Part shown: positions 1 through 64,000 of the stretch, in pieces | How positions within the stretch are numbered: position 1 is the stretch's first letter | Layout of the letters: each line of letters starts with the position of its first letter | Origin: Nitrospirota bacterium | GTDB lineage: Bacteria; Nitrospirota; Nitrospiria; 2-01-FULL-66-17 | Direction: 5' to 3' | Assembly: GCA_040757335.1 (NCBI GenBank) | Contig: JBFLXB010000005.1 | Coordinates: 62,001-126,000, forward strand | Length of the DNA: 64,000 bases | Position numbers and translations under genes: made by a program | Notes under the pieces: model-generated | The model's input: the letters and a program-made list of their open reading frames with translations, nothing else | Told to the model about the DNA's origin: nothing | The model's database searches: none

Positions 1-570
1 GTCACCGCCGCCGGGCTCGAGGCATTGGCCCGCTTGGCCGGCTCGGAACGGGTGGTGGCGTGGGGGGAAACCGGGCTCGATTACTACTACCAGCACTCGC
101 CGAAGGACGCGCAACGGGAGCGGTTTGCCGATCAGATGGCGGTGGCTTTTCGCCTGGGTTTACCGCTCATCATTCATACCCGAGATGCGTGGGAGGATAC
201 GTTCCGAATGCTCGATGAGCATCCGCATCACGGCGGGGTCTTCCATTGCTTCACGGGTGAGCGCGAGCACGCCGAGGCCGCGATTTCGCGGGGATTTTTC
301 GTGTCGTTTTCCGGCATCGTGACCTTCGCCAAGGCCCAAGCCCTGCAAGCGGTCGCGAGCCATGTGCCGCTCGACCGGGTCCTCATCGAGACCGACTGTC
401 CCTTTCTGGCTCCGGTCCCGAATCGAGGCAAACGAAACGAGCCCGCGTTGGTGTCCCTGGTGGCCGCGAAGCTCGCGGAGCTTCGCGGCATGTCGGTGGA
501 GGAGACGGCCCGGCATTCGCGCGGGAACGCGCGCCGGTGTTTCCCTCGCCTGGGCGCCGGCTGCCCCTGA
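1..570 (+). CDS. tatD: TatD family metal-dependent DNase (5'-truncated by window edge)
   Basis: The open frame runs from base 1, so the N-terminus lies outside the window; about 189 residues are visible. TatD proteins are TIM-barrel metallo-hydrolases with 3'-5' exonuclease/deoxyribonuclease activity. Visible signatures are GETGLDYY, the metal-binding histidine in IIHTRDA, HCFTG and the C-terminal ETDCPFLAP followed by RGKRNEP, in the family order. The stop precedes the kinase gene by about 50 bases. The family call is firm; the physiological substrate cannot be read from sequence. Confidence 0.93.
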   Translation, partial: VTAAGLEALARLAGSERVVAWGETGLDYYYQHSPKDAQRERFADQMAVAFRLGLPLIIHTRDAWEDTFRMLDEHPHHGGVFHCFTGEREHAEAAISRGFFVSFSGIVTFAKAQALQAVASHVPLDRVLIETDCPFLAPVPNRGKRNEPALVSLVAAKLAELRGMSVEETARHSRGNARRCFPRLGAGCP

Positions 571-623
571 ATTTTGACACGCCAGTCGGCGGATGTTACC
601 TTATCGCCGGGCGCGTCTATCTA

Positions 624-2699
624 ATGGATCTTCCAGCGCAATTCGGCAAGTACCTCTTGGTGCACCGGGTGGGGAGCGGGGGCATGGCGGAGCTGTTTCT
701 CGCCAAGCAGACCGGCCTCAAGGGGTTCGAAAAAGTTCTGGCGATCAAGAAAATTCTCCCGCACCTGACGCAAGACCCCGAGTTCGTGTCGATGTTCGTC
801 AACGAGGGGAAGCTTGCCGCGCTCCTGACGCACCAGCACATCGTCCAGATCTTTGACCTCGGGCACGTGGACGGCGCGTACTACCTCGCGATGGAGTACG
901 TGATGGGCAAGGATCTGCGCACGGTCGCGGCTCGAGCGCGCGAACGCGGCGGGCGTCTGCCGATCGACCACGCCCTGTCGATCGTGAGCCGGGTCGCGAG
1001 CGGACTCGACTACGCGCACCGCAAGAAAGACCTCAACGGCCGGGATCTCAACATCGTGCACCGCGATGTGAGCCCGCAGAACGTGTTGGTGTCGTACGAG
1101 GGCGAGGTCAAACTCGTGGACTTCGGCATCGCGAAAGCCGCGGGCATCGGACAGGAAACGCGGACCGGGATCCTCAAGGGCAAGCTCGCCTACATGTCGC
1201 CCGAACAGGCCATGGGGCGAGCCATTGACCGGCGGTCCGACGTGTTCGCGTTGGGCATCGTGCTGTACGAGCTGTTGACTGGGCGGCGTCTGTTCAAGGG
1301 CGACAGCGATCTCAGCACGTTGGAGCAGGTGCGGACCGCCCACGTGGACCCGCCCAAACAGATCGACGCCGACATCCCGGACGCGCTCGAGGCTGCGGTG
1401 ATGACCGCGCTGGCGCGGGAGCCCGACCAGCGCTATCAGACCGCCGCGGACTTCCAAGCGGCGCTCGAAACCATCATCGCCCAGCGCGGACGGGGTTCCA
1501 GCACGCTGCACCTGTCCCAGTACATGGCCTCGCTTTTTGCCGATGACCAGCGCATGGACAATGAGCGACTGCAGTCCGTCCACCAAGAAACCGTCAGGGT
1601 TTCAGCGTCCCCACGATCCTCGGTCGCGCCCACTCGCTCGCAGGAGCAGCCGCGTCGCAGGCCGCCTTCCCGGCCGGCTCCACGTCCGGAGCCGCCGCGC
1701 GAGCGCCATCCGATCCGCGCGGCCCTGCTCGGGGCAGTGGTATTGTTCCTCTTGGGGAGCGGGACAGTCGTCGCGACGCCTGGGTTGTTGGCCTGGATGC
1801 GCGATCAACCCGATCAGGTGGCGCGGGTCGGGGACCTGCTGGAGATGAAGTTACGGGAAGTGGGCTTGGCCCGTCTGGTCCCTGAGCCGCCTGGGCAGGG
1901 ACGCTCTGCTCCACCGCAGGCCGGTGAGATCGTGGTTTCCACCGAGGCGGCTGCCATGGCCGCTGCTCCGCCCGACGCCGGGCAGCCACCGCCTCCGCCG
2001 CCTCCGGAACCCCAGGACCAGATGCCCGTGGTCGCTGCGGTCCCGACACCTGTCGCGCCGCCGGAGGTCAAGGTCGACCGCGTTCAGATTCGGCGGATGT
2101 TGCGGGACGCCCGGGACCTGTACGCGCAGGGGCGCCTGAACGAAGTGGAAGACGTGTTGCGCGGCGTGATCGAGCAAGACCCAAACTCGCCGCTGGCCTA
2201 CCACCTGTTGGGCACCGTGTATCTGGAACGCAAGGAGGAGGAACGCGCGTTCAAGATTTTCTCCGCGGCCGCGCACCAGTTTCCCAGGGATTCCACGCTT
2301 CGTTACGATCTCGGGTTTCTGTACGCGGAGCGGGGGTTGGGCACGCTCGCGCGGGAGGAGTTGACCCGCGCGCTGGCGCTCCAACCCAACGGCGGTTTAG
2401 CGGAGCGGGCGCGCCTGTTCCTGAAGACCGGGACCGCAGGCCGGCCGAGCGGCCCTCCCATCGACCGCGTGATGGGGCGACCCCTGTTGCAGCCGATCGA
2501 GGGCGGACTCCCGACAGATCACCCTGAAGAAGCGCCGCTGCCCGGCAGTCCTCTACCGCCGCCAGGCGACCCCCTGCTCGCGGTTCCACCCCCGCCGAGC
2601 GCGGACCAGGCCGCGGGGCAGGGCGTCCCCGGCGTTGCGGCTGCGGATGGCGGCGGGGCCGAGGCCCTCCTCCCGCCCGAGGAGAGCGGACCGCCATGA
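624..2699 (+). CDS. Serine/threonine protein kinase with transmembrane segment and TPR domain
   Basis: A Hanks-type kinase of 691 residues. The kinase domain (about residues 8-275) has the glycine loop GSGGMAEL, Lys42 in AIKK, the catalytic loop IVHRDVSPQNVL near 146, DFG near 166 and the activation segment GKLAYMSPEQ. A proline/arginine-rich linker leads to one hydrophobic segment near 367-392, then a proline-rich stretch, TPR-like repeats near 490-610 and another proline-rich tail. The topology is probably cytoplasmic kinase with the TPR region beyond the membrane. I chose ATG 624 because it starts just before the kinase fold; an upstream in-frame start would overlap tatD. The stop overlaps the FHA gene by four bases (ATGA), so the two are translationally coupled and likely act together. 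Confidence 0.93.
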   Translation: MDLPAQFGKYLLVHRVGSGGMAELFLAKQTGLKGFEKVLAIKKILPHLTQDPEFVSMFVNEGKLAALLTHQHIVQIFDLGHVDGAYYLAMEYVMGKDLRTVAARARERGGRLPIDHALSIVSRVASGLDYAHRKKDLNGRDLNIVHRDVSPQNVLVSYEGEVKLVDFGIAKAAGIGQETRTGILKGKLAYMSPEQAMGRAIDRRSDVFALGIVLYELLTGRRLFKGDSDLSTLEQVRTAHVDPPKQIDADIPDALEAAVMTALAREPDQRYQTAADFQAALETIIAQRGRGSSTLHLSQYMASLFADDQRMDNERLQSVHQETVRVSASPRSSVAPTRSQEQPRRRPPSRPAPRPEPPRERHPIRAALLGAVVLFLLGSGTVVATPGLLAWMRDQPDQVARVGDLLEMKLREVGLARLVPEPPGQGRSAPPQAGEIVVSTEAAAMAAAPPDAGQPPPPPPPEPQDQMPVVAAVPTPVAPPEVKVDRVQIRRMLRDARDLYAQGRLNEVEDVLRGVIEQDPNSPLAYHLLGTVYLERKEEERAFKIFSAAAHQFPRDSTLRYDLGFLYAERGLGTLAREELTRALALQPNGGLAERARLFLKTGTAGRPSGPPIDRVMGRPLLQPIEGGLPTDHPEEAPLPGSPLPPPGDPLLAVPPPPSADQAAGQGVPGVAAADGGGAEALLPPEESGPP

Positions 2700-3364
2700 C
2701 CATCACCTGCGAAGCCTGCCGGACCAACTACGACGCGCCAGAGGAACTCGCGGACTCTGCAGCGTGCCCGGTTTGTGAACACGTCAACCGGCCGCGGGAA
2801 CGCGTAGAGAAGATCGCGCCGACGCCGATGGCGTCGGAGACTACAGCCGAGGGAGACGACCCGCCGGTCAAGACACTGGTGTTCCCAGCCCAGGAGACGA
2901 TCCAGGAGACGATCAGGAATACGGAGGCGCCCAAGGACGCCTTCCACGACGAGGAAGCGGCCGAGGATCCGATCCCGGACACGGAAGCGGGCGAAGAGGA
3001 CGAGATCCAGTCCGCGGAGGCGGCCGAGGTCACGCGGCCGCGCCCGAAGAACCGCCGGTCCAGGGGCGCGGTCGTGCGCCTCTCCGTGCTCGAGGAGGGC
3101 AAACCGCCGTGTCGCTACGTGATAGAGAAGGCCCGCATCGTCTTAGGCCGCGGCAAGTGCGATGTCAAGGTCAGTGACCCGGAGGTGTCGCGCGAACATT
3201 GCGCGATTGAAACCCACGACGGCGTAGTGATGCTCCGAGATTTGAAGAGCTCGAACGGCACGCTCCTGAACGGGCACCTGGTCAACGAACACGTGTTGAA
3301 ACACGGCGACCAGGTCACGATCGGTACGACGGCGGTCAAGATCTTCCTGTCCAAAGCGGCGTAG
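2696..3364 (+). CDS. FHA-domain protein with N-terminal zinc ribbon
   Basis: This 222-residue protein starts with two CxxC pairs (CEAC near residue 5, CPVC near 24), a small zinc ribbon. An acidic low-complexity linker follows, then a forkhead-associated domain (about 135-220) with GRGKCDV, the phosphothreonine-binding core SREHC and SSNGTLLNG. FHA domains bind phosphothreonine peptides, and the four-base overlap with the kinase gene makes the kinase or its substrates the likely partner. The acidic linker contains several threonines that could be phosphosites, which is inference. Confidence 0.9.
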   Translation: MTITCEACRTNYDAPEELADSAACPVCEHVNRPRERVEKIAPTPMASETTAEGDDPPVKTLVFPAQETIQETIRNTEAPKDAFHDEEAAEDPIPDTEAGEEDEIQSAEAAEVTRPRPKNRRSRGAVVRLSVLEEGKPPCRYVIEKARIVLGRGKCDVKVSDPEVSREHCAIETHDGVVMLRDLKSSNGTLLNGHLVNEHVLKHGDQVTIGTTAVKIFLSKAA

Positions 3365-3375
3365 GCGCTCGCCGC

Positions 3376-3405
3376 TTGCCTGCGGACCGGCTCCTCCCGT
3401 ATAGT
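3376..3405 (+). promoter_or_regulatory. Candidate sigma-70 promoter for hflX
   Basis: TTGCCT (3376-3381), an 18-base spacer and TATAGT (3400-3405) lie about 36 bases before the hflX start. The match is good at -10 and moderate at -35. Confidence 0.45.
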
Positions 3406-3440
3406 TTCTTCACGAGCTCCTTCGATCCCCCGCGCTGCGG

Positions 3441-5150
3441 GTGATGAACCGCCAGGGACAGGAGTCATCCATCTCGATCGTTACCGGAAACCTTTCGGGC
3501 CTCAAGCCCGCGCAGCTCAAACGAATCCACAATCTCGCCAGGCGTCGCGTTCCGCCCGATCTGCTGGTCAGTCCGGAACTGGCCAAGAGCCTGCTGGATC
3601 TGACCTTCGACACCTCCCGCCAGATCGGCGTCCTGCTCAGCCGCGGCGGCGCGGTGGAGGCGGTGGCGGTGGGGAGCGATCGCGAGATCACGATCCCCGA
3701 CCTGTCCGACTGGCGCCTCGGGCGCAAGCGGCTGCGCGGATTGCGCATGGTGCACACCCGACTACACGACGAGACCCTGACCCAGGACGACCTCACCGAC
3801 CTCGCCCTGCTGCGCCTTGACGCCATGGCGGTTCTCTCGGCGCGCTCGACCGGCGCGCCCCCCACGTGCTCGTGGGCTCATTTGCTGCCGCCGAATCCCG
3901 AAGGACGGGTGTACGAGGTGTCCGCCCCCGAGCCCCTGGCGCGAACGCCCGGCGACTTGCGGGCCTTTTTGGCGTCCCTCGATGACCAACTCGCGAAAAG
4001 CGGGGGGTTGTACGATGTTCGCGATGCGCGTGAACGCGCCATCTTGGTGAGCGCGTCGTCGGCGCCGCGCGGAGAGCAGGAAGACGCGCTGGCTGAGCTG
4101 CGGGCCTTGGCGCGCTCGGCCCAGCTCGTGGTGCTCGACGAGGTGGTCCAGCGGCTGCACGCGGTCAACCCCCGCTACCTGTTGGGCAAGGGGAAATTGC
4201 GGGAAGTGGTGATCAGGGCGCTTCAGTACGGCGCCGATCTCCTGGTCTTTGCCCAGGACCTGACGCCCTTGCAGGTCAAGACCATCGGCGAGTTGACCGA
4301 GATGCGGGTCATCGATCGCACGCAGCTGATCCTGGACATCTTCGCCCGGCGGGCCCACTCGCGCGACGGCCGCGTCCAAGTGGAGCTGGCGCAACTCAAG
4401 TACCGACTGCCGCGGCTGGCCGAGCGCAGCACCGCGCTCTCGCGGCTGACCGGAGGCATCGGGGGCCGCGGACCCGGCGAAACGCGCCTGGAAGTGGATC
4501 GCCGACGCACGCGCGATCGCATCGGACACCTGGAGCGCGAGTTGGAGGCGTTGAGCCGGGCGCGGGCGCAACGGCGGGCGTTACGGACGTCCGCCCGCGT
4601 TCCCATCGTCTCGATCGTGGGATACACCAACGCGGGGAAATCCACGCTGCTCAACGTGCTCACCAAAAGCGACGTATTGACCGAGGACCTGCTGTTCGCC
4701 ACGCTCGACACGACCACTCGCCGACTGAGAACGCCGCGGGAGCGGGACGTGATCATCACCGACACCGTGGGCTTCATCCAGGCGCTGCCCCGAGACCTCC
4801 TGGGCGCATTCCGCCCGACGCTCGATGAACTCAAGGACGCCACGCTGTTGCTGCACGTGGTGGACGCCTCCCACCCCCGCGTCGACGAACACATCAAGGC
4901 CGTGAACGCGATCCTCGACAACCTCGGCGTGGGCCACATTCCGACCCTGTTCGCCTTCAACAAGATCGACCAGGCCGATCCCGCCGCCGTGCAGGGGCTG
5001 TTGGCCCGCTACGGCGGGGTCGCGATCTCGGCGCGCGATCCCGCGACATTGGGGCCGCTGTTGGCGGAAATGGACGGGGTCTTGGCCCAGGCGCCCGGGC
5101 ACGAGGAGGTGGCGCAAGACTTGCTGCCGGCGGCCAGCGGGGCTCGTTGA
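3441..5150 (+). CDS. hflX: GTPase HflX
   Basis: A 569-residue HflX-type translational GTPase, which in characterised bacteria splits stalled or hibernating 70S ribosomes. An N-terminal extension of about 190 residues precedes the HflX core (about 200-370), which carries LLGKGKL and the glycine-rich GGIGGRGPGETRLE. The G domain has G1 GYTNAGKST near residue 393, DTVGF near 440 and NKID for guanine specificity. The long N-terminal domain occurs in a subset of HflX proteins. nth begins 24 bases after the stop. Confidence 0.95.
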   Translation: MMNRQGQESSISIVTGNLSGLKPAQLKRIHNLARRRVPPDLLVSPELAKSLLDLTFDTSRQIGVLLSRGGAVEAVAVGSDREITIPDLSDWRLGRKRLRGLRMVHTRLHDETLTQDDLTDLALLRLDAMAVLSARSTGAPPTCSWAHLLPPNPEGRVYEVSAPEPLARTPGDLRAFLASLDDQLAKSGGLYDVRDARERAILVSASSAPRGEQEDALAELRALARSAQLVVLDEVVQRLHAVNPRYLLGKGKLREVVIRALQYGADLLVFAQDLTPLQVKTIGELTEMRVIDRTQLILDIFARRAHSRDGRVQVELAQLKYRLPRLAERSTALSRLTGGIGGRGPGETRLEVDRRRTRDRIGHLERELEALSRARAQRRALRTSARVPIVSIVGYTNAGKSTLLNVLTKSDVLTEDLLFATLDTTTRRLRTPRERDVIITDTVGFIQALPRDLLGAFRPTLDELKDATLLLHVVDASHPRVDEHIKAVNAILDNLGVGHIPTLFAFNKIDQADPAAVQGLLARYGGVAISARDPATLGPLLAEMDGVLAQAPGHEEVAQDLLPAASGAR

Positions 5151-5173
5151 TCTTCATCGGAGGCCCCTCTATA

Positions 5174-5929
5174 ATGCCCGCCGTGTCGCCCGCGACTCAC
5201 TCGTCCGATCGTGCAGGCGCCCGGCGTCGGGTCGCGCGGATACTCGACCGGCTGGATGCGGTCTTTGGCGGACGCCCCGTGGAGCTGGATGCTGGGTCCC
5301 CGTGGGAGTTGCTGGTCGCCACCATCCTCTCGGCCCAGTGCACGGACCAACGCGTCAACCAGGTCACGCCGGGTCTGTTCGCCCGGTTTCGCACCCCGGC
5401 GCAGTTCGCGTCGGCCGACCGTACCGAGTTGGAGCGCTTGATCAGACCCACCGGGTTTTTCCGGGCCAAGGCCAAGAATCTCGTGGCCTGCGCGCGGGCC
5501 GTCACCGAGCGGTTCCACGGCGAAGTCCCCCGGACCATGGAGGAACTGGTCACGCTCCCCGGGGTCGGGCGTAAGACCGCCAACGTGATCCTGGGCGCGG
5601 CGTTCGGACAGCCCGCGGTGGTGGTGGACACCCACGTCAAGCGTGTGGCGGGGCGTCTCGGTCTGTCGCGGTCTCGCGATCCCGACAAGATCGAACTGGA
5701 TTTGCAACGCGTGATTCCCGAGGCTCGGTGGACCACGGGGTCGCACCACCTGTTGCTCCACGGGCGGTACGTCTGCGTGGCGCGGCGTCCACGCTGCGAG
5801 CCGTGCGCGCTCTACGACCTGTGCCACTCGCGCGACAAACGACCGCGCCCTGCGCCGGAATCGACGATCTCGGCCGTGTCGCGCCGTTCGCGGCGCGCGG
5901 CCGGAGCGTCGTCCAAGGCGACCACGTGA
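5174..5929 (+). CDS. nth: Endonuclease III (DNA glycosylase/AP lyase)
   Basis: Base-excision repair enzyme acting on oxidised pyrimidines. It shows the helix-hairpin-helix LPGVGRKTANVI with the catalytic lysine, the catalytic aspartate in VVVDTHVKR, and a C-terminal [4Fe-4S] loop with the C-x6-C-x2-C-x5-C spacing in CVARRPRCEPCALYDLC. I took ATG 5174 because GGAGG sits about 10 bases upstream; an in-frame TTG at 5147 overlapping hflX would add nine residues. The basic low-complexity tail of about 30 residues lies beyond the family's usual end. Confidence 0.93.
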   Translation: MPAVSPATHSSDRAGARRRVARILDRLDAVFGGRPVELDAGSPWELLVATILSAQCTDQRVNQVTPGLFARFRTPAQFASADRTELERLIRPTGFFRAKAKNLVACARAVTERFHGEVPRTMEELVTLPGVGRKTANVILGAAFGQPAVVVDTHVKRVAGRLGLSRSRDPDKIELDLQRVIPEARWTTGSHHLLLHGRYVCVARRPRCEPCALYDLCHSRDKRPRPAPESTISAVSRRSRRAAGASSKATT

Positions 5930-5931
5930 CG

Positions 5932-6564
5932 ATGCCCAAGGCGTCCGATCAGCCCACGGCCTCGTTGCTGTGCGAGTTCCTGCGCCTGTTCTACGACAAG
6001 GGTTGGGTGGCGGGGACCGGGGGCGGGGTCTGCGCCGCGCTCGGAGACGACACCATGCTGATGGCTCCCACCGGCGTGCACAAAGAGCGCGTGACGGTCA
6101 ACGACCTGTTCCTGGTGGACCGTGCCGCCGCGGTGCTGCGGCACCCCAACACCCCCGGCCTGCGGTTGACCGAATGCAGCACGATCTTCTGCGCCATCGC
6201 CGACCGGCGCAAGGCCGGGTCGGTGATGCACAGCCACGCCTTGTCCGCGGTGCTGGCGGCCGACCTCGCTCGCGGCGGCGACCGGATCATGATCCGCGAC
6301 TTGGAGATGCTCAAAGGGATTCGCGGATGTACCAACGCGGATCACCACGCCGTCCCGGTCGTGGACAACACCGCCCGCGAGTCGGACCTGGTCACGGCCA
6401 TTCGGCGCGCCGTGGACGCCCCGGCGTTCGCCACCGCCGCGTGCGTGTTGGTCCGCCACCACGGCGCATACATTTGGGGCGAGGACCTGTGGGAGACCAA
6501 ACGCCACGCGGAGGTCTACCATTTTCTGTTCGACGCCGTTGTCGCCCGCGCGTACCCCGGGTGA
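5932..6564 (+). CDS. mtnB: Methylthioribulose-1-phosphate dehydratase-like class II aldolase
   Basis: A 210-residue class II aldolase/adducin-fold protein. GTGGGVC, APTGVHKERV, MHSHALSAVLA (two zinc ligands) and VRHHGAYIWGEDL (further histidines) are the order seen in MtnB and its eukaryotic counterpart APIP, which dehydrate 5-methylthioribulose-1-phosphate in methionine salvage. ATG 5932 begins two bases after the nth stop. No other salvage gene is visible nearby, so the exact substrate is inferred from resemblance; fuculose-phosphate aldolase-like activity is the alternative. Confidence 0.8.
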   Translation: MPKASDQPTASLLCEFLRLFYDKGWVAGTGGGVCAALGDDTMLMAPTGVHKERVTVNDLFLVDRAAAVLRHPNTPGLRLTECSTIFCAIADRRKAGSVMHSHALSAVLAADLARGGDRIMIRDLEMLKGIRGCTNADHHAVPVVDNTARESDLVTAIRRAVDAPAFATAACVLVRHHGAYIWGEDLWETKRHAEVYHFLFDAVVARAYPG

Positions 6565-6574
6565 AGGGCGCTGC

Positions 6575-6722
6575 GCGCTGCGCGTTGCTTCGCCACGTGA
6601 GCGGTGGCCTGCGGCGTATGCGATGGCGCGCCATAGTATGGCTCGCTGCACGTTGCTTCGCCACGCGAGAGGTCGCCTGCGGCCCATGGGACGGCGCGCC
6701 ATATTGTTTATGGCGCGCTGCG
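6575..6722 (+). repeat. Imperfect tandem repeat with GGCGCGCC palindromes
   Basis: About two copies of a 68-72 bp unit, each with GTTGCTTCGCCACG near its start and a GGCGCGCC palindrome near its end. The first palindrome is the perfect 12-mer ATGGCGCGCCAT (6623-6634); the second is ACGGCGCGCCAT (6691-6702). A third unit begins near 6710 (ATGGCGCGCTGCGCGTTG) and runs into the yicC promoter. No gene is evident here. Confidence 0.75.
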
Positions 6723-6724
6723 CG

Positions 6725-6753
6725 TTGACTTGGTCCGGGCGCACCGCTATAAT
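6725..6753 (+). promoter_or_regulatory. Strong sigma-70 promoter for yicC-gmk-rpoZ
   Basis: TTGACT (6725-6730), exactly 17 bases, then a perfect TATAAT (6748-6753). Transcription would start near 6760, about 18 bases before the yicC ATG. The -35 box grows out of the third unit of the upstream tandem repeat. Confidence 0.8.
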
Positions 6754-6777
6754 CGCACGATCAATTCGCCTGCCTGA

Positions 6778-7653
6778 ATGATCGCCAGCATGACCGGATA
6801 CGGACGGGCCGAGGCACCGTTCGGCGATCTTCTGGTGGCGGTCGAGGTCCGGTCGGTCAACCACCGATTCTGCGAGGTGGCGGCTCGCCTTCCCAGGTCC
6901 CTCTCGGCATACGAAACCCGTTTTCGGAAGGTGATCCAGAGCCGGGTCGCCCGGGGACGGGTCGATCTGACGGTGAACGCCGGCGGCGACCGCCAGGTGA
7001 AGCGAGTGGCCGTCGACCTCGCGCTCGCCCGGCAGTATTACGACGCGTATCGGAACTTGAAGGAGCAACTGGGGCTGGCTGGGGAGGTGTCTTTGGAGGC
7101 GGTGATTTCGGCGCGAGACGTCTTCGCGTGCGTCGACCCCGAGGTCGACCCCGCGGCGTTGGCCGAGCACGTGGAACCGCTGATCGTCAGGGCGTTGGAC
7201 GGCCTGGATGGCATGCGGCGACAAGAAGGCGAGGCCATTGCGCGGGACGTGGCGCAGCGGCTGCATCGGGTGGCAGCCACGCTCGAACGCGTTGAGGGCC
7301 GGGCGCCCCGCATGATGGCGGAGTACGCGACGCGATTGCGGGCACGGGCCAGCGCGTTGGCCGAAGGCCTCGACATCGACCCGAGCCGCCTCGCGCAGGA
7401 GGTCGCGCTGTACGCCGAGCGGTGCGACTACACCGAGGAGGTCACGCGAATACGCAGCCATCTGGCCCAGTGTGAACAGGCGCTGACGAGCGGCGGATCG
7501 ATCGGGCGGGTGCTAGACTTCCTGGTGCAGGAATTGAATCGCGAGGTCAACACGATCGGCTCCAAGGCCAATGATGCGGAGGTGACCTCGGCGGTCGTGG
7601 CCGTGAAAAGCGAGTTGGAAAAGGTCCGTGAGCAGGTCCAGAATCTGGAATAG
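6778..7653 (+). CDS. yicC: YicC family endoribonuclease
   Basis: A 291-residue YicC protein: the N-terminal MTGYGRAE and EVRSVNHRF motifs and the C-terminal block with EELNRE-type residues (here QELNREVNTIGSKA) span the family length. YicC/YloC proteins have been characterised as endoribonucleases. It is first in a yicC-gmk-rpoZ operon. The small DUF370/RemA gene often found between yicC and gmk is absent. Confidence 0.92.
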   Translation: MIASMTGYGRAEAPFGDLLVAVEVRSVNHRFCEVAARLPRSLSAYETRFRKVIQSRVARGRVDLTVNAGGDRQVKRVAVDLALARQYYDAYRNLKEQLGLAGEVSLEAVISARDVFACVDPEVDPAALAEHVEPLIVRALDGLDGMRRQEGEAIARDVAQRLHRVAATLERVEGRAPRMMAEYATRLRARASALAEGLDIDPSRLAQEVALYAERCDYTEEVTRIRSHLAQCEQALTSGGSIGRVLDFLVQELNREVNTIGSKANDAEVTSAVVAVKSELEKVREQVQNLE

Positions 7654-7674
7654 TCGCGGAGAGGAGCAGAGGGC

Positions 7675-8325
7675 GTGACTGCGGAACCAGGGGGGTCCAG
7701 CCAAGGCAAAGGTCTGTTGTTCGTGGTGTCCGCGCCGTCGGGCGCGGGGAAAACCACCCTGTGCCGTGAGGTCGTGGACCACCTCGCCGGGTTGCGGCAC
7801 TCGGTGTCGTATACCACGCGAAAGCCTCGCCCGGGGGAAGTCGACGGTCGTGACTATTATTTCTTGGACGAGGGGGGATTCCGAAAAAAGATCGAACGCG
7901 GCGAGTTTATCGAATGGGCCGAGGTCCACGGCAATCTCTACGGCACCGCGTGGGACCAGGTCCTTATCCACGGCGAACAAGGCGTGGACCTGATCTTGGA
8001 CATCGACACCCAGGGCGCGATGCAGCTCAAGAAAAAGGAGGTGGACGGGGTGTACGTCTACATCCTGCCGCCCTCGTTCGACGCGCTCAAGGCGCGGCTC
8101 TTGGAGCGCAAATCGGACTCGCCCGAGGAGATCACCCGCCGATTGCGCAAGGCTCGCGAGGAGATTTGGAGCTATCGCGAGTATAATTACCTCATCATCA
8201 ACGACGACGTGAAGCGGGCCATGACCGAGTTGCAGTCGGTCATCGTCTCCGAGCGGATCAAGATGAAACGAATGAACTTCTCGTGGATCGAGGACACATT
8301 CATCAAGAATAAGGAGGTATTCTAA
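7675..8325 (+). CDS. gmk: Guanylate kinase
   Basis: Phosphorylates GMP to GDP with ATP. 216 residues; P-loop SAPSGAGKTTL, the GMP-binding SYTTRKPRPGE with DYYFL following, and GTAWDQV match the family along its length. GTG 7675 has a GAGGAG ribosome site upstream. rpoZ follows one base after the stop. Confidence 0.96.
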   Translation: MTAEPGGSSQGKGLLFVVSAPSGAGKTTLCREVVDHLAGLRHSVSYTTRKPRPGEVDGRDYYFLDEGGFRKKIERGEFIEWAEVHGNLYGTAWDQVLIHGEQGVDLILDIDTQGAMQLKKKEVDGVYVYILPPSFDALKARLLERKSDSPEEITRRLRKAREEIWSYREYNYLIINDDVKRAMTELQSVIVSERIKMKRMNFSWIEDTFIKNKEVF

Positions 8326-8326
8326 C

Positions 8327-8692
8327 GTGGAGATCATCGAGCTGCCGATCCATCTGACCGGCACAGAACTGGATTCCCGCTACCGGTTGGTGGTGATCGG
8401 CGCGCAGCGCGCCCGCCAACTGATGGAGGGCGCCCGCGCGAGCGAACACACCAAATACGCCAAGGCCACCACCGTCGCCCTGGAGGAGTTCCTGGCGGCC
8501 GAGTTGACCTTCCTCACCGGGAAGGACGCGCGCCTCGCTCAACGGGAGGCGCGCAGGAAGCGCGAGGAACTGATGCGGCGGCGCGCCCTGCTCGAGCGCG
8601 AAGAGGAAATCAGCGCCGAGATCAAGAAAGACCTTTCCGTGTACATCGACGACTCGGCGAAGAGGGCGGCGGAAATCCAGGGGACTCCCTAA
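8327..8692 (+). CDS. rpoZ: RNA polymerase omega subunit
   Basis: 121 residues; SRYRLVVIGAQRARQL and the following TKYAKATTVALEE match the omega core that latches the beta' subunit. The C-terminus is a long charged helix rich in R/E. GTG 8327 has a near-perfect AAGGAGG about ten bases upstream. The stop codon is one base from repeat element copy 1. Confidence 0.92.
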   Translation: MEIIELPIHLTGTELDSRYRLVVIGAQRARQLMEGARASEHTKYAKATTVALEEFLAAELTFLTGKDARLAQREARRKREELMRRRALLEREEEISAEIKKDLSVYIDDSAKRAAEIQGTP

Positions 8693-8693
8693 C

Positions 8694-8862
8694 GAGCCGG
8701 TCCATGAACGGCCGTCTGCCGCGTTGCCGCTGCGCTTCCGGTGCTCACGTGCGCACACAGTACGCTCCGCTCCGGTTCTCGCGGCGCCTTGCGACCCCCC
8801 TTCAGGAATGGAAATGTCGGAAGTCCCCGAAGGGGGCATCCGGCGCATTCCTGAACCGGCTC
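8694..8862 (+). repeat. Dispersed inverted-terminus element, copy 1
   Basis: 169 bp. Left end GAGCCGGTCCATGAA and right end TTCCTGAACCGGCTC pair with two mismatches in 15. The core (GCGTTGCCGCTGCGC, then CACGTGCGCACACAGTACGC) is shared with five other copies in the window. Compared with the 122-124 bp copies this one carries about 45 extra bases near its right side, themselves bounded by TTCAGGAATG and CATTCCTGAA. It begins one base after the rpoZ stop and ends four bases before the coaBC start. Confidence 0.85.
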
Positions 8863-8866
8863 CCAC

Positions 8867-10093
8867 ATGCCACGAGTCGGACAAGGATCTGATCCGCCGG
8901 GGAACTTGTCCGGGCGGCGCATCCTGCTCGGGGTGACTGGGAGCATCGCCGCATACAAGTCCGTCTCGCTGCTGCGGCGCCTCGTCTCGCTCGGCGCGGA
9001 CGTCACCGTGGTAATGACGGACGCGGCCAAGCGCTTCGTCGGGCCGCTCACGTTTCAGACGCTCTCCGGCCATCCCGTGTATGACGATCCGTTCGACCCC
9101 CGCGAGGAAATCCTCCACCTCACGCTGGCCGACGCCGCGGACGCGTTCCTGATCGCGCCGGCGACCGCCAACACCATCGCTAAGTTGGCGGCGGGTGCGG
9201 CGGACGACCTTCTCTCCGCCCTGGCGTTGTCGGCGCGATGTCCGGTCCTGCTGGCGCCTGCCATGGACGCGGTCATGTGGGAGCACCGGCTGGTCCAGCG
9301 CAACCTGGAGGCCTTGCGGGAGGCGGGTGTGACGATCGTGCCGCCGGAGACCGGGGCCCTGGCCTCGGGGCTGGTCGGGCCCGGCCGGTTGGCCTCTGAA
9401 CAGACGATGGTCGCGGCCCTGGAAGGCTGCTTGGGCGGAGGGAGCTGGTCACGAGAGCGGGTGGTGGTGACCGCGGGCCCGACCAGCGAGCCCATTGATC
9501 CGGTGAGAACCATTACCAACCGCTCGTCCGGGAAAATGGGGTACGCGCTGGCTGCGTCGGCGCGGCGCCGCGGCGCGGCGGTCACGCTGATCAGCGGTCC
9601 CACCCGGTTGGCGCCTCCGTTGGGCGTGGAACTGGTCGCGGTCGAAACCGCGGGGGAGATGCGGCGCGCCGTGCTGGAGCGGGTCGAGAAGGCCACACTG
9701 TTCATCATGGCCGCGGCGGTCGCGGACTTTCGTCCGCGGTCCCCGCAGCCGGGGAAAATCAAGAAGGGCGCGGCGCCGCTGGTGCTTGAACTCGTTCCCA
9801 CCGAGGACATTTTGACCGAGGTCACAGGGCGCTGCGAGGGCCTGTTTGTGGTGGGATTTGCCGCGGAGACGGACCGCGTGGTCGAGCGCGCCGCGGAGAA
9901 GCTCAAGGCCAAGCGCCTCGACCTGATCGTGGCCAACGACGTGTCCAGACCGGGTATCGGGTTTGGAGCCGACGAGAACGAGGTGACGTTGATCGACCGC
10001 GGCGGGGGAGTCCTCGCGGTTCCCCGGCTCCCCAAGGCCGCGGTGGCTGACCGCATCCTTGATCGGGTGGACGCGCTCCGGCGATCGCCGTGA
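8867..10093 (+). CDS. coaBC: Bifunctional phosphopantothenoylcysteine decarboxylase/synthetase
   Basis: Coenzyme A synthesis: CoaB joins phosphopantothenate and cysteine, CoaC decarboxylates the product using FMN. The CoaC half has GVTGSIAAYKS, LIAPATANTIAK and PAMD. The CoaB half has TAGPTSEPIDPVR, a serine-rich SSGKMG loop, AAAVADFRP, and KIKK and AND motifs. Against the E. coli enzyme, the PAMN asparagine is Asp and the substrate-clamp cysteine is Ser (ALASGLVGPGR). I recall the same paired changes in other phyla, so activity is plausible. ATG 8867 lies just after the repeat element; a TTG at 8906 (before SGRRILLGVTG) is an alternative start. Confidence 0.93.
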   Translation: MPRVGQGSDPPGNLSGRRILLGVTGSIAAYKSVSLLRRLVSLGADVTVVMTDAAKRFVGPLTFQTLSGHPVYDDPFDPREEILHLTLADAADAFLIAPATANTIAKLAAGAADDLLSALALSARCPVLLAPAMDAVMWEHRLVQRNLEALREAGVTIVPPETGALASGLVGPGRLASEQTMVAALEGCLGGGSWSRERVVVTAGPTSEPIDPVRTITNRSSGKMGYALAASARRRGAAVTLISGPTRLAPPLGVELVAVETAGEMRRAVLERVEKATLFIMAAAVADFRPRSPQPGKIKKGAAPLVLELVPTEDILTEVTGRCEGLFVVGFAAETDRVVERAAEKLKAKRLDLIVANDVSRPGIGFGADENEVTLIDRGGGVLAVPRLPKAAVADRILDRVDALRRSP

Positions 10094-10106
10094 TCGGCCG
10101 ATCTGG

Positions 10107-10134
10107 TTGACTTCCTTCATCAATTTGATAAGAT
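10107..10134 (+). promoter_or_regulatory. Candidate sigma-70 promoter for TPR/roadblock operon
   Basis: TTGACT (10107-10112), 16 bases, TAAGAT (10129-10134), in a locally AT-richer stretch. It leaves an untranslated leader of about 75 bases before the GTG at 10218. Confidence 0.6.
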
Positions 10135-10217
10135 GAGGACGCTTTTCGCCGGAATTTTCCACGGGTTCGTCGAACCGATCGCCGATCGGCGGCGCAGGCG
10201 ACACCAAGGAGGGACAT

Positions 10218-11276
10218 GTGGCGAGCAGGGATGACACTCGGTCACCAGACCTCCAAAAACTCGAAGAGAAACTCCGCAGGGACCCGGGCAGCAAGTTGTT
10301 TTTTCCGCTGGCGGAGGAGTACACCAAGGCCGGGCGGCTGAACGAAGCCATTTCCCTCCTGCGAAGCGGCATCAAAGCCCACCCCGATTTCCTGGGCGCA
10401 AGAGTGGCGCTCGGAAAAGCCTTGCTCACGAAAGGTCAAGTCAGCGAAGCCAAACGCGAGTTCGAACAGGTCGTGGCCGCGAACCCCGACAATCTGATGG
10501 CGCACAAGAAGCTCGCCGCGATTTATGCCAAGGAGGGCGACAAACGCAAAGCCTTGGCCTCGTGCGAGCTGATTCTGGCGGTCAATCCGACCGACGCGGA
10601 AGCGGTGCGGCTTCGCACCTCGATCGGCGCCTTACCCGACGTGTCGCCGGAGGACGAAGCGACCGTCAAGTCCCAGGTGTCGTCCGTTCCGTCGCCGGAG
10701 ACCGAGGCCACGGTCGTAGACCGGCTGCCGGCGGTTGATGAGTCGGTGGAGCCCACGGTAGTGGAGCCCACGCTGGTGGCTCGCGCCGCGGCAGACCCCG
10801 AGATCGCCGAAGCCACCGAGGTGATGCAACTCCCACCGCAGATGCCCGCTGCTGCGGCGGCGCCGGCCCCGGAGGGGACGGACGCCCCCAAAGGCGAGGG
10901 GGCGGCGGCCGACGAAGAATTGGCGACCGTGTCCCTGGCTGATCTGTACGTTGCGCAGGGGCACTACCAGCGGGCAATCGCCGTCTACCGCCGGATCTTG
11001 GAGCGCACCCCGAACGACGCGGAGGTTGCCGCCAAGCTCGAAAACGCCGTGACGCTGGAGCGTCTCCTGGCCCCTCAAGCCGTTGACGCCGAAGTGATGA
11101 AGGCCGATCTCGTGCACCAGGTGTTGGCCCGGGACGAGGCAACGGGGGCCGAGCCCGACAGCGCCGACCTCCAACCGTCGCTGGCCGGCGCGCCGACCGG
11201 GGCGTCTCGGCATCAGGCCGCCATCCAGCGGCTCGAAGTGTGGTTGACGCGTATCGCAGAAAGGCGCCGACGATGA
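10218..11276 (+). CDS. Tetratricopeptide-repeat protein
   Basis: 352 residues, no signal peptide or membrane segment seen. Residues about 10-135 form three to four TPRs (FFPLAEEYTKAGRLNEAI, ALGKALLTKGQVSEAKREF, AAIYAKEGDKRKAL). A low-complexity Val/Thr/Glu/Pro/Ala linker (about 140-225) follows, then one more TPR (SLADLYVAQGHYQRAI). GTG 10218 has AAGGAGGG before it. The last four bases overlap the roadblock gene (ATGA). TPR/roadblock pairs usually serve small GTPase or scaffold functions, but no GTPase is adjacent, so the role is unknown. Confidence 0.85.
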   Translation: MASRDDTRSPDLQKLEEKLRRDPGSKLFFPLAEEYTKAGRLNEAISLLRSGIKAHPDFLGARVALGKALLTKGQVSEAKREFEQVVAANPDNLMAHKKLAAIYAKEGDKRKALASCELILAVNPTDAEAVRLRTSIGALPDVSPEDEATVKSQVSSVPSPETEATVVDRLPAVDESVEPTVVEPTLVARAAADPEIAEATEVMQLPPQMPAAAAAPAPEGTDAPKGEGAAADEELATVSLADLYVAQGHYQRAIAVYRRILERTPNDAEVAAKLENAVTLERLLAPQAVDAEVMKADLVHQVLARDEATGAEPDSADLQPSLAGAPTGASRHQAAIQRLEVWLTRIAERRRR

Positions 11277-11629
11277 GTCTGGTCATGTCGCTCCAGTCCA
11301 TTCTTGACGGTGTGGAGGAGGCGGAAGGCATCGCCTTGGTGGGACTTGACGGCATCGTCGTCAACGAGGTCAAACGGTCGCCGCAGATCGACCTGAGTAC
11401 GGTGGCGGCCGAGTATTGCGGGCTCTGGCGCGAAATGGATCGCGTGTCGGGCGGGTTGTCTTCCGGCCCCACCGAGGAGTGCTTGATCGCCAACGAAACG
11501 CGCACGCTCGTGTTCCGTCGCGTCACGCCGGAGTATTTCCTCGCACTGGCGATCGGCCGTGAGGGGAATACCGGGAAGGGCCGATTTTTGCTCAGGTACG
11601 CCGCACCCCAACTCGCCAAGGAACTGTGA
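11273..11629 (+). CDS. Roadblock/LC7-domain protein
   Basis: 118 residues. The opening [20 protein letters not shown] and IVVNE, the central strand [19 protein letters not shown] and a terminal helix ([14 protein letters not shown]) fit the MglB-like roadblock fold. These proteins act as dimers, often on Ras-like GTPases. ATG 11273 overlaps the TPR stop. The partner GTPase is not in the window. Confidence 0.75.
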
Positions 11630-11711
11630 CGGAGCACCGCGCGCGACCGCGTACCTCCGTCACCGTTGTCCCGTGGACGAACACGGCCCCTCGGCCCGCG
11701 TCGGCGCGCGT

Positions 11712-12176
11712 ATGATTCGGATCCTGGTGCTGCACGGTCCCAATCTCAATCTGCTCGGCGCGCGCGAGCCCGACGTGTACGGGCCGGTCACGCTGGAGGC
11801 GCTCGACGAGACCATTCGCGCGGCGGCTAAACAGGCGGGAGCCGACGTCGAGATTCGACAATCCAACAACGAGGGCGAATTGGTGACGTGGATCCAGGGG
11901 GCACGAGACCGGTTCGACGCCCTGGTGATCAACGCCGCGGCGTACACCCACACCAGCGTGGCGGTTCGCGACGCCATCGTCGCGGCCGGGGTCCCGACCG
12001 TCGACGTGCACCTGTCCAATATTCACGCACGGGAGCCCTTCCGGCATCACTCCTACGTCGCGGAGGTGGCGGTGGGGCAGATCAGCGGGTTCGGCGCTCA
12101 CAGCTACGTGCTGGGGATCGAGGCGGCGATCCGCCATGTCCAGAGCCGTCACGCCAAACACCGATCCAAAACCTGA
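11712..12176 (+). CDS. aroQ: Type II 3-dehydroquinate dehydratase
   Basis: Third step of the shikimate pathway. 154 residues; catalytic tyrosine region [52 protein letters not shown] and GFGAHSY are all present, including the catalytic histidine and arginine. ATG 11712 begins at the conserved ILVLHGPN strand. It heads the aroQ-efp-accB-accC run, an arrangement common in several phyla. Confidence 0.95.
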
Positions 12177-12218
12177 CGGTTTCATCACCCCCTGACCTTT
12201 TGGCAAGGAGACCTGTAA

Positions 12219-12785
12219 GTGATTTCGACGACCGATTTTCGCGCTGGACTGAAGCTGGCGGTGGACGGCGATCCCATGGAAATCATCGACTATCAGCACG
12301 TGAAACCGGGGAAGGGCGGCGCATTCGTCCGGACCAAGATGCGCAATCTCAAGACCGGCAACGTGCTGGAGCGGACGTTTCGGTCGGGTGAGAAATTCGA
12401 GGAAGCGGGGGTCGAAGAGCGCCAGATGCAGTATCTCTATCTGCAGGACGGAAACTATCATTTCATGGACGTGAGTTCGTACGAGCAGCTCTTTCTGACC
12501 AAGGAACAGATGGGTGACGCGTGGCAGTTCCTCAAAGAGAACACCGAGGTGAACATCCTGTTCTGGAAAGGCAAGCCCTTGGGCGTCAGCCTGCCGTTGT
12601 TCGTGGAGTTGAAGATCGTGGAGACGGCGCCCGGAATCCGCGGCGACACCGCGACCGGCGGCACCAAACCCGCCACCCTCGAATCCGGTGGCGTGGTGAA
12701 AGTCCCGTTCCACATCGAGCAGGGCAGCGTGATCAAGGTGGACACGCGGACCAAGGCTTACGTCGAGCGGGTCAAGGGCCCATGA
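12219..12785 (+). CDS. efp: Translation elongation factor P
   Basis: 188 residues, full length, three OB-like domains. EF-P rescues ribosomes stalled at polyproline, and the proline-rich kinase at 624-2699 is the sort of protein that needs it. The tip loop reads [10 protein letters not shown], so the modifiable residue at its tip is lysine. GTG 12219 follows AAGGAG. The stop overlaps the accB start (ATGA). Confidence 0.96.
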
Positions 12786-13228
12786 ACATCCGCGAACTCA
12801 AGGAGCTCATCGATCTGGTGAAAGCCAGCGAACTGACCGAGCTGGAGTGGGAACGCTCCGGCGTGCGAGTGAAGATCTGCCGCGCTCCCGCGCCGCTGGT
12901 CAGGCACCTGGCCGCTGAAAGCGCGGTCCCCGGGACGAACATCCCGCAGGGCGCGCCGGGCTCGGAGGGAGCCGAGGCCGAGACGAGCGGGGTGGTGATT
13001 CGCTCGCCGATCGTGGGCACGTTCTATCGGTCGGCGTCGCCAGGCGCGCCGCCGTACGTGGAGGTCGGCGACCGCGTCCGTCGCGGCCAGATCCTCTGCA
13101 TCGTCGAGGCCATGAAGCTGCTCAACGAAATCGAAGCGGAGGTGGATGGGGTGGTGGCGGAGATTTTTGTGGAGAATGCGCGCCCCGTCGAGTACGGTGA
13201 AGCACTTTTCAGGATAGAGTCGGCCTAG
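12782..13228 (+). CDS. accB: Biotin carboxyl carrier protein of acetyl-CoA carboxylase
   Basis: 148 residues. An N-terminal helix ([13 protein letters not shown]), an Ala/Pro/Gly linker and a C-terminal biotinyl domain with the EAMKL biotinylation site ([12 protein letters not shown]). It carries carboxybiotin between AccC and the carboxyltransferase in fatty-acid synthesis. accC starts five bases after the stop. Biotin genes lie 20 kb downstream. Confidence 0.95.
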
Positions 13229-13233
13229 GACAG

Positions 13234-14619
13234 ATGGCGGGACTATTCAAAAAGGTACTGATTGCGAATCGGGGGGAGATTGCGCTGCGGATCATCCGGT
13301 CTTGCCGCGATCTGGGTATTCAGACCGTGGTGGCGTACTCCGAGGCGGATGCGGAGAGTTTGTCGGTGCGGCTGGCGGATGAACGCGTGTGCATCGGTCC
13401 TGCGGACGCGGCGTTGAGCTATCGGAACATCCCCAACATCTTGAGCGCGGCCGAGATCACGGGCGCGGAGGCCATCCATCCCGGATACGGCTTCCTGGCG
13501 GAGAACGCCCAGTTTGCCGAGGCGTGCGATGCCGCGGGGCTCAAGTTCATCGGCCCCTCGCCCGAGAGCATCGCGCTGATGGGCGACAAGGCGCAGGCGC
13601 GCGAGTTGATGACCAAACACAACATTCCGGTCATCCCGGGCAGCACCGGCGCGGTGAAGGACGAGCAGGAGGCGCGCGAGACCGCCAAACGCATCGGCTA
13701 CCCCGTGATCGTCAAGGCCGCGGCCGGGGGCGGCGGGCGCGGCATGCGCGTGGTCAACCAGGAGGACGACCTGACCAAGGCCCTGCAGACCGCGCAGATG
13801 GAGGCCAAAACCTCGTTCGGCGACGAGTCGGTCTACCTGGAAAAATACTTCATCGACCCGCGGCACATCGAGGTGCAGATCCTGGCGGACAAGAAAGGCA
13901 ACACCCTTGCGCTCGGCGAGCGCGATTGCTCCATCCAACGGCGGCATCAGAAGCTGGTGGAGGAGTCGCCGTCGCCAGCGGTCAGCCCGGAACTGCGGCG
14001 CGAGATGATGAGGGTGGCGGTGGACGCGGCCAAGGCCGCCAAGTACGTCAACACCGGCACCGTGGAGTTCCTGCTGGACAAGCACCAGAAGTTCTACTTC
14101 ATCGAGATGAACACGCGGATCCAGGTCGAACACCCGGTGACCGAGATGGTGGTCGATATGGATTTGATCAAAGAGCAGATCATGGTGGCGGCAGGCCGGC
14201 CGCTCGCGATCAAGCAGCGCGACGTGAAGCTGCGCGGCCACGCCATTGAATGCCGGATCAACGCCGAGTGCCCCGAGCGCTTCACGCCGTCCCCCGGCAC
14301 GATATCCGTCTACCGCGTGCCCGGTGGCCCCGGCGTGCGCGTGGATTCCGCCGCCTACCCAGGCTGCGTGATCCCGCCGTATTACGACTCGCTGGTGGCC
14401 AAACTCATCGTGCACGCCGACACGCGGGCGGAAGCCATCGCGCGGATGAAGCGGGCATTGGCCGAGTTCGAAATCCAAGGCATCAAGACCACGATCCCAC
14501 TGCACCGCCGCATCATGGACGACCCCGGGTTCGTCAAAGGCAAGTTCTCCACCGGGTTTCTTGAACGATTTCTCTCCGCCGACGAACCGGCCGCGCAGGA
14601 TTCGTTCGAGTATTCCTAA
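13234..14619 (+). CDS. accC: Acetyl-CoA carboxylase biotin carboxylase subunit
   Basis: 461 residues, full length. [14 protein letters not shown] at the N-terminus, the ATP-grasp glycine loop [37 protein letters not shown] and the C-terminal SLVAKLI are all present. It carboxylates biotin on AccB using ATP and bicarbonate. The stop is 12 bases before repeat element copy 2. Confidence 0.97.
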
Positions 14620-14631
14620 TCTAACGCAGGA

Positions 14632-14753
14632 GAGCCTGTTCAGGAGCGGTCAGATGCAAGGCGCCGCGAGACCCGGACCGGAGCGTACTGTATGCGTACG
14701 TGAGGACCGGAAGCGCAGCGGCAACGCCGCAGATGGCCGTTCATGGACAGGCG
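14632..14753 (-). repeat. Dispersed inverted-terminus element, copy 2
   Basis: 122 bp, reverse orientation relative to copy 1. Plus-strand left end GAGCCTGTTCAGGAG pairs with TTCATGGACAGGC at the right. It holds the shared core (read on the minus strand GCGTTGCCGCTGCGC, then GTACGCATACAGTACGC). It fills the accC-thiE gap and ends seven bases before the thiE start. Confidence 0.85.
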
Positions 14754-14759
14754 TCTAAC

Positions 14760-15401
14760 GTGTTCACCTCGCCGCTGTATTGGATCGCCGACGCCTCGCT
14801 GGCCGGCGGGCGGCCGCTCGTCGACTTGGCGCAAGAAGCCATCGCGGCCGGCCTGCAGGTCTACCAGTACCGCGAGAAGACGCTCTCTCATAAAGACCAA
14901 TATCCCATCGCGCTAGCGCTCGCCGACCTCGCGCGAGCCACAGGGACCACGTTCGTCGTCAACGACGGCATCGACCTCGCCCTGGTCGTCAAAGCTCACG
15001 GTGTGCATCTGGGACAAGAAGACTTTCCCGTCAAAGACGCGCGGAGAATTCTGGGAACCAAGATGCTGATCGGTTGCTCCGCGCACACGTTCGATCAAGC
15101 CAAAGCTGCTGAAGCCGACGGTGCCGACTACCTTGGCGTGGGGCCGATCTACGAATCAACCACCAAGATGGCGCGGGCACCCCTGGGGTGCGAAAAGCTG
15201 CGCGAAATCTGCGAGGCGGTGAGGATTCCGGTGTATGCGATCGGGGGCGTCACGGTGGAGCGGTGCCGCGAAGTGCTGGCGGCGGGGGCCAAGGGCGTGG
15301 CTGTGGCGTCGGGGTTGCTACAGCCAAGCATCGGGAAGCAGACCAAAGCGTTTCTGAGGGCGCTGGCCGCAGCGCCGCATCGTGCTCAGAAGGTCGATTG
15401 A
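14760..15401 (+). CDS. thiE: Thiamine-phosphate synthase
   Basis: Couples the thiazole and pyrimidine moieties of thiamine. YWIADASL, the phosphate/pyrimidine site QYREKTLS, FVVNDGIDLAL, GVHLGQED, IGCSAHT, DYLGVGPIYESTTK and AIGGV match along the TIM barrel. GTG 14760 is the likely start because the fold begins at once; it lacks a clear ribosome site. Two in-frame ATGs (14700, 14733) lie inside the upstream repeat element and would add residues encoded by the repeat. Confidence 0.9.
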   Translation: MFTSPLYWIADASLAGGRPLVDLAQEAIAAGLQVYQYREKTLSHKDQYPIALALADLARATGTTFVVNDGIDLALVVKAHGVHLGQEDFPVKDARRILGTKMLIGCSAHTFDQAKAAEADGADYLGVGPIYESTTKMARAPLGCEKLREICEAVRIPVYAIGGVTVERCREVLAAGAKGVAVASGLLQPSIGKQTKAFLRALAAAPHRAQKVD

Positions 15402-15460
15402 CAGCGCGGTGACAGCGCTGTTATCGTGAAATTACTCCAGGAGACGGGGTAAAGGTCGTC

Positions 15461-16021
15461 ATGGTCGCCCATCCATCTCCCATCAAGTTCACCTACGAAG
15501 ACTACCTGCTGTTTCCCGACGATGGGAAGCGGCACGAACTCATCGAGGGGGAACACTACGTGACGCCATCACCCGTGACGCGACATCAACGGATCGTCCT
15601 GAATCTTGGCGGGTTCTTGAACGAACGACTACGGAACAAGCAGGTCGGCCAGGTATTCGTTGCCCCAGTGGATGTCATGTTGTCGGATCGTGACGTTGTT
15701 CAGCCCGACGTGTTGTTTCTCTCTCCAGGTCGCGAAACACTGATCACCGACGCATGCATCAAAGGTGCACCTGATTTGTGCGTCGAGGTTATCTCGGACA
15801 GTACTCGAAAGACCGATGAGATCGTGAAACGCAAGCTGTACGAACGATTCGGCGTGCTGGAGTATTGGATCATCGACCCCGAACTGGAAACGGTCAAGGT
15901 CTACCGCCTCGCCGAGGGCCGCTACACCCGAACCGCCGAGCTCACCCGCGAAAACCACGACACGCTGACGACCCCGCTGCTGCCGGGCCTGTCGATCCTT
16001 CTCGACACGTTGTTCGCGTAA
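15461..16021 (+). CDS. Uma2 family (DUF820) PD-(D/E)XK endonuclease-like protein
   Basis: 186 residues. FTYEDYLLFPDDGKRHELIEG opens the domain; QPDVLFLSP with VEVISDST supplies the acidic/Glu-x-Val nuclease signature, and KRKLYERFGVLEYWIIDPE the helix-strand that follows. Uma2 proteins are abundant in cyanobacteria and other lineages with many mobile genes; their targets are largely unknown. It stands alone at the left edge of the CRISPR-associated island. Confidence 0.85.
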   Translation: MVAHPSPIKFTYEDYLLFPDDGKRHELIEGEHYVTPSPVTRHQRIVLNLGGFLNERLRNKQVGQVFVAPVDVMLSDRDVVQPDVLFLSPGRETLITDACIKGAPDLCVEVISDSTRKTDEIVKRKLYERFGVLEYWIIDPELETVKVYRLAEGRYTRTAELTRENHDTLTTPLLPGLSILLDTLFA

Positions 16022-16193
16022 CCTGTTCCGAATCTTAGATCCTGCCCCGAGGCTTCTTCCCATCCCGTTGCGCCTTGACGCGGACTTTGGGGGCATCGCG
16101 CGCCGACCTAATTGACTGCTCGGCTTGAGCCTTGCTAGAGTGGGGCCTCCTCAACGGCCTCGTACACCACGCGATCCCATCCTTGGTGGGAAG

Positions 16194-16325
16194 ATGCCGA
16201 GAAACGATCAGGTTATCCGGCAGTGGAAAATCCTTCGACTGCTTGAGGCGCGGGGCGCGGTCACGCTTGCGCGGCTGCGCGACGAGCCGTGCCACCGAGA
16301 AAGGGCGACGTGCCGCGGACGCTGA
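16194..16325 (+). pseudogene. N-terminal remnant of a second WYL regulator
   Basis: ATG 16194 opens a 43-codon frame whose first 28 residues (MPRNDQVIRQWKILRLLEAR, then GAVTLARL) are the helix-turn-helix start of a WYL-type regulator. They align with the opening of the intact regulator downstream (PRTLTQIVRLWQICQFLQA). After that the frame loses resemblance and stops, overlapping the next gene's start. It looks like a tandem paralogue reduced to its first helices. Confidence 0.65.
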
Positions 16326-17368
16326 CTCAGATCGTGCGACTCTGGCAGATCTGTCAGTTCCTCCAGGCCAACGGCCGGGCGACCATTTCTCGACTGCTTT
16401 CCGTGGTCGAGCACGACTGCCACGAAAGGACACTGCGCCGGGATCTGGACCTGCTGTCCGGCGCTGGGTTCCCAATCCACGATGAGAGAGAGGATGGGAA
16501 GACGTGGTGGATCTTGGACGAGAACCACCGCGCGTTTCCGGTGCCGTTGACGGCCGACGAACTCTTCTCCCTGGAGTGCGGTCGTGAGCTGCTACGGCCG
16601 CTTGAGAACACCCTAGTAGGTGACTCCGTCAAGCGGCTCTACGGCAAGGTCTATGCCGCCCTTCCCGCTAGACAACGCGAGTTCCTGAACAGTCTCCGCA
16701 GCGCCATTCAGATCGCGCCGGTGGCTCACCGTGCGGTCCCTGATCCGGCCATCGCGGATACTCTCCGTCAGGCCATCGACCGCGGCCGAACCATCGACAT
16801 GCGGTACGCCTCCACGCGCCCTCGCGGGCGCAGATGGCGTAAAGCCGACCCCTACCGTCTCTACTACCACGACGACTATCTGTATCTCATCGCATACTGC
16901 CACGCGAACCGGGAGGTGCGGCTGTTCCGCGTGGACCGCATTCAAGCGTTGCGGGTCACCGACCGGCCGTTTGAGCGGTTCATGTACTTCCGCATCGAAG
17001 ATTTCTTCCGGGGCGCGTTCGGCGTGTATCGCGGCAAGGCCGAGCCCGTGGTCTTAGTGTTCGAGCCGGGGGCCGCACGCTGGGTACGCGAACGGCGTTG
17101 GCATCCCAGCCAGAAGATCGACCCGCTCAAAGCCGGAAAGATCCGGATGCATCTGGAACTGGCCGTCACACCGGACTTCACTCAGTGGGTGCGCGGATTC
17201 GGGCCCGAGGTTGTGGTGGAGAAGCCGGAGCACCTGGCGCGGCAGATCCGGGATGCGGCGTGGAAACTCTTGGATCGGTACGAAGGGAGTGGAAAGGACA
17301 GGCCGTTGGCCGCGGCTGCGATGCGCCGAAGGCTGGCAGGCCAGCGTACCGGATCCAGGCACAAATAG
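16310..17368 (+). CDS. HTH/WYL-domain transcriptional regulator
   Basis: About 352 residues: an N-terminal DeoR-like winged helix-turn-helix (IVRLWQICQFLQ, then CHERTLRRDLDLL) followed by a WYL domain near 140-215 (PYRLYYHDDYLYLIAYC, LFRVDRIQAL) and the WCX C-terminal domain. WYL proteins sense ligands, often nucleotides or ssDNA, and frequently control CRISPR-Cas and other defence genes. I prefer GTG 16310 because it gives MPRTLTQ, parallel to MPRNDQV in the broken copy; GTG 16289 is also possible. It reads toward rmuC and the cas operon, so regulating them is a reasonable inference. Confidence 0.88.
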   Translation: MPRTLTQIVRLWQICQFLQANGRATISRLLSVVEHDCHERTLRRDLDLLSGAGFPIHDEREDGKTWWILDENHRAFPVPLTADELFSLECGRELLRPLENTLVGDSVKRLYGKVYAALPARQREFLNSLRSAIQIAPVAHRAVPDPAIADTLRQAIDRGRTIDMRYASTRPRGRRWRKADPYRLYYHDDYLYLIAYCHANREVRLFRVDRIQALRVTDRPFERFMYFRIEDFFRGAFGVYRGKAEPVVLVFEPGAARWVRERRWHPSQKIDPLKAGKIRMHLELAVTPDFTQWVRGFGPEVVVEKPEHLARQIRDAAWKLLDRYEGSGKDRPLAAAAMRRRLAGQRTGSRHK

Positions 17369-17561
17369 CCTTATGGGAATTAGAGCAGGTCAAACAAAGT
17401 GTGACATTAGATGTCCGGATGAGCCTGTAAACTGGGCCAAGCTTTCAAGGAGCGATTCAGTGAAGAGGAAACAAACCGACAATCATGGCGAGAGATATGA
17501 GCAAGCTCTCCACGACTAGGTACAGCGGCCTCCGAACCGAAGCCTACGCTTCATCCGAAAA

Positions 17562-17580
17562 CTCGCACCACTGGTGCGAG
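17562..17580. promoter_or_regulatory. 19-bp perfect dyad upstream of rmuC-cas3
   Basis: CTCGCACCA, one central base, TGGTGCGAG. It lies 28 bases before the rmuC ATG within a 240-base gene-poor stretch (17369-17608). It may be an operator for the adjacent WYL regulator; the one-base centre argues against an RNA hairpin. The rest of that stretch holds only a 19-codon frame at 17460 with a ribosome site, which I do not call. Confidence 0.55.
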
Positions 17581-17608
17581 AAATTGGCTGGAGTCACAAC
17601 CTGATCGC

Positions 17609-19102
17609 ATGACTGAAGTTATGATCGCCTTCATCGCCCTTGCCACGGGCGGCCTTGTTGCATGGTTTCTGCGAGGAGCGCTGGCCAGGTCGGCCGCCGC
17701 GGTCACCGCCGTGCGCCTCACGACGGTTGAACGGCAGCTTGCAGGCAAGGCGGTGGAGTTCGATGTGCTCAAAGCCGACCACGCTCGCACGCTTGAAGTC
17801 TTGCGCACTGAGTCCGGCCTGCGCGCCGCGGCGGAGGCCACGGCCGCCCGCGTCCCTGATCTCGAAGCCGCGCTGGCCGACCGGGATCAGGCGCTCGGTG
17901 AATACAAGGCCAAGCACGCTGAACTGGAGACGCGTATTGTTGAAGAGCGCAAAGCCGCCGAGGAGAAGATGTCCGTCGTGAAAGAGGCAGAGGCGGCTCT
18001 GTCTGACACCTTCAAAGCGCTGTCTGCCGAGGCCCTCAGAAGCAATAACCATGTATTTATCGAACTGGCAAAGACCACGCTGGAGAAATTCCAAGAGGGC
18101 GCAAAAACCGACCTTGAAGCGCGTCAGAAGGCGGTCAACGAGTTGGTGCGTCCTTTGCGCGAATCGCTCGAGAAGGTCGACGGCAAACTCGGGGACATTG
18201 AAAAATCACGCGTCGCGGCCTACTCCGCTTTGAACGAGCAATTGAAGGGGCTGGTCGACACCCACCTGCCGATGCTGCGCAACGAAACCGCGAATTTGAT
18301 CAAGGCCTTGCGCCAGCCCACGGTGCGAGGGCGTTGGGGCGAGATTCAATTGAAGCGCGTGGTCGAGATGGCCGGCATGGTGGACCATTGCGACTTCATC
18401 GAGCAGGAGTCACGCACGACCGAAGACGGGCGATTGCGCCCCGATCTCATCGTGCGTCTGCCTGGTGGCAAGGGCATCGTGGTGGACGCCAAAGCCCCGC
18501 TGTCCGCCTATCTCAGCGCGGTCGAAACCGAGGACGAATCCGCGCAACAGGCATATCTCGCGGACCATGCGCGCCAGGTGCGCGATCACATGGTCGCGCT
18601 CGGCCGCAAAGGCTACTGGGAGCAGTTCGACCCCACGCCCGAGTTCGTCGTCCTGTTCCTGCCGGGCGAAATGTTCTTCAGCGCGGCTCTGCAGGAAGAC
18701 CCCGGGCTGATCGAGTTTGGCGTCAATGAGCGCGTCATCCCGGCCACCCCCACCACGCTCATCGCCCTGTTACGCGCCGTCGCCTACGGCTGGCGGCAGG
18801 AAGCGCTCGCGAAAAATGCACAGGAAGTCGCCGACCTGGGCAGGCAACTCTACGAGCGCATCGCCACGCTGGCGGGACATTGGGCCGAAGTTGGCGGCCG
18901 GCTCGACAAAGCGGTGGAGGCCTACAACAAATCCGTGGCCACCCTGGAATCGCGCGTGCTCGTGTCCGCGCGAAGGCTGCGGGAGCTCAAGGCGGCGCCG
19001 GAGGGCACAGAGATTGACGCGATCGAGCCGATCGAACGCACGCCGCGGACGTTGCAGGCCGGGGAGCTTCTATCGATACCGTCGGATGAGAATGAACGAT
19101 GA
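17609..19102 (+). CDS. rmuC: RmuC family DNA recombination protein
   Basis: 497 residues. An N-terminal membrane anchor (MIAFIALATGGLVAWFL), a long coiled coil (about 45-230) and the RmuC nuclease-like domain (about 245-430) with QPTVRGRWGEIQLKRVVEMAGM, RPDLIVRLPGG, VVDAKAPLSAYL and LFLPGEMFFSAAL. RmuC limits rearrangements at inverted repeats in E. coli. The cas3 start is 40 bases past its stop, and an earlier cas3-frame ATG overlaps its last codons, so it could be co-transcribed with the cas genes. Confidence 0.92.
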   Translation: MTEVMIAFIALATGGLVAWFLRGALARSAAAVTAVRLTTVERQLAGKAVEFDVLKADHARTLEVLRTESGLRAAAEATAARVPDLEAALADRDQALGEYKAKHAELETRIVEERKAAEEKMSVVKEAEAALSDTFKALSAEALRSNNHVFIELAKTTLEKFQEGAKTDLEARQKAVNELVRPLRESLEKVDGKLGDIEKSRVAAYSALNEQLKGLVDTHLPMLRNETANLIKALRQPTVRGRWGEIQLKRVVEMAGMVDHCDFIEQESRTTEDGRLRPDLIVRLPGGKGIVVDAKAPLSAYLSAVETEDESAQQAYLADHARQVRDHMVALGRKGYWEQFDPTPEFVVLFLPGEMFFSAALQEDPGLIEFGVNERVIPATPTTLIALLRAVAYGWRQEALAKNAQEVADLGRQLYERIATLAGHWAEVGGRLDKAVEAYNKSVATLESRVLVSARRLRELKAAPEGTEIDAIEPIERTPRTLQAGELLSIPSDENER

Positions 19103-19142
19103 GCTACGCCGACTTTTTCCAGCGGCATTGGGAGGGGCGAGC

Positions 19143-21857
19143 ATGATCGTGCACTTCGAGGAGGCTTTTCGAAGTCTGACCGGCTTTTCGCCCATGAGGT
19201 GGCAATGCCGGCTGTTCAAACGCTTCGTCGATAACGACTTACCGAAAGCGTGTGACATTCCGACCGGTCTCGGGAAGACCTCCGTCATGGTCATCTGGTT
19301 ATTAGCGCTTGCGCGGCAGGCCGAGGACGGACGAGTCCTCCTTCCAAGGCGTCTCGTTTATATCGTCAATCGGAGGACTGTTGTCGATCAGGCAACCGCC
19401 GTCGTGGAACGGATTCGCCACCGCCTCTTGGAGCCAGAGGCGCCTACATGGCAGGACCATGCCGATACGTTAAAAGGCATAGCGTCTGTCTTGTGCAGGA
19501 TTTGTGCTTCCGAAGAGGGCCCTATTGGCATCAGCACATTGCGCGGTGAGCTTGCTGACAACGAGGAGTGGAAGACCGATCCCACCCGTCCAGCGGTTAT
19601 TGTCGGCACCATTGACATAATCGGGAGCAAGCTACTCTTCTCCGGCTACGGTGACGGGCGCTACGGGCGTATACACCATGCGGGCCTGATTGGACAGGAC
19701 GCACTGATCGTGCACGACGAGGCACACTTGACACCAGCGTTCAGCGAACTCCTGCGGCGCATCGCGGATGAACAGGAGCGATCGAAAGAGCCTCGGCGTA
19801 TCCGAGTGATGGAGTTATCCGCTACACAGCGCGGCAACCATGCCGAGGCGTTCGAACTCGAACAGGACGATGAGACGTACGATGGGACGGGGCAGATCGT
19901 GAAACAGCGACTCGACGCGCAGAAGAGGCTGCACCTCCACAAATCCGATGATCTGGTCGCGGGTCTCGTGGAGCGGGCGTTGCATATCGAGACGCCTGCG
20001 AAGGTGCTTGTCTACATCCGCTCACCCGAAGATGCGCAGAAACTGGCCGACGCAATCAAGAAAGAGTTGGGTGACGCGGCTGGCGAGCGCGTGGCCCTGC
20101 TCACGGGCACGATCCGCGGATATGAGCGCGACCGGCTCGTTATAGAGAATCCCATATACCGGGCGTTGCTCGACCACGAGGCGCATGTTCCGCATTCCGT
20201 GTTCCTTGTGAGCACTTCAGCCGGCGAAGTCGGCATCGATCTTGACGCCGACTATTTGGTCTGCGATCTGACGACGCTCGACTCGATGATCCAGCGCCTG
20301 GGGCGGGTGAATCGCCGTGGTGGCGAAGGCCGTGAAGCGCGCGTGGACGCAGTGTGGACTGATGACGATGCGAAGGGCGGTGACAAGCCGTTCGAAAGGG
20401 CTGTCGCGAAAACGCTTGAGACTATCCAAGGGTGGATCAATGGGAATGGTGAGGGGCTCGGCTTGCTGGTCAGTCCGCGTCGCCTCAGGGTCTTGGTTGA
20501 GGGGCTGAGTGAAGTGGAGCGGGAAGCGGCGTTCTCACCCAAGCCCACGATTCCGCCCCTGACGGACATCCTGCTCGACAACTGGTCGCTCACGAGCATT
20601 GACAAGATGCCCGGCCGCCCGGAGGTCGCCGTTTTTCTCCATGGGTTGACGTTCGATCCGCCGGAGACCTATGTGGCATGGAGGCGCGAGGTGTCAATCC
20701 TGGACGACGCAGGTGTAGACGAAGCCTTGCTCCGTGACTGGTTCCGGGTTTGTCGCATCGACTCGCGGGAGAGGCTACGTGACCGAACAGGCCACGTGAA
20801 AAAGGCGCTGACGGCCCTGCTCAACAATCTGAGGAAGAAGGACAGCTCCCTCGACCTGCCAATCGTATTGCTCAATGCAAGCGGCGGCGCCACGTGGTCC
20901 CATCTGTCGGTTTTGGCGGACGATGACACCAATCTTGCCTACCGCACCGTCGTTTTGCCGATGGAGGCTGGCGGCCTGAACGAAAACGGCATGCTTGATC
21001 CTAAGAGAGAGCCGTCCTCGGCTCTTCCTTCCGACGTGGCCGAGGACAATGCAACCGACCGCCAGCGCGAGCGCTGGCTGCATCGCAGGTCGAGCGAAGG
21101 TGAGCAGTACGAACGGCTCGCCTCGGGTGAGGTGTTCGACGCCCTCCCGGATGAGCTACGAGAAAAAGTTCGCATACCTCTGCGCCAACCAGATGAAGCG
21201 GAGGACGGCGCCGAAACCCTCGATCTCGTTCTGCTTGTCGCCCCGGTGTTATCAGCGTTGGAAAACCCGGAGACCACTAGCGCCCGGCAGACGCTCGCCG
21301 CGCACACGGATGCGATCGTCGAGCACATGTCGCGTATTGCAGCCCGGCTGAACCTTGATGATCCAATTCGCACTGCACTGATTGCAGGCGCGCGCTGGCA
21401 CGACAAGGGCAAGGATCGCCCTGTATGGCAACGCTACGCACGCAATGGAAGGGGCGCTGAGCTTCTGGCCAAGGCGATACGCTACCTGCACCCGCGCGCG
21501 CTGGGCGGCTACCGCCATGAGTTCGGGTCGCTTCTGGACGCAATGAAAAGCGCGGAGCTGGGGGAGCTTCCCGAGCGCGAGCTCGTTCTTCACTTAATTG
21601 CTGCACACCACGGCTGGGCACGGCCTCACTTCGAACCGCGCTCCTTCGACAGCTCGTGCACGACGGCCGCCAACAACCAAACATTCTCGGAAGTCGTCCG
21701 CCGCTTCGGCCAGCTTCAGCAGCGCTTCGGCCGTTGGGGCCTGGCGTGGCTGGAATCACTGGTGCGCTGCGCAGACATCGCTGCGTCAAGGCATGCGGCT
21801 GCATCCACACGTGTCGGCAGCGAAAGAGAGTTTGTACCGGAGGAGGCGGAAGCGTGA
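19143..21857 (+). CDS. cas3: Cas3 helicase-nuclease, type I-G (helicase first, HD domain C-terminal)
   Basis: 904 residues. The SF2 helicase comes first: Walker A DIPTGLGKT near 38, HDEAH near 190, motif III SATQ, STSAGEVGIDL and QRLGRVNRRG near 383. The HD nuclease is at the C-terminus: RWHDKGKD near 750, HEFGS and AAHHGW near 819. That domain order, together with Csb1-3, is typical of type I-G (formerly I-U). ATG 19143 has GGAGGGG immediately upstream; in-frame ATGs at 19086 and 19092 overlap rmuC. It is recruited by the crRNA complex to unwind and degrade target DNA. The stop overlaps csb3 by four bases. Confidence 0.94.
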   Translation: MIVHFEEAFRSLTGFSPMRWQCRLFKRFVDNDLPKACDIPTGLGKTSVMVIWLLALARQAEDGRVLLPRRLVYIVNRRTVVDQATAVVERIRHRLLEPEAPTWQDHADTLKGIASVLCRICASEEGPIGISTLRGELADNEEWKTDPTRPAVIVGTIDIIGSKLLFSGYGDGRYGRIHHAGLIGQDALIVHDEAHLTPAFSELLRRIADEQERSKEPRRIRVMELSATQRGNHAEAFELEQDDETYDGTGQIVKQRLDAQKRLHLHKSDDLVAGLVERALHIETPAKVLVYIRSPEDAQKLADAIKKELGDAAGERVALLTGTIRGYERDRLVIENPIYRALLDHEAHVPHSVFLVSTSAGEVGIDLDADYLVCDLTTLDSMIQRLGRVNRRGGEGREARVDAVWTDDDAKGGDKPFERAVAKTLETIQGWINGNGEGLGLLVSPRRLRVLVEGLSEVEREAAFSPKPTIPPLTDILLDNWSLTSIDKMPGRPEVAVFLHGLTFDPPETYVAWRREVSILDDAGVDEALLRDWFRVCRIDSRERLRDRTGHVKKALTALLNNLRKKDSSLDLPIVLLNASGGATWSHLSVLADDDTNLAYRTVVLPMEAGGLNENGMLDPKREPSSALPSDVAEDNATDRQRERWLHRRSSEGEQYERLASGEVFDALPDELREKVRIPLRQPDEAEDGAETLDLVLLVAPVLSALENPETTSARQTLAAHTDAIVEHMSRIAARLNLDDPIRTALIAGARWHDKGKDRPVWQRYARNGRGAELLAKAIRYLHPRALGGYRHEFGSLLDAMKSAELGELPERELVLHLIAAHHGWARPHFEPRSFDSSCTTAANNQTFSEVVRRFGQLQQRFGRWGLAWLESLVRCADIAASRHAAASTRVGSEREFVPEEAEA

Positions 21858-22786
21858 GCCACCCCAATCCCAGCCTGAGCGTCAACGTGGATGTGACGAA
21901 TCCCGGCCAGTTCTTCGCTTGCTGCGGGCTACTGGAACTTGCGCACCGTTTGTGGCCCGGGGCGGAGGGATGGTTTGACCGGGATGGGCACATGTTTCAC
22001 GTTCACGCGTCGACAGACGACAAGTGCACGCTTCAAAGCGTCGTGGAGAGACTGACGAACGTCGGGATCGACGGCGAACTCTCGAACGAAGAGCGAGAGG
22101 AATTGAGGAATCTTGAGTCGAAGAAGCGGGCACTGAAGAAGGAGCGGAAATACCTTACCGAGATTGAGGGAGAGCGAAGAATGTCACTCGGCAAGCGACA
22201 ACGAGAAGGGGCGCTCTCAATTGGCGGCCCATTCAACCTCCGCATTGCGTGGTGGCAAGAAGACGGCGACGACGTGCCGAAGACCTTCGCTGGGAGGCAG
22301 GAAGTTCTCCGCATGGCGGTCGCCATGCTTTCGGAGGCTCGCAAAGCTGTCCACGACGATCGACCGCTGGAATACCGCTGTCTGCTGCGAGCTGCAGGGG
22401 ACGGCGAGCAACAGCAAGACGCGAAGGTCGAACCCTTTTTTTTCGATGCGGCAAGATTCGCCCACGCGCTCGATGCCGGATTCTCTCTGGATGTGCAGGA
22501 GCAGGCGATCAGGGCAACGGCTGCGGCACTCACTGAGTTCCTCGCTCTGATCGGTCTTCAGCGGTTTCGGCCCATCGTACAGGTGAGCAAGGAGCCGAGA
22601 ATCAAGGCGCTGGCTGACTACCTCACATGGCCTGTACCGTTTGGTCTCCCTCCGGCTGCAGCGGTCATCTCCGGGGCCGTCCCAGTTCCGGGGAGCCAGC
22701 GCTATCGCTTCGAGATTCGTGCTCGGGATGACCAGAAACGGTACGGAGCATTCAGCTTCGCAACCCCTATCGGAGGTGACGCATGA
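21854..22786 (+). CDS. csb3: Csb3, type I-G Cascade subunit (Cas8u2-like)
   Basis: 310 residues. The opening NVDVTNPGQFFACCGLLELA is the characteristic start of the Csb3 family, thought to serve as the large (Cas8-like) subunit of type I-G effectors. A charged helical region near 75-110 and a C-terminal YRFEIRARDDQKRYGAFSF follow. GTG 21854 overlaps the cas3 stop and has GGAGG upstream. The stop overlaps the csb1 ATG, making cas3-csb3-csb1-csb2 one tightly coupled unit. Confidence 0.88.
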   Translation: MSHPNPSLSVNVDVTNPGQFFACCGLLELAHRLWPGAEGWFDRDGHMFHVHASTDDKCTLQSVVERLTNVGIDGELSNEEREELRNLESKKRALKKERKYLTEIEGERRMSLGKRQREGALSIGGPFNLRIAWWQEDGDDVPKTFAGRQEVLRMAVAMLSEARKAVHDDRPLEYRCLLRAAGDGEQQQDAKVEPFFFDAARFAHALDAGFSLDVQEQAIRATAAALTEFLALIGLQRFRPIVQVSKEPRIKALADYLTWPVPFGLPPAAAVISGAVPVPGSQRYRFEIRARDDQKRYGAFSFATPIGGDA

Positions 22787-23946
22787 GCAAAGACAAGGTG
22801 GATCTGAACCACTTCGACGACTGGCTGAAGGACGACAGCAATGTTGCAGCGCTGGCGTTACGCCAGTGGCTCGATCCGGTTGAGGGTAAGGACGCCGTGA
22901 TCTTCCCGCCGACGTACACATTGGACCGTACGGATGCCGGCAATCGCTTCAACAAGGGCGAGGCTGTTCCCGGCGTCTACAAGGGCCTGAAGGGGCCGAT
23001 GGGTTACAACCTCGACTATTTCGAGGACGGTTCCAGCGTATGCCAGATCGACAGCGTGGGTTCGCAGGCCAATCGGATGGAGCCAATCTTTAAGCGCGAC
23101 GGCTACAGAGGTCTCGTGCCGGAAGTGACCATCCAAGCGGGCGAAAAGCGTGTCAACCTACTTGAGGCCGGGCACCGTGCGGCGGATGCGATCGTCAGGT
23201 TCTCTGACTTGGCGAAGGAACTGCAGGCCGCCTTCCTTGCGGTGCGAAACGGCGATGCAACCCGGTTGGCAAAGATTGCTCCGACGTCTCTCGTGTTTGG
23301 GGCCTGGGACTCTCGCGACACGGAGGTCAAACTGCCGCGAATTGTGCGTTCAGTTATTCGGGCGTACAACGTGAAACCACAACACCGGTCGGCTCAGTAC
23401 ATTCCGGTCCTCAACTATGTTAACGAAGGCTTGCTGGACGCGCCGGAAGGTGAACAGCAGCAAGACGCGATGTCGCAACTTGGGCTAAGTCATGCTCCAG
23501 CCCCTTGGTCACACGGTGGAGTCTTGGTCGAGCGAGAGATTCGGCGTGACGCAACGCTGAATCTCGTCGCGCTTCGTGCGCTCCGCGCCAGTAGGGCTAG
23601 TGACACGCTCCCACTGCGCCGTTACATCTTGGGGTTGTCGCTGGTTTCATTCACAGCGCCACAGGAGACCTTCTTGCGTGAGGGATGCCAACTGGTGCCC
23701 GACGTAGAGCGCCCCGGAAAATGGTCTCTCATTCGACACGACGGCAGTCGCGAGGACAACTTTACCGTGTCGCACGAGCAGGCTTCGGACTACGCAAAGG
23801 CGGTGGCCGAAGCCTTCGGCGTGGGCCCGAAGAGAGAGGCAACATTCAATGCTGGGACCGCCCGAGAGGACCTGGGCCAGTCCAAAGAGGAACGCAAGAA
23901 GTCGCGCAGAAAGAAGAGCAGCAGCGCCGGCGAAGCCGAGTCATGA
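22783..23946 (+). CDS. csb1: Csb1, type I-G Cas7 backbone subunit
   Basis: 387 residues of the Csb1 (GSU0053-like) Cas7 family, which polymerises along the crRNA. Diagnostic segments are IDSVGSQANRMEPIF, SLVFGAWDSRDTEVKLPRIV and APAPWSHGGVLVEREIRRDA. The last 30 or so residues are strongly basic (ERKKSRRKKSSS) and could bind nucleic acid, which is inference. It overlaps csb3 and csb2 by four bases each. Confidence 0.93.
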   Translation: MSKDKVDLNHFDDWLKDDSNVAALALRQWLDPVEGKDAVIFPPTYTLDRTDAGNRFNKGEAVPGVYKGLKGPMGYNLDYFEDGSSVCQIDSVGSQANRMEPIFKRDGYRGLVPEVTIQAGEKRVNLLEAGHRAADAIVRFSDLAKELQAAFLAVRNGDATRLAKIAPTSLVFGAWDSRDTEVKLPRIVRSVIRAYNVKPQHRSAQYIPVLNYVNEGLLDAPEGEQQQDAMSQLGLSHAPAPWSHGGVLVEREIRRDATLNLVALRALRASRASDTLPLRRYILGLSLVSFTAPQETFLREGCQLVPDVERPGKWSLIRHDGSREDNFTVSHEQASDYAKAVAEAFGVGPKREATFNAGTAREDLGQSKEERKKSRRKKSSSAGEAES

Positions 23947-25430
23947 TGCGGTACCATCTATGCATCTCGGTCACACTCCTCGATACGCTCTTCCACGGCA
24001 AGGGCGATGGCGAAGTGCCAGAGTGGCCGCCGTCGCCGATGCGCCTGGTCCAAGCGCTTGTGGCTGGTTCGCGCTCTGGATGCCGAAATGGGGAGTGGTC
24101 GGAGGCCAAGGCCGAGGCCTTCCGCTGGATTGAGCGCCGTGAACCCCCGGTGATTATCGGGCCGGCGGCCGAGCGTGCCGCAGCGTACACGCTCTTTGTG
24201 CCGAACAACGACTCGGATAAAAAGTTCGACCGCCAGGATCGTCTGACTTCCAAGGTTGTTCGGCCACATCGAACGGCGAACGGTAGCTCAGCGACGAAGG
24301 GTGGAGGGACACTCCATTACCTTTGGACGATCTCGGAAAGCGAGTGGTCCGGCGCCAGCAGCCACGCGGAAATCCTTTGCCGCGAGGCACGCCACTTGAT
24401 GGCGCTCGGCTGGGGCATAGATCAGGCAGTAGCCGATGGTCGTGTCCTCACCGATACCGAAGCGGCAGCACTCCCGGGCCGGCGCTGGCGAGGGTGGCAC
24501 ACACACCGTCCCGGCCAACAACGATCGCGGATTCCTATTGAAGGCTCGCTGAATGACATGGAAATGGTCCACGCATCGTTCATGTCTCGGATTAACGGGA
24601 ACCGCTTCAATCCGCCGCGCAAGCTTAAGCGATATGAATACATCGCTTATCTCAGCGCAAACACATTGCCACCGAGACCGTATGCCGTCTTCGAACTGCC
24701 TGATGGTGGCGCATTCCGCCAGGAGGATGCCGCCGCCGTTGCGGCGATACTGCGGTCGCTTGCGTGCCGATGCGCCAAGGACGATTCTCACGAGTTTCCC
24801 AGCGGGTCGGAGATGTACGTCGCTGGCCACAGCAAAGCTGGCGAGGCGCCTGGAAACGGTTCCAGTACACTGCGATTCTCGTATCTCCCTCTTCCAACGA
24901 TCGGCCACGAACATGCCGACGGCATGATCCGCCGCGTGCTCATAGCAGAGCCCTTCGGAGGTGATGGGGCGCACGCCCGATGGGCGCAACAGCGTCTGCG
25001 GAATCAGCTCCTGCGTGACCACGATGGGAACGAACGGGGAATCCTTCTGAACCTTTGGCGAAACAGTTCATCTGCGATAGTCGATAGATACGTTGGGGAG
25101 CATAAGAACTGGGCCAGCGTTACTCCCGTAATCCTGCCCGGCTTCGACGACGGGAAGCGCATCAAGGCCGAAAGACTCTTCCTTCAAGCCGTACGACAGG
25201 CCGGCCTGTCTCTGGATGGCGTCGCGGATTTCACGTTCCGCAAGGCGCCCTTCTGGTCTGGTTCACAGCATCCCAACTGTTACCGCCGTCCTGACTACCT
25301 GGACTCGGCGAAAAACCGGCGGTTTTCCGCTTGGCATGTCCACCTGTCGTTCCGCGAGCTGATGGCCGGCCCCATATCGATCGGAGCAGGGAGACACTGC
25401 GGTCTGGGGGTCTTCGCTGCAAGCGGGTAG
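23943..25430 (+). CDS. csb2: Csb2, type I-G Cas5-Cas6-like subunit
   Basis: 495 residues (GSU0054-like). The N-terminal RAMP strand YHLCISVTLLDTLFHG and EWPPSPMRLVQALVAG are typical of Csb2. The C-terminal glycine-rich loop GPISIGAGRHCGLGVF is the RAMP signature of Cas6-type processing subunits. Csb2 is regarded as combining crRNA processing and 5'-handle binding. Two consecutive ATGs (23943, 23946) overlap the csb1 stop. It is the last gene of the interference operon; adaptation genes come only 1.5 kb later. Confidence 0.92.
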   Translation: MMRYHLCISVTLLDTLFHGKGDGEVPEWPPSPMRLVQALVAGSRSGCRNGEWSEAKAEAFRWIERREPPVIIGPAAERAAAYTLFVPNNDSDKKFDRQDRLTSKVVRPHRTANGSSATKGGGTLHYLWTISESEWSGASSHAEILCREARHLMALGWGIDQAVADGRVLTDTEAAALPGRRWRGWHTHRPGQQRSRIPIEGSLNDMEMVHASFMSRINGNRFNPPRKLKRYEYIAYLSANTLPPRPYAVFELPDGGAFRQEDAAAVAAILRSLACRCAKDDSHEFPSGSEMYVAGHSKAGEAPGNGSSTLRFSYLPLPTIGHEHADGMIRRVLIAEPFGGDGAHARWAQQRLRNQLLRDHDGNERGILLNLWRNSSSAIVDRYVGEHKNWASVTPVILPGFDDGKRIKAERLFLQAVRQAGLSLDGVADFTFRKAPFWSGSQHPNCYRRPDYLDSAKNRRFSAWHVHLSFRELMAGPISIGAGRHCGLGVFAASG

Positions 25431-25489
25431 GAGGGCCGTCTGTGCTAATGGGGTTCTAGTCTGGATCGGATCGACGTGAATGGGATGAG

Positions 25490-25546
25490 GTGACGAAGGA
25501 TGAGCGTTATGACGTCTCGGGATTTGCTTGAGCCCAATTTGAGGAG
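25490..25546 (+). pseudogene. Broken 5' fragment of a Fic gene, paralogous to the intact one
   Basis: GTG 25490 begins a frame reading TKDERYDVSGFA, stop, AQFE. This parallels the intact gene's TDGRYDVSGLPEAQFE, with an in-frame TGA in place of the codons around Glu. The bases upstream also match the leader of the intact gene (GGATCGnnTCGnCGTGAATGGG in both). It is a duplicated and decayed start, cut off after about 57 bases. Confidence 0.7.
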
Positions 25547-25638
25547 AACCGAAAAGGTGGCAGGAACCGGGTCCGGCCCGCAGAGCCGGGTTTGACCTCA
25601 CGACGTTGAATGGCGTGCCCGCGATGTGGAGTTGATTC

Positions 25639-25872
25639 ATGCAGACGTTTCGCCAATTTGCCGCCAAGCCTGAGACCGTGCTGCTGACCACGGCCTGGTA
25701 TCTCGCAGATCTGGGCGAGGCGCGGGGGCGGCAGGAGTTGTTCACGAAGCAGGCGCCGCAGCGGTTGCGCGTGTTGCGCGAGCATGCGTTGATCGAAAGC
25801 GCGGTGTCGTCCAATCGGATCGAAGGGGTGGTGGACCAGGCTCGGGTTGGTAGTACCGGATCGATTGGGTAA
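25639..25872 (+). pseudogene. N-terminal fragment of a class II Fic protein
   Basis: 77 codons. LLTTAWYLADLGEARGRQELF and LRVLREHALIESAVSSNRIEG are the Fic N-terminal region, with SNRIEG matching the [ST]xxxE[GN] inhibitory helix that blocks ATP in class II Fic enzymes. The frame then ends without a catalytic HPFx[DE]GNGR domain. It is a different Fic subfamily from the neighbours, cut off after its inhibitory helix. It may still be translated, since the ATG and frame are intact. Confidence 0.65.
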
Positions 25873-25959
25873 TGAATTGGGTAGGGAACGAAAGGTGAGA
25901 ATCGACAGGTGCAGGAACCGTTTCTGGTCCGGATCGTATCGCCGTGAATGGGAGGTGAC

Positions 25960-26601
25960 GTGACTGACGGGCGATACGATGTTTCGGGGTTGCCCGAGGC
26001 TCAATTTGAGCCCGGTTCGGGTGATACCGTCCTGAAAAACTTGGTCGGGATCACGTCGAAGCAAGCGATGGACGACGCAGAGGCTAAGGCCCTCGAACGC
26101 GCAACGGAGTGGGCGATCGGGACGTTCGATGTCACACATCGCTTTACCGCATCTGATGTCTGTGGGATGCATCGAGTCTGGCTCGGGGAGATCTACGAGT
26201 GGGCGGGACGGTATCGGCGGGTCAATGTCAGCAAAGGCGAGGTTCTATTTGCCGTTGCCGCTCAGATTCCTGCGCTCATGGCGGAATTCGAACAAGGACC
26301 GTTGCGCCGTCATACGCCGTGCAATGTCACCGGCCGATCTGCCGTGGCGCGCGCGCTGGCAGAGGTGCACACGGAGTTGGTGTTGATTCATCCGTTTCGC
26401 GAGGGAAACGGGCGGGTGACACGGCTGCTCTCGACGCTGATGGCGTTACAGGCCGGTTTGCCGTTGCTCGATTTCCAGGTGATCGCAGGCGAAAAGAAGG
26501 GCGCGTACTTTGAAGCGGTGCGGGCCGGACTCGACCGAGATTATGAACCGATGGCGCGGATCTTTGGGGAGATTATCGAGCGGAGCGGCGCCGCTTCGTG
26601 A
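25960..26601 (+). CDS. Fic family protein (AMP-transferase type)
   Basis: 213 residues with the complete catalytic motif HPFREGNGRVTR near residue 144, and the upstream TVLKNLVGITSKQAMDDAEA and IYEWAGRYRRVNVSKG of stand-alone (class I-like) Fic proteins. Such enzymes AMPylate target proteins and act as toxins held by a small antitoxin carrying [ST]xxxE[GN]. The protein itself lacks an N-terminal inhibitory helix. GTG 25960 has GGAGG five bases upstream; ATG 25948 is possible. It lies between the interference and adaptation cas genes and overlaps a convergent small ORF by 29 bases. Confidence 0.88.
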   Translation: MTDGRYDVSGLPEAQFEPGSGDTVLKNLVGITSKQAMDDAEAKALERATEWAIGTFDVTHRFTASDVCGMHRVWLGEIYEWAGRYRRVNVSKGEVLFAVAAQIPALMAEFEQGPLRRHTPCNVTGRSAVARALAEVHTELVLIHPFREGNGRVTRLLSTLMALQAGLPLLDFQVIAGEKKGAYFEAVRAGLDRDYEPMARIFGEIIERSGAAS

Positions 26602-26764
26602 GGCGATCGATGCCTTCCGAACTGGTCAGCATTCGCGCGATGGATTCCACGGAGGCCCCCGTTTCGACGGCGGTTGAACTGGACACGTTGGTGACCAGCG
26701 CCTTCCGGTACGCTGCGCGGTCTCGGAGATAAGGATTGGTTTCGACCAGGGGGCGTTTCAACAT
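26573..26764 (-). CDS. Small protein, possible Fic antitoxin, convergent with fic
   Basis: 63 residues, basic. The opening RPLVETNPYLRDRAAYRKAL followed by VSSSTAVETG resembles small proteins with an S-x-x-x-E helix like that used by Fic antitoxins; here the residue after Glu is Thr, not Gly/Asn. It is encoded opposite the fic gene, tail to tail and overlapping by 29 bases, rather than upstream of it. AT-rich sequence precedes its ATG. Whether it is an antitoxin is inference; the coding call itself is moderate. Confidence 0.45.
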   Translation of the reverse strand: MLKRPLVETNPYLRDRAAYRKALVTNVSSSTAVETGASVESIARMLTSSEGIDRLTKRRRSAR

Positions 26765-26927
26765 AAGTTCATTTTAACATAAAGGGCTGTGTAAGAGACC
26801 GACGGTTGGTCGATGCGAGGGTGCATTACGATAGTTCCGATCGGTTTGGCGGAACAAGGGTAATACCTCCAGAAAGGGCAAGAAAGCGGGTAACAAGGGC
26901 TCCGGGAGGCCGAGAGCCGGTGTAGCG

Positions 26928-26980
26928 GGTCCGCTTTGTCGGACCGCCGTTCTTTGACAACTGAATAGGAGTATTCCTAT
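26928..26980 (+). promoter_or_regulatory. Hairpin and dyad over the cas4-cas1 ribosome site
   Basis: GGTCCG (26928-26933) pairs with CGGACC (26940-26945) around a six-base loop. Then ATAGGAGTATTCCTAT (26965-26980), a 14-of-16 dyad, contains both the AGGAG ribosome site and the first two bases of the ATG. Either may set translation of the adaptation operon. No promoter boxes with good spacing were seen between 26780 and 26978. Confidence 0.4.
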
Positions 26981-28658
26981 GGATGCAGCGACTGATTCCG
27001 CGGCAGGGGCGGAGGAGGTGCCGCCCCTGCCGGTTCGGATGCTGAACGAGTACACGTACTGCCCGAGGCTTGGCTACCTCATGTGGGTGCAGGGGGAGTT
27101 TATGGACTCGGCTGATACGGTGGATGGGCGGTTTCAGCATCGGCGCGTGGATCAGGAGAAGAAGCGGCGGATCTCGCGGCGGGCGCCCGTCGATGACGGG
27201 CCGGTGACCATCCATGCGCGGTCGGTCTCGTTGGCGTCGGATCGGCTGGGATTGGTCGCGAAGATCGATTTGGTCGAGGGCGAATGCAACCGCGTGACGC
27301 CGGTCGACTACAAACGGGGCAAGCGACCCCACATCCCCAAGGGCGCGTGGGAGCCGGAGATGGTGCAGTTGTGCGCGCAGGGGTTGATTCTGCGCGACAA
27401 CGGTTTTGAGTGCGGGGAGGGCGTGCTGTACTTCGCCGCCTCGCGCGAGCGGGTGCCGGTCGTCTTCGATGGGGCGTTGATCGCACGCACGCTGGAGCTG
27501 GTCGATCTGATGCGCAAGGCCGCACGCGAAGGCGTGGTGCCGCCGCCTTTGGTGGACAGTCCGAAGTGTCCTCGCTGCGCGCTCGTCAGCATTTGTTTGC
27601 CCGACGAGGTGACGTTTCTTCAGTCTCAGGCCCACGAGCCACGGCCGCTCTTCCCCTCCCGCGACGACGCGTTGCCGTTCTACGTCCAGCACCAAGGCGC
27701 CAGAGTGAGGAAAGACGGAGACGTACTCAAGATCATGGAGCGTGACGAGCTGTTGGCGGAGGGGCGGTTGCGCGAGATCTCCCAACTCGTCCTCTTTGGA
27801 GGCGTGCAGGTGAGTACCGGCGTGATCCAAGAGCTCTGCAAACGCGGGATTCCAATGACGTATCTCTCGGGCGGCGGCTGGTTTTACGGCGTGACCCACG
27901 GGATGAGCCACAAGAACGTGGAGCTGCGCCGCCATCAGTACCGAACTGCGACGGACGCTTCCCGAAGTCTGGTACTCGCGCGCCGGTTCGTGCAGGCGAA
28001 GATCGCCAATTGCCGCACATTGCTGCGGCGCAATGCGAGTACCGTGCCGGAAGACGTGCTGGATGATCTGAAAGGCGACATGCGCCGCGCCGGTGAAGCG
28101 CCCACAATGGAGACATTGTTGGGGGTCGAAGGCAACTCGGCCCAGCGATATTTTTCATGGTTCTCGTCCATGCTCGCGAACGGAATGGGCTTTGCGTTCG
28201 AGCATCGCAACCGGCGGCCCCCCAAGGATCCGGTTAACGCCCTGCTCTCGCTGGCCTACGCCATGTTGGCCCGGGAATGGACGACGACGTTATTGGCGGT
28301 GGGGTTTGATCCGTATCTCGGGTTCTATCACCAGCCCCGTTATGGACGCCCCGCGCTGGCCTTGGATCTGATGGAGGAGTTTCGGCCGTTGATCGGGGAC
28401 TCCGCGGTGATCACGGCCATCAACAATGAAGAGATTCGACGGAGAGATTTCATCGAGACCTTGGGCGCCGTCGCGCTTACGCCGGTCGGCCGGAGCCGGT
28501 TTATCGAAGTGTACGAGCGCCGGATGAGCCAGGAGATTACGCACCCGGTCTTCGGCTACACCATCAGCTACCGGCGGGTGTTGGAAGTCCAGGCAAGGTT
28601 GCTCGGGCGGCATCTGGCCGGTGAGATTCCCGAGTATCCCTCGTTTACCACGCGGTAG
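26979..28658 (+). CDS. cas4-cas1: Cas4-Cas1 fusion protein
   Basis: 559 residues. The Cas4 part (about 1-210) has Cys28 in YTYCPRLG, the RecB-type KIDLVEG and VDYKRGK, and a cysteine trio CPRCALVSIC near 197-206, giving four [4Fe-4S] ligands. The Cas1 integrase part (about 220-559) has LVLFGGVQVSTGVIQELC, the glutamate in VEGNSAQRYFSWF near 383, GFYHQPRYGRPALALDLMEEF with the histidine and acidic ligand near 450-464. Such fusions are standard in type I-G and couple PAM-aware trimming to spacer integration. cas2 starts two bases after the stop. Confidence 0.96.
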   Translation: MDAATDSAAGAEEVPPLPVRMLNEYTYCPRLGYLMWVQGEFMDSADTVDGRFQHRRVDQEKKRRISRRAPVDDGPVTIHARSVSLASDRLGLVAKIDLVEGECNRVTPVDYKRGKRPHIPKGAWEPEMVQLCAQGLILRDNGFECGEGVLYFAASRERVPVVFDGALIARTLELVDLMRKAAREGVVPPPLVDSPKCPRCALVSICLPDEVTFLQSQAHEPRPLFPSRDDALPFYVQHQGARVRKDGDVLKIMERDELLAEGRLREISQLVLFGGVQVSTGVIQELCKRGIPMTYLSGGGWFYGVTHGMSHKNVELRRHQYRTATDASRSLVLARRFVQAKIANCRTLLRRNASTVPEDVLDDLKGDMRRAGEAPTMETLLGVEGNSAQRYFSWFSSMLANGMGFAFEHRNRRPPKDPVNALLSLAYAMLAREWTTTLLAVGFDPYLGFYHQPRYGRPALALDLMEEFRPLIGDSAVITAINNEEIRRRDFIETLGAVALTPVGRSRFIEVYERRMSQEITHPVFGYTISYRRVLEVQARLLGRHLAGEIPEYPSFTTR

Positions 28659-28660
28659 CG

Positions 28661-28951
28661 ATGCGGCATCTGTACGTGGTCACGTACGATATATCGAGTC
28701 CCAAACGCTGGCGACGGGTGTTTCGGACGATGCGGGGTTTCGGCGACCATCTGCAACTCTCCGTGTTCCTCTGCGACCTGCCGCTGATGGAGCGCGTGCA
28801 GATGCAGGCGCTCCTGCACGAGATCATCCATCACGAAGAGGACAAGGTAATGATCGTCGACCTCGGGCCAACCGAAGGGCGCACGATTCAAAGTATCGAG
28901 ACGATTGGCATTCCCGTGGAGATTACAAAACGGGGGCCCCAAGTGGTCTGA
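28661..28951 (+). CDS. cas2: Cas2
   Basis: 96 residues; ferredoxin fold beginning LYVVTYDISSPKRWRRVF, with the metal-site aspartate after beta-1, then LQLSVFLCDL and the C-terminal strand EITKRGPQVV. It bridges Cas1 dimers in the spacer-integration complex. It lies directly before the leader and array. Confidence 0.95.
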   Translation: MRHLYVVTYDISSPKRWRRVFRTMRGFGDHLQLSVFLCDLPLMERVQMQALLHEIIHHEEDKVMIVDLGPTEGRTIQSIETIGIPVEITKRGPQVV

Positions 28952-28955
28952 TTTG

Positions 28956-28975
28956 CCGCTCGTTGGTGCGAGCGG
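28956..28975 (+). terminator. Hairpin after cas2
   Basis: CCGCTCG, loop TTGGTG, CGAGCGG: a perfect 7-bp stem starting five bases after the cas2 stop. There is no T-run, so it may only slow or protect the transcript end. Confidence 0.45.
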
Positions 28976-29128
28976 TTCAGTGCGAGAAGAAAGTCTGAAC
29001 GGCATGCGGCCAGGGTGTTGAGTTTCGGGGATTACCGTGGAAAGGGAGGGAGGATGCAGAGAGAAATCGGAAAGCGCTCGCAAATGCCTTTAGAGGATAT
29101 CGAAATATCAGATAAATTCCAGGGTGCT
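28976..29128 (+). promoter_or_regulatory. CRISPR leader
   Basis: The stretch between cas2 and the first repeat contains no gene and becomes AT-rich toward the array (29085-29120). It includes GATAT-CGAA-ATATC (29096-29109) and should hold the array promoter and the Cas1-Cas2 docking site. The distal end is defined by the one variant repeat, so the leader is on this side. Confidence 0.75.
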
Positions 29129-31925
29129 GTTTCCGCGGTCTCACAGCCGCGGCCTCATTGAAGCTTTCGGAGTCGCCGCGCCAAGCAACGCGCGAGTGCA
29201 GGTTTCCGCGGTCTCACAGCCGCGGCCTCATTGAAGCGACTGGAAGGCCGGAAAAATCTCGATCCGAGGGCGACGTTTCCGCGGTCTCACAGCCGCGGCC
29301 TCATTGAAGCCACTATCATCCCAAGTGTCTCGGGATCTATCTACACGTTTCCGCGGTCTCACAGCCGCGGCCTCATTGAAGCAGTATATCAAGATCATGG
29401 ACGGGACCGCGGACAGCGGTTTCCGCGGTCTCACAGCCGCGGCCTCATTGAAGCGATCTTACCATCGACAAGCACAAAGAGGCGTCTTTCGTTTCCGCGG
29501 TCTCACAGCCGCGGCCTCATTGAAGCTGAATGTCAAGATAATCTCCAGTATCTCGGTTGACACGTTTCCGCGGTCTCACAGCCGCGGCCTCATTGAAGCA
29601 ACTGGTGTGTTGAAAGCGTCTGCATCTAGCGGTCCTCGTTTCCGCGGTCTCACAGCCGCGGCCTCATTGAAGCATAGAACTCGTGGAAATTATCAAGAAT
29701 AACATCGAGGTTTCCGCGGTCTCACAGCCGCGGCCTCATTGAAGCCTGCCACAGGTCTTATCAATGGAGGAAATCAAAGTGCACGTTTCCGCGGTCTCAC
29801 AGCCGCGGCCTCATTGAAGCTGTCCGCATTGTGAAAAACTTGGAGTAGGGTACGTCCGTGTTTCCGCGGTCTCACAGCCGCGGCCTCATTGAAGCTTGTG
29901 TTTGCTACCCATTCTCATCGTCGCACCCCCTGTTTCCGCGGTCTCACAGCCGCGGCCTCATTGAAGCGTGGTTTACACCGTTAGGCCGCGGGCCGATTGA
30001 GCCGGTTTCCGCGGTCTCACAGCCGCGGCCTCATTGAAGCATACCGGGGGTCGCCGCACACGATTCCTTGGCGTCGTTTCCGCGGTCTCACAGCCGCGGC
30101 CTCATTGAAGCTGGGACTAAAAAAAAAAGCGGGAGGCCTGTTGTCGGTTTCCGCGGTCTCACAGCCGCGGCCTCATTGAAGCGATCACCATCTTAGCAGA
30201 ATATTTCGCGAAGGAAGAAGGTTTCCGCGGTCTCACAGCCGCGGCCTCATTGAAGCTATCGCGACGTGTCGAGAATGGTATCCTCCGGCCGCATGTTTCC
30301 GCGGTCTCACAGCCGCGGCCTCATTGAAGCTTCGTCGTTAATCGCTCAATCCGGAGAGGAAAACATGTTTCCGCGGTCTCACAGCCGCGGCCTCATTGAA
30401 GCCTCGGCCTGACCTATCTGCCGGAGCACCAACTGTGGGTTTCCGCGGTCTCACAGCCGCGGCCTCATTGAAGCCACTCCTCCGACAGCGACGATTCGTA
30501 GGCCGTGATCGTTTCCGCGGTCTCACAGCCGCGGCCTCATTGAAGCGCGGCCCCAGCGCGTCCCAGACGGCCCCCGCGACGCGGTTTCCGCGGTCTCACA
30601 GCCGCGGCCTCATTGAAGCCATCACCGCATGGCCGTTGAGAGGACGATCCGCCCGGGTTTCCGCGGTCTCACAGCCGCGGCCTCATTGAAGCCCGATTGG
30701 CCAGACACCACTGGCGGCATTTGCCATACGTTTCCGCGGTCTCACAGCCGCGGCCTCATTGAAGCCGGGCCGCCCTGGCCGGTGATGTGGGTGAACAGCA
30801 ACGTTTCCGCGGTCTCACAGCCGCGGCCTCATTGAAGCCCCGCACTGCTGCAATCCGTGATCTCGCGGCACGGCTCGTTTCCGCGGTCTCACAGCCGCGG
30901 CCTCATTGAAGCATGGTGGCGGTAATGTCGGTCTTGCTCATCTGGTCGGTTTCCGCGGTCTCACAGCCGCGGCCTCATTGAAGCGGAAGCGCTCTCCCTC
31001 CAGCCGCATCGAATTGTTTGGTTTCCGCGGTCTCACAGCCGCGGCCTCATTGAAGCCAGGCACGCTCGGAATCCGCCACAACCGCCTCATAGTTTCCGCG
31101 GTCTCACAGCCGCGGCCTCATTGAAGCGCCTCGACCTGCGCCTTTGTCGGCGCGCGGCTTACGCGTTTCCGCGGTCTCACAGCCGCGGCCTCATTGAAGC
31201 ACGCTGAAAACGCCGTTCCTGTTGGCGCGGCGGGTGGGTTTCCGCGGTCTCACAGCCGCGGCCTCATTGAAGCCCGACCTCTTGCCGGAGCGATTCGCGG
31301 GCGCGGTCGGGTTTCCGCGGTCTCACAGCCGCGGCCTCATTGAAGCGGGCAACCGGAAGTGCTCGCGCCCCGTCAGCATCAGCGTTTCCGCGGTCTCACA
31401 GCCGCGGCCTCATTGAAGCCGTTTCCCCGCCCGCTCTGGGCGCGAGTGAACCGAGTTTCCGCGGTCTCACAGCCGCGGCCTCATTGAAGCCACTTCATTG
31501 AGTTTCCCGTTCGTGATCGCATCGACAGTTTCCGCGGTCTCACAGCCGCGGCCTCATTGAAGCAATACCAACATGCTGACGCGGCCGATCCTGGTCAACG
31601 TTTCCGCGGTCTCACAGCCGCGGCCTCATTGAAGCTTCAAGCCCGGCTGTCGGTGCGGATCGTAGGGCGTCTGTTTCCGCGGTCTCACAGCCGCGGCCTC
31701 ATTGAAGCTGTGGGATTTGCTGGAAAACGATCCGCGGTGAGGGCAGTTTCCGCGGTCTCACAGCCGCGGCCTCATTGAAGCGACGCCCCGCTGCTGAACG
31801 GCGCGCGGCCGTGCGGCGTTTCCGCGGTCTCACAGCCGCGGCCTCATTGAAGCGTGACCCCGCGATGCGAGATCAGATAATTACTCCTAGTTTCCGCGGT
31901 CTCACAGCCGCGGCCTCATTGAAAC
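29129..31925 (+). CRISPR. CRISPR array, 39 repeats and 38 spacers (type I-G)
   Basis: A 36-base repeat starting GTTTCCGCGG and ending CATTGAAGC recurs with a 71-75 base period; spacers are 35-39 bases. Repeat starts run from 29129 (first) through 29202, 29275 and 29347 to 31818 and 31890 (last). The first 38 repeats read identical; the last ends GAAAC instead of GAAGC, marking the distal end. CCGCGG pairs with itself across the loop TCTCACAG as the crRNA-processing hairpin. Spacers 3-11 are mostly AT-richer than later ones (spacer 8 has 12 G/C in 36, spacer 20 has 32 in 37). Apparent ORFs through the array are repeat translations. Confidence 0.98.
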
Positions 31926-32003
31926 GTAGTCCGTCTTGACAATGCCGAGCCCACACGCCTAGCATTTGCATAAGGTCTTTTAGTGGACATATGGCGTGTT
32001 GCG

Positions 32004-32225
32004 ATGGGTGTTCGTCGGCTGTATCTCAAAATTGGCGATCGGGTGATTCACCGTCGGTATCCGCAGTGGGGCAACGGTGAGGTGGTGGAGGAGCGTACCG
32101 CGGTGACCGACGGCGGGATGTGTTTCGTGCGGATCGTGTTTGCGGACGGGCAGGAGCGATCCTTCATCAATAATCTCGACGATGTGAATTGTTGTTACTA
32201 CACCGGAATCAGGGTCAACGCTTAA
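32004..32225 (+). CDS. DUF3553-like small protein
   Basis: 73 residues from ATG 32004; GTG 31983 would add seven. LKIGDRVIHRRYPQWGNGEV, VRIVFADGQERSF and LDDVNCCYYTG match the small DUF3553 family, a beta-barrel fold related to CarD-type RNA-polymerase-binding modules. Function is unknown. Its TAA stop touches repeat element copy 3. Confidence 0.75.
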   Translation: MGVRRLYLKIGDRVIHRRYPQWGNGEVVEERTAVTDGGMCFVRIVFADGQERSFINNLDDVNCCYYTGIRVNA

Positions 32226-32410
32226 GAGGCTGTTGATAACCGGCCATCTGCAGCGTTGTCGCCCCTTAGGTGCCACGGCCGCCTCACCGTCTCGGCGGCG
32301 CTCGTGGCTCGGCGCCCCTTCCTCGGGGCGCCACTCGCCTCACGTACGACCCAGTACGCTGCGGTGCGGTTCTCGCTTCGCCTTGCATCTGACCGGTTCT
32401 GAACAGCCTC
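32226..32410. repeat. Dispersed inverted-terminus element, copy 3
   Basis: 185 bp. Ends GAGGCTGTT and AACAGCCTC are perfect 9-bp inverted repeats. The core CACGTACGACCCAGTACGC and the right part TTGCATCTGAC are shared with the other copies. About 65 extra bases (near 32265-32335) sit in what would be a loop. It exactly fills the gap between two convergent genes: the left end abuts the DUF3553 stop (TAA, 32223-32225) and the right end shares bases with the bioD stop (32409-32411, minus strand). Confidence 0.85.
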
Positions 32411-33212
32411 ACGTTGTCTGACGATGCGACAACGCTTGAGACGGTCTGATCAGACTGTCTAGAAACCCGGTCCGCTCCAGATTCCTTCCGATCGTTTCCC
32501 ATGCGGTCTCCTTCGCCCTGAGGTAGGGCACCACAGCCCAGGCTGGAAGCTCTAGTAGTTCTTTAAGGATGTGTGGGTTGGTGCGGATTGCCTCGTCCTG
32601 GGCCTGACTGGTCTGATTGATCACCCCGCCTAAGAACTTGAGCCCGTGCGCTTTGGCGACTTGGACCGTCAGCAGGGCGTGGTTGATCGCGCCGAGTTTG
32701 TTGCCGATGACCAAAAGAAGAGGGAGGCCAAGGGCTCGCGCCAAGTCCAAAGTCGTCGTGAGGTAGGTCCCCCGCATTCGGCTGAAATCCCCCCATCCCC
32801 CCTTTGTCAAAGGGGGGCAAGGGGGGATTTTACCAATGCTGAGTGGGACCATTAGTCCGCCCACACCCTCGACCACAACGATGTCGTGTCGGCTTGCGAG
32901 GCGGTGGAAGCGTTGAACGATCGTTGCGAGGGAGATGCGGGTGCGTTGACGCCGCGCCGCAACCAGGGGGGCAAGGGGTGGGCCAAAGCGGTAGGGGCTG
33001 ATATCGGTCAGCGGATCAGAGGAGCCGGCGACCCGGCGCAGGAGTTCCGCGTCGGCGTGAGCCCCTCCTGCGACACCGCTCTCGACCGGCTTCATCACGC
33101 CGACATCGAGGCCCCGGCGCCGCAGCGCCCAAACCAGCCCCGCGGAGACAAGGGTTTTCCCCACTCCTGTATCCGTGCCTACGACAAAGACGCCTCGTGA
33201 TCGCTTGGTCAT
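32409..33212 (-). CDS. bioD: Dethiobiotin synthetase with inserted repeat peptide
   Basis: 267 residues. Forms the ureido ring of dethiobiotin from DAPA, CO2 and ATP. P-loop GTDTGVGKT, MKPVESG, EGVGGLMVPL, DLARALGLPLLLV and GGVINQ are intact. Between VPLSI and TYLTTTLDLA an extra proline/glycine-rich segment of about 20 residues (KIPPCPPLTKGGWGDF) is encoded by a palindromic repeat. I took ATG 33212 (MTKRSRGVFVVG). It is the last gene of bioF-SDR-bioD. Confidence 0.93.
   Translation of the reverse strand: MTKRSRGVFVVGTDTGVGKTLVSAGLVWALRRRGLDVGVMKPVESGVAGGAHADAELLRRVAGSSDPLTDISPYRFGPPLAPLVAARRQRTRISLATIVQRFHRLASRHDIVVVEGVGGLMVPLSIGKIPPCPPLTKGGWGDFSRMRGTYLTTTLDLARALGLPLLLVIGNKLGAINHALLTVQVAKAHGLKFLGGVINQTSQAQDEAIRTNPHILKELLELPAWAVVPYLRAKETAWETIGRNLERTGFLDSLIRPSQALSHRQTT
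32785..32830. repeat. 46-bp palindromic repeat inside bioD
   Basis: Left arm AAATCCCCCCATCCCCCCTT and right arm AAGGGGGGCAAGGGGGGATTT pair almost perfectly around a short TGTCAA centre. Such C-run/G-run palindromes are usually intergenic; here it is read in frame within bioD near residue 128-143. Confidence 0.85.
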
Positions 33213-33216
33213 GGGC

Positions 33217-33963
33217 TCAGAGAGTCCCCGCCGGGATGCGGCTATCCATGACAAAGATCTGCCCCGAGATCCACGGGAGCGAAAGGATCGAGAACATCGT
33301 GTCAGCCGCGTCCTCTGGTGAAATGACCCCGGGGATCAGTTGTTGCTCGCGGAGAGTCTCTGCGGTTGCGCCGACGGACTCGGTATCCAGCACGGGCGGG
33401 CACACGGCGTTGACGCGGATGTTGTCCGGTCCCAGCTCGCGGGCCGAACTCCGGGTGAACGCGATCAGGCCGGCTTTGGCCGCGCTGTAGGCGCTCTGGC
33501 CGCGGCGGCCTTGCAGCGCGGCGATCGAGGACACGTTCAGGATCGCCCCGCCGCGTTGTCTGGCCATCACAGGGGCAACGGCCTGGGTGGCGCGCCAGGC
33601 TGCGGTGAGGTCGGTGGCGATCACGCGATCCCACGCGTCATCGGGCGTCGAGACGACCAGACGATCATCCACCACGCCGGCGTTGTTCACCCACGCATCG
33701 ATCCGTCCCCAATGGGTCACGGTCTGCTCGACGATCTGTGGAAAGGTCCCTGGGATGGTGACGTCCGCTTGAAGGACCAGGGCGCGGCCGCCAGCCTCGA
33801 TGATGGCCTTGGCAACTGCCTCTGCCTCGGCGCGCCGCGTGCGGCAGTGCACGACCACGCGCCAGCCCGCACGGCCGCAACGCAACGCGATCGCGCGACC
33901 CAGGCCGCGCGAGGAACCGGTGACGACGATAACCGGCGGGGCTGACGCGTCAGATGACGCCAA
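33217..33963 (-). CDS. SDR family oxidoreductase (FabG-like) in the biotin operon
   Basis: 248 residues. Rossmann motif VTGSSRGLGRAIA, NNAG, and the catalytic Ser and YSAAK (NVSSIAALQGRRGQSAYSAAK region), with a C-terminal ISGQIFVMDS. It resembles 3-oxoacyl-ACP reductases. Lying between bioF and bioD it may reduce an intermediate of pimeloyl synthesis; no bioC or bioH is visible. The TTG start at 33963 overlaps the bioF end by 14 bases, and the stop is four bases from bioD. Confidence 0.85.
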   Translation of the reverse strand: MASSDASAPPVIVVTGSSRGLGRAIALRCGRAGWRVVVHCRTRRAEAEAVAKAIIEAGGRALVLQADVTIPGTFPQIVEQTVTHWGRIDAWVNNAGVVDDRLVVSTPDDAWDRVIATDLTAAWRATQAVAPVMARQRGGAILNVSSIAALQGRRGQSAYSAAKAGLIAFTRSSARELGPDNIRVNAVCPPVLDTESVGATAETLREQQLIPGVISPEDAADTMFSILSLPWISGQIFVMDSRIPAGTL

Positions 33964-35152
33964 GTTGTTTGGCGACCCGTTCGAGCGCCGACAAGGCGAG
34001 CCCGAGGTCGTCGGGCGTGTGCGTCGCGAGGATTGAGGTCCGCAGGCGTGCGGTGCCGGCGGGCACGGTGGGCGGTCGGATCGCGGGGGCGAACACGCCC
34101 TCCTCCATTAACGCCGACGCCATCTGAACGGCGCGCGCGTCGGCTCCGATCCGAAGCGGGATGATGGGCGAGGCGCTGCCCAAGGTGTCGAATCCCATCT
34201 TACGCACGCTGTCGTGCCAGATGTGGCGGTTGGCCCAGAGGCGTTCGCGGCGCTCGGGTTCGTCTTCCAGCACGCGAATCGCTTCCAGCGAGGCGGCTGC
34301 GATCGCGGGAGGCAGGGCCGTGGTGTAGATGAATGTGCGGGCGCGGTTGACCAGATAGTCGATCAAGACTTTGGGGCCTGCAACAAACCCCCCGAGTGCG
34401 CCGAGCGCTTTACTCAGGGTGCCCATCTGGATGATCGGGCGGTCGCGCAGGTTCCAATGCTCGGACGAGCCCGTGCCCCGGGCACCGAACACGCCGGTGG
34501 CATGGGCGTCGTCGACCAGGAGCATCGCGTCATATTGCTCGGCGAGTACCACCAGGTCGGGCAGTGGCGCGAGGTCGCCTTCCATGCTGAACACGCTGTC
34601 GGTCACGATCAGCGCGCGGCCGTTTGGTGCACGGCGCTTCAACAGAGTCCGGAGTTGATCCAGCCGGTCGCGCCGATAGATCCGGAACCGGGCGTTGCTG
34701 GCCCGGCATCCGTCGATCAGGCTGGCATGGCAGTCGCGATCAGCCAGGATCAGATCGTCCCTCCCGACCAATGACGGGATGATGCCCAAGTTGGCCTGGT
34801 ACCCGGTGCTGAACACCAGCGCGGCCTCGGTGCCCTTGAGGCGAGCCAGCGCGGCCTCCAGTTTTTCATGTTCCGGGCTGTTCCCCGTCAACAGGCGCGA
34901 GGCCCCCGCGCCCACTCCTTCGCGCTCGATCACGCGAATGGCCGCGGCCTTGACGCGCGGGTGCTCGGCCAAGCCCAAGTAGTTGTTGGACCCGAAGTTG
35001 ACCAGAGTGCGCCCGTTCCACACGAACCGCGGCCCCACGCCTCCTTCGATGGTCCGGAGCACGCGAAGTCTGTCTGCCTTCCGTACACGCTCCAGCTCTT
35101 GCCGATAAGGAGCGAAGAGGTCACGCGTGGGGCTGAACGGGGATCGGACCAC
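33950..35152 (-). CDS. bioF: 8-amino-7-oxononanoate synthase
   Basis: 400 residues, PLP-dependent alpha-oxoamine synthase joining pimeloyl-thioester and L-alanine. VNFGSNNYLGLA, GAGASRLLTGN, DRDCHASLIDG, DSVFSMEGD, VDDAHATGVFG and the PLP lysine region GTLSKALGALGG are present. Members of this fold also make KBL or serine palmitoyl products, but the bioD neighbour supports BioF. It begins the minus-strand biotin operon; no promoter stands out in the 30 bases before the element at 35182. Confidence 0.92.
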   Translation of the reverse strand: MVRSPFSPTRDLFAPYRQELERVRKADRLRVLRTIEGGVGPRFVWNGRTLVNFGSNNYLGLAEHPRVKAAAIRVIEREGVGAGASRLLTGNSPEHEKLEAALARLKGTEAALVFSTGYQANLGIIPSLVGRDDLILADRDCHASLIDGCRASNARFRIYRRDRLDQLRTLLKRRAPNGRALIVTDSVFSMEGDLAPLPDLVVLAEQYDAMLLVDDAHATGVFGARGTGSSEHWNLRDRPIIQMGTLSKALGALGGFVAGPKVLIDYLVNRARTFIYTTALPPAIAAASLEAIRVLEDEPERRERLWANRHIWHDSVRKMGFDTLGSASPIIPLRIGADARAVQMASALMEEGVFAPAIRPPTVPAGTARLRTSILATHTPDDLGLALSALERVAKQLGVI

Positions 35153-35181
35153 TAGGAACCTTTCCGGGCAACCGCCAGGTT

Positions 35182-35305
35182 GAGCCCGTTCAGGAACGCG
35201 TCAGATGCAAGGCGGAGCGAGCGCCCGCACCGCAGCGTACTGGGTCGTACGTGAGGAGCGGACGCGCAGCGACAACGCCGCAGACGACCGTTCCTGGACG
35301 GGCTC
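35182..35305 (-). repeat. Dispersed inverted-terminus element, copy 4
   Basis: 124 bp, reverse orientation on the plus strand, so forward relative to clpS. Ends GAGCCCGTTCAGGAACG and CGTTCCTGGACGGGCTC pair at 16 of 17 positions. Core on the minus strand includes CACGTACGACCCAGTACGC. It starts one base beyond the clpS stop codon. Confidence 0.87.
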
Positions 35306-35306
35306 C

Positions 35307-35612
35307 CTAGGCCGGCTCGATGACGCAGCGAAACGGGTACCCCGCACTCTTCGCTGCCTGGTGGACTTGCGCCTGTTTCATCTCGGCCTGCTCGAGTGGG
35401 AGCGTGGCCACGTGCGAGGCGCCGGTGGTATGAACCTCCCACATTAATCGCGTCGCAGTGGGCGGGTCTTTCTGGAAAAAACGAATCAACACGTCCACCA
35501 CGAATTCCATGGTGGTGACGGGATCGTCGAGCAGGATGACTTTGTACGGCGGGATCAGCGCCACGTCGGACGTGGTGTCCTGATCAGGCAAAACCGGAGT
35601 CAGGGTCGTCAC
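35307..35612 (-). CDS. clpS: ATP-dependent Clp protease adaptor ClpS
   Basis: 101 residues. KVILLDDPVTTMEFVV, the following VLIRFF and the WEVHTTGAS histidine define the N-degron pocket, and the LPLEQAEMKQAQVHQ helix follows. ClpS delivers N-degron substrates to ClpA/ClpC. The pocket reads DDPV rather than the E. coli NDDY, a pattern also seen in other phyla. GTG 35612 is the start; no clpA is adjacent. Confidence 0.92.
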   Translation of the reverse strand: MTTLTPVLPDQDTTSDVALIPPYKVILLDDPVTTMEFVVDVLIRFFQKDPPTATRLMWEVHTTGASHVATLPLEQAEMKQAQVHQAAKSAGYPFRCVIEPA

Positions 35613-35685
35613 GGCGGATGTCCTACCACATGCGCGGAGAGGGGGTCAAACGTCCCCGAATGCCCATCGGAGGTATTGGGGAGTC

Positions 35686-35725
35686 TTGACAAAACATTCA
35701 GCTCGATGGTAAATACTAATCAGTA
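35686..35725 (+). promoter_or_regulatory. Promoter and candidate operator of the PerR-rubrerythrin operon
   Basis: TTGACA (35686-35691), 18 bases, TAAATA (35710-35715). Overlapping the -10 is TACTAATCAGTA (35714-35725), a 10-of-12 AT-rich dyad suited to binding a Fur/PerR dimer. Placed 25-65 bases before the regulator gene, it fits autoregulation. Confidence 0.6.
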
Positions 35726-35749
35726 ATTGATCCTAACTAGTTTCAAACA

Positions 35750-36193
35750 ATGAATCAGAAACGCCTGCATAAGCACGACCCCGTCGCCACGCGCCTCAAA
35801 GACGCGGGCCTCAAGCTTACCCATCAGCGGTTGGCGATCTACCAGGCGCTGGCGGACACGGAGAGCCATCCGACGGCCGAAGAGGTCCACGCCGCGGTGA
35901 AGCGCTCGTACCCCATGATGTCGCTGAACACCGTGTACACCACGTTGGAGACGCTCAAGTCGATCGGGTTGATTCAGGAAATGCGCTTCCTCGATAATAT
36001 CGCGCGGTACGACGCCAACGTGGACCCCCATCATCACGTGGTGTGTGTCGCGTGCCGCCGGGTCGAGGATTTCGAAGACGCCGCGCTCGACCGCATCCAG
36101 GCGCCGGCAGCGGTCAAGCGAAGGTATCGGTTGGTCGGTCACCACGTGCAATTCCTGGGGTACTGCCCGTCGTGCCGATCGGAAGGACACTAA
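35750..36193 (+). CDS. perR: Fur/PerR family peroxide- or metal-responsive repressor
   Basis: 147 residues. The winged helix includes LKLTHQRLAIYQAL and MSLNTVYTTLETL; the metal-sensing region has RYDANVDPHHHVVC. Two CxxC pairs (CVAC, CPSC) form the structural Zn(Cys)4 site found in PerR. The neighbours (rubrerythrin, Fe-S proteins) point to PerR rather than Fur. The gene starts the operon and probably represses it. Confidence 0.85.
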   Translation: MNQKRLHKHDPVATRLKDAGLKLTHQRLAIYQALADTESHPTAEEVHAAVKRSYPMMSLNTVYTTLETLKSIGLIQEMRFLDNIARYDANVDPHHHVVCVACRRVEDFEDAALDRIQAPAAVKRRYRLVGHHVQFLGYCPSCRSEGH

Positions 36194-36222
36194 TCCAAAT
36201 CTCACGCAGGGAGGAAGGAACC

Positions 36223-36648
36223 ATGGCAAAGAATCTTCAGGGCACCAAGACGTTGGCGAATTTGAAAGAGGGGTTTGCCGGTGAGTCGCAGGCGAACCGG
36301 CGCTACCTGTACTTCGCGCGTAAAGCGGACATCGAGGGGTATCCGGACGTGGCCGGCGTGTTTCGAGACACCGCCGAGGGCGAAACCGGACACGCGTTCG
36401 GTCACTTCGACTTCATGGCCGCGGTGGGCGACCCGGTGACCGGCGTGCCGGTCGGGGATACCGACAAGAACCTCAAGTCCGCGATCGAAGGCGAGACCTA
36501 CGAGTACACCCAGATGTATCCGGGGTTCGCCAAGACGGCGCGGGAAGAGGGTTTCGAGGAGATCTCCGAGTGGTTTGAGACGCTGGCGCGGGCCGAGAAA
36601 TCACATGCCGGGCGGTTCACCAAGGCGTTGGACAGCCTCAAGAAATAG
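36223..36648 (+). CDS. Rubrerythrin (diiron domain only)
   Basis: 141 residues. The four-helix diiron domain shows [43 protein letters not shown] and [11 protein letters not shown], giving the E/ExxH ligand set. The C-terminal rubredoxin domain of classical rubrerythrin is missing, so electrons for peroxide reduction must come from elsewhere, plausibly the downstream Fe-S protein. ATG 36223 has GGAGGAAGG upstream. Confidence 0.93.
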
Positions 36649-36675
36649 GCGAAATCTCAACCGGCAGTGTGACCT

Positions 36676-36711
36676 GACGGCACGGGCGCGCCCCAGCGGG
36701 CCCGTGCCGTC
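36676..36711 (+). terminator. GC-rich hairpin between rubrerythrin and the Fe-S gene
   Basis: GACGGCACGGGC (36676-36687) pairs perfectly with GCCCGTGCCGTC (36700-36711) around a 12-base loop. No T-run follows. It may attenuate or stabilise rubrerythrin mRNA relative to the downstream genes. Confidence 0.6.
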
Positions 36712-36725
36712 CCAAGCGAGGGGGC

Positions 36726-37982
36726 ATGGAGGCTCAGTTTTCCGATTCCAAGTTTTGGGACGCGGGTTCGCTTCAGCGGGAGTGGCTGCGGGTGGCCGAC
36801 ATCTGTCACGGCTGCCGCCGCTGCTTCAATCTCTGTCCTTCATTCTCCATCTTGTTCAATGGGATCGACGCGCTGGACGGCGAGGTCGAAAAGCTGGGCG
36901 ATACGGTCGCGCGCCAGGTCGTTGACGCGTGTTACTACTGCAAGCTTTGCTACAACCATTGCCCGTACACCCCGCCCCACGAATTCAAGCTGGATTTTCC
37001 CTTACTGATGGTGCGGGCCAAAGCGGTGCGTGCCAAGACCCAGCGGCCGCGGTTGCGCGATCGTCTGCTGGTGAGGACCGATTTGATCGGTCGCTCCTTG
37101 CGCTGGGTGGCCCCGCTGGTGAATCGATTGACGGGCGTTGCGTGGTTTCGCAGCCTGTTGCACCGGTGGGGCGGGATCCACAAGGACCGGCGCCTGCCTC
37201 CGGTGGCGTCTCAGACGTTTCCGATGTGGATCGAGAAGCACGAGAGACGCGCCGTGGGCGAGCGGAAGGTGGCGTTGTTCTCGGGGTGCCTCACCAACTA
37301 CAACTATCCGTCCATCGGACGCGCCACGGTGCAGGTGCTGGAGAAGAACGGCGTGGCCGTTGCGTGGCCGGAGCAGCGCTGCTGCGGAATGCCGTATTTC
37401 GACACCGGCGACCTGGAGACGATCCACCACCACGCGCGAGACAACGTGGCGTCGCTCAAGGCGATGGTCGACCAGGGTTACGCCGTGGTCTCTCCGATCC
37501 CGACCTGCAGTTTGATGATCAAGAAAGAATACCCCGCGTTGCTCGGCAGCGACGACGCCCGGATGGTGGCGAAACACACCTTCGACGTGTGCGAGTATCT
37601 CATGGCGCTCCACCAGAAGGGACTGCTCTCCACCGACTTCCGGGAGCGCGTCGGCACGGTGGCCTACCAGGTCCCGTGTCATCTGCGCGATCAGAACATC
37701 GGATACAAGTCCCGCGACCTGCTGCAATTGATTCCGGGGACCACGGTGGAAGTGATCGAGCGGTGCACGGGGCACGACGGGTCGTGGAGCCTGAAGACCG
37801 AGTTCTTCGCGGCGTCCATGCAGGTGGGACAAAAGGCGTTTCGCGCGGTCGCCGCGGCCGAGGCCGACACGCTGGTGTCGGATTGCCCGTTGTCCGGACT
37901 TCAACTCGAGCAGGGCACGGGAAAGAAGAGTTGTCATCCCATCGAAGTCGTCAACCGGGCGTACGGTTTGCCCGCCGTGTGA
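36726..37982 (+). CDS. Heterodisulfide reductase-type (CCG-domain) Fe-S protein
   Basis: 418 residues. The N-terminal ferredoxin domain has two [4Fe-4S] motifs (CHGCRRCFNLCP near 27-38 and CYYCKLCYNHCP near 68-80). Two CCG domains follow (SGCLTNY... QRCCGMPYF; CHLRDQN, and a final SDCPLSG). The layout resembles GlpC/HdrB-like electron-transfer proteins. The rubrerythrin/CCG/DUF3501 trio recurs in many bacteria, so it likely funnels electrons to rubrerythrin for peroxide removal (inference). Confidence 0.88.
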   Translation: MEAQFSDSKFWDAGSLQREWLRVADICHGCRRCFNLCPSFSILFNGIDALDGEVEKLGDTVARQVVDACYYCKLCYNHCPYTPPHEFKLDFPLLMVRAKAVRAKTQRPRLRDRLLVRTDLIGRSLRWVAPLVNRLTGVAWFRSLLHRWGGIHKDRRLPPVASQTFPMWIEKHERRAVGERKVALFSGCLTNYNYPSIGRATVQVLEKNGVAVAWPEQRCCGMPYFDTGDLETIHHHARDNVASLKAMVDQGYAVVSPIPTCSLMIKKEYPALLGSDDARMVAKHTFDVCEYLMALHQKGLLSTDFRERVGTVAYQVPCHLRDQNIGYKSRDLLQLIPGTTVEVIERCTGHDGSWSLKTEFFAASMQVGQKAFRAVAAAEADTLVSDCPLSGLQLEQGTGKKSCHPIEVVNRAYGLPAV

Positions 37983-37993
37983 GGAGTTCCGCG

Positions 37994-38578
37994 ATGTTGA
38001 AAGTCCATCGATCCGAGGTGAAGTCGCTGCCCGAGTACGAACGGGTCCGCGAGCAGTCGCGCCGCGAGGTCATCGCGCTGAAGAAAAAACGGCGCGTGGC
38101 ACTGGGCGAGTGCGTGTCCCTGGTATTCGAGAACCGGCGCACGGTCACGCACCAGATCCAGGAAATGATGCGAACCGAACACCTCTACGATGAAAACCAG
38201 ATCCTCCACGAGATCGAGACCTACAACCGGTTGATCCCGGGGCCGAACGAGCTGTCGGCCACGTTGTTCATCGAGGTGGATGATCCGCAGGCCATCAAAC
38301 CCACGCTCGACCGATTGCGCGGCATCGACAACGGGCGCTCGCTGTTCCTGCGCGTCGGCGACCTGCCGCCGATCTACGCGGCGTTCGAGGCAGGGCACAG
38401 CAACGAGGAGAAAATCAGCGCCGTGCACTATCTCCGATTTGCGCTCGACGCGAAAAGCCAGGAGGGGCTGCGTAGCGGCGCCCCCGCAGCGCTGGTGATG
38501 GATCACCCGCGGTACCAGGCTGAGACTGCTCTTAGTGATGAGACGCGGCGGCAGCTGATCCAAGACCTTTCCTCCTAA
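37994..38578 (+). CDS. DUF3501 family protein
   Basis: 194 residues. SLPEYERVREQSRREVIALKKKRR, VFENRRTVTHQIQEMMRTE and DENQILHEIETYNRLIPGPNELSATLFIE match DUF3501. Function is unknown, but the family is genetically tied to rubrerythrin and CCG Fe-S proteins. ATG 37994 follows GAGGAG. Its TAA stop overlaps the first base of repeat element copy 5. Confidence 0.88.
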   Translation: MLKVHRSEVKSLPEYERVREQSRREVIALKKKRRVALGECVSLVFENRRTVTHQIQEMMRTEHLYDENQILHEIETYNRLIPGPNELSATLFIEVDDPQAIKPTLDRLRGIDNGRSLFLRVGDLPPIYAAFEAGHSNEEKISAVHYLRFALDAKSQEGLRSGAPAALVMDHPRYQAETALSDETRRQLIQDLSS

Positions 38579-38701
38579 AGCCTGTCCATGAAGGGTCATC
38601 TGCGGCGTTGCCGCTGCGCATCCGGTCCTCGCGTACGCACCCAGTACGCTTCGGTCCGGTGCTCGCGGCGCCTGGCATCTGACTCCTTCCTGAACAGGCT
38701 T
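38578..38701 (+). repeat. Dispersed inverted-terminus element, copy 5
   Basis: 124 bp. Ends AAGCCTGTCCATGAA and TTCCTGAACAGGCTT pair at 13 of 15. Core GCGTTGCCGCTGCGC and CGTACGCACCCAGTACGC are closest to the family consensus. The stop codon of DUF3501 (TAA) shares its last base with the element's first. Confidence 0.88.
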
Positions 38702-38767
38702 CAAGCGCGGAAGACCGGCCGCGCATGGGGGGCTCCAGAACAGAAATTTCCTAGGAGGTCGCTCGCC

Positions 38768-40198
38768 ATGGACGTCACTCCCTTTTTGCTCGATGGTCAG
38801 TGGGTCACCAGTCGTTCCACCATCCCCTTACGCAACCCCCACACCGGAACGGTGATCGCGAAGGTCTGCCAGGCGGACCAGGAACATCTTGACCAGGCCA
38901 TTGCCGCGGCGGAGCGCGCCTTCCGGGACACCCGCGCGCTCCCGCGGCACCAGCGGGCGGCATGGCTCTCGAATACGGCCGCGGGCCTGGCCGCGCAGAA
39001 GGCGGATCTCGCGCGGCTGATCGCGTCCGAGGCGGGGAAGCCGGTCCAATACGCGAGCAGCGAGGTGGATCGGGCCGTCGCGACCTTCACAGTCGCCTCG
39101 GAAGAGGCCAAGCGGCTGGCGGGCGAGTGGATTCCCACGGACTGGACGCCGGCCGGCGAGGGGTACGTGGCCATGACCAAACGCGTGCCGCTGGGTCCGG
39201 TGGCGGCGTTCGCGCCGTTCAACTTTCCGTTGAACCTGGTTGCGCACAAGATCGCGCCGTGCTTGGCCTCGGGCAACACCGTGGTGCTCAAGCCGCCGCC
39301 GCAAGCGCCGCTGACCTCCTTGCGCCTGGGGCAGATCCTCCTGGACGCGGGGGTGCCTCCGGGCGTGGTCAACGTCCTCCCGTGTGAGATCCCGATTGCG
39401 GAGGCCCTGGTCGCGGATCCGCGGATCCAGTTCATCACGTTCACCGGCAGCGCCAAGGTCGGCTGGCACCTCAAAGCCAACTCGGGGAAGAAAGGCGTGT
39501 TGCTCGAACTGGGCGGCAACGCGGCCGCGGTGGTGCACGTTGACGCGGATTTGCCGTGGGTGGCCAAGCGCCTGGCCGTGGGCGCCTTCGCCTACGCGGG
39601 CCAGATTTGCATCTCGGTCCAGCGTATCCTGATCCACGAGGCGGTTTACGAGCGTTTCGTGGAGCAGTTCCTGTCCGAAGTCGACGCGCTGCCGGCGGGC
39701 GATCCGCTCGACGCCAAGACCGTGGTCGGTCCCTTGATCGACCAGGCAGCGGCGGATCGGGTCGAACGCTGGGTGTCCGACGCCGTAGCGGGTGGCGCGC
39801 AAGCGCTCCGGCCCGTCAGCCGGAAGGACAACGTGATCGCCCCGATCGTGCTCGCCAATACGAAACCGTCGATGGCGGTGAGCTGCGAAGAGGTCTTTGG
39901 CCCGGTCGTGACCCTGGCGCCGTACCGGTCGTTCGACGAGGCGCTGGCTGCGGTGAACGACTCGCGCTACGGTCTGCAAGCCGGGGTCTTCACCCACGAC
40001 ATGCGCCGGGTCTTCGAGGCGATCGATCGTCTCGATGTGGGCGGGGTGATCGTCAACGACTATCCGACGTTTCGCGTGGACCACACGCCGTACGGCGGCA
40101 TGAAGGACTCGGGCCTGGGTCGCGAAGGCGTCAAATACGCGATGGATGCCATGACGCAGATCAAAACCACCGTGTTCAGGACCGGCCATTCACTCTGA
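38768..40198 (+). CDS. NAD(P)-dependent aldehyde dehydrogenase
   Basis: 476 residues. Cofactor segment FAPFNFPLN, LKPPPQAPLTSL, FTGSAKVG, catalytic Glu in LELGGNAA, catalytic Cys in GQICISVQR, and EEVFGPVV. The fold class is firm; the substrate is not. Resemblance is to the lactaldehyde / succinate-semialdehyde / non-phosphorylating glyceraldehyde-3-P group. ATG 38768 has AGGAGG nine bases upstream; the frame happens to stay open back into the repeat element. Confidence 0.9.
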   Translation: MDVTPFLLDGQWVTSRSTIPLRNPHTGTVIAKVCQADQEHLDQAIAAAERAFRDTRALPRHQRAAWLSNTAAGLAAQKADLARLIASEAGKPVQYASSEVDRAVATFTVASEEAKRLAGEWIPTDWTPAGEGYVAMTKRVPLGPVAAFAPFNFPLNLVAHKIAPCLASGNTVVLKPPPQAPLTSLRLGQILLDAGVPPGVVNVLPCEIPIAEALVADPRIQFITFTGSAKVGWHLKANSGKKGVLLELGGNAAAVVHVDADLPWVAKRLAVGAFAYAGQICISVQRILIHEAVYERFVEQFLSEVDALPAGDPLDAKTVVGPLIDQAAADRVERWVSDAVAGGAQALRPVSRKDNVIAPIVLANTKPSMAVSCEEVFGPVVTLAPYRSFDEALAAVNDSRYGLQAGVFTHDMRRVFEAIDRLDVGGVIVNDYPTFRVDHTPYGGMKDSGLGREGVKYAMDAMTQIKTTVFRTGHSL

Positions 40199-40216
40199 AA
40201 GGGAGATGCCATCGGA

Positions 40217-40253
40217 TCATGTCATGGTAGCGTGATATAGTATCTTGACATGA
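40217..40253. promoter_or_regulatory. Operator-like inverted repeat before the Xre/RES pair
   Basis: TCATGTCA (40217-40224) and TGACATGA (40246-40253) are perfect 8-bp arms separated by 21 bases that include the AT-rich TATAGTAT. It lies 28 bases before the antitoxin start and is well placed for autorepression by the Xre antitoxin. Confidence 0.65.
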
Positions 40254-40280
40254 TGGCGTATCCGTGAGAAGCTGATTTTT

Positions 40281-40652
40281 GTGAAAACCGCGAGCGCGTT
40301 GAGATCGCCCGAGCAGGCCCAGGTTGCCGGGGCATTGATCCGCCGAATCAGGAACGCGCTGGCCCTCTCGCAGGAGAGCCTCGCCGGCGTGTTGGGCGTG
40401 TCGGTCCGCACCGTCGTTCGTTGGGAGAGCGAAGGGGATGAGCCGCCTCAGATCGAGCGGGAACGGCTCGAATGGGTGGGGGAACTCGTCGACATTGCCC
40501 GAACGATCATGGAGGAGGACGAAGTCGGCCGGTGGTTCAAGACGCCGAAGGCGGCGCTCGGCGGCCGGCGGCCGGTTGAACTTCTCGGCTCGCTCCGCGG
40601 CTTGCAGCAGATCCAGCGCGTGTTGGAATCCACCCGCTGGGGCATCTTTTAG
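40281..40652 (+). CDS. Xre/MbcA/ParS-type antitoxin
   Basis: 123 residues. The N-terminal helix-turn-helix reads ALIRRIRNALALSQESLAGV and VSVRTVVRWESEG. The C-terminal part ends with LGSLRGLQQIQRVLESTRWGIF, resembling the toxin-binding DUF2384 region. It neutralises the RES toxin encoded 12 bases downstream and should repress the operon. Start GTG 40281. Confidence 0.85.
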   Translation: MKTASALRSPEQAQVAGALIRRIRNALALSQESLAGVLGVSVRTVVRWESEGDEPPQIERERLEWVGELVDIARTIMEEDEVGRWFKTPKAALGGRRPVELLGSLRGLQQIQRVLESTRWGIF

Positions 40653-40664
40653 CACCCCTCGTAA

Positions 40665-41213
40665 TTGTCTCCTCGCGTCAATCCCCGCAGCCTCCGCACG
40701 GTTCCACCCCGCCGGTTCGAGGCGGTGGTCGTACGTATCATTGCCGACGCGTACCGGGACCGACCGTTGTCGCTGGAAGGCAGCGTCTTGTACGGCGGGC
40801 GCTACAACCCGCCGGGTGAGTTCGGCGCGCTTTACTGCGGCCTAACGACCGAGACCTGTTGGGCCGAGCTTGAGCACAAACACGAAGGGAGACTCAAACG
40901 CAGTGCGTTTCGCCTGGTGCGGTTGTCGGTTCGCCTGCAGCGCGTCCTCGATTTGACAGCGTCGACGGTCCGCGACGCGCTCGACTTGCCCCCGGAGGCG
41001 CTGACGCGACCGACTGACTACGCCCTCACGCGAGCGATCGCCCGCTCCGCTCGGGAGGCCGGGTTCGAAGCGATCCTTGCGCCGTCCGCCGCAGGAAAAG
41101 GGACGATCCTGGCGATCTTCACCGATCGGCTCGCGGAGGGTTCAGGAGTCGCCGCAAAGACGAGGTCCATGCGCAGCCGGGGGCGTGTGCGAACGCCCCG
41201 CCGGCCGCGTTGA
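40665..41213 (+). CDS. RES-domain toxin (NAD-degrading type)
   Basis: 182 residues. RIIADAYRDRPLSLEGS, GGRYNPPGEFGALYCG and TETCWAELEHK contain the conserved R, E and S/Y positions of RES toxins, which destroy cellular NAD+. A basic tail of about 20 residues (SRGRVRTPRRPR) extends past the domain. The start is the TTG at 40665, without a strong ribosome site, consistent with low toxin output. Confidence 0.85.
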   Translation: MSPRVNPRSLRTVPPRRFEAVVVRIIADAYRDRPLSLEGSVLYGGRYNPPGEFGALYCGLTTETCWAELEHKHEGRLKRSAFRLVRLSVRLQRVLDLTASTVRDALDLPPEALTRPTDYALTRAIARSAREAGFEAILAPSAAGKGTILAIFTDRLAEGSGVAAKTRSMRSRGRVRTPRRPR

Positions 41214-41272
41214 CGACTTGGAGCATTGACGACTCGGAGCCCTTGACCTGACCGTCCAAAAGCTGATAAGGT
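41210..41272 (+). promoter_or_regulatory. Direct repeats and promoter ahead of scpA
   Basis: TTGACGACTTGGAGCA (41210-41225) and TTGACGACTCGGAGCC (41226-41241) are adjacent 16-base repeats (14 matches). TTGACC (41243-41248), 18 bases and TAAGGT (41267-41272) give a moderate promoter for scpA-scpB. The first repeat overlaps the toxin stop. Confidence 0.5.
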
Positions 41273-41316
41273 CCGCGGCAATTCACCCCTGACCGGAGTC
41301 CCACGAGCGACGCTGC

Positions 41317-42117
41317 ATGGCGGATCAAACCGAGGAATCGTCAGTCGCCTACCAAGTCAAGCTCCCCGCGTTCGAGGGGCCGCTCGACTTGCTGTTGCAC
41401 CTCATCAAAGAGCACCGGGTCGACATCTACGACATCCCGATCGCGCTGATCACGCGGCAATACCTCGAGTACCTCGATCTGATGAAGGAGTTGAACCTGT
41501 CCATCGCCGGGGAGTTCTTGGTGATGGCGGCGACGTTGGTGCAGATCAAGTCCCGCATGTTGCTTCCGCGCGAGGAACAGGCCGACTCCTCCGAGCCCGA
41601 AGAGGACCCCAGAGAAGAGTTGGTCCGACGCCTGGTCGAGTATCAGCGCTTCAAGGGCGCTGCGGAGGGCTTGGAGGAACGCGAAACCGCGTGGCGCGAC
41701 GTGTTCCGGCGTGCCCCGACGCCGGCTCCCCAGGAGATCGAGGAGTACGAGCTGGGCGAGCTGTCCGTCTTCGACCTGCTGACCGCGCTGCGCGAGGTCC
41801 TCGAACGCGCGCCCGATCAGACCATCATGGATGTGACCGTCGACACACTCACGGTCCGGGATCGGATGACCGCGATCATCGAGCGGTTCGACGCATTGGC
41901 CGACAGCGCGCAGCTCCGGTTCGACGAGTTGTTCGACCGCGCGGAGACCCGCCTGGCCGTCATCGTCACGTTCCTCGCGCTGCTGGAGTTGGTCAAGATG
42001 CACGTGTTGGGCCTGAGGCAGGGCGCCCCCGGCGGGGAGATCCTGGTGGTCCGCGTGGACCCGGCAGCGCCCTCGGCGAACGGTGGGGATTCCTCGAACG
42101 AGTTGCACCATGGATGA
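41317..42117 (+). CDS. scpA: Segregation and condensation protein A
   Basis: 266 residues. Kleisin of the SMC-ScpAB condensin: FEGPLDLLLHLIKEHRVDIYDIPIA at the N-terminus, AGEFLVMAATLVQIKSRMLLP, and the C-terminal winged helix VTFLALLELVKMH. It bridges SMC heads. The stop overlaps the scpB start by eight bases. Confidence 0.95.
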   Translation: MADQTEESSVAYQVKLPAFEGPLDLLLHLIKEHRVDIYDIPIALITRQYLEYLDLMKELNLSIAGEFLVMAATLVQIKSRMLLPREEQADSSEPEEDPREELVRRLVEYQRFKGAAEGLEERETAWRDVFRRAPTPAPQEIEEYELGELSVFDLLTALREVLERAPDQTIMDVTVDTLTVRDRMTAIIERFDALADSAQLRFDELFDRAETRLAVIVTFLALLELVKMHVLGLRQGAPGGEILVVRVDPAAPSANGGDSSNELHHG

Positions 42118-42769
42118 TCGCGAACTGAGGCCGATTCTGGAGGCGCTGCTGTTCGTCTCGCCCGATCCGCTCTCGTTGAACCGGTTGTGCGAGGTGCTCG
42201 ACGGGATCGACCGAACCCGTATCGTCGCGTGTCTGAATGACTTGCGGGACGAGTACCGGCGAGCCGACCATGGGCTGACCCTGGTCGAGGTGGCGGGCGG
42301 GTATCAACTCGCGACCGTGCCGGAGGCAGCGCCCTGGCTGCGCAAGCTGTCGGTGGCCAAAGCGCCGCCGCGCCTGTCAAAGCCCGCCTTGGAGACGCTC
42401 GCCATCGTGGCGTACAAACAACCCCTGACCCGACCGGAGATCGAAGCCATCCGGGGCGTGGACGTGGCCGGCGTGGTCAAGACGCTGATGGATCGGCGGC
42501 TGGTCAAGATCGTGGGCCGCAAGGACGTTCCGGGCCGACCCATGATGTTCGGCACGACCAAGGAGTTTCTCCAGGCGTTTGGTCTCAATAACTTGGCAGA
42601 TCTCCCGACCCTCAGGGATTTTGCGGAAATCGCCCGCGCGACCGACGCGTCGGTGGAGTCCGAATCGGACGCCTCGTCGGTCGAGGTTTCCGAGGCTGAG
42701 GCGGTGATCGCCGGAACGGACGAGCCCACCCAGGCCGCGGTTGACGCTGTCGAGCAGCCCGCCTCCTAG
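42110..42769 (+). CDS. scpB: Segregation and condensation protein B
   Basis: 219 residues. ILEALLFVSPDPLSL, then GYQLATVPEAAPWL, LSKPALETLAIVAYKQPLTR, EIEAIRGVDVAGVVKTL and GRPMMFGTTKEFLQAFGL cover both winged helices; an acidic Ser/Glu-rich tail follows. It dimerises and binds ScpA. The stop is 25 bases before repeat element copy 6. Confidence 0.95.
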   Translation: MDDRELRPILEALLFVSPDPLSLNRLCEVLDGIDRTRIVACLNDLRDEYRRADHGLTLVEVAGGYQLATVPEAAPWLRKLSVAKAPPRLSKPALETLAIVAYKQPLTRPEIEAIRGVDVAGVVKTLMDRRLVKIVGRKDVPGRPMMFGTTKEFLQAFGLNNLADLPTLRDFAEIARATDASVESESDASSVEVSEAEAVIAGTDEPTQAAVDAVEQPAS

Positions 42770-42794
42770 GAGTCTGACCGGCATCGAGCGACCT

Positions 42795-42918
42795 GAGCCT
42801 GTTTAGGAGTGCGTCAGATGCAAGGCGGCGCGAGAACCGCACCGGAGCGTACGTGGTGGGTACGTGAGGAGCGGGAGCGGAGCGCCAACGCAGCAGATGA
42901 CCACTCATAGACAGGCTC
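42795..42918 (-). repeat. Dispersed inverted-terminus element, copy 6
   Basis: 124 bp, reverse orientation. Ends GAGCCTGTTTAGGAGTG and CACTCATAGACAGGCTC pair at 15 of 17 positions. The core on the minus strand reads GCGTTGGCGCTCCGC and CGTACCCACCACGTACGC: the stem arms remain while the sequence drifts. It occupies the scpB-addB gap. Confidence 0.83.
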
Positions 42919-42973
42919 CGACGCCCGTGGAACCGCTTCCACGAGCGTCGGTCCCGGACCTGCGGGGCGTGTC

Positions 42974-45900
42974 GTGTTGACCGTCATTTGCGGTCCCTTT
43001 CATCCCCATCTCGAACAGGCTCTCTCCAATGATCTGATTGCTGCCAAGGCCAATGATCCACTGGCGCCTCTGCTCGTGGTCGTGCCTTCGGAATCCCTGC
43101 GACGGCGGGTCGTCGGGCTCCTTGCCGGCGAGCGGCGTCAGGCCTTCCTCAACCTCTCGATCCTGACCTTTCACCAATGGTCGCGTCGTCTGGTCGAGGA
43201 GGCGACCGGACGCCGCCATCCCGCGCTCACCGACGATCACGCGTTCGAGGAGTTGACGCGCTTCTTGCTCGAACGCTCGGCACCGGGGGGCCCGTTTGCC
43301 GGCGTGGCGGCGACGCGCGGCGGCTGCGCCGCGCTCTGGCAAACCCTGCGCGATCTCAAAGACGCCAAGGTCCCGCCGGAGGCGTTCGTCGACGCGGTCT
43401 CGGAAGGCGTCTTTCCGGAGGAGAGCGCCACTAGGTTATCGGCGCTGGCGACTCTGTACCGAGACGTGCTCGCGGCGTCGCGATCCGCGGAGTGGATCGA
43501 TTACACCGACCTGGACGCCGCCGCGGCCGAGGCGGCCTTGAAGTCCCCCTACCTGCACGCGCAGCGGACGATTGCCTATTACGGGTTCTACGACCTGACG
43601 CAGGCGCAATACGACGTTTTGCGGGCGGTGGCGACGCGCGCCGAAACCGCGGTGTATTTCCCAGTTGTCTCGGGTGACGCGGCGTGGGCGTTCGCCGAAC
43701 GATTTCTCCGGCGGTATTTGGTGGGTCTGACCACGCGGCCGCTGCGGGTGCTGGACGGACCGGCCCCGGCGCGTTCGGCCACCGTAGTCACCTGTTCCGG
43801 TGCGAACGACGAAGTCGCGGTCTGCGCGAAAGAGATTCTGCGGTTGGTGGAGGAGGAGGGCGTCGCGTTCGAGGACATCGGCGTGGTCGCGCGGAGCCTC
43901 GAACCGTACGCGGACACGATCGCCCGCGAGTTCGGCCGCCACGGCATTCCCTTCGTGACCACGGCGCAGCGGAGTCTCTCGCGCTTCCCGCTCGCCCAAG
44001 CCGCGGTGCGGCTGCTGCGGATTGCCGAAGGGGAGCCGACGCGGGACGACGTCGTCGATGTGCTCTCATCCCCGTGGTGCCGCGTCGAGAGTCTGGTCCC
44101 GGGCGCCGAAGCCGCACCCGCGTGGTGGAGCGAGCTGGCGCGGTCGATCGGCGTCATCCGCGGGTACGAAGCGTGGGCCCTGCTGGGGGCTGCGTCGGGA
44201 CCGGAGGGGAGCGGTGAGGGCGAGTCCGCCACGCGGGGCGATCAGGCAGCCGTGCTGCTGCGCGCGGTCTACACGCTGCGCGACGCGTGCGCCGGGTTGC
44301 CGGAGGCCGCGTCCGCCTCCGCACACGCGGAGGCGTGGCACGCGCTGCTCGAATCCTTGTTGGGAGTCTCCCCGGAAGCGGAGCTCGAGGACGGCGATGA
44401 GGACGAGGCGGGCGACGATGCAGTGTCGCGAGCGTTGATCGCGGCCTTTGCGGATCCGGCGCGCCTGGACCCCATTCGGCCGATCATGACGCGGCAGGCC
44501 TATGTCGAATCCGTGCGTCGCCGGATCGAGGCCACGGTGCTGCCGATGACCGACCGGCGCGGCCGAGGCGTGCTGGTCAGCGATGCCACGGCCGCACGCG
44601 GCGTCGAATTTCGCGTCCTGTTCGTGTTGGGGCTCAACGACGGAGCCTTCCCGCGGGTGGTGCGCGAGGATGCGTTTTTGCGGGACCACGACCGACGTCT
44701 CATCGAGACCACGCTCGGCTACAAGATTCCGGAAAAGCTCGCGGGCTACGACGAGGAACGCCTGCTGTTCGCCGCGCTGGTCCAAGCGGGTCGTGAGCGC
44801 CTGGTGTTGCTCAACCAGCGCGCGGACGACGCGGGCCGTGAGTTGGCTCCGTCATGGTATTTGGCCGCGTGGCAACAGGCCGCGGGCGCCGCGATCGTGG
44901 AGGTTCCCCGCCGGATGCGCGAGAAGCTGCAGGCTCCGCCGTTTGACCGTCTCGAGCGGTACACGCCCCGCGAAGCCGCGATCCTCGCCGCGCTTCTGGG
45001 TGCCGACGCGAGTCGTCTCGCCGACGATCGCACCGCCGCGTTTCTCGCGCGGGCGGGGCGCCTTCGTCGCGCCGTCGATGCATGGGGCACGGGGCTGTCG
45101 TCGTTCGACGGCGATCTGGGGCCGCCGAGGGAATGGCTCGCCGAAGTGCTCGCGCGTGGATACACCGCCACGGGGCTCAAGACGTACGCCGAGTGTCCGT
45201 GGCGGTACTTCCTCACGGAGGTGTTGGGCATCGCACCGCCGGCCGATGTGCAAGAGCGCGCGGGCCCGACGGTCCGGGACTGGGGTCTGCTGGCCCACGA
45301 AACCCTGGCGCGGGCGTCTCGGGCTCCGGCCGAGCCGATCGACTCGATCTGGCGCGAGGTGTGCGACCGGCATGCGCGGCGGCACGCGATCGGCTACCCG
45401 CTGGCGTGGGAGCTCGGGGTGGAACGGTTCGGGCGCGTCCTGGCCGAGGCCCTGGCCGACGACCGGGAGGAACTGGCGCGATCCGGGTACGCGCCGATCG
45501 AGGTCGAAGTGACCTTGAGCGGCGTGCTGGGCGGCGGGCGGGACATCCCGATCCGTGGCCGTCTCGACCGCATCGATGCGGGGACCGACGGTGGCCTGCG
45601 CGTGATCGACTGGAAGGTGCAGTGGGCGCGCTCGGGCGACCGCCGGGCGGATCCGGTCGCGGCGGCGCTGCGCGGCCAGGCCCTCCAGCCGCCGTTGTAC
45701 GCGGCGCTGGCTCGGGCGCGCGCGTCCACGCGCGGCGAGGGGCGGCCGGTCGCAGTCGCGGTGTACGCGATTCGGCCGCGAGCGAACGACCCCCCGGTGT
45801 CGCGCGCGCGGTATGAGCCCGACGCGGACACGGCGGAGCGCATCCGGACCACCATCGCGACGCTCGTCGACGGCATCGAGGCCGGGGTGTTTCCCATGAT

Positions 45901-46051
45901 CCCCGACGTGTATTGCGCGCGGTGCGACGTCTCGATCGCGTGCCGCCGCAGACACGCGCCGTCGCGCGCCCGCGCCGAGCGGGATCCCCGGACGGGCCGG
46001 ATCGCGGGAGTCCGGCGCACGCCGGTTCGCGTGCCTGAGGCCGCGCCGTGA
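42974..46051 (+). CDS. addB: AddB/RecB-type nuclease subunit (PD-(D/E)XK)
   Basis: 1025 residues. The N-terminal region has a degenerate Walker A (VICGPFHPHLEQ, no GKT), as expected for the inactive helicase-like half of AddB. ARGVEFRVLFVLGLNDGAFPR is the SF1-like motif V/VI region. The C-terminal nuclease has RGRLDRIDAGTDGGL and VIDWK, with cysteines in AECPWRYFL and YCARCDVSIACRRR supplying an Fe-S staple. With AddA it resects double-strand breaks for recombination. Confidence 0.87.
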   Translation: MLTVICGPFHPHLEQALSNDLIAAKANDPLAPLLVVVPSESLRRRVVGLLAGERRQAFLNLSILTFHQWSRRLVEEATGRRHPALTDDHAFEELTRFLLERSAPGGPFAGVAATRGGCAALWQTLRDLKDAKVPPEAFVDAVSEGVFPEESATRLSALATLYRDVLAASRSAEWIDYTDLDAAAAEAALKSPYLHAQRTIAYYGFYDLTQAQYDVLRAVATRAETAVYFPVVSGDAAWAFAERFLRRYLVGLTTRPLRVLDGPAPARSATVVTCSGANDEVAVCAKEILRLVEEEGVAFEDIGVVARSLEPYADTIAREFGRHGIPFVTTAQRSLSRFPLAQAAVRLLRIAEGEPTRDDVVDVLSSPWCRVESLVPGAEAAPAWWSELARSIGVIRGYEAWALLGAASGPEGSGEGESATRGDQAAVLLRAVYTLRDACAGLPEAASASAHAEAWHALLESLLGVSPEAELEDGDEDEAGDDAVSRALIAAFADPARLDPIRPIMTRQAYVESVRRRIEATVLPMTDRRGRGVLVSDATAARGVEFRVLFVLGLNDGAFPRVVREDAFLRDHDRRLIETTLGYKIPEKLAGYDEERLLFAALVQAGRERLVLLNQRADDAGRELAPSWYLAAWQQAAGAAIVEVPRRMREKLQAPPFDRLERYTPREAAILAALLGADASRLADDRTAAFLARAGRLRRAVDAWGTGLSSFDGDLGPPREWLAEVLARGYTATGLKTYAECPWRYFLTEVLGIAPPADVQERAGPTVRDWGLLAHETLARASRAPAEPIDSIWREVCDRHARRHAIGYPLAWELGVERFGRVLAEALADDREELARSGYAPIEVEVTLSGVLGGGRDIPIRGRLDRIDAGTDGGLRVIDWKVQWARSGDRRADPVAAALRGQALQPPLYAALARARASTRGEGRPVAVAVYAIRPRANDPPVSRARYEPDADTAERIRTTIATLVDGIEAGVFPMIPDVYCARCDVSIACRRRHAPSRARAERDPRTGRIAGVRRTPVRVPEAAP

Positions 46052-49000
46052 TCGCGCCGGGCGACGCGGCCGAACGCGAACGCGCGATCCGCACGTTCGA
46101 CGCCAACGTCGTGGTGACCGCGGGCGCGGGCACCGGCAAGACCACGCTGTTGGTCGAGCGCCTGGTGCACTTGGTGGTGCGTGACCCGGACCCCGTGCCG
46201 GTGACGGCGATCGTGGCGTTGACCTTTACGAACAAGGCCGCGGCCGAACTGGTGGTGAGGTTTCGCGAGCGCCTCCAGGCGCTGGCCGCGGCCGCGGACG
46301 GTCCCGCCGAGGCGGGCGTTGCGGACGAGGCGTCCGACGAGGTGGCGGCCCTGGTGTCGTGGACCCGTACCTCCGCTGCGGTGGTCGGCGCGCGGCTGCG
46401 CACCGCGCTGACGGATCTGGACCGCAGCCACATCGGGACCATCCACGCGTTCGCGGCCACGCTGCTCCGGCTCTTCCCCATCGAAGCCGGCGTGGACCCC
46501 AGGTTCCGCGAGGCCGATGAAGCGGCGCGTCGCGACCACCTGGCCGAGGCCTGGGAGGCCTGGCTGCAGCGTGAGTTGAGGCGCGAGGCGCCGCGCACCG
46601 CGCTCTGGCAGCGACTGCTCGAACGCGCGACGCTCGATGAACTCTTCGAGCCGGCCGCGGGGTTGAGCGTCGAGTCCATCCCGGCGTCGGCGATCGGCGG
46701 GTTGACCACGGTTCCTCCCCAGGTCGAGGCGTGGCTGACCGCGGCGTGCGACGAGGCGCGCAGGCTCTTGGCGGCGCACGTCCCCCACCGGCGGGCCATT
46801 GAACAGCGGCTGGCCGCCGCGGAACGCGTCATCGCGGCGTCGGCGGACGGCCGCGCCATCGACAGGGCCGCGGCCGAGTCGGTGGCGAACGAGGTGACAT
46901 CGGTGCCCAGGGGGTGGGACGCGGGGGAGGCAGCTCGCGCCAAGGCGTTGATCAAGCTGGCGCGCCGGCTTTGCGCGGTGGACGCCGAGACCGTGGCCTT
47001 GCTGGGCGAAGGGCTCGCGCCCTTTGTGCGCGAGTGCCGCGCGTCGTTCGCACGGGCGGGTTGGGTGACCTTCGACGGGCTCCTGGCGCGGGCGCGAGAC
47101 CTGGTCCGCGATCATCCCCGTGTTCGCGAAACGCTCAAGCGGCGCTTCGGCGCGCTGTTGGTCGACGAGTGCCAGGATACCGATCCGATGCAGTACGAGA
47201 TTTTATGCTTCCTCGCCGAGGCCCCGGGCGCGTCGGCCCCAGACTGGCGCAGCGTGCGCCTCGCACCGGGCAAACTGTTCATGGTCGGCGACCCCAAACA
47301 GTCGATTTACGGCTTTCGCGGCGCGGACCTCGAAGCGTACCAAGACGTCGTGCGAACCGTGCTTGCGCAAGGGGGGGTGGAATGCACGCTAAGCACGAAC
47401 TTCCGAAGCCGCGGCGCGATCCTCGACGCGGTGAACGCCGTGGGGGAGCGGCTGCTGGTGCACCGCCCGGGTCTCCAGGCGGCGTACCAGCCGATCGCGT
47501 CCGCGGCCGGCGCATCCGGCGGGGTGAAACCGATCGTCCGGATCGTGCGCTCGCCCGGGGGCACGTTCGACGCCGCGGACGCGCGAGAAGCCGAGGCGGA
47601 CAGCCTGGCGCAGTGGCTGAGCCAGTCGGTCTTCGGCGCGGTGACGGTCCGGAATGGGCGGGGCCTGGAAAAACGCGCCGAGCCGGGTGATGTGGCGGTG
47701 CTGCTGCGCGCGCTGACCGACGTCCACGTCTACCTCGAAGGATTGCGCCGACACGGGATTCCGTACGTGGTGGAGGGCGAACGACGGTTCTTCGCCGCGC
47801 CCGAAGTCGTGGACGCGATCAATGTCCTTCGAACGTTGGCGTCGCCGCACGACGCGGTTGCGCTGGCGGGCGTGCTCCGTTCGCCGCTCGGCGCCGTGAC
47901 CGATCCCGAGTTGTATGAGTTGGCGCGGTCGGGTTGGCTGGACTACCGCGTGATCGAAACCGACGCCCCGCCGTGGCCGTGGCTGCCGGCCACGCTCTAT
48001 CGCGAACTTTCGGCCCTGTCACGGGACATCCCGCGCCTGCCCGTGGACGAGGCCATCACCGCGGTGTTCGACCGGCTTCCGCTGCAGGTGCTGGCCGCCG
48101 GCGGTCCGTACGGCGATCAGGCCGCCGCGAACCTCGACAAACTGGAGCGGATCGCGCGGGAGCTTGTCGCGGACGGTCTGTCGTTCCCGGGATTGGTGGC
48201 GCGCCTGGCCCATCGAGTCCGCGACGAGGTCGAAGAGGGGGAGAGTCCGCTGGTGGATGAGGCCGTGAACGCGGTCAAAGTCCTCAGCGTGCACAAAGCC
48301 AAGGGACTCGAATTCCCGATCGCGGTGCTGGCGGCCGCCCACGGCGGACGGCGATCGGGTCAACGACCCACCGTGCTCAGGCATTGGAGCAGCGGGGCGG
48401 TCGGCGTCCGCGTGGGAGACGTGTCGTCGCTGGCCGGCGTCTATCTGACGGAGCAGCTGGCCGTGAAGGAGGCGGAGGAAAGCCGCCGACTGCTGTACGT
48501 GGCCATGACGAGGGCGCGCGACCTGCTGGTGGTGTCGGGCGCGGAAACCGGGCGCGGGCCGGCCCCCGACGGCCCCGCGGCGTTGATCGCCGAGGCGTCG
48601 GACACGGTGTGGGGAACGCTGCCGCCGACGGATTCCGCCGCGGCATCGCTGTTCGACTGGCGCGTGGTGGAGGCCGAGCCCGCCCGGGGAGCCGGGATGT
48701 TCCGGCCGGCCGCGAGTCCCGCGTGGCCCGAACCGTCCACGTTCGCGTCGCGGTGGGCCGAGCGCGCGGCCCGAGCCGAACGAATCGCCGGCACGCCGAA
48801 GTTCGTGACCCCCACCGGGTTTGCGGCCCGAACCGGGGCGGCGCGCGTCGCTCGAACCGCCGCGAGGTCCGGCGCCGGGCACCGCGCGCGACGGATCGGA
48901 ACCTTGGTCCACGCCTTCCTGCAAGGCTGGGACTACCGCGCCGACATCGGGCGCTGGCCCGCTGAAATGGAGGCGTTCATGGCGGTCCAGCACGACGACG

Positions 49001-49371
49001 GTCTCGCGGTGACGACCGATGAGCTGCGGGACATCCTGGCGCCCTTCTTCACATCCCCCCTCTATCAAGAGCTGGCTGCGGCGCGTATCCTCGGCCGCGA
49101 GGTCCCGTTGATTATGCCGTGGGATGATGCGATCATGGAAGGCGTCATCGATCTGATCTACGAGCGCGACGGCCGCTTGTATGTGGCCGACTACAAGACC
49201 GACGCGGTGGATGCGTCGTCGGCTCGCGCTGCGGCGGAGCGCTACCGGGCTCAAGGCGACGTGTACGCGCGGGCGGTGCGGGAAGGGCTCGGCCGGGACG
49301 TCCACGCGTTCCGGTGTCTGTTCCTGCGGCCGGCCGTGGCGATCGATTTGCCCGTGCGCGGCCGCGGCTGA
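46048..49371 (+). CDS. addA: AddA-type UvrD helicase/nuclease
   Basis: 1107 residues. SF1A helicase motifs: Walker A TAGAGTGKTTLL near 29, LTFTNKAAAEL, DECQDTDPMQYEIL, GDPKQSIYGFRGADL, TNFRS, VLSVHKAKGLEFP and YVAMTRARD. The C-terminal PD-(D/E)XK nuclease has EGVIDLIYERDGRLYVADYKTD. Start GTG 46048 overlaps the addB stop by four bases. It is the motor and second nuclease of AddAB. Confidence 0.93.
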   Translation: MIAPGDAAERERAIRTFDANVVVTAGAGTGKTTLLVERLVHLVVRDPDPVPVTAIVALTFTNKAAAELVVRFRERLQALAAAADGPAEAGVADEASDEVAALVSWTRTSAAVVGARLRTALTDLDRSHIGTIHAFAATLLRLFPIEAGVDPRFREADEAARRDHLAEAWEAWLQRELRREAPRTALWQRLLERATLDELFEPAAGLSVESIPASAIGGLTTVPPQVEAWLTAACDEARRLLAAHVPHRRAIEQRLAAAERVIAASADGRAIDRAAAESVANEVTSVPRGWDAGEAARAKALIKLARRLCAVDAETVALLGEGLAPFVRECRASFARAGWVTFDGLLARARDLVRDHPRVRETLKRRFGALLVDECQDTDPMQYEILCFLAEAPGASAPDWRSVRLAPGKLFMVGDPKQSIYGFRGADLEAYQDVVRTVLAQGGVECTLSTNFRSRGAILDAVNAVGERLLVHRPGLQAAYQPIASAAGASGGVKPIVRIVRSPGGTFDAADAREAEADSLAQWLSQSVFGAVTVRNGRGLEKRAEPGDVAVLLRALTDVHVYLEGLRRHGIPYVVEGERRFFAAPEVVDAINVLRTLASPHDAVALAGVLRSPLGAVTDPELYELARSGWLDYRVIETDAPPWPWLPATLYRELSALSRDIPRLPVDEAITAVFDRLPLQVLAAGGPYGDQAAANLDKLERIARELVADGLSFPGLVARLAHRVRDEVEEGESPLVDEAVNAVKVLSVHKAKGLEFPIAVLAAAHGGRRSGQRPTVLRHWSSGAVGVRVGDVSSLAGVYLTEQLAVKEAEESRRLLYVAMTRARDLLVVSGAETGRGPAPDGPAALIAEASDTVWGTLPPTDSAAASLFDWRVVEAEPARGAGMFRPAASPAWPEPSTFASRWAERAARAERIAGTPKFVTPTGFAARTGAARVARTAARSGAGHRARRIGTLVHAFLQGWDYRADIGRWPAEMEAFMAVQHDDGLAVTTDELRDILAPFFTSPLYQELAAARILGREVPLIMPWDDAIMEGVIDLIYERDGRLYVADYKTDAVDASSARAAAERYRAQGDVYARAVREGLGRDVHAFRCLFLRPAVAIDLPVRGRG

Positions 49372-49384
49372 CTGGGAGATCGCG

Positions 49385-49618
49385 ATGTTCATCAAGCGTG
49401 AGGACTATACCTACCTCGAAGGCCTGTATCGCACGCTGGCTCCCGCCCAGCAAGAACGGTTCATGACGAGCCTGTTGGGCAAGGGCAAACCGGGTGAACT
49501 GGCTGAACGCGTTCGGATCGTGGGGGACGAGATCTACGGCGAGCAGGGCGTGGATCAGAAAGACTGGGTCACCCGCACGATGATCAAAAAGGCGTACAAA
49601 GACGCGAAACAGGGGTAG
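49385..49618 (+). CDS. Small hypothetical protein after addA
   Basis: 77 residues from ATG 49385, charged and largely helical ([36 protein letters not shown]). I recognise no family. It starts 13 bases after addA and ends five bases before the ABC gene, so it is co-transcribed with one or both. Confidence 0.6.
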
Positions 49619-49623
49619 AGCGA

Positions 49624-50313
<690 letters not shown>

Positions 50314-52047
50314 TCAACGCCCTGCGGGGTTCGGTCGCAGCGCGCTGAGGCGGCTTTGAGCCTCTTGGACGAGCACACTGAACTTCGGTTGGTCACCGGC
50401 CAGTTTTAAAAACGCTTCGTACGCTTCGATGGCAAGGTCCGGACGGCCGGTCTTCCAGTAAATCGTTCCCAGGCTGAAGTAGGGGTTCGGAAGCTTGGGA
50501 CCCCGCTGGATGGCGGCCAGGCAAGCCCGGCTCGCTCGGTCGAACGCGCTCTCTTGCACGTAGAGCGCACAAAGATCGTTGTACAGAATCGCGTTCGGGG
50601 GCAGTCGTGCGGTCGCTCGCTCGAGGACGTTGATGGCTGACGCCGGGTCCCCGGTCAATCGGTGCGCGCGAGCCAATATCATATGGGACGATGGGTCATC
50701 GGGATACTTGTTGGCGACGTCGGTCCATAACGTCACGGGGTCCTTCCACGCGGGGTTTCGTTGCACGACTGAAATCCCCATCGCGAGGATCAGTCCGGCG
50801 ATGAGCAGCCGAGCGGCGATTCGGTTGCGGGCCAGACCCTCTCCCCAACCGGCCGCCAAGAGTGGCGCGGCGATCACGATCAAGCCTACCGAAGAAAAAT
50901 ACCCCCGGTTCTCTTGGTAGAGGTCCATTTCTGTGAACATCGCCAGGACGGCGATGGGGAGCAACCCGACCGGAAACCATGTGAGCCCGAAAGACAGGAG
51001 CGGAACACGTCGGTAGAGCGCGACGCTCAACGCCACCATGGCGACCAACATCGCACAGCCGGTGATCACTGCGGGATCGGCCACGGTCGCCGCATAATCC
51101 TTGGGATGGAAAGCGGACAACTGGACCGGAACCAGTTGGCCTTGAAGGGTCTTTTTGAACACCATCGCAAAGGTCAAAAACACGGTCCCGATGTCGTTCG
51201 GCAAGGCTTTCGGCCCGAAGGCGCCAATGACCATCCACCGCACCAGCAGGAACGCAACCGATACGGATAAAAGCGCGAGATGGGGTGCAATCCACCGCCT
51301 CAGCCCTTTTACTCCCACGCCACGAACGTAGACGTCGTACGCCACGAGGAGGACGGGGACGACGATCGCGGCTTCTTTGGCCAAGAGCGCGGCCGCAAAC
51401 GAAACCAGGGCGCCAGCGAGCGCGGAAACCCGTCCGGTTTGACGGAACCGGATAAAAAAAATCACGGTCAGCAGCGACCACAGCGTGTAAAGGACGGACG
51501 ATCGGGCCGTAATATAGTTGACCGCTTCGGTGTGAATGGGGTGAACCGCGAAGAGGACCCCGCCCAGGATCGCAGCCATGGGGCTTGCAGAGAGGTGCCA
51601 GAGCAGCAACACCACCAAGACAGCCGAGACCGCGTGTAACCCGATATTGACGACGTGGTATCCGGTGACGTCCGAACCGCCCCACGCGTAGTTCAACGAG
51701 TACGTCACCATCACCAGCGGTCGATACCCCCGGGTGGGGAGATGGGCCGCTCCTGCGGTGGCCGAGCGAAAATGATCGAAAAGGGAGGCGGAGGGATGAA
51801 CGCTGGGGTTCTCCAGGATCAGCCAGTCGTCGTCGTTGTGAAACGCGTTCGGTAGCGAGTTATAGTAGATCGCGATCGTTCCGACGACGAGGAGCGTCCA
51901 TCCCCACCACGGGATGGGAGGTCTCCATGCTGATGGAGGGGCGTGGCGGCCCTTCAAACACGCGCCGAGCGCGCTGACCCATGCGCGGAGGTGCGTTCCC
52001 GGGGCGTCGGAGCGCGTCTGTGGTCGTTGCGGCGCGACGCTTCCCAT
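50314..52047 (-). CDS. TMTC-like polytopic membrane protein with C-terminal TPRs
   Basis: 577 residues with about ten membrane segments (first at [18 protein letters not shown]). The first loop has [11 protein letters not shown], an acidic site like that of GT-C glycosyltransferases, and [16 protein letters not shown] follows. [21 protein letters not shown] is characteristic of the TMTC/GT39-like family. Residues about 450-570 form TPRs. It probably transfers a sugar from a lipid carrier to an exported protein; donor and target are unknown. Its stop directly abuts the ABC gene's stop. Confidence 0.82.
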
Positions 52048-52128
52048 CAGGTCCTAGCTGGACCTCGTCTTCCGCGACGCGTCGAAGGATCTAGCGAGGG
52101 CCACGAAGACCGGATTGGAACGCGTCCA

Positions 52129-52536
52129 CTAGTGCTCTTCCTTGACCAGGTTCTTGTTCCAGTCCGGGATCTCGACCACGAGGTCCATGGTTCCGTTGGG
52201 AACGGTCTGGCAGCCCAAGCGAGACTGGAGCGTGGTGGCCGGCGCTTCATCGAGTTGGTCGAGTTCGTCGTCGGTCGCTTCGTTGCACGATTCCAGGCCC
52301 TGCTTCACGATCACGTGGCAGGTCGAGCACGCGCACACGCCTCCACACACGTGTTCGAGGTCGATACCCGCCCCGAGCGCGATATCCAGGATGCTGCCGG
52401 GCTGGCCGGTCGGTCCGTATGGGATCTTCTCCGGGTCGACGGTCACGGACACGCCCTTGTTCACGAACGTGATCGTGTACGGTTTTTGCGGCAGTGTAAC
52501 CTTGGGTTTGGCGATATAGGGATTCGTTCCCCCCAT
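52129..52536 (-). CDS. [2Fe-2S] ferredoxin, adrenodoxin type
   Basis: 135 residues. C-x5-C-x2-C in VCGGVCACSTCHVIV plus the fourth Cys in LGCQTV are the [2Fe-2S] ligands; the DELDQLDEAP acidic helix is the partner-docking region. ISC-type ferredoxins share this layout. A 30-residue N-terminal extension (KPKVTLPQKPYTITFVNKG) precedes the fold. It is monocistronic and divergent from the PIG-L gene. Confidence 0.92.
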   Translation of the reverse strand: MGGTNPYIAKPKVTLPQKPYTITFVNKGVSVTVDPEKIPYGPTGQPGSILDIALGAGIDLEHVCGGVCACSTCHVIVKQGLESCNEATDDELDQLDEAPATTLQSRLGCQTVPNGTMDLVVEIPDWNKNLVKEEH

Positions 52537-52688
52537 GTGATCCTCCGAGTGTCAGACGCAATACGGCTCCCCAATCTACCACACTGCTTTTGCCCCCGCC
52601 AAGGCGCACACGCCGCGAACGTGCCCTGCGTTTGGTCGAACGGATCGTCTATACTGAGCGCGTAACGACACGGATCTGGAGATGCAAA

Positions 52689-53588
52689 ATGGTGCGGCGT
52701 TCACGAGGCAGACGGGTCACGCGCTCCCGGGCCGGCACAGGACACCCGCCGGTTGACGGGACGTCCGCGCTCTGGACCGACGCGCAGATCGTGCCTCCGC
52801 CGCTCGACCGCCCACCGGGGTCGCGCGTGCTGGTGCTGGCTCCGCACATGGACGACGAAACCCTGGGCTGCGGCGGCAGCCTGCACCGGCACGTTCTCGC
52901 GGGCGAAGTCGTGACGGTGGCGTATATGACCGACGGTCGCAAGGGTGATCCGGCCCTCAACGCCAGAGTACTTCCGCTGCAGGAACGGGAGCGGTTGGAG
53001 GACGCCTTGGCCGCTGCGCGGCGCGAAGAGGCGCGAAAGAGCGCGGCGATCCTGGGCGTGACGGACCTGCGGTTCCTCGGGAACCGCGATCAAGAGCTGC
53101 GCATCACGCCCGATACCCGACGGCAGGTGTGCGAACTCCTCGTCGAACTGAGGCCGGATCTCGTCTACCTGCCGTTCCCCACCGACCACCACCCCGACCA
53201 CCGCGCGACCAATCGGATCTTCCTGTCCGCTTTGGGCGGGTGCCGGGGGATCGATCCGCCGTGGTGCTGCGGGTTCGAAGTGTGGGCGCCGATCGAACCG
53301 AATTGCCTGGTGGACATCACGTCGGTCGCGGAGATCAAACAACGAGCCTTGGCCCAGTTTACCAGTCAAATGGCGACGATCGACTACAGCCGCTGCATCA
53401 TGGGTTTGCACGCGTATCGATCGATCGCCCATCTTCGGGGACGCGGGTTCGCCGAGGCGTTCGTACTGCTCGCGGCGGCCGACTATCGCCGGGAGGCATT
53501 ACGGTTCCTGCGGCGGGCCGGCGGCTTGAATTTAGCCACCCGTCGAGGTAGCATACCGCGCACTACTCATGGAGGGGAGAGGGGGTGA
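52689..53588 (+). CDS. PIG-L family N-acetylglucosaminyl deacetylase-like protein
   Basis: 299 residues. Zinc site LAPHMDDETLGCGG and HHPDHRA, with FLGNRDQELRI in between, define the LmbE/PIG-L fold. Such enzymes deacetylate GlcNAc conjugates in thiol-cofactor, antibiotic or lipid synthesis. A basic N-terminal stretch of about 40 residues has no signal peptide. The substrate is unknown. ATG 52689 chosen. Confidence 0.88.
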   Translation: MVRRSRGRRVTRSRAGTGHPPVDGTSALWTDAQIVPPPLDRPPGSRVLVLAPHMDDETLGCGGSLHRHVLAGEVVTVAYMTDGRKGDPALNARVLPLQERERLEDALAAARREEARKSAAILGVTDLRFLGNRDQELRITPDTRRQVCELLVELRPDLVYLPFPTDHHPDHRATNRIFLSALGGCRGIDPPWCCGFEVWAPIEPNCLVDITSVAEIKQRALAQFTSQMATIDYSRCIMGLHAYRSIAHLRGRGFAEAFVLLAAADYRREALRFLRRAGGLNLATRRGSIPRTTHGGERG

Positions 53589-53593
53589 GCGGG

Positions 53594-53884
53594 ATGAAAA
53601 AGGTTATCTTGGCAGCGGTCGCGGTGTCGATGATGTGGGCTGGTTCGGCACTGGCCGGTGCAGCGGGGAATGTAAGCGGCGAGGTCACCAAGGTGGACGG
53701 CGAGATGGTGACCATCAAGATGGCCGACGGCACGTCCAAGGCGGTCCACGTTGATCCGGCTGGAACAAAGAAGGAAGGTGAAATCAAGGTCGGGGCACAC
53801 GTGGCCGCAGACGTCACGTCGAGTGGACACGCGAACTGGATCAAGGAAATGAAAGACGATAGTATGGGGACGATGAAGAAGTGA
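53594..53884 (+). CDS. Small exported protein (DUF5666-like)
   Basis: 96 residues. MKKVILAAVAVSMMWAGSAL and an AGA site form a signal peptide. The mature part (NVSGEVTKVDGEMVTIKMAD, then VGAHVAADVT) resembles small OB-like periplasmic domains. GTG 53585 would add three residues. Role unknown. Confidence 0.7.
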   Translation: MKKVILAAVAVSMMWAGSALAGAAGNVSGEVTKVDGEMVTIKMADGTSKAVHVDPAGTKKEGEIKVGAHVAADVTSSGHANWIKEMKDDSMGTMKK

Positions 53885-53960
53885 GTCCCCGTGTGGGAGA
53901 TCGGTACGCTCCGGCGCCTGTCGAGCCCCGTCTCGGCGGGCGCCGTTTGTTTGGCGGTCG

Positions 53961-54380
53961 GTGATGTCGAGCCCGGTCGCGCTCATCCTGGGGGTGGGAT
54001 TGCTGGCGGGGGGTGTCGCCGTGGCGTTTTGGTGGTTGGACGAGCCGGAGCGGGCCATTCCCGGCGTGCTGCTCTCAGTAGGACCGGCTGCCAAGGCTGC
54101 CCCTTACGCTGTGGCTCAGGGCGCGGTGACGCACGGAGAGGCCGTGCTAATAGATTTTGGCGACGGCGACTTCGCGTTTTTTGTGAACCGATCCGACGAC
54201 GTGCGCGCGTTGATCAACGGGTGCGGGGAACGCGTGGCGCCGGTCCGACACGAGCGGTTCCCTCTGCTCGTGGACGCGCGTTTTCACGTTCGAAACGTGC
54301 CACCGTACCTGGTCGAGGCGCGCTCGGCACGGTACCTGTTCGATCTGCACGCCTCGCCCAGTTTTTCCGATTGCCGCTAG
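53961..54380 (+). CDS. Membrane-anchored hypothetical protein
   Basis: 139 residues from GTG 53961 (ATG 53964 equally possible). One N-terminal membrane segment (VALILGVGLLAGGVAVAFWW) then a soluble beta-rich part with GDGDFAFFVNRSDDV. I recognise no family. It ends three bases from the convergent DsrH-like gene. Confidence 0.55.
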   Translation: MMSSPVALILGVGLLAGGVAVAFWWLDEPERAIPGVLLSVGPAAKAAPYAVAQGAVTHGEAVLIDFGDGDFAFFVNRSDDVRALINGCGERVAPVRHERFPLLVDARFHVRNVPPYLVEARSARYLFDLHASPSFSDCR

Positions 54381-54383
54381 CGA

Positions 54384-54644
54384 CTACCAAACCACAACGG
54401 TATCAGCATCCCAGATCATGTCCATCAGGCGATCGTCTTCGATCAGTGGATAGGGCGTCGCGGTTTTGCGCGCGTGCGCGTCGCCCGCGAGCACGAACGT
54501 CGGGCACGGTAATCCCGGCTGTGCGGCAACGGCGTCTTGAATGAGGATGATCGAGCACGAATCAGTGGCCGCGGTCTGGTGGGCGAGCAGGTCCCACGGA
54601 TGAACCGATCCGGCGGATTTCACGATGTGCAGCGTCCCGGCCAT
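54384..54644 (-). CDS. DsrH/TusB-like sulfur-relay protein
   Basis: 86 residues. MAGTLHIVKSAG opens the small TusB/DsrH fold, and the ending LIEDDRLMDMIWDADTVVVW is its usual C-terminus. Last gene of a three-gene set of DsrE-fold proteins. These pass sulfane sulfur between thiol carriers. The upstream gene's stop is two bases away. Confidence 0.75.
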   Translation of the reverse strand: MAGTLHIVKSAGSVHPWDLLAHQTAATDSCSIILIQDAVAAQPGLPCPTFVLAGDAHARKTATPYPLIEDDRLMDMIWDADTVVVW

Positions 54645-54646
54645 TC

Positions 54647-55000
54647 TTAGAACACCACAAATCGATCGGCTTGGCCGATGAGCTTGGCGATGTCCGGCGG
54701 ATCGACCGGGACGATCCGGTAATCGCTGTCACCCGCGTCGCGTCCCTTGAGCGCGGCCCGCTCCACGTAGAATCCCGGCTCTAGCGCCTCGGCCAGCGAA
54801 GGCAAATACTTCTCCACCTCCTCGGCGCAGGCTGAATCCTCGGCCTCGGGAAACAGAAGCGCGACAGCCGGTCCCCGCAGCACCACCGATACGGTATGCG
54901 ACCCACTGCCCAATCCGAGCGCGATGCGGATCGCCTCGCCCGGCCGGGCGCTGGTCATGGGATCGCCGGTGATCAAGACGAGAATGCGGCGGGCCGGCAT
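54647..55000 (-). CDS. DsrE/DsrF-fold protein
   Basis: 117 residues from ATG 55000. RILVLITGDPMTSARPGEAI, VVLRGPAVALLF and a C-terminal IAKLIGQADRFVVF fit the DsrE/TusC fold. One Cys (SACAEEVEKYL) lies in the loop where carriers of this fold can bear a persulfide. The start overlaps the preceding gene by one base. Confidence 0.7.
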   Translation of the reverse strand: MPARRILVLITGDPMTSARPGEAIRIALGLGSGSHTVSVVLRGPAVALLFPEAEDSACAEEVEKYLPSLAEALEPGFYVERAALKGRDAGDSDYRIVPVDPPDIAKLIGQADRFVVF

Positions 55001-55317
55001 CAGTCGAACGCGAGAAACCGGTCGCAACCTGCGATAATGTCGGACAGCACCACCAGGCCGCAGAACGTGGCGCGATCATCGATCGGCACCCCCATTTTCT
55101 GCGCTCCGAACGCGCACACGAACAGCTTGGCCCCACGGCCGGGCAGACGCTGGATGGGCGGCGTGTCCAGGCAGCGCGTGCCCTCGTCGATCAAGTACAA
55201 GTAGACATCGTCTCCGCGGCGCATCGCGGCGTCGGAGAGGCGAGCCACGGTGTCGAGGTTGGGGTGTTCAGGACCGGTGGAGAGCAAGAGACCAAGTTTG
55301 CGACGAGTGCTGGTCAC
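55000..55317 (-). CDS. DsrE family protein
   Basis: 105 residues. KLGLLLSTGPEHPNLDTV, then VYLYLIDEGTRCLDTP, LFVCAFGAQKMG and LSDIIAGCDRFLAFD are the DsrE fold. It has three cysteines; that in VCAFGAQK aligns with the sulfur-binding position. First of the trio. DsrC, TusA and TusE are not in the window, so whether the set works in tRNA thiolation or sulfur oxidation is open. Confidence 0.78.
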   Translation of the reverse strand: MTSTRRKLGLLLSTGPEHPNLDTVARLSDAAMRRGDDVYLYLIDEGTRCLDTPPIQRLPGRGAKLFVCAFGAQKMGVPIDDRATFCGLVVLSDIIAGCDRFLAFD

Positions 55318-55324
55318 GGCGGCG

Positions 55325-55354
55325 ATGCTATCAGCCGATTGAAGATGATGTCAA
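55325..55354 (-). promoter_or_regulatory. Promoter for the DsrE-fold trio
   Basis: Reading the minus strand: TTGACA (55354-55349), 18 bases, TAGCAT (55330-55325), just upstream of the GTG at 55317. The leader would be nearly absent. Confidence 0.5.
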
Positions 55355-55386
55355 TTTGATAAACAGCAGGTCATATGTCTCCGTTC

Positions 55387-55402
55387 AGCGACACGTGTCG
55401 CT
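55387..55402. promoter_or_regulatory. 16-bp perfect palindrome
   Basis: AGCGACACGTGTCGCT, self-complementary over its full length, in the intergenic stretch between the DsrE trio and the sigma-54 element. It is about 145 bases upstream of the -24 box, a typical distance for an activator site. Confidence 0.5.
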
Positions 55403-55532
55403 ATGATGGGGGCGTTTCCCTACCGCGTTCCAGTCCGGCACGAGGAGGCCTACTTTAAGAAATTAGGGGCATCCAATTGATCTTCTGACGCTTACCCGAT
55501 CAACTCTCTCCGGTCGTTCGCGCATCTGAAGC

Positions 55533-55547
55533 TGGCACGAGGGTTGC
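55533..55547 (+). promoter_or_regulatory. Sigma-54 promoter (-24/-12)
   Basis: TGGCACGAGGGTTGC is an exact TGGCAC-N5-TTGC. Transcription would begin near 55560, about 320 bases before the first exported protein. The 55318-55879 stretch otherwise holds only the palindrome at 55387, a minus-strand promoter and short unsupported frames. Confidence 0.7.
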
Positions 55548-55879
55548 CTCTCTCCTGTGTCACGTTGGCAGCCGATCACTCTGTGCTGTTGCCGGAGGCA
55601 TCCCATGGATGCAGTGAAGTGGCGCATCAGGCACCACCCGCCCCACCACGTCCGCCGATCAGTTTTTGCCAGACGATATCAATTAAAGACAAGCGTTTGT
55701 GTTTGCAAGTCTTCGATGAAGAGTTTAAGCCTCGTGGTGTACGCGTGAGCCGTGTATGAACACGAGGTCACGGAGCTACGAGCGAGGAGCGGACACTCTC
55801 GTCCCCCCGTGTAGATCAGGAGGGCTTGGTCATGCGCCCAATTCACCGCGAGACCTTGACCATCACAAGGAGGGAGACC

Positions 55880-56526
55880 ATGAAGACCGGCTATATCAAA
55901 GTGCTAGGACTAATGTGTTTGGTCTCACTTATTTTTGGCCCTACTCGTACTGCGAATGCGGAGCTGACATTCTCGGACCCAGTAAGTATCTCTCAATCGC
56001 CCTTAACGTTCTCGGGAGTAGATGCTTCGGGAGGAAATGTCTTCGGATATGACTTCAAGACCTCTGGTACGTCAATTTATGCGGTCTGGTTTGAGTCCCA
56101 CCAACTTTACAGTGTAAATGACCTCTACTTTTCCAGATCTGCGGATGAGGGAGCGACATGGTCTGCCCCGATCAATATTTCAAATACCCCTCAAACGGTA
56201 GAAATGAGGCCACAACTAGCCGTGGTCGGATCGCACGTCTACATCCTATGGAGTGACTCCACTTTAGGCTAGGCTATTTGTTCGCATACTCCCATGATAG
56301 TGGCCAGACATTTTCCCCGGCGACCATCATTGTCCCTTCGACTGAATCGTACTGGCCACCCTATCCGGCAATGGCTGCCAATGAGACTGGAATCTACGTG
56401 GTGTGGGACCGACCATGCCCTCAATGGGTCGAGCCTGGTGAGCGGGACGGTGAAGGTCAGGTTAGAGGGGCGAAAGCCGTGTACAGACCCGCCCGAAGAA
56501 CCGGCGGCGCCTGCGGGGCCATATAA
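55880..56526 (+). pseudogene. Exported BNR/sialidase-like repeat protein, broken
   Basis: ATG 55880 (after AAGGAGGGAG) starts MKTGYIKVLGLMCLVSLIFG and a signal peptide ending TANA. BNR/Asp-box-like repeats follow (YFSRSADEGATWSAPINIS). The frame stops at 56270-56272 after YILWSDSTLG; the next repeats (FAYSHDSGQTFSPATI, AANETGIYVVW) continue from 56278 in another phase and then trail off. At least one nonsense/frameshift change and a C-terminal truncation are visible. The expected length for such proteins is several hundred residues. Confidence 0.65.
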
Positions 56527-56587
56527 GGGATGGTTCTGATCGAGGAGTCAGCTCTGCCACTTGGTTCCGAGAAGAGGAGGAACGGCC

Positions 56588-57607
56588 ATGAATCAGGTCA
56601 CACTTCGTGAGGGACGTGCTGTGCTCGCCATCGCTTTTCTGTTGCCGTGGTTCACGTCGGAGCCCGTGAACGCGGGGGTGCGGGACAACTCCGTGACCAG
56701 TGCGAAGGTCGTTGACGAGAGTCTCACGGGCGCGGATATCCAGAACAACACACTTACCGGCGCTGACATTCAAAACGGATCCCTGACGCGGGGCGATCTC
56801 CAACCGGTTGCCCACCAGGTCGTGGTGGCGACGAGCGGCGGAGACTACACCAGCGTGAGCGCGGCGCTGGCTGCCATCACCCCTTCGGCCACGGATCCCT
56901 ACGTCATCGAGGTGATGCCAGGGACCTACACCGACAACATCTCCATGAAGAGCTACGTGCACCTTCGTGGGGCTGGCCGCGAGGTGACGACCATTCAGTC
57001 GCCATCAACATCATCCGATGTGGTGACGCTCACCAACGTCACGAACGCGGCGATCTCTGGCCTGACCATTGCTGGAGGTCGTCACGGGATCAACATGTTT
57101 GGTTCGTCTGCCACCATCACGGGGAATACGATTTCCGGGAACAGCCGTCGGGGGATGGTGCTCGACTTTTCCACGCCGATCATCAGAGGAAATACCATCA
57201 CTGGAAATCTGGATGGAGGGATCGAGAACATTTCTGCGTCACCCACCATCGTGGACAACACGATCACCGCCAACAGCAGCTTTGGAATCGTGAGCAACTC
57301 CTCGTCTCCCACGATCGCGCGAAACATCATCACGGGAAACACGGCGTTTGGGATCGACAACATCAACTCCCCCTCGCTTATTCGAGACAACGTGATTGCC
57401 GGGCATACCTTCGGCGTGTCGACCATGACCTCTTCATCGTCGACGATCCTCAACAATCGCATCACTGGCAACGCGTCCGCCGATATCAGTGTGGACGCGA
57501 CGAGCATCCCGAACATCAGCTTCAATCTGTACGACACCATCACCGGGACTACGGGAATAGGGTCGTTCAATGTCAATTCCAACGGCGATCCTGCCCCGGC
57601 TCCGTAA
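56588..57607 (+). CDS. Exported right-handed beta-helix (pectate-lyase-fold) protein
   Basis: 339 residues. A signal peptide (AVLAIAFLLPWFTSEPVNA), pentapeptide-like TGADIQNNTLTGADIQNGSL, then regular parallel beta-helix turns rich in ITGN, ISGN and IAR/IRD repeats (about 165-320). GDYTSVSAALAAI and VIEVMPGTYTDNI are the usual entry to the fold. Members bind or cleave polysaccharides, but no catalytic residues are evident. ATG 56588 follows GAGGAGG. Confidence 0.8.
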   Translation: MNQVTLREGRAVLAIAFLLPWFTSEPVNAGVRDNSVTSAKVVDESLTGADIQNNTLTGADIQNGSLTRGDLQPVAHQVVVATSGGDYTSVSAALAAITPSATDPYVIEVMPGTYTDNISMKSYVHLRGAGREVTTIQSPSTSSDVVTLTNVTNAAISGLTIAGGRHGINMFGSSATITGNTISGNSRRGMVLDFSTPIIRGNTITGNLDGGIENISASPTIVDNTITANSSFGIVSNSSSPTIARNIITGNTAFGIDNINSPSLIRDNVIAGHTFGVSTMTSSSSTILNNRITGNASADISVDATSIPNISFNLYDTITGTTGIGSFNVNSNGDPAPAP

Positions 57608-57615
57608 CGAGCGGA

Positions 57616-57634
57616 GTCAAGCGACCAGCTTGAC
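57616..57634 (+). promoter_or_regulatory. Short hairpin between two exported-protein genes
   Basis: GTCAAGC, loop GACCA, GCTTGAC: a perfect 7-bp stem a few bases before the ribosome site of the next gene. It may limit read-through or translation. Confidence 0.4.
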
Positions 57635-57648
57635 GGGAAGGAGAAGCT

Positions 57649-59892
57649 ATGAAGCGCGAGCACGAAGGTGCCAGAGAGCGAACCATCTCACCTTGTTGTC
57701 CGTCGGTTCGTGTGTTGCAGTATGGGTCCCGATTCCTCGGTGTTGTGGTTGCGGTCGGGTTCATGTTCCCGCTGGCTGCGAGCTCGGCCGAGACCGTCTC
57801 GTTCGCCCCTGCCGTCAACTTTGCGACCGGGGAAGGCCCCCAGGCCGTGGCGGTTGGGGATCTGACCCAAGATGGGAAGCCTGATCTGATAGTGGTCAAC
57901 GGCAGCGGCAATTCCGTCTCGATCTTATGTGGGAATGGCACGGGCTCGTTCGGAGCGCCCACCCACTTCGCGGTGGGGGCTGGCCCAGTGGCCGTAGCCA
58001 TCGGCGATCTCAACGGGGACGGGAAGCTGGACGTGGCCGTGGCCAATGCCGACAGCCACAACGTCTCGGTCCTGCTGGGCACCGGGGGCGGTGCTCTGGG
58101 GCCTGCCGCGAATTTTCCGGTGGGGAGCAGACCCTACTCGGTAGCCATCGGAGACCTCAACCAGGATGGGAAGCCGGACCTGGCCGCGGCGAACTTCGTT
58201 AGCAACACGGTGTCGATTCTGTTGGGGGATGGGACTGGGTCCTTTGGAACGGCCACGGATTTTGCCGCGGGGAACGGCTCAGAGGTGGTGGCCATCGGCG
58301 ACCTTAACCTGGATGGGAAACCGGATCTGGCCGTGGCGAACTTCTACAGCAACACCGTGTCGATTCTCTTGGGTGACGGCACCGGCTCCTTTGGGGCGGC
58401 CACTGAGTTCTGGGCGGGAGAAGCCGCCACGTTCGTGGCCATCGGGGATCTCAATCTGGACGGGAAGCCCGATCTCGCGGTTGCCAGCGCCTATGCCAGC
58501 GATGTCTCGGTCCTCCTTGGAGATGGCTCGGGCTTCTTTTCCCCGGCGCTCGCCGTTCCGGTTCATGGGGGCGCGCAGACCGTGGAAATCGCAGACTTTA
58601 ACGGAGACGGCAAGCCGGATCTAGCTGTGGCCTACACGCTCGCCGGCGTGGTGTCGGCGCTGATCGGGGACGGCACCGGGGCATTCGGGCCCATGGTGGA
58701 CTTCACCGGGGGCAGCGGACCGTCGTACTGGGACCTCCTGGCGGCCGGAGATTTGAACCGGGACGGCAAACCAGATCTGGCTGTGGTCAACAGCGGGAGC
58801 AACACAGTTTCGGTCCTGCTTAATACCACGGTACCGGACCCGGCGCCGGACCTCGTGGTCCAATCGGTGTCCGCGGTGATCTCGGGCGGCGATGTCGTGG
58901 TGACCGACGTCGTGCGGAACCAGGGGACCGGTGCGGCGGGGGCGTTCGCAGCGTCGTACTACTTCGCGCAGGATCCCAACGCGCCCGCGAATGGGACGTT
59001 GATCGGATCACGAAGCGTGAGCGGTCTGGCTGCGAACGGCGGATACAATGGGGCGACCACGCGGTTCCGGGTACCGAACGCCACGCCGAGAGGGACCTAC
59101 TACGTGTGCGCCGTGGCGGATTCCGGGAACGCGGTCACAGAATCGAACGAAAACAACAACGTGCTTTGTACCACCGGGCAGTACACGATCGGCCCTGATC
59201 TGACTCCCACGTCGTTGTCAGCGTCGATTGCTGGAGCGTCGATCTATGTCTCCGACGTGGAACAGAACATCGGCAACCGGTGGGCGAATCCGTTTGAGGT
59301 CTCGTTCTACTTTACGTCGAGCCCGGACGCGTCAACCAGTGGGACGTTCATTGGCACACGGAGTGTGCCTGGGATCGATGGAGGCTCACGAATCAACTCG
59401 GCCAACACCAGGTTCGCCATCCCCGATACCACCCCAATGGGGACCTACTACGTGTGCGCGGTGAGCGATTCAGGCGGAGCGGTCGACGAACTCAATGAGG
59501 CGAACAACACCCGGTGCACGACCGGCACCTACCTGATCGGCCCCGACCTGGTCGTGTACGCGCTGTCTGTCACGAAGTCGGGTGCGAGCCTGTACGTGAG
59601 CGACACCGAACAGAACATCGGCAACCGCCGGGCGGAGGCCTTTACGGTGGCGTTCTACGTGTCCTTGGACTCCGCGTTTGATCAGAGCGATACGCTGCTG
59701 GGGACTCGCGCAGTGGCAGGGTTGGCCGGGGGCGGTGCGTCGAATTCGCGGACGACGGTGTTCAGGGTTCCCTCGGGAATTCCGGCAGGAAACTACTACG
59801 TGATCGCAGTGACGGATTCAGGGGGCGCTGTGAACGAGCTCAACGAAGCCAACGACGTGCGCGCAACGTCCGCGACCTACGCGCTCCCTTAA
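57649..59892 (+). CDS. Exported FG-GAP/VCBS and CARDB repeat protein
   Basis: 747 residues. An N-terminal export signal (GVVVAVGFMFPLAASSA) precedes about seven FG-GAP/VCBS repeats (residues about 55-395), each with a GDLNxDGKPDLAVAN calcium loop and VSILLGDGTGSFG. Three CARDB domains follow (about 400-745), each starting PDL and ending near TYYVCAV/YYVIAVTDSG and NELNEAND. The design is of a surface adhesin or large extracellular binding protein. It is the longest and only intact large gene of the sigma-54 cluster. Confidence 0.87.
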   Translation: MKREHEGARERTISPCCPSVRVLQYGSRFLGVVVAVGFMFPLAASSAETVSFAPAVNFATGEGPQAVAVGDLTQDGKPDLIVVNGSGNSVSILCGNGTGSFGAPTHFAVGAGPVAVAIGDLNGDGKLDVAVANADSHNVSVLLGTGGGALGPAANFPVGSRPYSVAIGDLNQDGKPDLAAANFVSNTVSILLGDGTGSFGTATDFAAGNGSEVVAIGDLNLDGKPDLAVANFYSNTVSILLGDGTGSFGAATEFWAGEAATFVAIGDLNLDGKPDLAVASAYASDVSVLLGDGSGFFSPALAVPVHGGAQTVEIADFNGDGKPDLAVAYTLAGVVSALIGDGTGAFGPMVDFTGGSGPSYWDLLAAGDLNRDGKPDLAVVNSGSNTVSVLLNTTVPDPAPDLVVQSVSAVISGGDVVVTDVVRNQGTGAAGAFAASYYFAQDPNAPANGTLIGSRSVSGLAANGGYNGATTRFRVPNATPRGTYYVCAVADSGNAVTESNENNNVLCTTGQYTIGPDLTPTSLSASIAGASIYVSDVEQNIGNRWANPFEVSFYFTSSPDASTSGTFIGTRSVPGIDGGSRINSANTRFAIPDTTPMGTYYVCAVSDSGGAVDELNEANNTRCTTGTYLIGPDLVVYALSVTKSGASLYVSDTEQNIGNRRAEAFTVAFYVSLDSAFDQSDTLLGTRAVAGLAGGGASNSRTTVFRVPSGIPAGNYYVIAVTDSGGAVNELNEANDVRATSATYALP

Positions 59893-59898
59893 CCCGGC

Positions 59899-59934
59899 GA
59901 GGCAACCGGATGGCATCTGCCCTCCGGTTGCCTC
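59899..59934 (+). terminator. Strong hairpin terminator-like structure
   Basis: GAGGCAACCGGA (59899-59910) and TCCGGTTGCCTC (59923-59934) form a perfect 12-bp stem starting seven bases after the stop of the VCBS protein. No long T-run follows. Confidence 0.65.
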
Positions 59935-60052
59935 TGGCCGTCGCCGCAGTGCGCTTGTCCGCTTCGGCGAGGCGCCTCCAAAGCCGGCTGCCCACCGAAT
60001 TGCGGGCGGGCACGACGTGTGTCGCCGGCGAGCGCACAGTTGACGTCAGGAT

Positions 60053-60077
60053 GATGTATATGATATCGATATACATC
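60053..60077. promoter_or_regulatory. 25-bp operator before the BrnT/BrnA fusion
   Basis: GATGTATAT, a 7-base centre GATATCG, ATATACATC: perfect 9-bp arms, 16 bases before the ATG. TTGACG (60040-60045) lies just upstream, so the operator covers the -10 region. It suits autorepression by the CopG-type antitoxin domain. Confidence 0.75.
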
Positions 60078-60093
60078 GCTTCTGGGCAAAACG

Positions 60094-60657
60094 ATGGACG
60101 TGCTGGCCGATGCTCGGGGGTTCGACTGGGATCAAGGCAATGTCGCCAAGAATTGGGAACGCCATCGGGTAACGCCGGCCGAGTGCGAACAGTCGTTTTT
60201 CAATCGTCCACTGATCGTCGCTCCAGATGCCGCACACTCCGTTCACGAGGCGCGCTACTATTTGCTCGGTCGGACGGACCGAGGCCGACGGCTTTTTGTT
60301 GTGTTCACCCTACGTCGAGACCGCATCCGGGTGATCTCGGCGCGAGACATGACCGAAGGGAGCGTGAGCGCTACCATGCGCAGCCTGAAGAAGGTGCCTA
60401 AGTTCAAAAGCGAGGCGGCAGAACGCGAGTTTTGGGCCACCCACGACTCGACCGAGTACGTCGATTACTCCAGGGCGAAGCGCGTGACGTTTCCTCACCT
60501 CAAGCCGTCGACCACCACCATCTCGCTGCGGCTGCCGCAATCCCTCCTCGATCATCTCCGACAGCTCGCCAACGAGCGGGATGTGCCGTATCAGACTCTC
60601 CTCAAGATGTTTCTGGCGGAACGGGTGGAACGCGAGTTGCGCGGAAAGCCGGCGTGA
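60094..60657 (+). CDS. BrnT toxin-BrnA antitoxin fused in one reading frame
   Basis: 187 codons. Residues 3-86 are BrnT (GFDWDQGNVAKNWERHRVTP, YYLLGRTDRGRRLFVVFT, IRVISARDM). Residues 95-187 are a BrnA/CopG-type antitoxin (KKVPKFKSEAAEREFW, STTTISLRLPQSLLDHL). The usual toxin tail is readable one frame away from 60354: RRERERYHAQPEEGA, then TAA at 60399-60401, overlapping the antitoxin ATG (60376). One base is missing after the Met codon at 60349, so the toxin loses its last helix and runs into the antitoxin. The original arrangement would be brnT then brnA with overlapping ends. Confidence 0.87.
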   Translation: MDVLADARGFDWDQGNVAKNWERHRVTPAECEQSFFNRPLIVAPDAAHSVHEARYYLLGRTDRGRRLFVVFTLRRDRIRVISARDMTEGSVSATMRSLKKVPKFKSEAAEREFWATHDSTEYVDYSRAKRVTFPHLKPSTTTISLRLPQSLLDHLRQLANERDVPYQTLLKMFLAERVERELRGKPA

Positions 60658-60789
60658 GTGGGGCTGACGCGGTAACCCTTCGTCCTTCAGTGCATCCTGT
60701 CTGACGATCAGCCGCACGCCTACAGCGGCGCTCTGGCGCCTTTTTGTGCCCTCGTGCGGAATCGTGTGCCGTGATAGAATGCCGTGGTC

Positions 60790-61959
60790 ATGCCCCCGAT
60801 CTATCTCGACTCGATCGCCGCTACCAGACCGCATCCGGACGTGGTGGCAGCGATGCTGCCGTGGCTCACCGAGGACTTCGGCAATCCCATGTCGTTGCAC
60901 GGGTTCGGGGAGAAGCCGCGCGCCGCGGTCGAAGGGGCCCGCGCCCAGGTCGCGGGGTTGCTCGGGTGTGACGATCGAGAGATCATTTTCACCGGCAGCG
61001 GGACCGAGGCCAACACGCTGGCGTTGCGGGGGCTCATGGCGCCGCTGGCGAAGCGGGGCCGGCATCTCATCGTCTCCGCGATCGAGCATCCATCGATCCT
61101 GGACACGGCGCGGCGTCTGGAGCGCGAGGGGGCCGCACTAACCATCGTTCCGGTTGATCGTTACGGAGTGGTGGATCCGGGCGCGGTGACGGCTGCGATC
61201 CGGTCGGACACGGTGTTGGTATCGATTCAACTCGCGAACCCGGAAATCGGCACGGTGCAGCCCATCGCCGAGATCGCCCGGATCGGGCGCGAGCGGGGCG
61301 TGTTGGTCCACACCGATGCGGTGGCGGCGGGAGGGCGAGTCGAGCTGGACGTGCGCGCGCTGGGTGTGGATGCGCTGAGCGTGGCGGCCAACCAATTCTA
61401 TGGTCCCCCGGGCGTCGGCGCGCTGTACGTGCGGCGGGGGGTGCGGCTCGAACCGCTCCTGGTCGGCGGGGTGCAGGAGGGCGGGCGGCGGGCCGGCGGG
61501 CACAACGTCCCGGCCATCGTGGGGATGGGGCGCGCTGCGACTCTCGTAATCGAGCACGGGAAGACGTGGCAGACGTCGATGGCCGCGGGGCACCAGTTAT
61601 TCGCAAAGCGTTTGTCCGAGATCGAAGGCGTGCTGCTGACGGGCCATCCCGACCGGCGACTCCCGGGTCACGTCAGCGCGTGTTTCGAATACGTGGAGGG
61701 CGAGGCACTGGTCCGGGCCTTGGGTCAGGCCGGCGTGGCCGCGGCCAGCGGGTCCGCGTGCAGCGACTTCACCGTGTCCTCCAAGGTGTCCCACGTCTTG
61801 TCCGCACTGGGAGTCGAGCCGACGCAAGCGCAGGGATCGATCGTATTCTCGCTGGACCGCGATACCACGGAACCACAGGTCCGCGAAGTCTTGGAGATCC
61901 TCCCACCCATCATCGAGCGGTTGCGTCGGCTGTCCCCCCTCTATCGCGTCAACCGGTAG
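60790..61959 (+). CDS. NifS/IscS-like protein lacking the PLP lysine
   Basis: 389 residues from ATG 60790 (GTG 60784 also in frame). The fold type I aminotransferase signatures of cysteine desulfurase are present: IYLDSIAATRP, FGNPMSLHGFG, FTGSGTEANTLALRG, AIEHPSIL, NPEIGTVQPI, HTDAVAAGG, and the catalytic Cys loop SGSACSDFT and SHVLSALG. But where the Schiff-base lysine should be (SxHKxYGPKG) the sequence reads AANQFYGPPG: His-Lys is Asn-Gln, with Gln at residue 202. Also the usual Gln of DAVQ is Ala. It may be a non-canonical persulfide carrier or binding protein rather than an active desulfurase. Confidence 0.85.
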   Translation: MPPIYLDSIAATRPHPDVVAAMLPWLTEDFGNPMSLHGFGEKPRAAVEGARAQVAGLLGCDDREIIFTGSGTEANTLALRGLMAPLAKRGRHLIVSAIEHPSILDTARRLEREGAALTIVPVDRYGVVDPGAVTAAIRSDTVLVSIQLANPEIGTVQPIAEIARIGRERGVLVHTDAVAAGGRVELDVRALGVDALSVAANQFYGPPGVGALYVRRGVRLEPLLVGGVQEGGRRAGGHNVPAIVGMGRAATLVIEHGKTWQTSMAAGHQLFAKRLSEIEGVLLTGHPDRRLPGHVSACFEYVEGEALVRALGQAGVAAASGSACSDFTVSSKVSHVLSALGVEPTQAQGSIVFSLDRDTTEPQVREVLEILPPIIERLRRLSPLYRVNR

Positions 61960-61987
61960 CGGCTCTCCTCGTGGTCGGTGCGTTCAA

Positions 61988-62016
61988 TTGACAAAGCCTG
62001 CGGGCTTTTCTATGAT
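61988..62016 (+). promoter_or_regulatory. Sigma-70 promoter for ribBA-ribH-nusB with a terminator in its spacer
   Basis: TTGACA (61988-61993), exactly 17 bases, TATGAT (62011-62016). The spacer reads AAAGCC-TGCG-GGCTTT followed by TCT, a stem and T-run like an intrinsic terminator for the NifS-like gene upstream. One 29-base segment seems to end one transcript and start the next. Confidence 0.7.
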
Positions 62017-62047
62017 ATCGATCTCAGCGAAACTATAGGAAAAATCT

Positions 62048-63250
62048 ATGGAATTTGACACCATCGAATCAGCCATCGCCGAAATCGCAGCCGGCCGGAT
62101 GGTCATTCTGATCGACGACGAGGATCGGGAAAACGAAGGAGACCTGGTCCTGGCCGCTGAAAAGGTCACGCCGGACGCGATCAATTTCATGGCGCGGCAC
62201 GCGCGCGGACTCATCTGCGTGACCTTGACCCCCGAACGCGCGGACGCGCTGCAGTTGGGCCCCATGGCATCGGAAAACACCGCCACCTTCGGGACGGCGT
62301 TCACGGTCTCGGTGGACGCGCGCGTGGGCGTGACCACCGGGATTTCAGCGAGCGACCGCGCCGCCACCATCAACGCCATTCTAAATCCCGCGACCAAACC
62401 CGCTGACCTTGCCAGGCCGGGCCACGTGTTCCCGATCCGGGCGCAGCCCGGAGGGGTGCTCAAACGCGCGGGGCAAACCGAGGGGTCCGTTGACTTGGCG
62501 CGTCTGGCCGGTCTGATTCCGGCGGGCGTGATCTGCGAGATCATGAACGAGGACGGCAGCATGGCGCGGGTGCCGGAGCTCATGGCGTTTGCGCGCCAAC
62601 ACGGCCTCAAGATCGTCACGATCAAACACCTGATCGAACACCGCATGCAGCGAGAATCGTTCATCCACCGGCTCGCGGAGGCTGATCTGCCGACCCGTTA
62701 CGGCGAGTTCCGCGTGGTCGTGTACGAGAACACGATCGACCACGGAACCCACGTGGCGCTGGTCAAAGGCGCGGTCCGGCAGGACGAGGTCACGCTCGTT
62801 CGCGTGCACTCCGGCTGCGTGACCGGCGACGTGTTCAGTTCCATGCGCTGCGATTGCGGTGAACAGTTGCACGCCGCCATGGCCCAGATCCACAAAGAAG
62901 GCGGCGGCGTGTTGCTGTATCTCAATCAAGAAGGGCGGGGCATCGGGTTGGTGAACAAGATCAAGGCCTACGCCCTGCAGGATGAAGGACACGACACGGT
63001 GGAGGCGAATCTGGCCTTGGGGTTCAAACCCGACCTGCGCGACTACGGGATCGGCGCCCAGATCCTGGTTGATCTCGGGGTTCGCCGGATCCGGTTGATG
63101 ACGAACAACCCCCGCAAAGTCGTCGGCCTCGAAGGCTATGGTTTGACCGTGACGGAGCGGGTGCCGATCGAGACGCATCCTCACGAGAGTAACCGCGAGT
63201 ATCTTCGGACCAAGAAGCAGAAACTCGGTCATATGTTGAACCGTGTATGA
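62048..63250 (+). CDS. ribBA: Bifunctional DHBP synthase/GTP cyclohydrolase II
   Basis: 400 residues. RibB half: [33 protein letters not shown] and [12 protein letters not shown]. RibA half: [23 protein letters not shown] (zinc cysteines), [19 protein letters not shown] and DYGIGAQIL. It supplies both riboflavin precursors. The stop overlaps the ribH start by four bases. Confidence 0.97.
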
Positions 63251-63759
63251 CGGCCCGGGCCGCGGTCAAAGGCCCGGGGACCCGGTCTCGGGCGGCGATG
63301 CGCGCGGGCTCGGGGCGCGGTCTGCGGGTGGCGATCGCCGCCAGCCGTTTCAATCCAGACATCACCGAACAGTTGGTGACCAACTCGCTGCGGGCCCTTG
63401 CCGCGAGCGGAGTGGATCGGCGGGCGGTCAGGGTCGTCCGCGTGCCGGGGGCCTTTGAGTTGCCGATGGCGGCACAGTGGTTGTGCCGCGAAGGCGAATA
63501 CGACGCGGTTATTTGCCTGGGCGCGGTGATCCGGGGCGAGACCCCGCACTTCGATCTCATCGCACAAGCCGTGTCTCGGGGGCTCATGGACGTCGCGCTG
63601 AGCGAGGGGCGGCCGGTGGTGTTCGGGGTCCTGACCACCGAGACCGTTGAACAGGCGGAGGAGCGGGCCAGCTCCGAGGGATTGAATCGAGGCGCGGAAG
63701 CCGCCCGCACCGCGATCGAGATGGCGGTGCTGGCCAGACAGTTCGCGCAGAAGGCGTGA
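63247..63759 (+). CDS. ribH: 6,7-dimethyl-8-ribityllumazine synthase
   Basis: 170 residues. An N-terminal extension of about 25 residues rich in Arg/Gly precedes [35 protein letters not shown] and [15 protein letters not shown] are the family motifs. Forms the lumazine from RibBA and RibD products. nusB begins two bases after the stop. Confidence 0.96.
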
Positions 63760-63760
63760 C

Positions 63761-64000
63761 GTGGGATTTCGTCGCAAAGGACGCGAGTACGCGCTGCAAT
63801 TGCTGTTTGGCTGCGACCTGACCGGGGCGGGTCATCCCACCAAGGGACGGCCGTTCGGCGACCTGCCGGCGTTTTGGGCTGAGCGCCGCGCGGCGCCGGA
63901 AGTGCAAGCGTTCGCGGAGGCGCTCGTGCGCGGCGTGGCCCTGCACGGCCACGACATTGACGCGGTGATCAGCCGACACGCGAAAAACTGGGCCATGGCT
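63761..64000 (+). CDS. nusB: Transcription antitermination protein NusB (3'-truncated by window edge)
   Basis: 80 codons visible from GTG 63761. GFRRKGREYALQLLFGCDL is the NusB start and FAEALVRGVALHGHDIDAVI with NWAMA the second conserved block. NusB with NusE forms rRNA antitermination complexes. The ribH-nusB order is common in bacteria. Confidence 0.9.
   Translation, partial: MGFRRKGREYALQLLFGCDLTGAGHPTKGRPFGDLPAFWAERRAAPEVQAFAEALVRGVALHGHDIDAVISRHAKNWAMA

Follow-up and report, generated by a model that had tools for sequence, protein, structure and literature searches.

The bioD gene of this Nitrospirota genome contains, within its reading frame, a 46-bp palindrome that is one copy of a dispersed repeat family and not a chance sequence. 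Very probably, this copy belongs to a repeat of the class II intrastrand-triplex type that was inserted into the gene and has been tolerated there by virtue of its open reading frames, a net gain that is a multiple of three, and a landing place in a protein loop. Positions below refer to the window, the stretch of 64,000 nucleotides that was analysed.

The palindrome and the predicted added loop in BioD

The element lies at 32785-32830, reads AAATCCCCCCATCCCCCCTTTGTCAAAGGGGGGCAAGGGGGGATTT in full, and is built as a AAATCCCCCC / CCCCCCTTT hairpin AAAGGGGGG / GGGGGGATTT. It is given no strand; an inverted-repeat search, DNA folding, a triplex register and a covariance model match all point to it. 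The inverted repeat has 21-nt arms of 86% complementarity separated by 4 nt, and as single-stranded DNA it folds with -19.9 kcal/mol (z = -5.05 against shuffled sequences). Its 19-nt core pattern occurs in one place in the window, where both strands match, with 0.01 occurrences expected per shuffled window. The original prediction of a 46-bp palindrome at this place, inside an in-frame BioD of 267 residues and encoding the peptide KIPPCPPLTKGG, is borne out on each of these points, the length of 267 being counted from an ATG at residue 15 of a 281-residue frame that opens with TTG.

The bioD gene itself (dethiobiotin synthase; 32409..33254, minus strand) is uninterrupted. Its product matches TIGR00347 with 145.4 bits (cut-off 83.3) as well as the Pfam family PF13500, and it retains all 26 invariant columns of a 43-row alignment composed of the window protein and 42 other BioD sequences. 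It is the sole bioD above cut-off in this 3.56-Mb, 99% complete genome. On the same strand lie bioF and, between it and bioD, an SDR-family (FabG-like) gene at 33217..33963 (minus strand), an ORF whose NCBIfam matches are below their cut-offs; bioF encodes 8-amino-7-oxononanoate synthase, at 33950..35152 (minus strand; TIGR00858, 459.8 bits, cut-off 426.45). Directly downstream of bioD, a GC-rich stretch with short repeats (32240-32420) resembles another dispersed repeat. Farther off, ORF translations at 18717-29702 indicate an apparent type I CRISPR-Cas locus, with what we take to be a Cas3-like helicase, further cas-like genes and a Cas4-Cas1-like fusion. An apparent repeat array lies near 29304-29702, where RGLTAAASLK recurs in translation, and one ORF amid the cas-like genes, at 25948-26601, contains the Fic-like motif HPFREGNGR.

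Homology to BioD is broken off between residues 139 and 166. The nearest BioD in the collections searched, from genome G001 (57% identity over the whole alignment, 62% over residues 16-139; locus L115, identical to the BioD of L031, 'Nitrospirae bacterium NC_groundwater_959'), reads GGLMVPLT-PTH-TTLALAE where the window protein reads GGLMVPLS, 27 residues, then TTLDLAR, a surplus of 24 residues or about 72 bp in the window. G001 matches residues 16-139 and 166-272 of the window protein, and in G001 only 6 bases separate the two matching stretches. Measured against L115/L031 and the 42 other BioD, the net insertion amounts to some 24 codons, covering residues 140-163 in the 281-residue frame (32766..32837, minus strand), with limits that are uncertain by a few codons. 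The segment is missing from all 63 other BioD ORFs compared, the nearest relative included (80 loci, 17 of which failed the P-loop pattern or length), which makes it lineage-specific. The predicted 46 bp is therefore right as the length of the palindrome and too short as the gain. Since 46 is not divisible by three, the frame is kept only jointly with some 26 further bp that the palindrome does not account for; the collections searched contain no closely related empty bioD site, the nearest BioD being only 57% identical, so that the junctions can be placed only approximately. An imperfect inverted repeat flanking the bioD copy was considered as a trace of template switching and rejected, as 7% of cross pairs equal its score. 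The nearest relative has a weaker copy of the palindrome at the 3' end of its own bioD (L208; G001:C69:26963-26998).

An AlphaFold2 model built with the 43-row alignment is confident overall (pLDDT 86.8, pTM 0.85, most core blocks above 90) and has E. coli BioD (1dbs) as its best structural match (Z 29.7, rmsd 1.9 over 220 residues); a single-sequence model was poor (pLDDT 49) and was set aside. When mapped onto this well-predicted fold, the insert falls in a predicted low-confidence loop (pLDDT below 50 at residues 152-159, block means of 62 and 48 over 141-160) joining predicted beta strands 137-142 and 163-167.

A dispersed repeat that enters genes in frame

Across the genome the strict pattern gives 22 forward and 18 reverse matches, the reversed-pattern control none, and a covariance model built from five copies gives 85 matches (both strands counted), with 23 in G001 and 74 in a second relative, G002. 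The bioD copy, at 78.7 bits, scores among the highest of the family. Within 33 genome stretches and the window we counted 43 hairpin cores at 34 sites, which is a minimum for the genome, 25 of them single and nine double, the double sites consisting of two half-palindromes in inverted order with unrelated sequence between them. One composite site with identical flanks is common to this genome and G002 (L189, L225) and is located between NuoK-type and NuoL-type genes.

Seven in-frame insertions, in six conserved genes, were found among the 34 sites: in bioD, hypF (TIGR00143), uvrA (TIGR00630, above cut-off; two sites), a UvrD/PcrA-like helicase gene, lhr and the gene of a copper-type P-type ATPase. 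They emerged when element-spanning ORFs were scanned with Pfam and NCBIfam, five being also compared to PDB sequences; 30 ORFs were scanned in this GC-rich genome and its relatives, and many that belong to no family were left uncounted. The gain is 16 residues in the UvrD-like helicase relative to an empty site in G001 (75% identity), 35 residues at the first UvrA site relative to an empty site in G007 (79% and 77% identity on its two flanks), roughly 32 in HypF relative to G001, with the element also missing in G007 and G004, and roughly 33 in the P-type ATPase in a PDB alignment with 7r0g. In Lhr it is only about 9 residues, measured against one homologue. The second UvrA site looks like a replacement, because the half-element there brings almost no gain in length (about 17 residues, 16 in G007). 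At the first UvrA site, G004 has its own loop, 31 residues long; this loop, which corresponds to the element-holding one, contains AATCCCCCTTTTAAT (L240) and is possibly a decayed copy. The hypF gene of G002 holds a copy about 6 nt away from the position used here, so that two genera have the element at nearly the same place (L172, L221) and G001 lacks it, by parallel insertion or by loss. An FeS-DmsC fusion was dropped as an in-frame target, its homologues in G009 and G006 starting after the insert (residues 179 and 216), and in three further ORFs, with aminotransferase (L188), DUF559 (L184) and SDR (L223) domains, the element precedes the domain and is probably not coding.

Beyond this genome, 73 of the 295 Nitrospirota genomes scanned have the strict pattern and none has a control match; the pattern also occurs in 6 of 16 genomes reached through their BioD loci, both Methylomirabilota genomes among them, and in 21 stretches of 19 viral contigs. 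In-frame copies, whose genome-wide count the original prediction proposed, turned up both here and in distant relatives. A more extreme case is G268, a distant Nitrospirota genome that belongs to a different family (41% GC in the stretches examined). Of the 21 sites sampled there, 16 are read in frame within 13 long ORFs (at least 200 residues, with at least 40 on either side of the element), all 13 with a Pfam family. Its targets are a NiFe hydrogenase, a LarC-type nickel insertion protein, HemC, an M23 peptidase, a ManC-type enzyme and a CobB/CbiA-type enzyme, and further an amidohydrolase (two copies), a multihaem cytochrome, ferrochelatase (two), DapF, PrmC, PurL (two) and TonB, several of these gene names being our interpretation of Pfam families. 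The M23 peptidase, the cytochrome and TonB are less certain targets, since their named domains do not include the element; in HemH, DapF and HemC the added stretch is visible in PDB alignments. Several enzymes of G073 carry the insert, including LpxK and an integrase, although the sites sampled there were mainly selected single ones, and in G305 one copy separates the catalytic from the anticodon domain of a valyl-type tRNA synthetase. In G029, which belongs to the class of the window genome, none of 29 sites falls in an ORF of at least 200 residues. The view that the palindrome usually sits between genes accordingly holds only in part, with seven insertions in conserved genes at 34 sites here and 16 of the 21 sites sampled in G268 within long ORFs.

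Likeness to known repeats and mode of spread

By its layout, judged from the sequence, the element matches the class II intrastrand triplex motifs (TM, earlier called PIT; Holder et al., 2015, PMC4666352, as described in the available part of that paper). Such motifs comprise a C-rich stem of 9 nt, a loop of 3-6, a G-rich stem of 9, a loop of 3 and a second G-rich strand of 9; the element has CCCCCCTTT-GTC-AAAGGGGGG-CAA-GGGGGGATT, that is 9-3-9-3-9, on the plus strand, and nine of nine triads are allowed ones (G.G, A.A or T.A) on each strand, the second loop on the minus strand being 2 nt long. It is also dispersed in many copies as triplex motifs are (34 genome sites, none with the reversed-pattern control). 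The E. coli motif has the same 9-3-9-3-9 arrangement of C-stem, loop, G-stem, 3-nt loop and third G-strand, and it too occurs in many copies and inverted pairs with no link to mobile elements, to judge from the accessible text (PMC4666352). However, the E. coli motif (consensus CCCTCNCCC...GGGNGAGGG) is always intergenic according to the same text, whereas our element has other arm sequences and enters genes in frame.

Rickettsia palindromic elements, reportedly the subject of Ogata et al. 2000 and of Claverie and Ogata 2003, are the obvious precedent for such behaviour. As far as the available part of a review goes, they are 105-146 bp long and occur both in intergenic DNA and, in frame, inside conserved protein genes (PMC2229807). 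The likeness proposed in the original prediction extends to this behaviour, seen here in bioD, hypF, uvrA, the uvrD-like gene and the P-type ATPase gene, but not to membership, as the present element is shorter at 46 bp, has another sequence and resides in Nitrospirota. Repetitive extragenic palindromes (REPs) with GTAG/CGTC tags also occur inside genes, uvrA and UvrD/Rep genes included, as short single or paired palindromes in free-living bacteria (Di Nocera et al., 2013, PMC3733652, in the portion available). The element differs from these in that both tetranucleotides, GTAG and CGTC, are absent from both strands of its 46 bp, and its C6/G6 arms end in AAATCC...GGATTT with no tag. Recurrent G-quadruplex/triplex sequences of Methanomicrobiaceae resemble it as dispersed G-run/C-run repeats capable of an antiparallel triplex, but they are archaeal, of different sequence and, in the part of the paper at hand, mostly non-coding (PMC8044849). 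The literature searched, from which most subscription papers were missing, contains no account of this element in frame. The triplex layout and in-frame palindromes were thus each known already; what is new is a triplex-type palindrome living in frame in genes.

How the element spreads is a matter of conjecture: our guess is that it may be copied as a single-stranded hairpin, whether during replication or through a Y1 (RAYT-type) transposase that acts in trans. At the ends of 28 full copies, direct repeats are at most 5 nt and no longer than in cross pairs, and this apparent lack of target duplication fits both replication copying and a Y1 transposase. The Y1 transposase has eight matches in this genome and 12 in three genomes, and none of ten Y1 loci examined among these 12 contains the element. 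The matches of this IS200-like/RAYT type cluster in G000, with four on contig C34 and three on C4.

It is possible, if on the whole doubtful, that the element is a REP or MITE moved by a transposase, simply another REP family in which the triplex layout is incidental. A dispersed palindrome that occurs alone or as inverted pairs around unrelated spacers would suit such an origin, as would the eight Y1 matches and the precedent of in-frame REPs reported for uvrA, UvrD/Rep and further genes (Di Nocera et al., PMC3733652, available portion); against it stand the missing GTAG or CGTC tag, the ten Y1 loci devoid of a copy and the apparent absence of target duplication among the 28 full copies. We hold just as tentatively the idea of spread by replication errors, in which templates are switched at a stable hairpin or triplex and no dedicated enzyme takes part. 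The apparently missing target duplication, the replacement at the second uvrA site almost without length gain, the hypF genes of two genera hit at nearly one site, and the tie between triplex motifs and genomic instability (Holder et al., PMC4666352, within the text available) all favour template switching. Such switching would, however, not easily explain how a 46-bp sequence reached dozens of loci unrelated to one another.

Probable tolerance of the insertions and their significance

The palindrome has probably been kept in bioD for three reasons: the copy reads without a stop codon in five of six frames, the net gain is a multiple of three, and the loop between two beta strands would tolerate a Pro/Gly/Lys-rich peptide (IPPCPPLTKGGWGDF). 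Frame use over the family is consistent with tolerance of this kind. For 32 in-frame cores in 25 ORFs (half-elements and second cores included, and a few of the ORFs uncertain), the codon phases are 14/4/14, with 14.7/2.7/14.7 expected if stop-free frames are used equally. These counts fit random landing followed by loss of the insertions that create stops; a frame bias reflecting selection on the peptide was rejected, since the number of open frames explains them. A search of ORFs can reveal in-frame cases only. In a small test, the ORFs flanking 18 other element sites, on one side or on both, were searched with Pfam, and we found no gene broken out of frame; both flanks were tested at 11 of the 18, and the seven with families on both sides always had different ones. 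Out-of-frame insertions have presumably been purged by selection.

We think it improbable that the hairpin has been retained for an RNA or DNA function such as mRNA stability or regulation, beyond mere tolerance. The RNA fold across 106 nt is very stable (z -5.43), yet the target genes share no clear function, stop-free frames alone account for frame use, and a terminator-like site is not predicted at the element.

HemC, purL and dapF are essential genes in most bacteria. That they carry the same type of insert, together with an intact bioD frame, 26 of 26 invariant positions, and the status of this gene as the only bioD above cut-off, near bioF, makes it very unlikely that bioD is a pseudogene in waiting with a recent, inactivating insert, even if the high score of its copy (78.7 bits) may mean that the copy is young. 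An inserted and tolerated triplex-type repeat remains the reading we prefer, and the lengthened BioD, as far as its sequence tells, probably still works.

According to the available parts of the sources (PMC2229807, PMC3733652, PMC4666352), palindromes in frame have been described chiefly in Rickettsia and in a number of REP-rich bacteria, and the triplex motif of E. coli has been recorded solely in intergenic DNA. The Nitrospirota element joins the two, in-frame palindrome behaviour and triplex motif. With it, conserved enzymes gain loops derived from a DNA repeat, of roughly 16 to 35 residues plus two smaller cases, and peptides in protein databases such as NPPxPPFxKGGxGGF may be footprints of a DNA repeat. 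As related bacteria carry the same type of insert in other basic enzymes, the insertions look like a natural means by which proteins acquire extra loops. They amount to a natural experiment on loop tolerance, and they make the spread of short palindromes testable.

More speculatively, and in our estimate rather unlikely, the palindrome could act as a genome-wide linker-insertion agent in Nitrospirota, whose in-frame landings in loops are almost always tolerated and whose repeated targeting of repair genes (uvrA twice, the uvrD-like gene, lhr) hints at a coupling to replication or repair; repair genes are struck repeatedly by unrelated REP families elsewhere, too. If this were true, most surviving copies in some lineages would lie in frame in housekeeping enzymes, in proportion to stop-free frames.

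Follow-up and report, generated by a model that had tools for sequence, protein, structure and literature searches.

The window, that is, the whole stretch of 64,000 nucleotides of Nitrospirota DNA analysed here, encodes an IscS/NifS-like protein that has lost the lysine forming the Schiff base with PLP. The protein belongs to a class in which this loss goes together with the loss of the substrate-binding arginine. So far, the lysine-less IscS of A. fulgidus has been treated as an archaeal peculiarity; the combined loss of Lys and Arg turns out to mark two clades that reach from archaea into several phyla of bacteria and are associated with TusA and IscU. We consider it marginally probable that the class is a persulfide-relay or assembly platform, leading from TusA via the IscS-like cysteine to IscU, and not a cysteine desulfurase. 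The window gene itself is best called an orphaned, diverged, fast-evolving member of the class. The function proposed for the class may not hold for this gene, which lacks TusA and IscU neighbours and stands on a long branch.

Fold and active site of the window protein

The open reading frame (Table 1) has an alternative GTG start at 60784. Its product matches the Pfam family PF00266 with 223.8 bits (E 4.5e-66). The top NCBIfam models are NifS and IscS, both well under their curated cut-offs (415.9 bits vs 530.75 for NifS, and 329.6 vs 643.2 for IscS). The AF2 model has a mean pLDDT of 92.5, with values below 50 only at residues 325-329, at the tip of the Cys loop. Foldseek matches of the model in PDB include human NFS1, A. 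fulgidus IscS, and E. coli IscS, with TMq of 0.91-0.95 (0.94 for E. coli IscS, 1P3W), and the protein has the fold-type I aminotransferase class V fold.

Residues were numbered by the E. coli IscS sequence aligned to the window protein. The segment carrying the main change (translation around 61381-61419 on the forward strand, VAANQFYGPPGVG) has Gln at the position of K206. Adjoining residues are altered as well: N201 occupies the position of H205, A199 the position of S203, and P207 replaces the Lys of GPKG, which nearly all relatives keep. Both residues contacting the substrate carboxylate, R354 and N155, are also replaced. Their equivalents in SspA, Arg340 and Asn150, bind the carboxylate of cysteine/alanine, and their mutation impairs function (PMC7188994); in the T. 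onnurineus CDS, the equivalent Arg371 and Asn165 bind the carboxylate of the substrate or product (PMC5426080). Since K206, R354, and N155 are all replaced, the window protein has neither the PLP anchor nor the cysteine anchors. Compared to canonical IscS/NifS (E. coli IscS, and L001 and L002 from the same genome), it shares the fold, the loop Cys, H104, and D180, but lacks K206, R354, N155, Q183, S203, H205, and T243. T76 is unchanged relative to E. coli IscS.

It is hardly credible that the protein is an ordinary desulfurase with a shifted Lys or a misaligned motif. Its overall identity of ∼43% to E. coli IscS would agree with that; however, the NCBIfam cut-offs for NifS and IscS are missed, and residues 89 to 257 contain no lysine. 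All five lysines of the protein (42, 88, 258, 273, and 332) lie away from the motif, and hence there is no shifted lysine to contact PLP. An earlier note on this DNA had claimed that the Schiff-base Lys is absent, that the Gln of DAVQ is Ala, and that the catalytic cysteine loop is kept, and the alignment bears this out at all three sites. The note also described the rest of the protein as well conserved, which holds for the fold but not for the PLP and substrate pocket, where R354, N155, S203, and T243 are changed, none of which the note mentions.

Table 1. Positions in the window of the lysine-less gene, its active-site features, and the downstream neighbours
Feature	Positions	Strand	Basis and remarks
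Lysine-less IscS/NifS-like gene, 389 aa	60790..61959	+	ORF and translation
AANQFYGPPG segment	61384..61413	+	Alignment to E. coli IscS
Q202 for the PLP Schiff-base Lys (E. coli K206)	61393-61395 (codon CAA)	+	Alignment to E. coli IscS
A179 for Q183 (DAVQ to DAVA)	61324..61326	+	Alignment; Ala in 76/80 lysine-less sequences
V352 for R354, substrate-carboxylate Arg	61843..61845	+	Alignment to E. coli IscS
P151 for N155, substrate-carboxylate Asn	61240..61242	+	Alignment to E. coli IscS
G237 for T243, PLP-phosphate Thr	61498..61500	+	Alignment; loss nearly unique to the window protein
Catalytic Cys loop SGSACSDFT	61750..61776	+	C324 (E. coli C328), codon 61759-61761, retained
H100 (E. coli H104, stacks on the PLP ring), retained	61087..61089	+	Alignment
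D176 (E. coli D180, PLP pyridine contact), retained	61315..61317	+	Alignment
ribBA, downstream neighbour	62048..63250	+	Pfam DHBP_synthase and GTP_cyclohydro2
ribH, downstream neighbour	63247..63759	+	Pfam DMRL_synthase

Extent and phylogeny of the lysine-less class

A search for relatives in 296 genomes of the same phylum, Nitrospirota, yielded many proteins with ∼50% identity that read HQFYGPKG, HR, HE, or HI where canonical enzymes have HK. A GTDB pattern scan added, among the matches listed, archaeal records from Bathyarchaeota, ANME-2/Methanoperedens, Thorarchaeota, and Thermoplasmata, and bacterial records from Dehalococcoidia, Deltaproteobacteria, Nitrospinota, and Omnitrophota; this set was picked by a lysine-less DNA pattern, and the loci compared in the analysis as a whole are not independent. 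All matches in a plasmid search were below 60% identity, with 43-46% for the five matches listed.

In the combined set, R354 is absent in all 80 lysine-less proteins and present in 40 of the 43 lysine-bearing ones (one wrong-frame row excluded). The loop Cys (C328) is retained in 80/80 lysine-less sequences. In the IscS-type sequences of 15 genomes, the HDAHQCV-type and HDQHKCR signatures split without exception, and this two-type split was repeated in named genomes. Chance or a read error at the K206 site is ruled out, as 80 relatives also have a residue other than Lys there, together with linked changes. The earlier note was right that this is not simple decay. Its other suggestion, the use of PLP without a covalent lysine, has become less likely for cysteine desulfuration, since the substrate-binding Arg is gone in every lysine-less member.

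A PLP-dependent desulfurase working with free PLP and another base would be consistent with the retention of H104, D180, and usually T243 in the lysine-less proteins (Thr at the latter position in 47/49 of the bacterial lysine-less set). It would also agree with PLP being named as a cofactor in the 4EB5 structure of A. fulgidus IscS-IscU (PMC9769115), and with some genomes showing no other desulfurase. Against this, the substrate Arg is lost throughout the lysine-less set, Asn155 is variable, A. fulgidus IscS is reported to be inactive, and the window copy is additionally altered at T243, N155, S203, and H205, so that we regard such an enzyme as rather improbable. The retention of H104 and D180 hints at some kept role of PLP.

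The phylogenetic tree was built without the K206, Q183, and R354 columns, with L240_can and L273_can left out as long rows; the former resembles a wrong-frame ORF. Lysine absence marks conserved clades, as an alignment check proposed in the earlier note was meant to reveal. One is a mainly archaeal SSND clade that includes A. fulgidus IscS (support 100/98). The other is a bacterial clade lacking K206, Q183, and R354 and including the window protein (support 100/99 in the 34-row set), which spans Nitrospirota, Dehalococcoidia, Deltaproteobacteria, and Omnitrophota. The window protein carries the traits of the latter clade, with Q, A, and V at K206, Q183, and R354, and C at C328. It falls outside the SSND clade, sharing with it Asn at 205 but having Gln, not Asp, at 206. 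Its sister is L057, a protein of the HR type with adjoining TusA and IscR genes (support 95/89), and its branch length is 1.06 vs the median end branch of 0.4.

In the best tree, the arginine loss has two origins and not one, although a tree uniting all Arg-less proteins in a single clade is not rejected by the AU test (p 0.29). The bacterial clade is not wholly free of Lys, as three proteins (L072, L074, and L079) that keep the PLP lysine but miss the substrate Arg and Gln183 nest within it; their lysine may have been regained, or may be one that has yet to be lost.

Lysine-less IscS is already known from A. fulgidus, and has been noted for IscS1 of Methanosarcina acetivorans. A. fulgidus IscS (PDB 4EB5, 4EB7, 4HVK; D199K mutant 4R5F) is the best PDB sequence match of the window protein (338 bits). 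Like the latter, it has no Lys, Asn at H205, Ala at Q183, no R354, and the loop Cys. Unlike the window protein, it has Asp at K206 and Ser at T243, retains N155 and S203, belongs to the mainly archaeal and not the bacterial clade, and forms a solved complex with IscU, while the window gene has no linked IscU. It has been reported to have no desulfurase activity because Asp replaces Lys (PMC7585200), and to contribute a Cys to the ligands of the cluster on IscU (PMC7585200; PMC9769115). M. acetivorans IscS1 (MA0808) has been reported to lack the catalytic lysine and likened to A. fulgidus IscS (PMC7585200); by description, it is linked to iscU1 as well as to four uncharacterized genes. The minimal Fe-S system MIS of methanogenic archaea comprises minimal IscS-IscU pairs, MisS/MisU, with MisS described as a cysteine desulfurase (PMC12442378, PMC12192291). 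As compared by description, TusA/DsrE are not part of MIS, and it has an adjacent MisU/IscU, whereas the window gene has ribBA downstream and no IscU nearby. In the literature searched, which included few subscription papers, we found no prior account of the linked Arg loss, the bacterial extent, the TusA/DsrE linkage, or genomes with the lysine-less type as the sole one.

Gene neighbourhoods and the proposed sulfur relay

The usual gene order in Nitrospirota is Rrf2/IscR, TusA, lysine-less IscS, IscU; some members of the archaeal-type clade have the order TusA, DsrE, lysine-less IscS, IscU. Neighbours were counted as same-strand genes within 1.5 kb, at loci with enough flanking sequence. A TusA-type gene was observed near 58 of the 65 lysine-less loci and near none of the 20 canonical loci from the same phylum (Fisher p 6e-14, which overstates the certainty because the rows are related). 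IscU was near 47/65 lysine-less and 15/20 canonical loci, and DsrE was present at 9 of 17 archaeal-type loci. Two lysine-bearing loci have TusA, and both are Arg-less members of the bacterial clade. The CPx motif is retained in the linked TusA, and the cysteines are retained in most linked IscU.

In class-mates of the window species (L061-L067), the lysine-less IscS has the motif AQQFYGPKG or AQPFYGPKG. Usually, it has no IscU nearby and is flanked by TusA and a ∼290-aa membrane protein, desaturase-like in appearance, whose first 100 aa had no Pfam match.

The joint loss of Lys and Arg, the kept loop Cys, and the linkage to TusA and IscU favour a relay or a platform, as do the genomes in which only the lysine-less type was found; A. 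fulgidus IscS, with the same three losses, is the experimental precedent. The earlier note had rightly named the carrying of sulfur as a possibility. In the proposed relay, persulfide sulfur would originate from sulfide, polysulfide, or thiosulfate. A TusA-type carrier would hand the persulfide to the dimeric IscS-like protein at its loop cysteine, joined in this handover by a DsrE-type protein in part of the archaeal-type set, and the loop cysteine would then pass the sulfur on to IscU. In E. coli, sulfur moves from IscS to TusA. The proposed flow is the reverse of this, and the gene neighbourhood does not give the direction; we infer it, as well as partner binding and the cofactor state.

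The archaeal SMS system uses sulfide (PMC12192291), and in E. coli without IscS, H2S can take over as the sulfur source for IscU (PMC13015791). The latter observation also agrees with a purely structural role, in which the lysine-less IscS would dock IscU and lend a cluster-ligand Cys, free sulfide would enter IscU directly, and TusA would be linked otherwise. The crystal structures of A. fulgidus IscS-IscU, in which the cysteine of IscS ligates the cluster, and the reported inactivity of this IscS point the same way. Yet a structural role alone leaves unexplained both the strong linkage to TusA and the presence of DsrE in archaeal-type operons, and we hold it to be unlikely.

The relay may be part of something broader, a widespread cysteine-independent ISC pathway, in which DsrE/TusA would charge the Lys-/Arg-less IscS, which would serve as the sole IscS/SufS-type system in some anaerobic bacteria and would have arisen once or twice by linked losses. 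This is a tentative proposal, somewhat short of probable. If it is true, many anaerobes supply their Fe-S assembly from inorganic sulfur carriers and not from cysteine, and the automatic annotation "cysteine desulfurase" is wrong for the lysine-less class. K206 and R354 provide a simple sequence rule to separate this class from canonical desulfurases.

The window copy and other desulfurases

No TusA-like, IscU, or IscR genes were found near the window gene within 52001-64000, and the four TusA matches of the genome sit on contigs other than that of the window gene. The genome also carries an unlinked DsrE-DsrE-TusA-DsrE2 sulfur-carrier cluster (L111, contig C3, 410-2351). The search for a canonical desulfurase elsewhere in the genome, advised in the earlier note, revealed two, one in canonical iscR-iscS-iscU-iscA (L001) and the other encoded by a further NifS-like gene (L002). 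Besides the changes GPKG to GPPG and T243G, the window protein has a Cys loop longer by two residues. An orthologue of the window gene was absent from two sampled genomes of the family (65% and 88% complete), and no close orthologues for a selection test were found in the order.

The window copy probably has a side role in sulfur transfer, perhaps with the IscU of its own genome or the unlinked DsrE-TusA cluster as partners. A paralogue in decay, or one turned to a task unrelated to sulfur, would fit the long branch, the loss of T243 and of the GPKG lysine, the orphan place beside ribBA with canonical iscRSUA elsewhere, and the missing orthologues in the two family genomes. However, the 389-aa frame is intact, the fold is confident, and the Cys, H104, and D180 are conserved after about one substitution per site, which makes such a paralogue a poor prospect.

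Two genes upstream of the window gene, both on the forward strand, were characterized by their domains. A single 187-aa ORF at 60094-60657 has a BrnT toxin domain (aa 12-88) followed by a CopG-type antitoxin domain (aa 99-176), and is a predicted fused toxin-antitoxin gene. At 57649-59892, a probably secreted protein of 747 aa has seven FG-GAP repeats and three CARDB domains; its relatives (family F5) occur near lysine-less IscS in some class-mates.

Among 15 genomes of the phylum that were profiled, ten have both canonical and lysine-less types. In the profile search, G114, G240, G250, G252, and G290 had no canonical IscS/SufS and only the lysine-less type; these are drafts, 92-98% complete, and the absence from draft genomes is not proof. 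A Dehalococcoidia chromosome, bin61 (1.1 Mb), likewise had only the lysine-less type at E<=1e-45. By the HK DNA pattern, there were 11 lysine-less carriers with no canonical desulfurase, but the pattern overlooked copies in six of them (G032, G140, G154, G230, G256, and G272), which were found by profile searches, and therefore only five sole-type genomes stand.

Some canonical desulfurases have unusual architectures. In G152, a NifS-type desulfurase (L091, 1-2646) lies in one long frame of ∼1130 aa, within which Pfam places it C-terminal to a molybdopterin oxidoreductase, and similar long-frame NifS-type desulfurases, judged by frame length alone, were seen in G274 (L082) and G154 (L257). A possible task of such a desulfurase is to provide sulfur for the molybdenum cofactor in its own enzyme.
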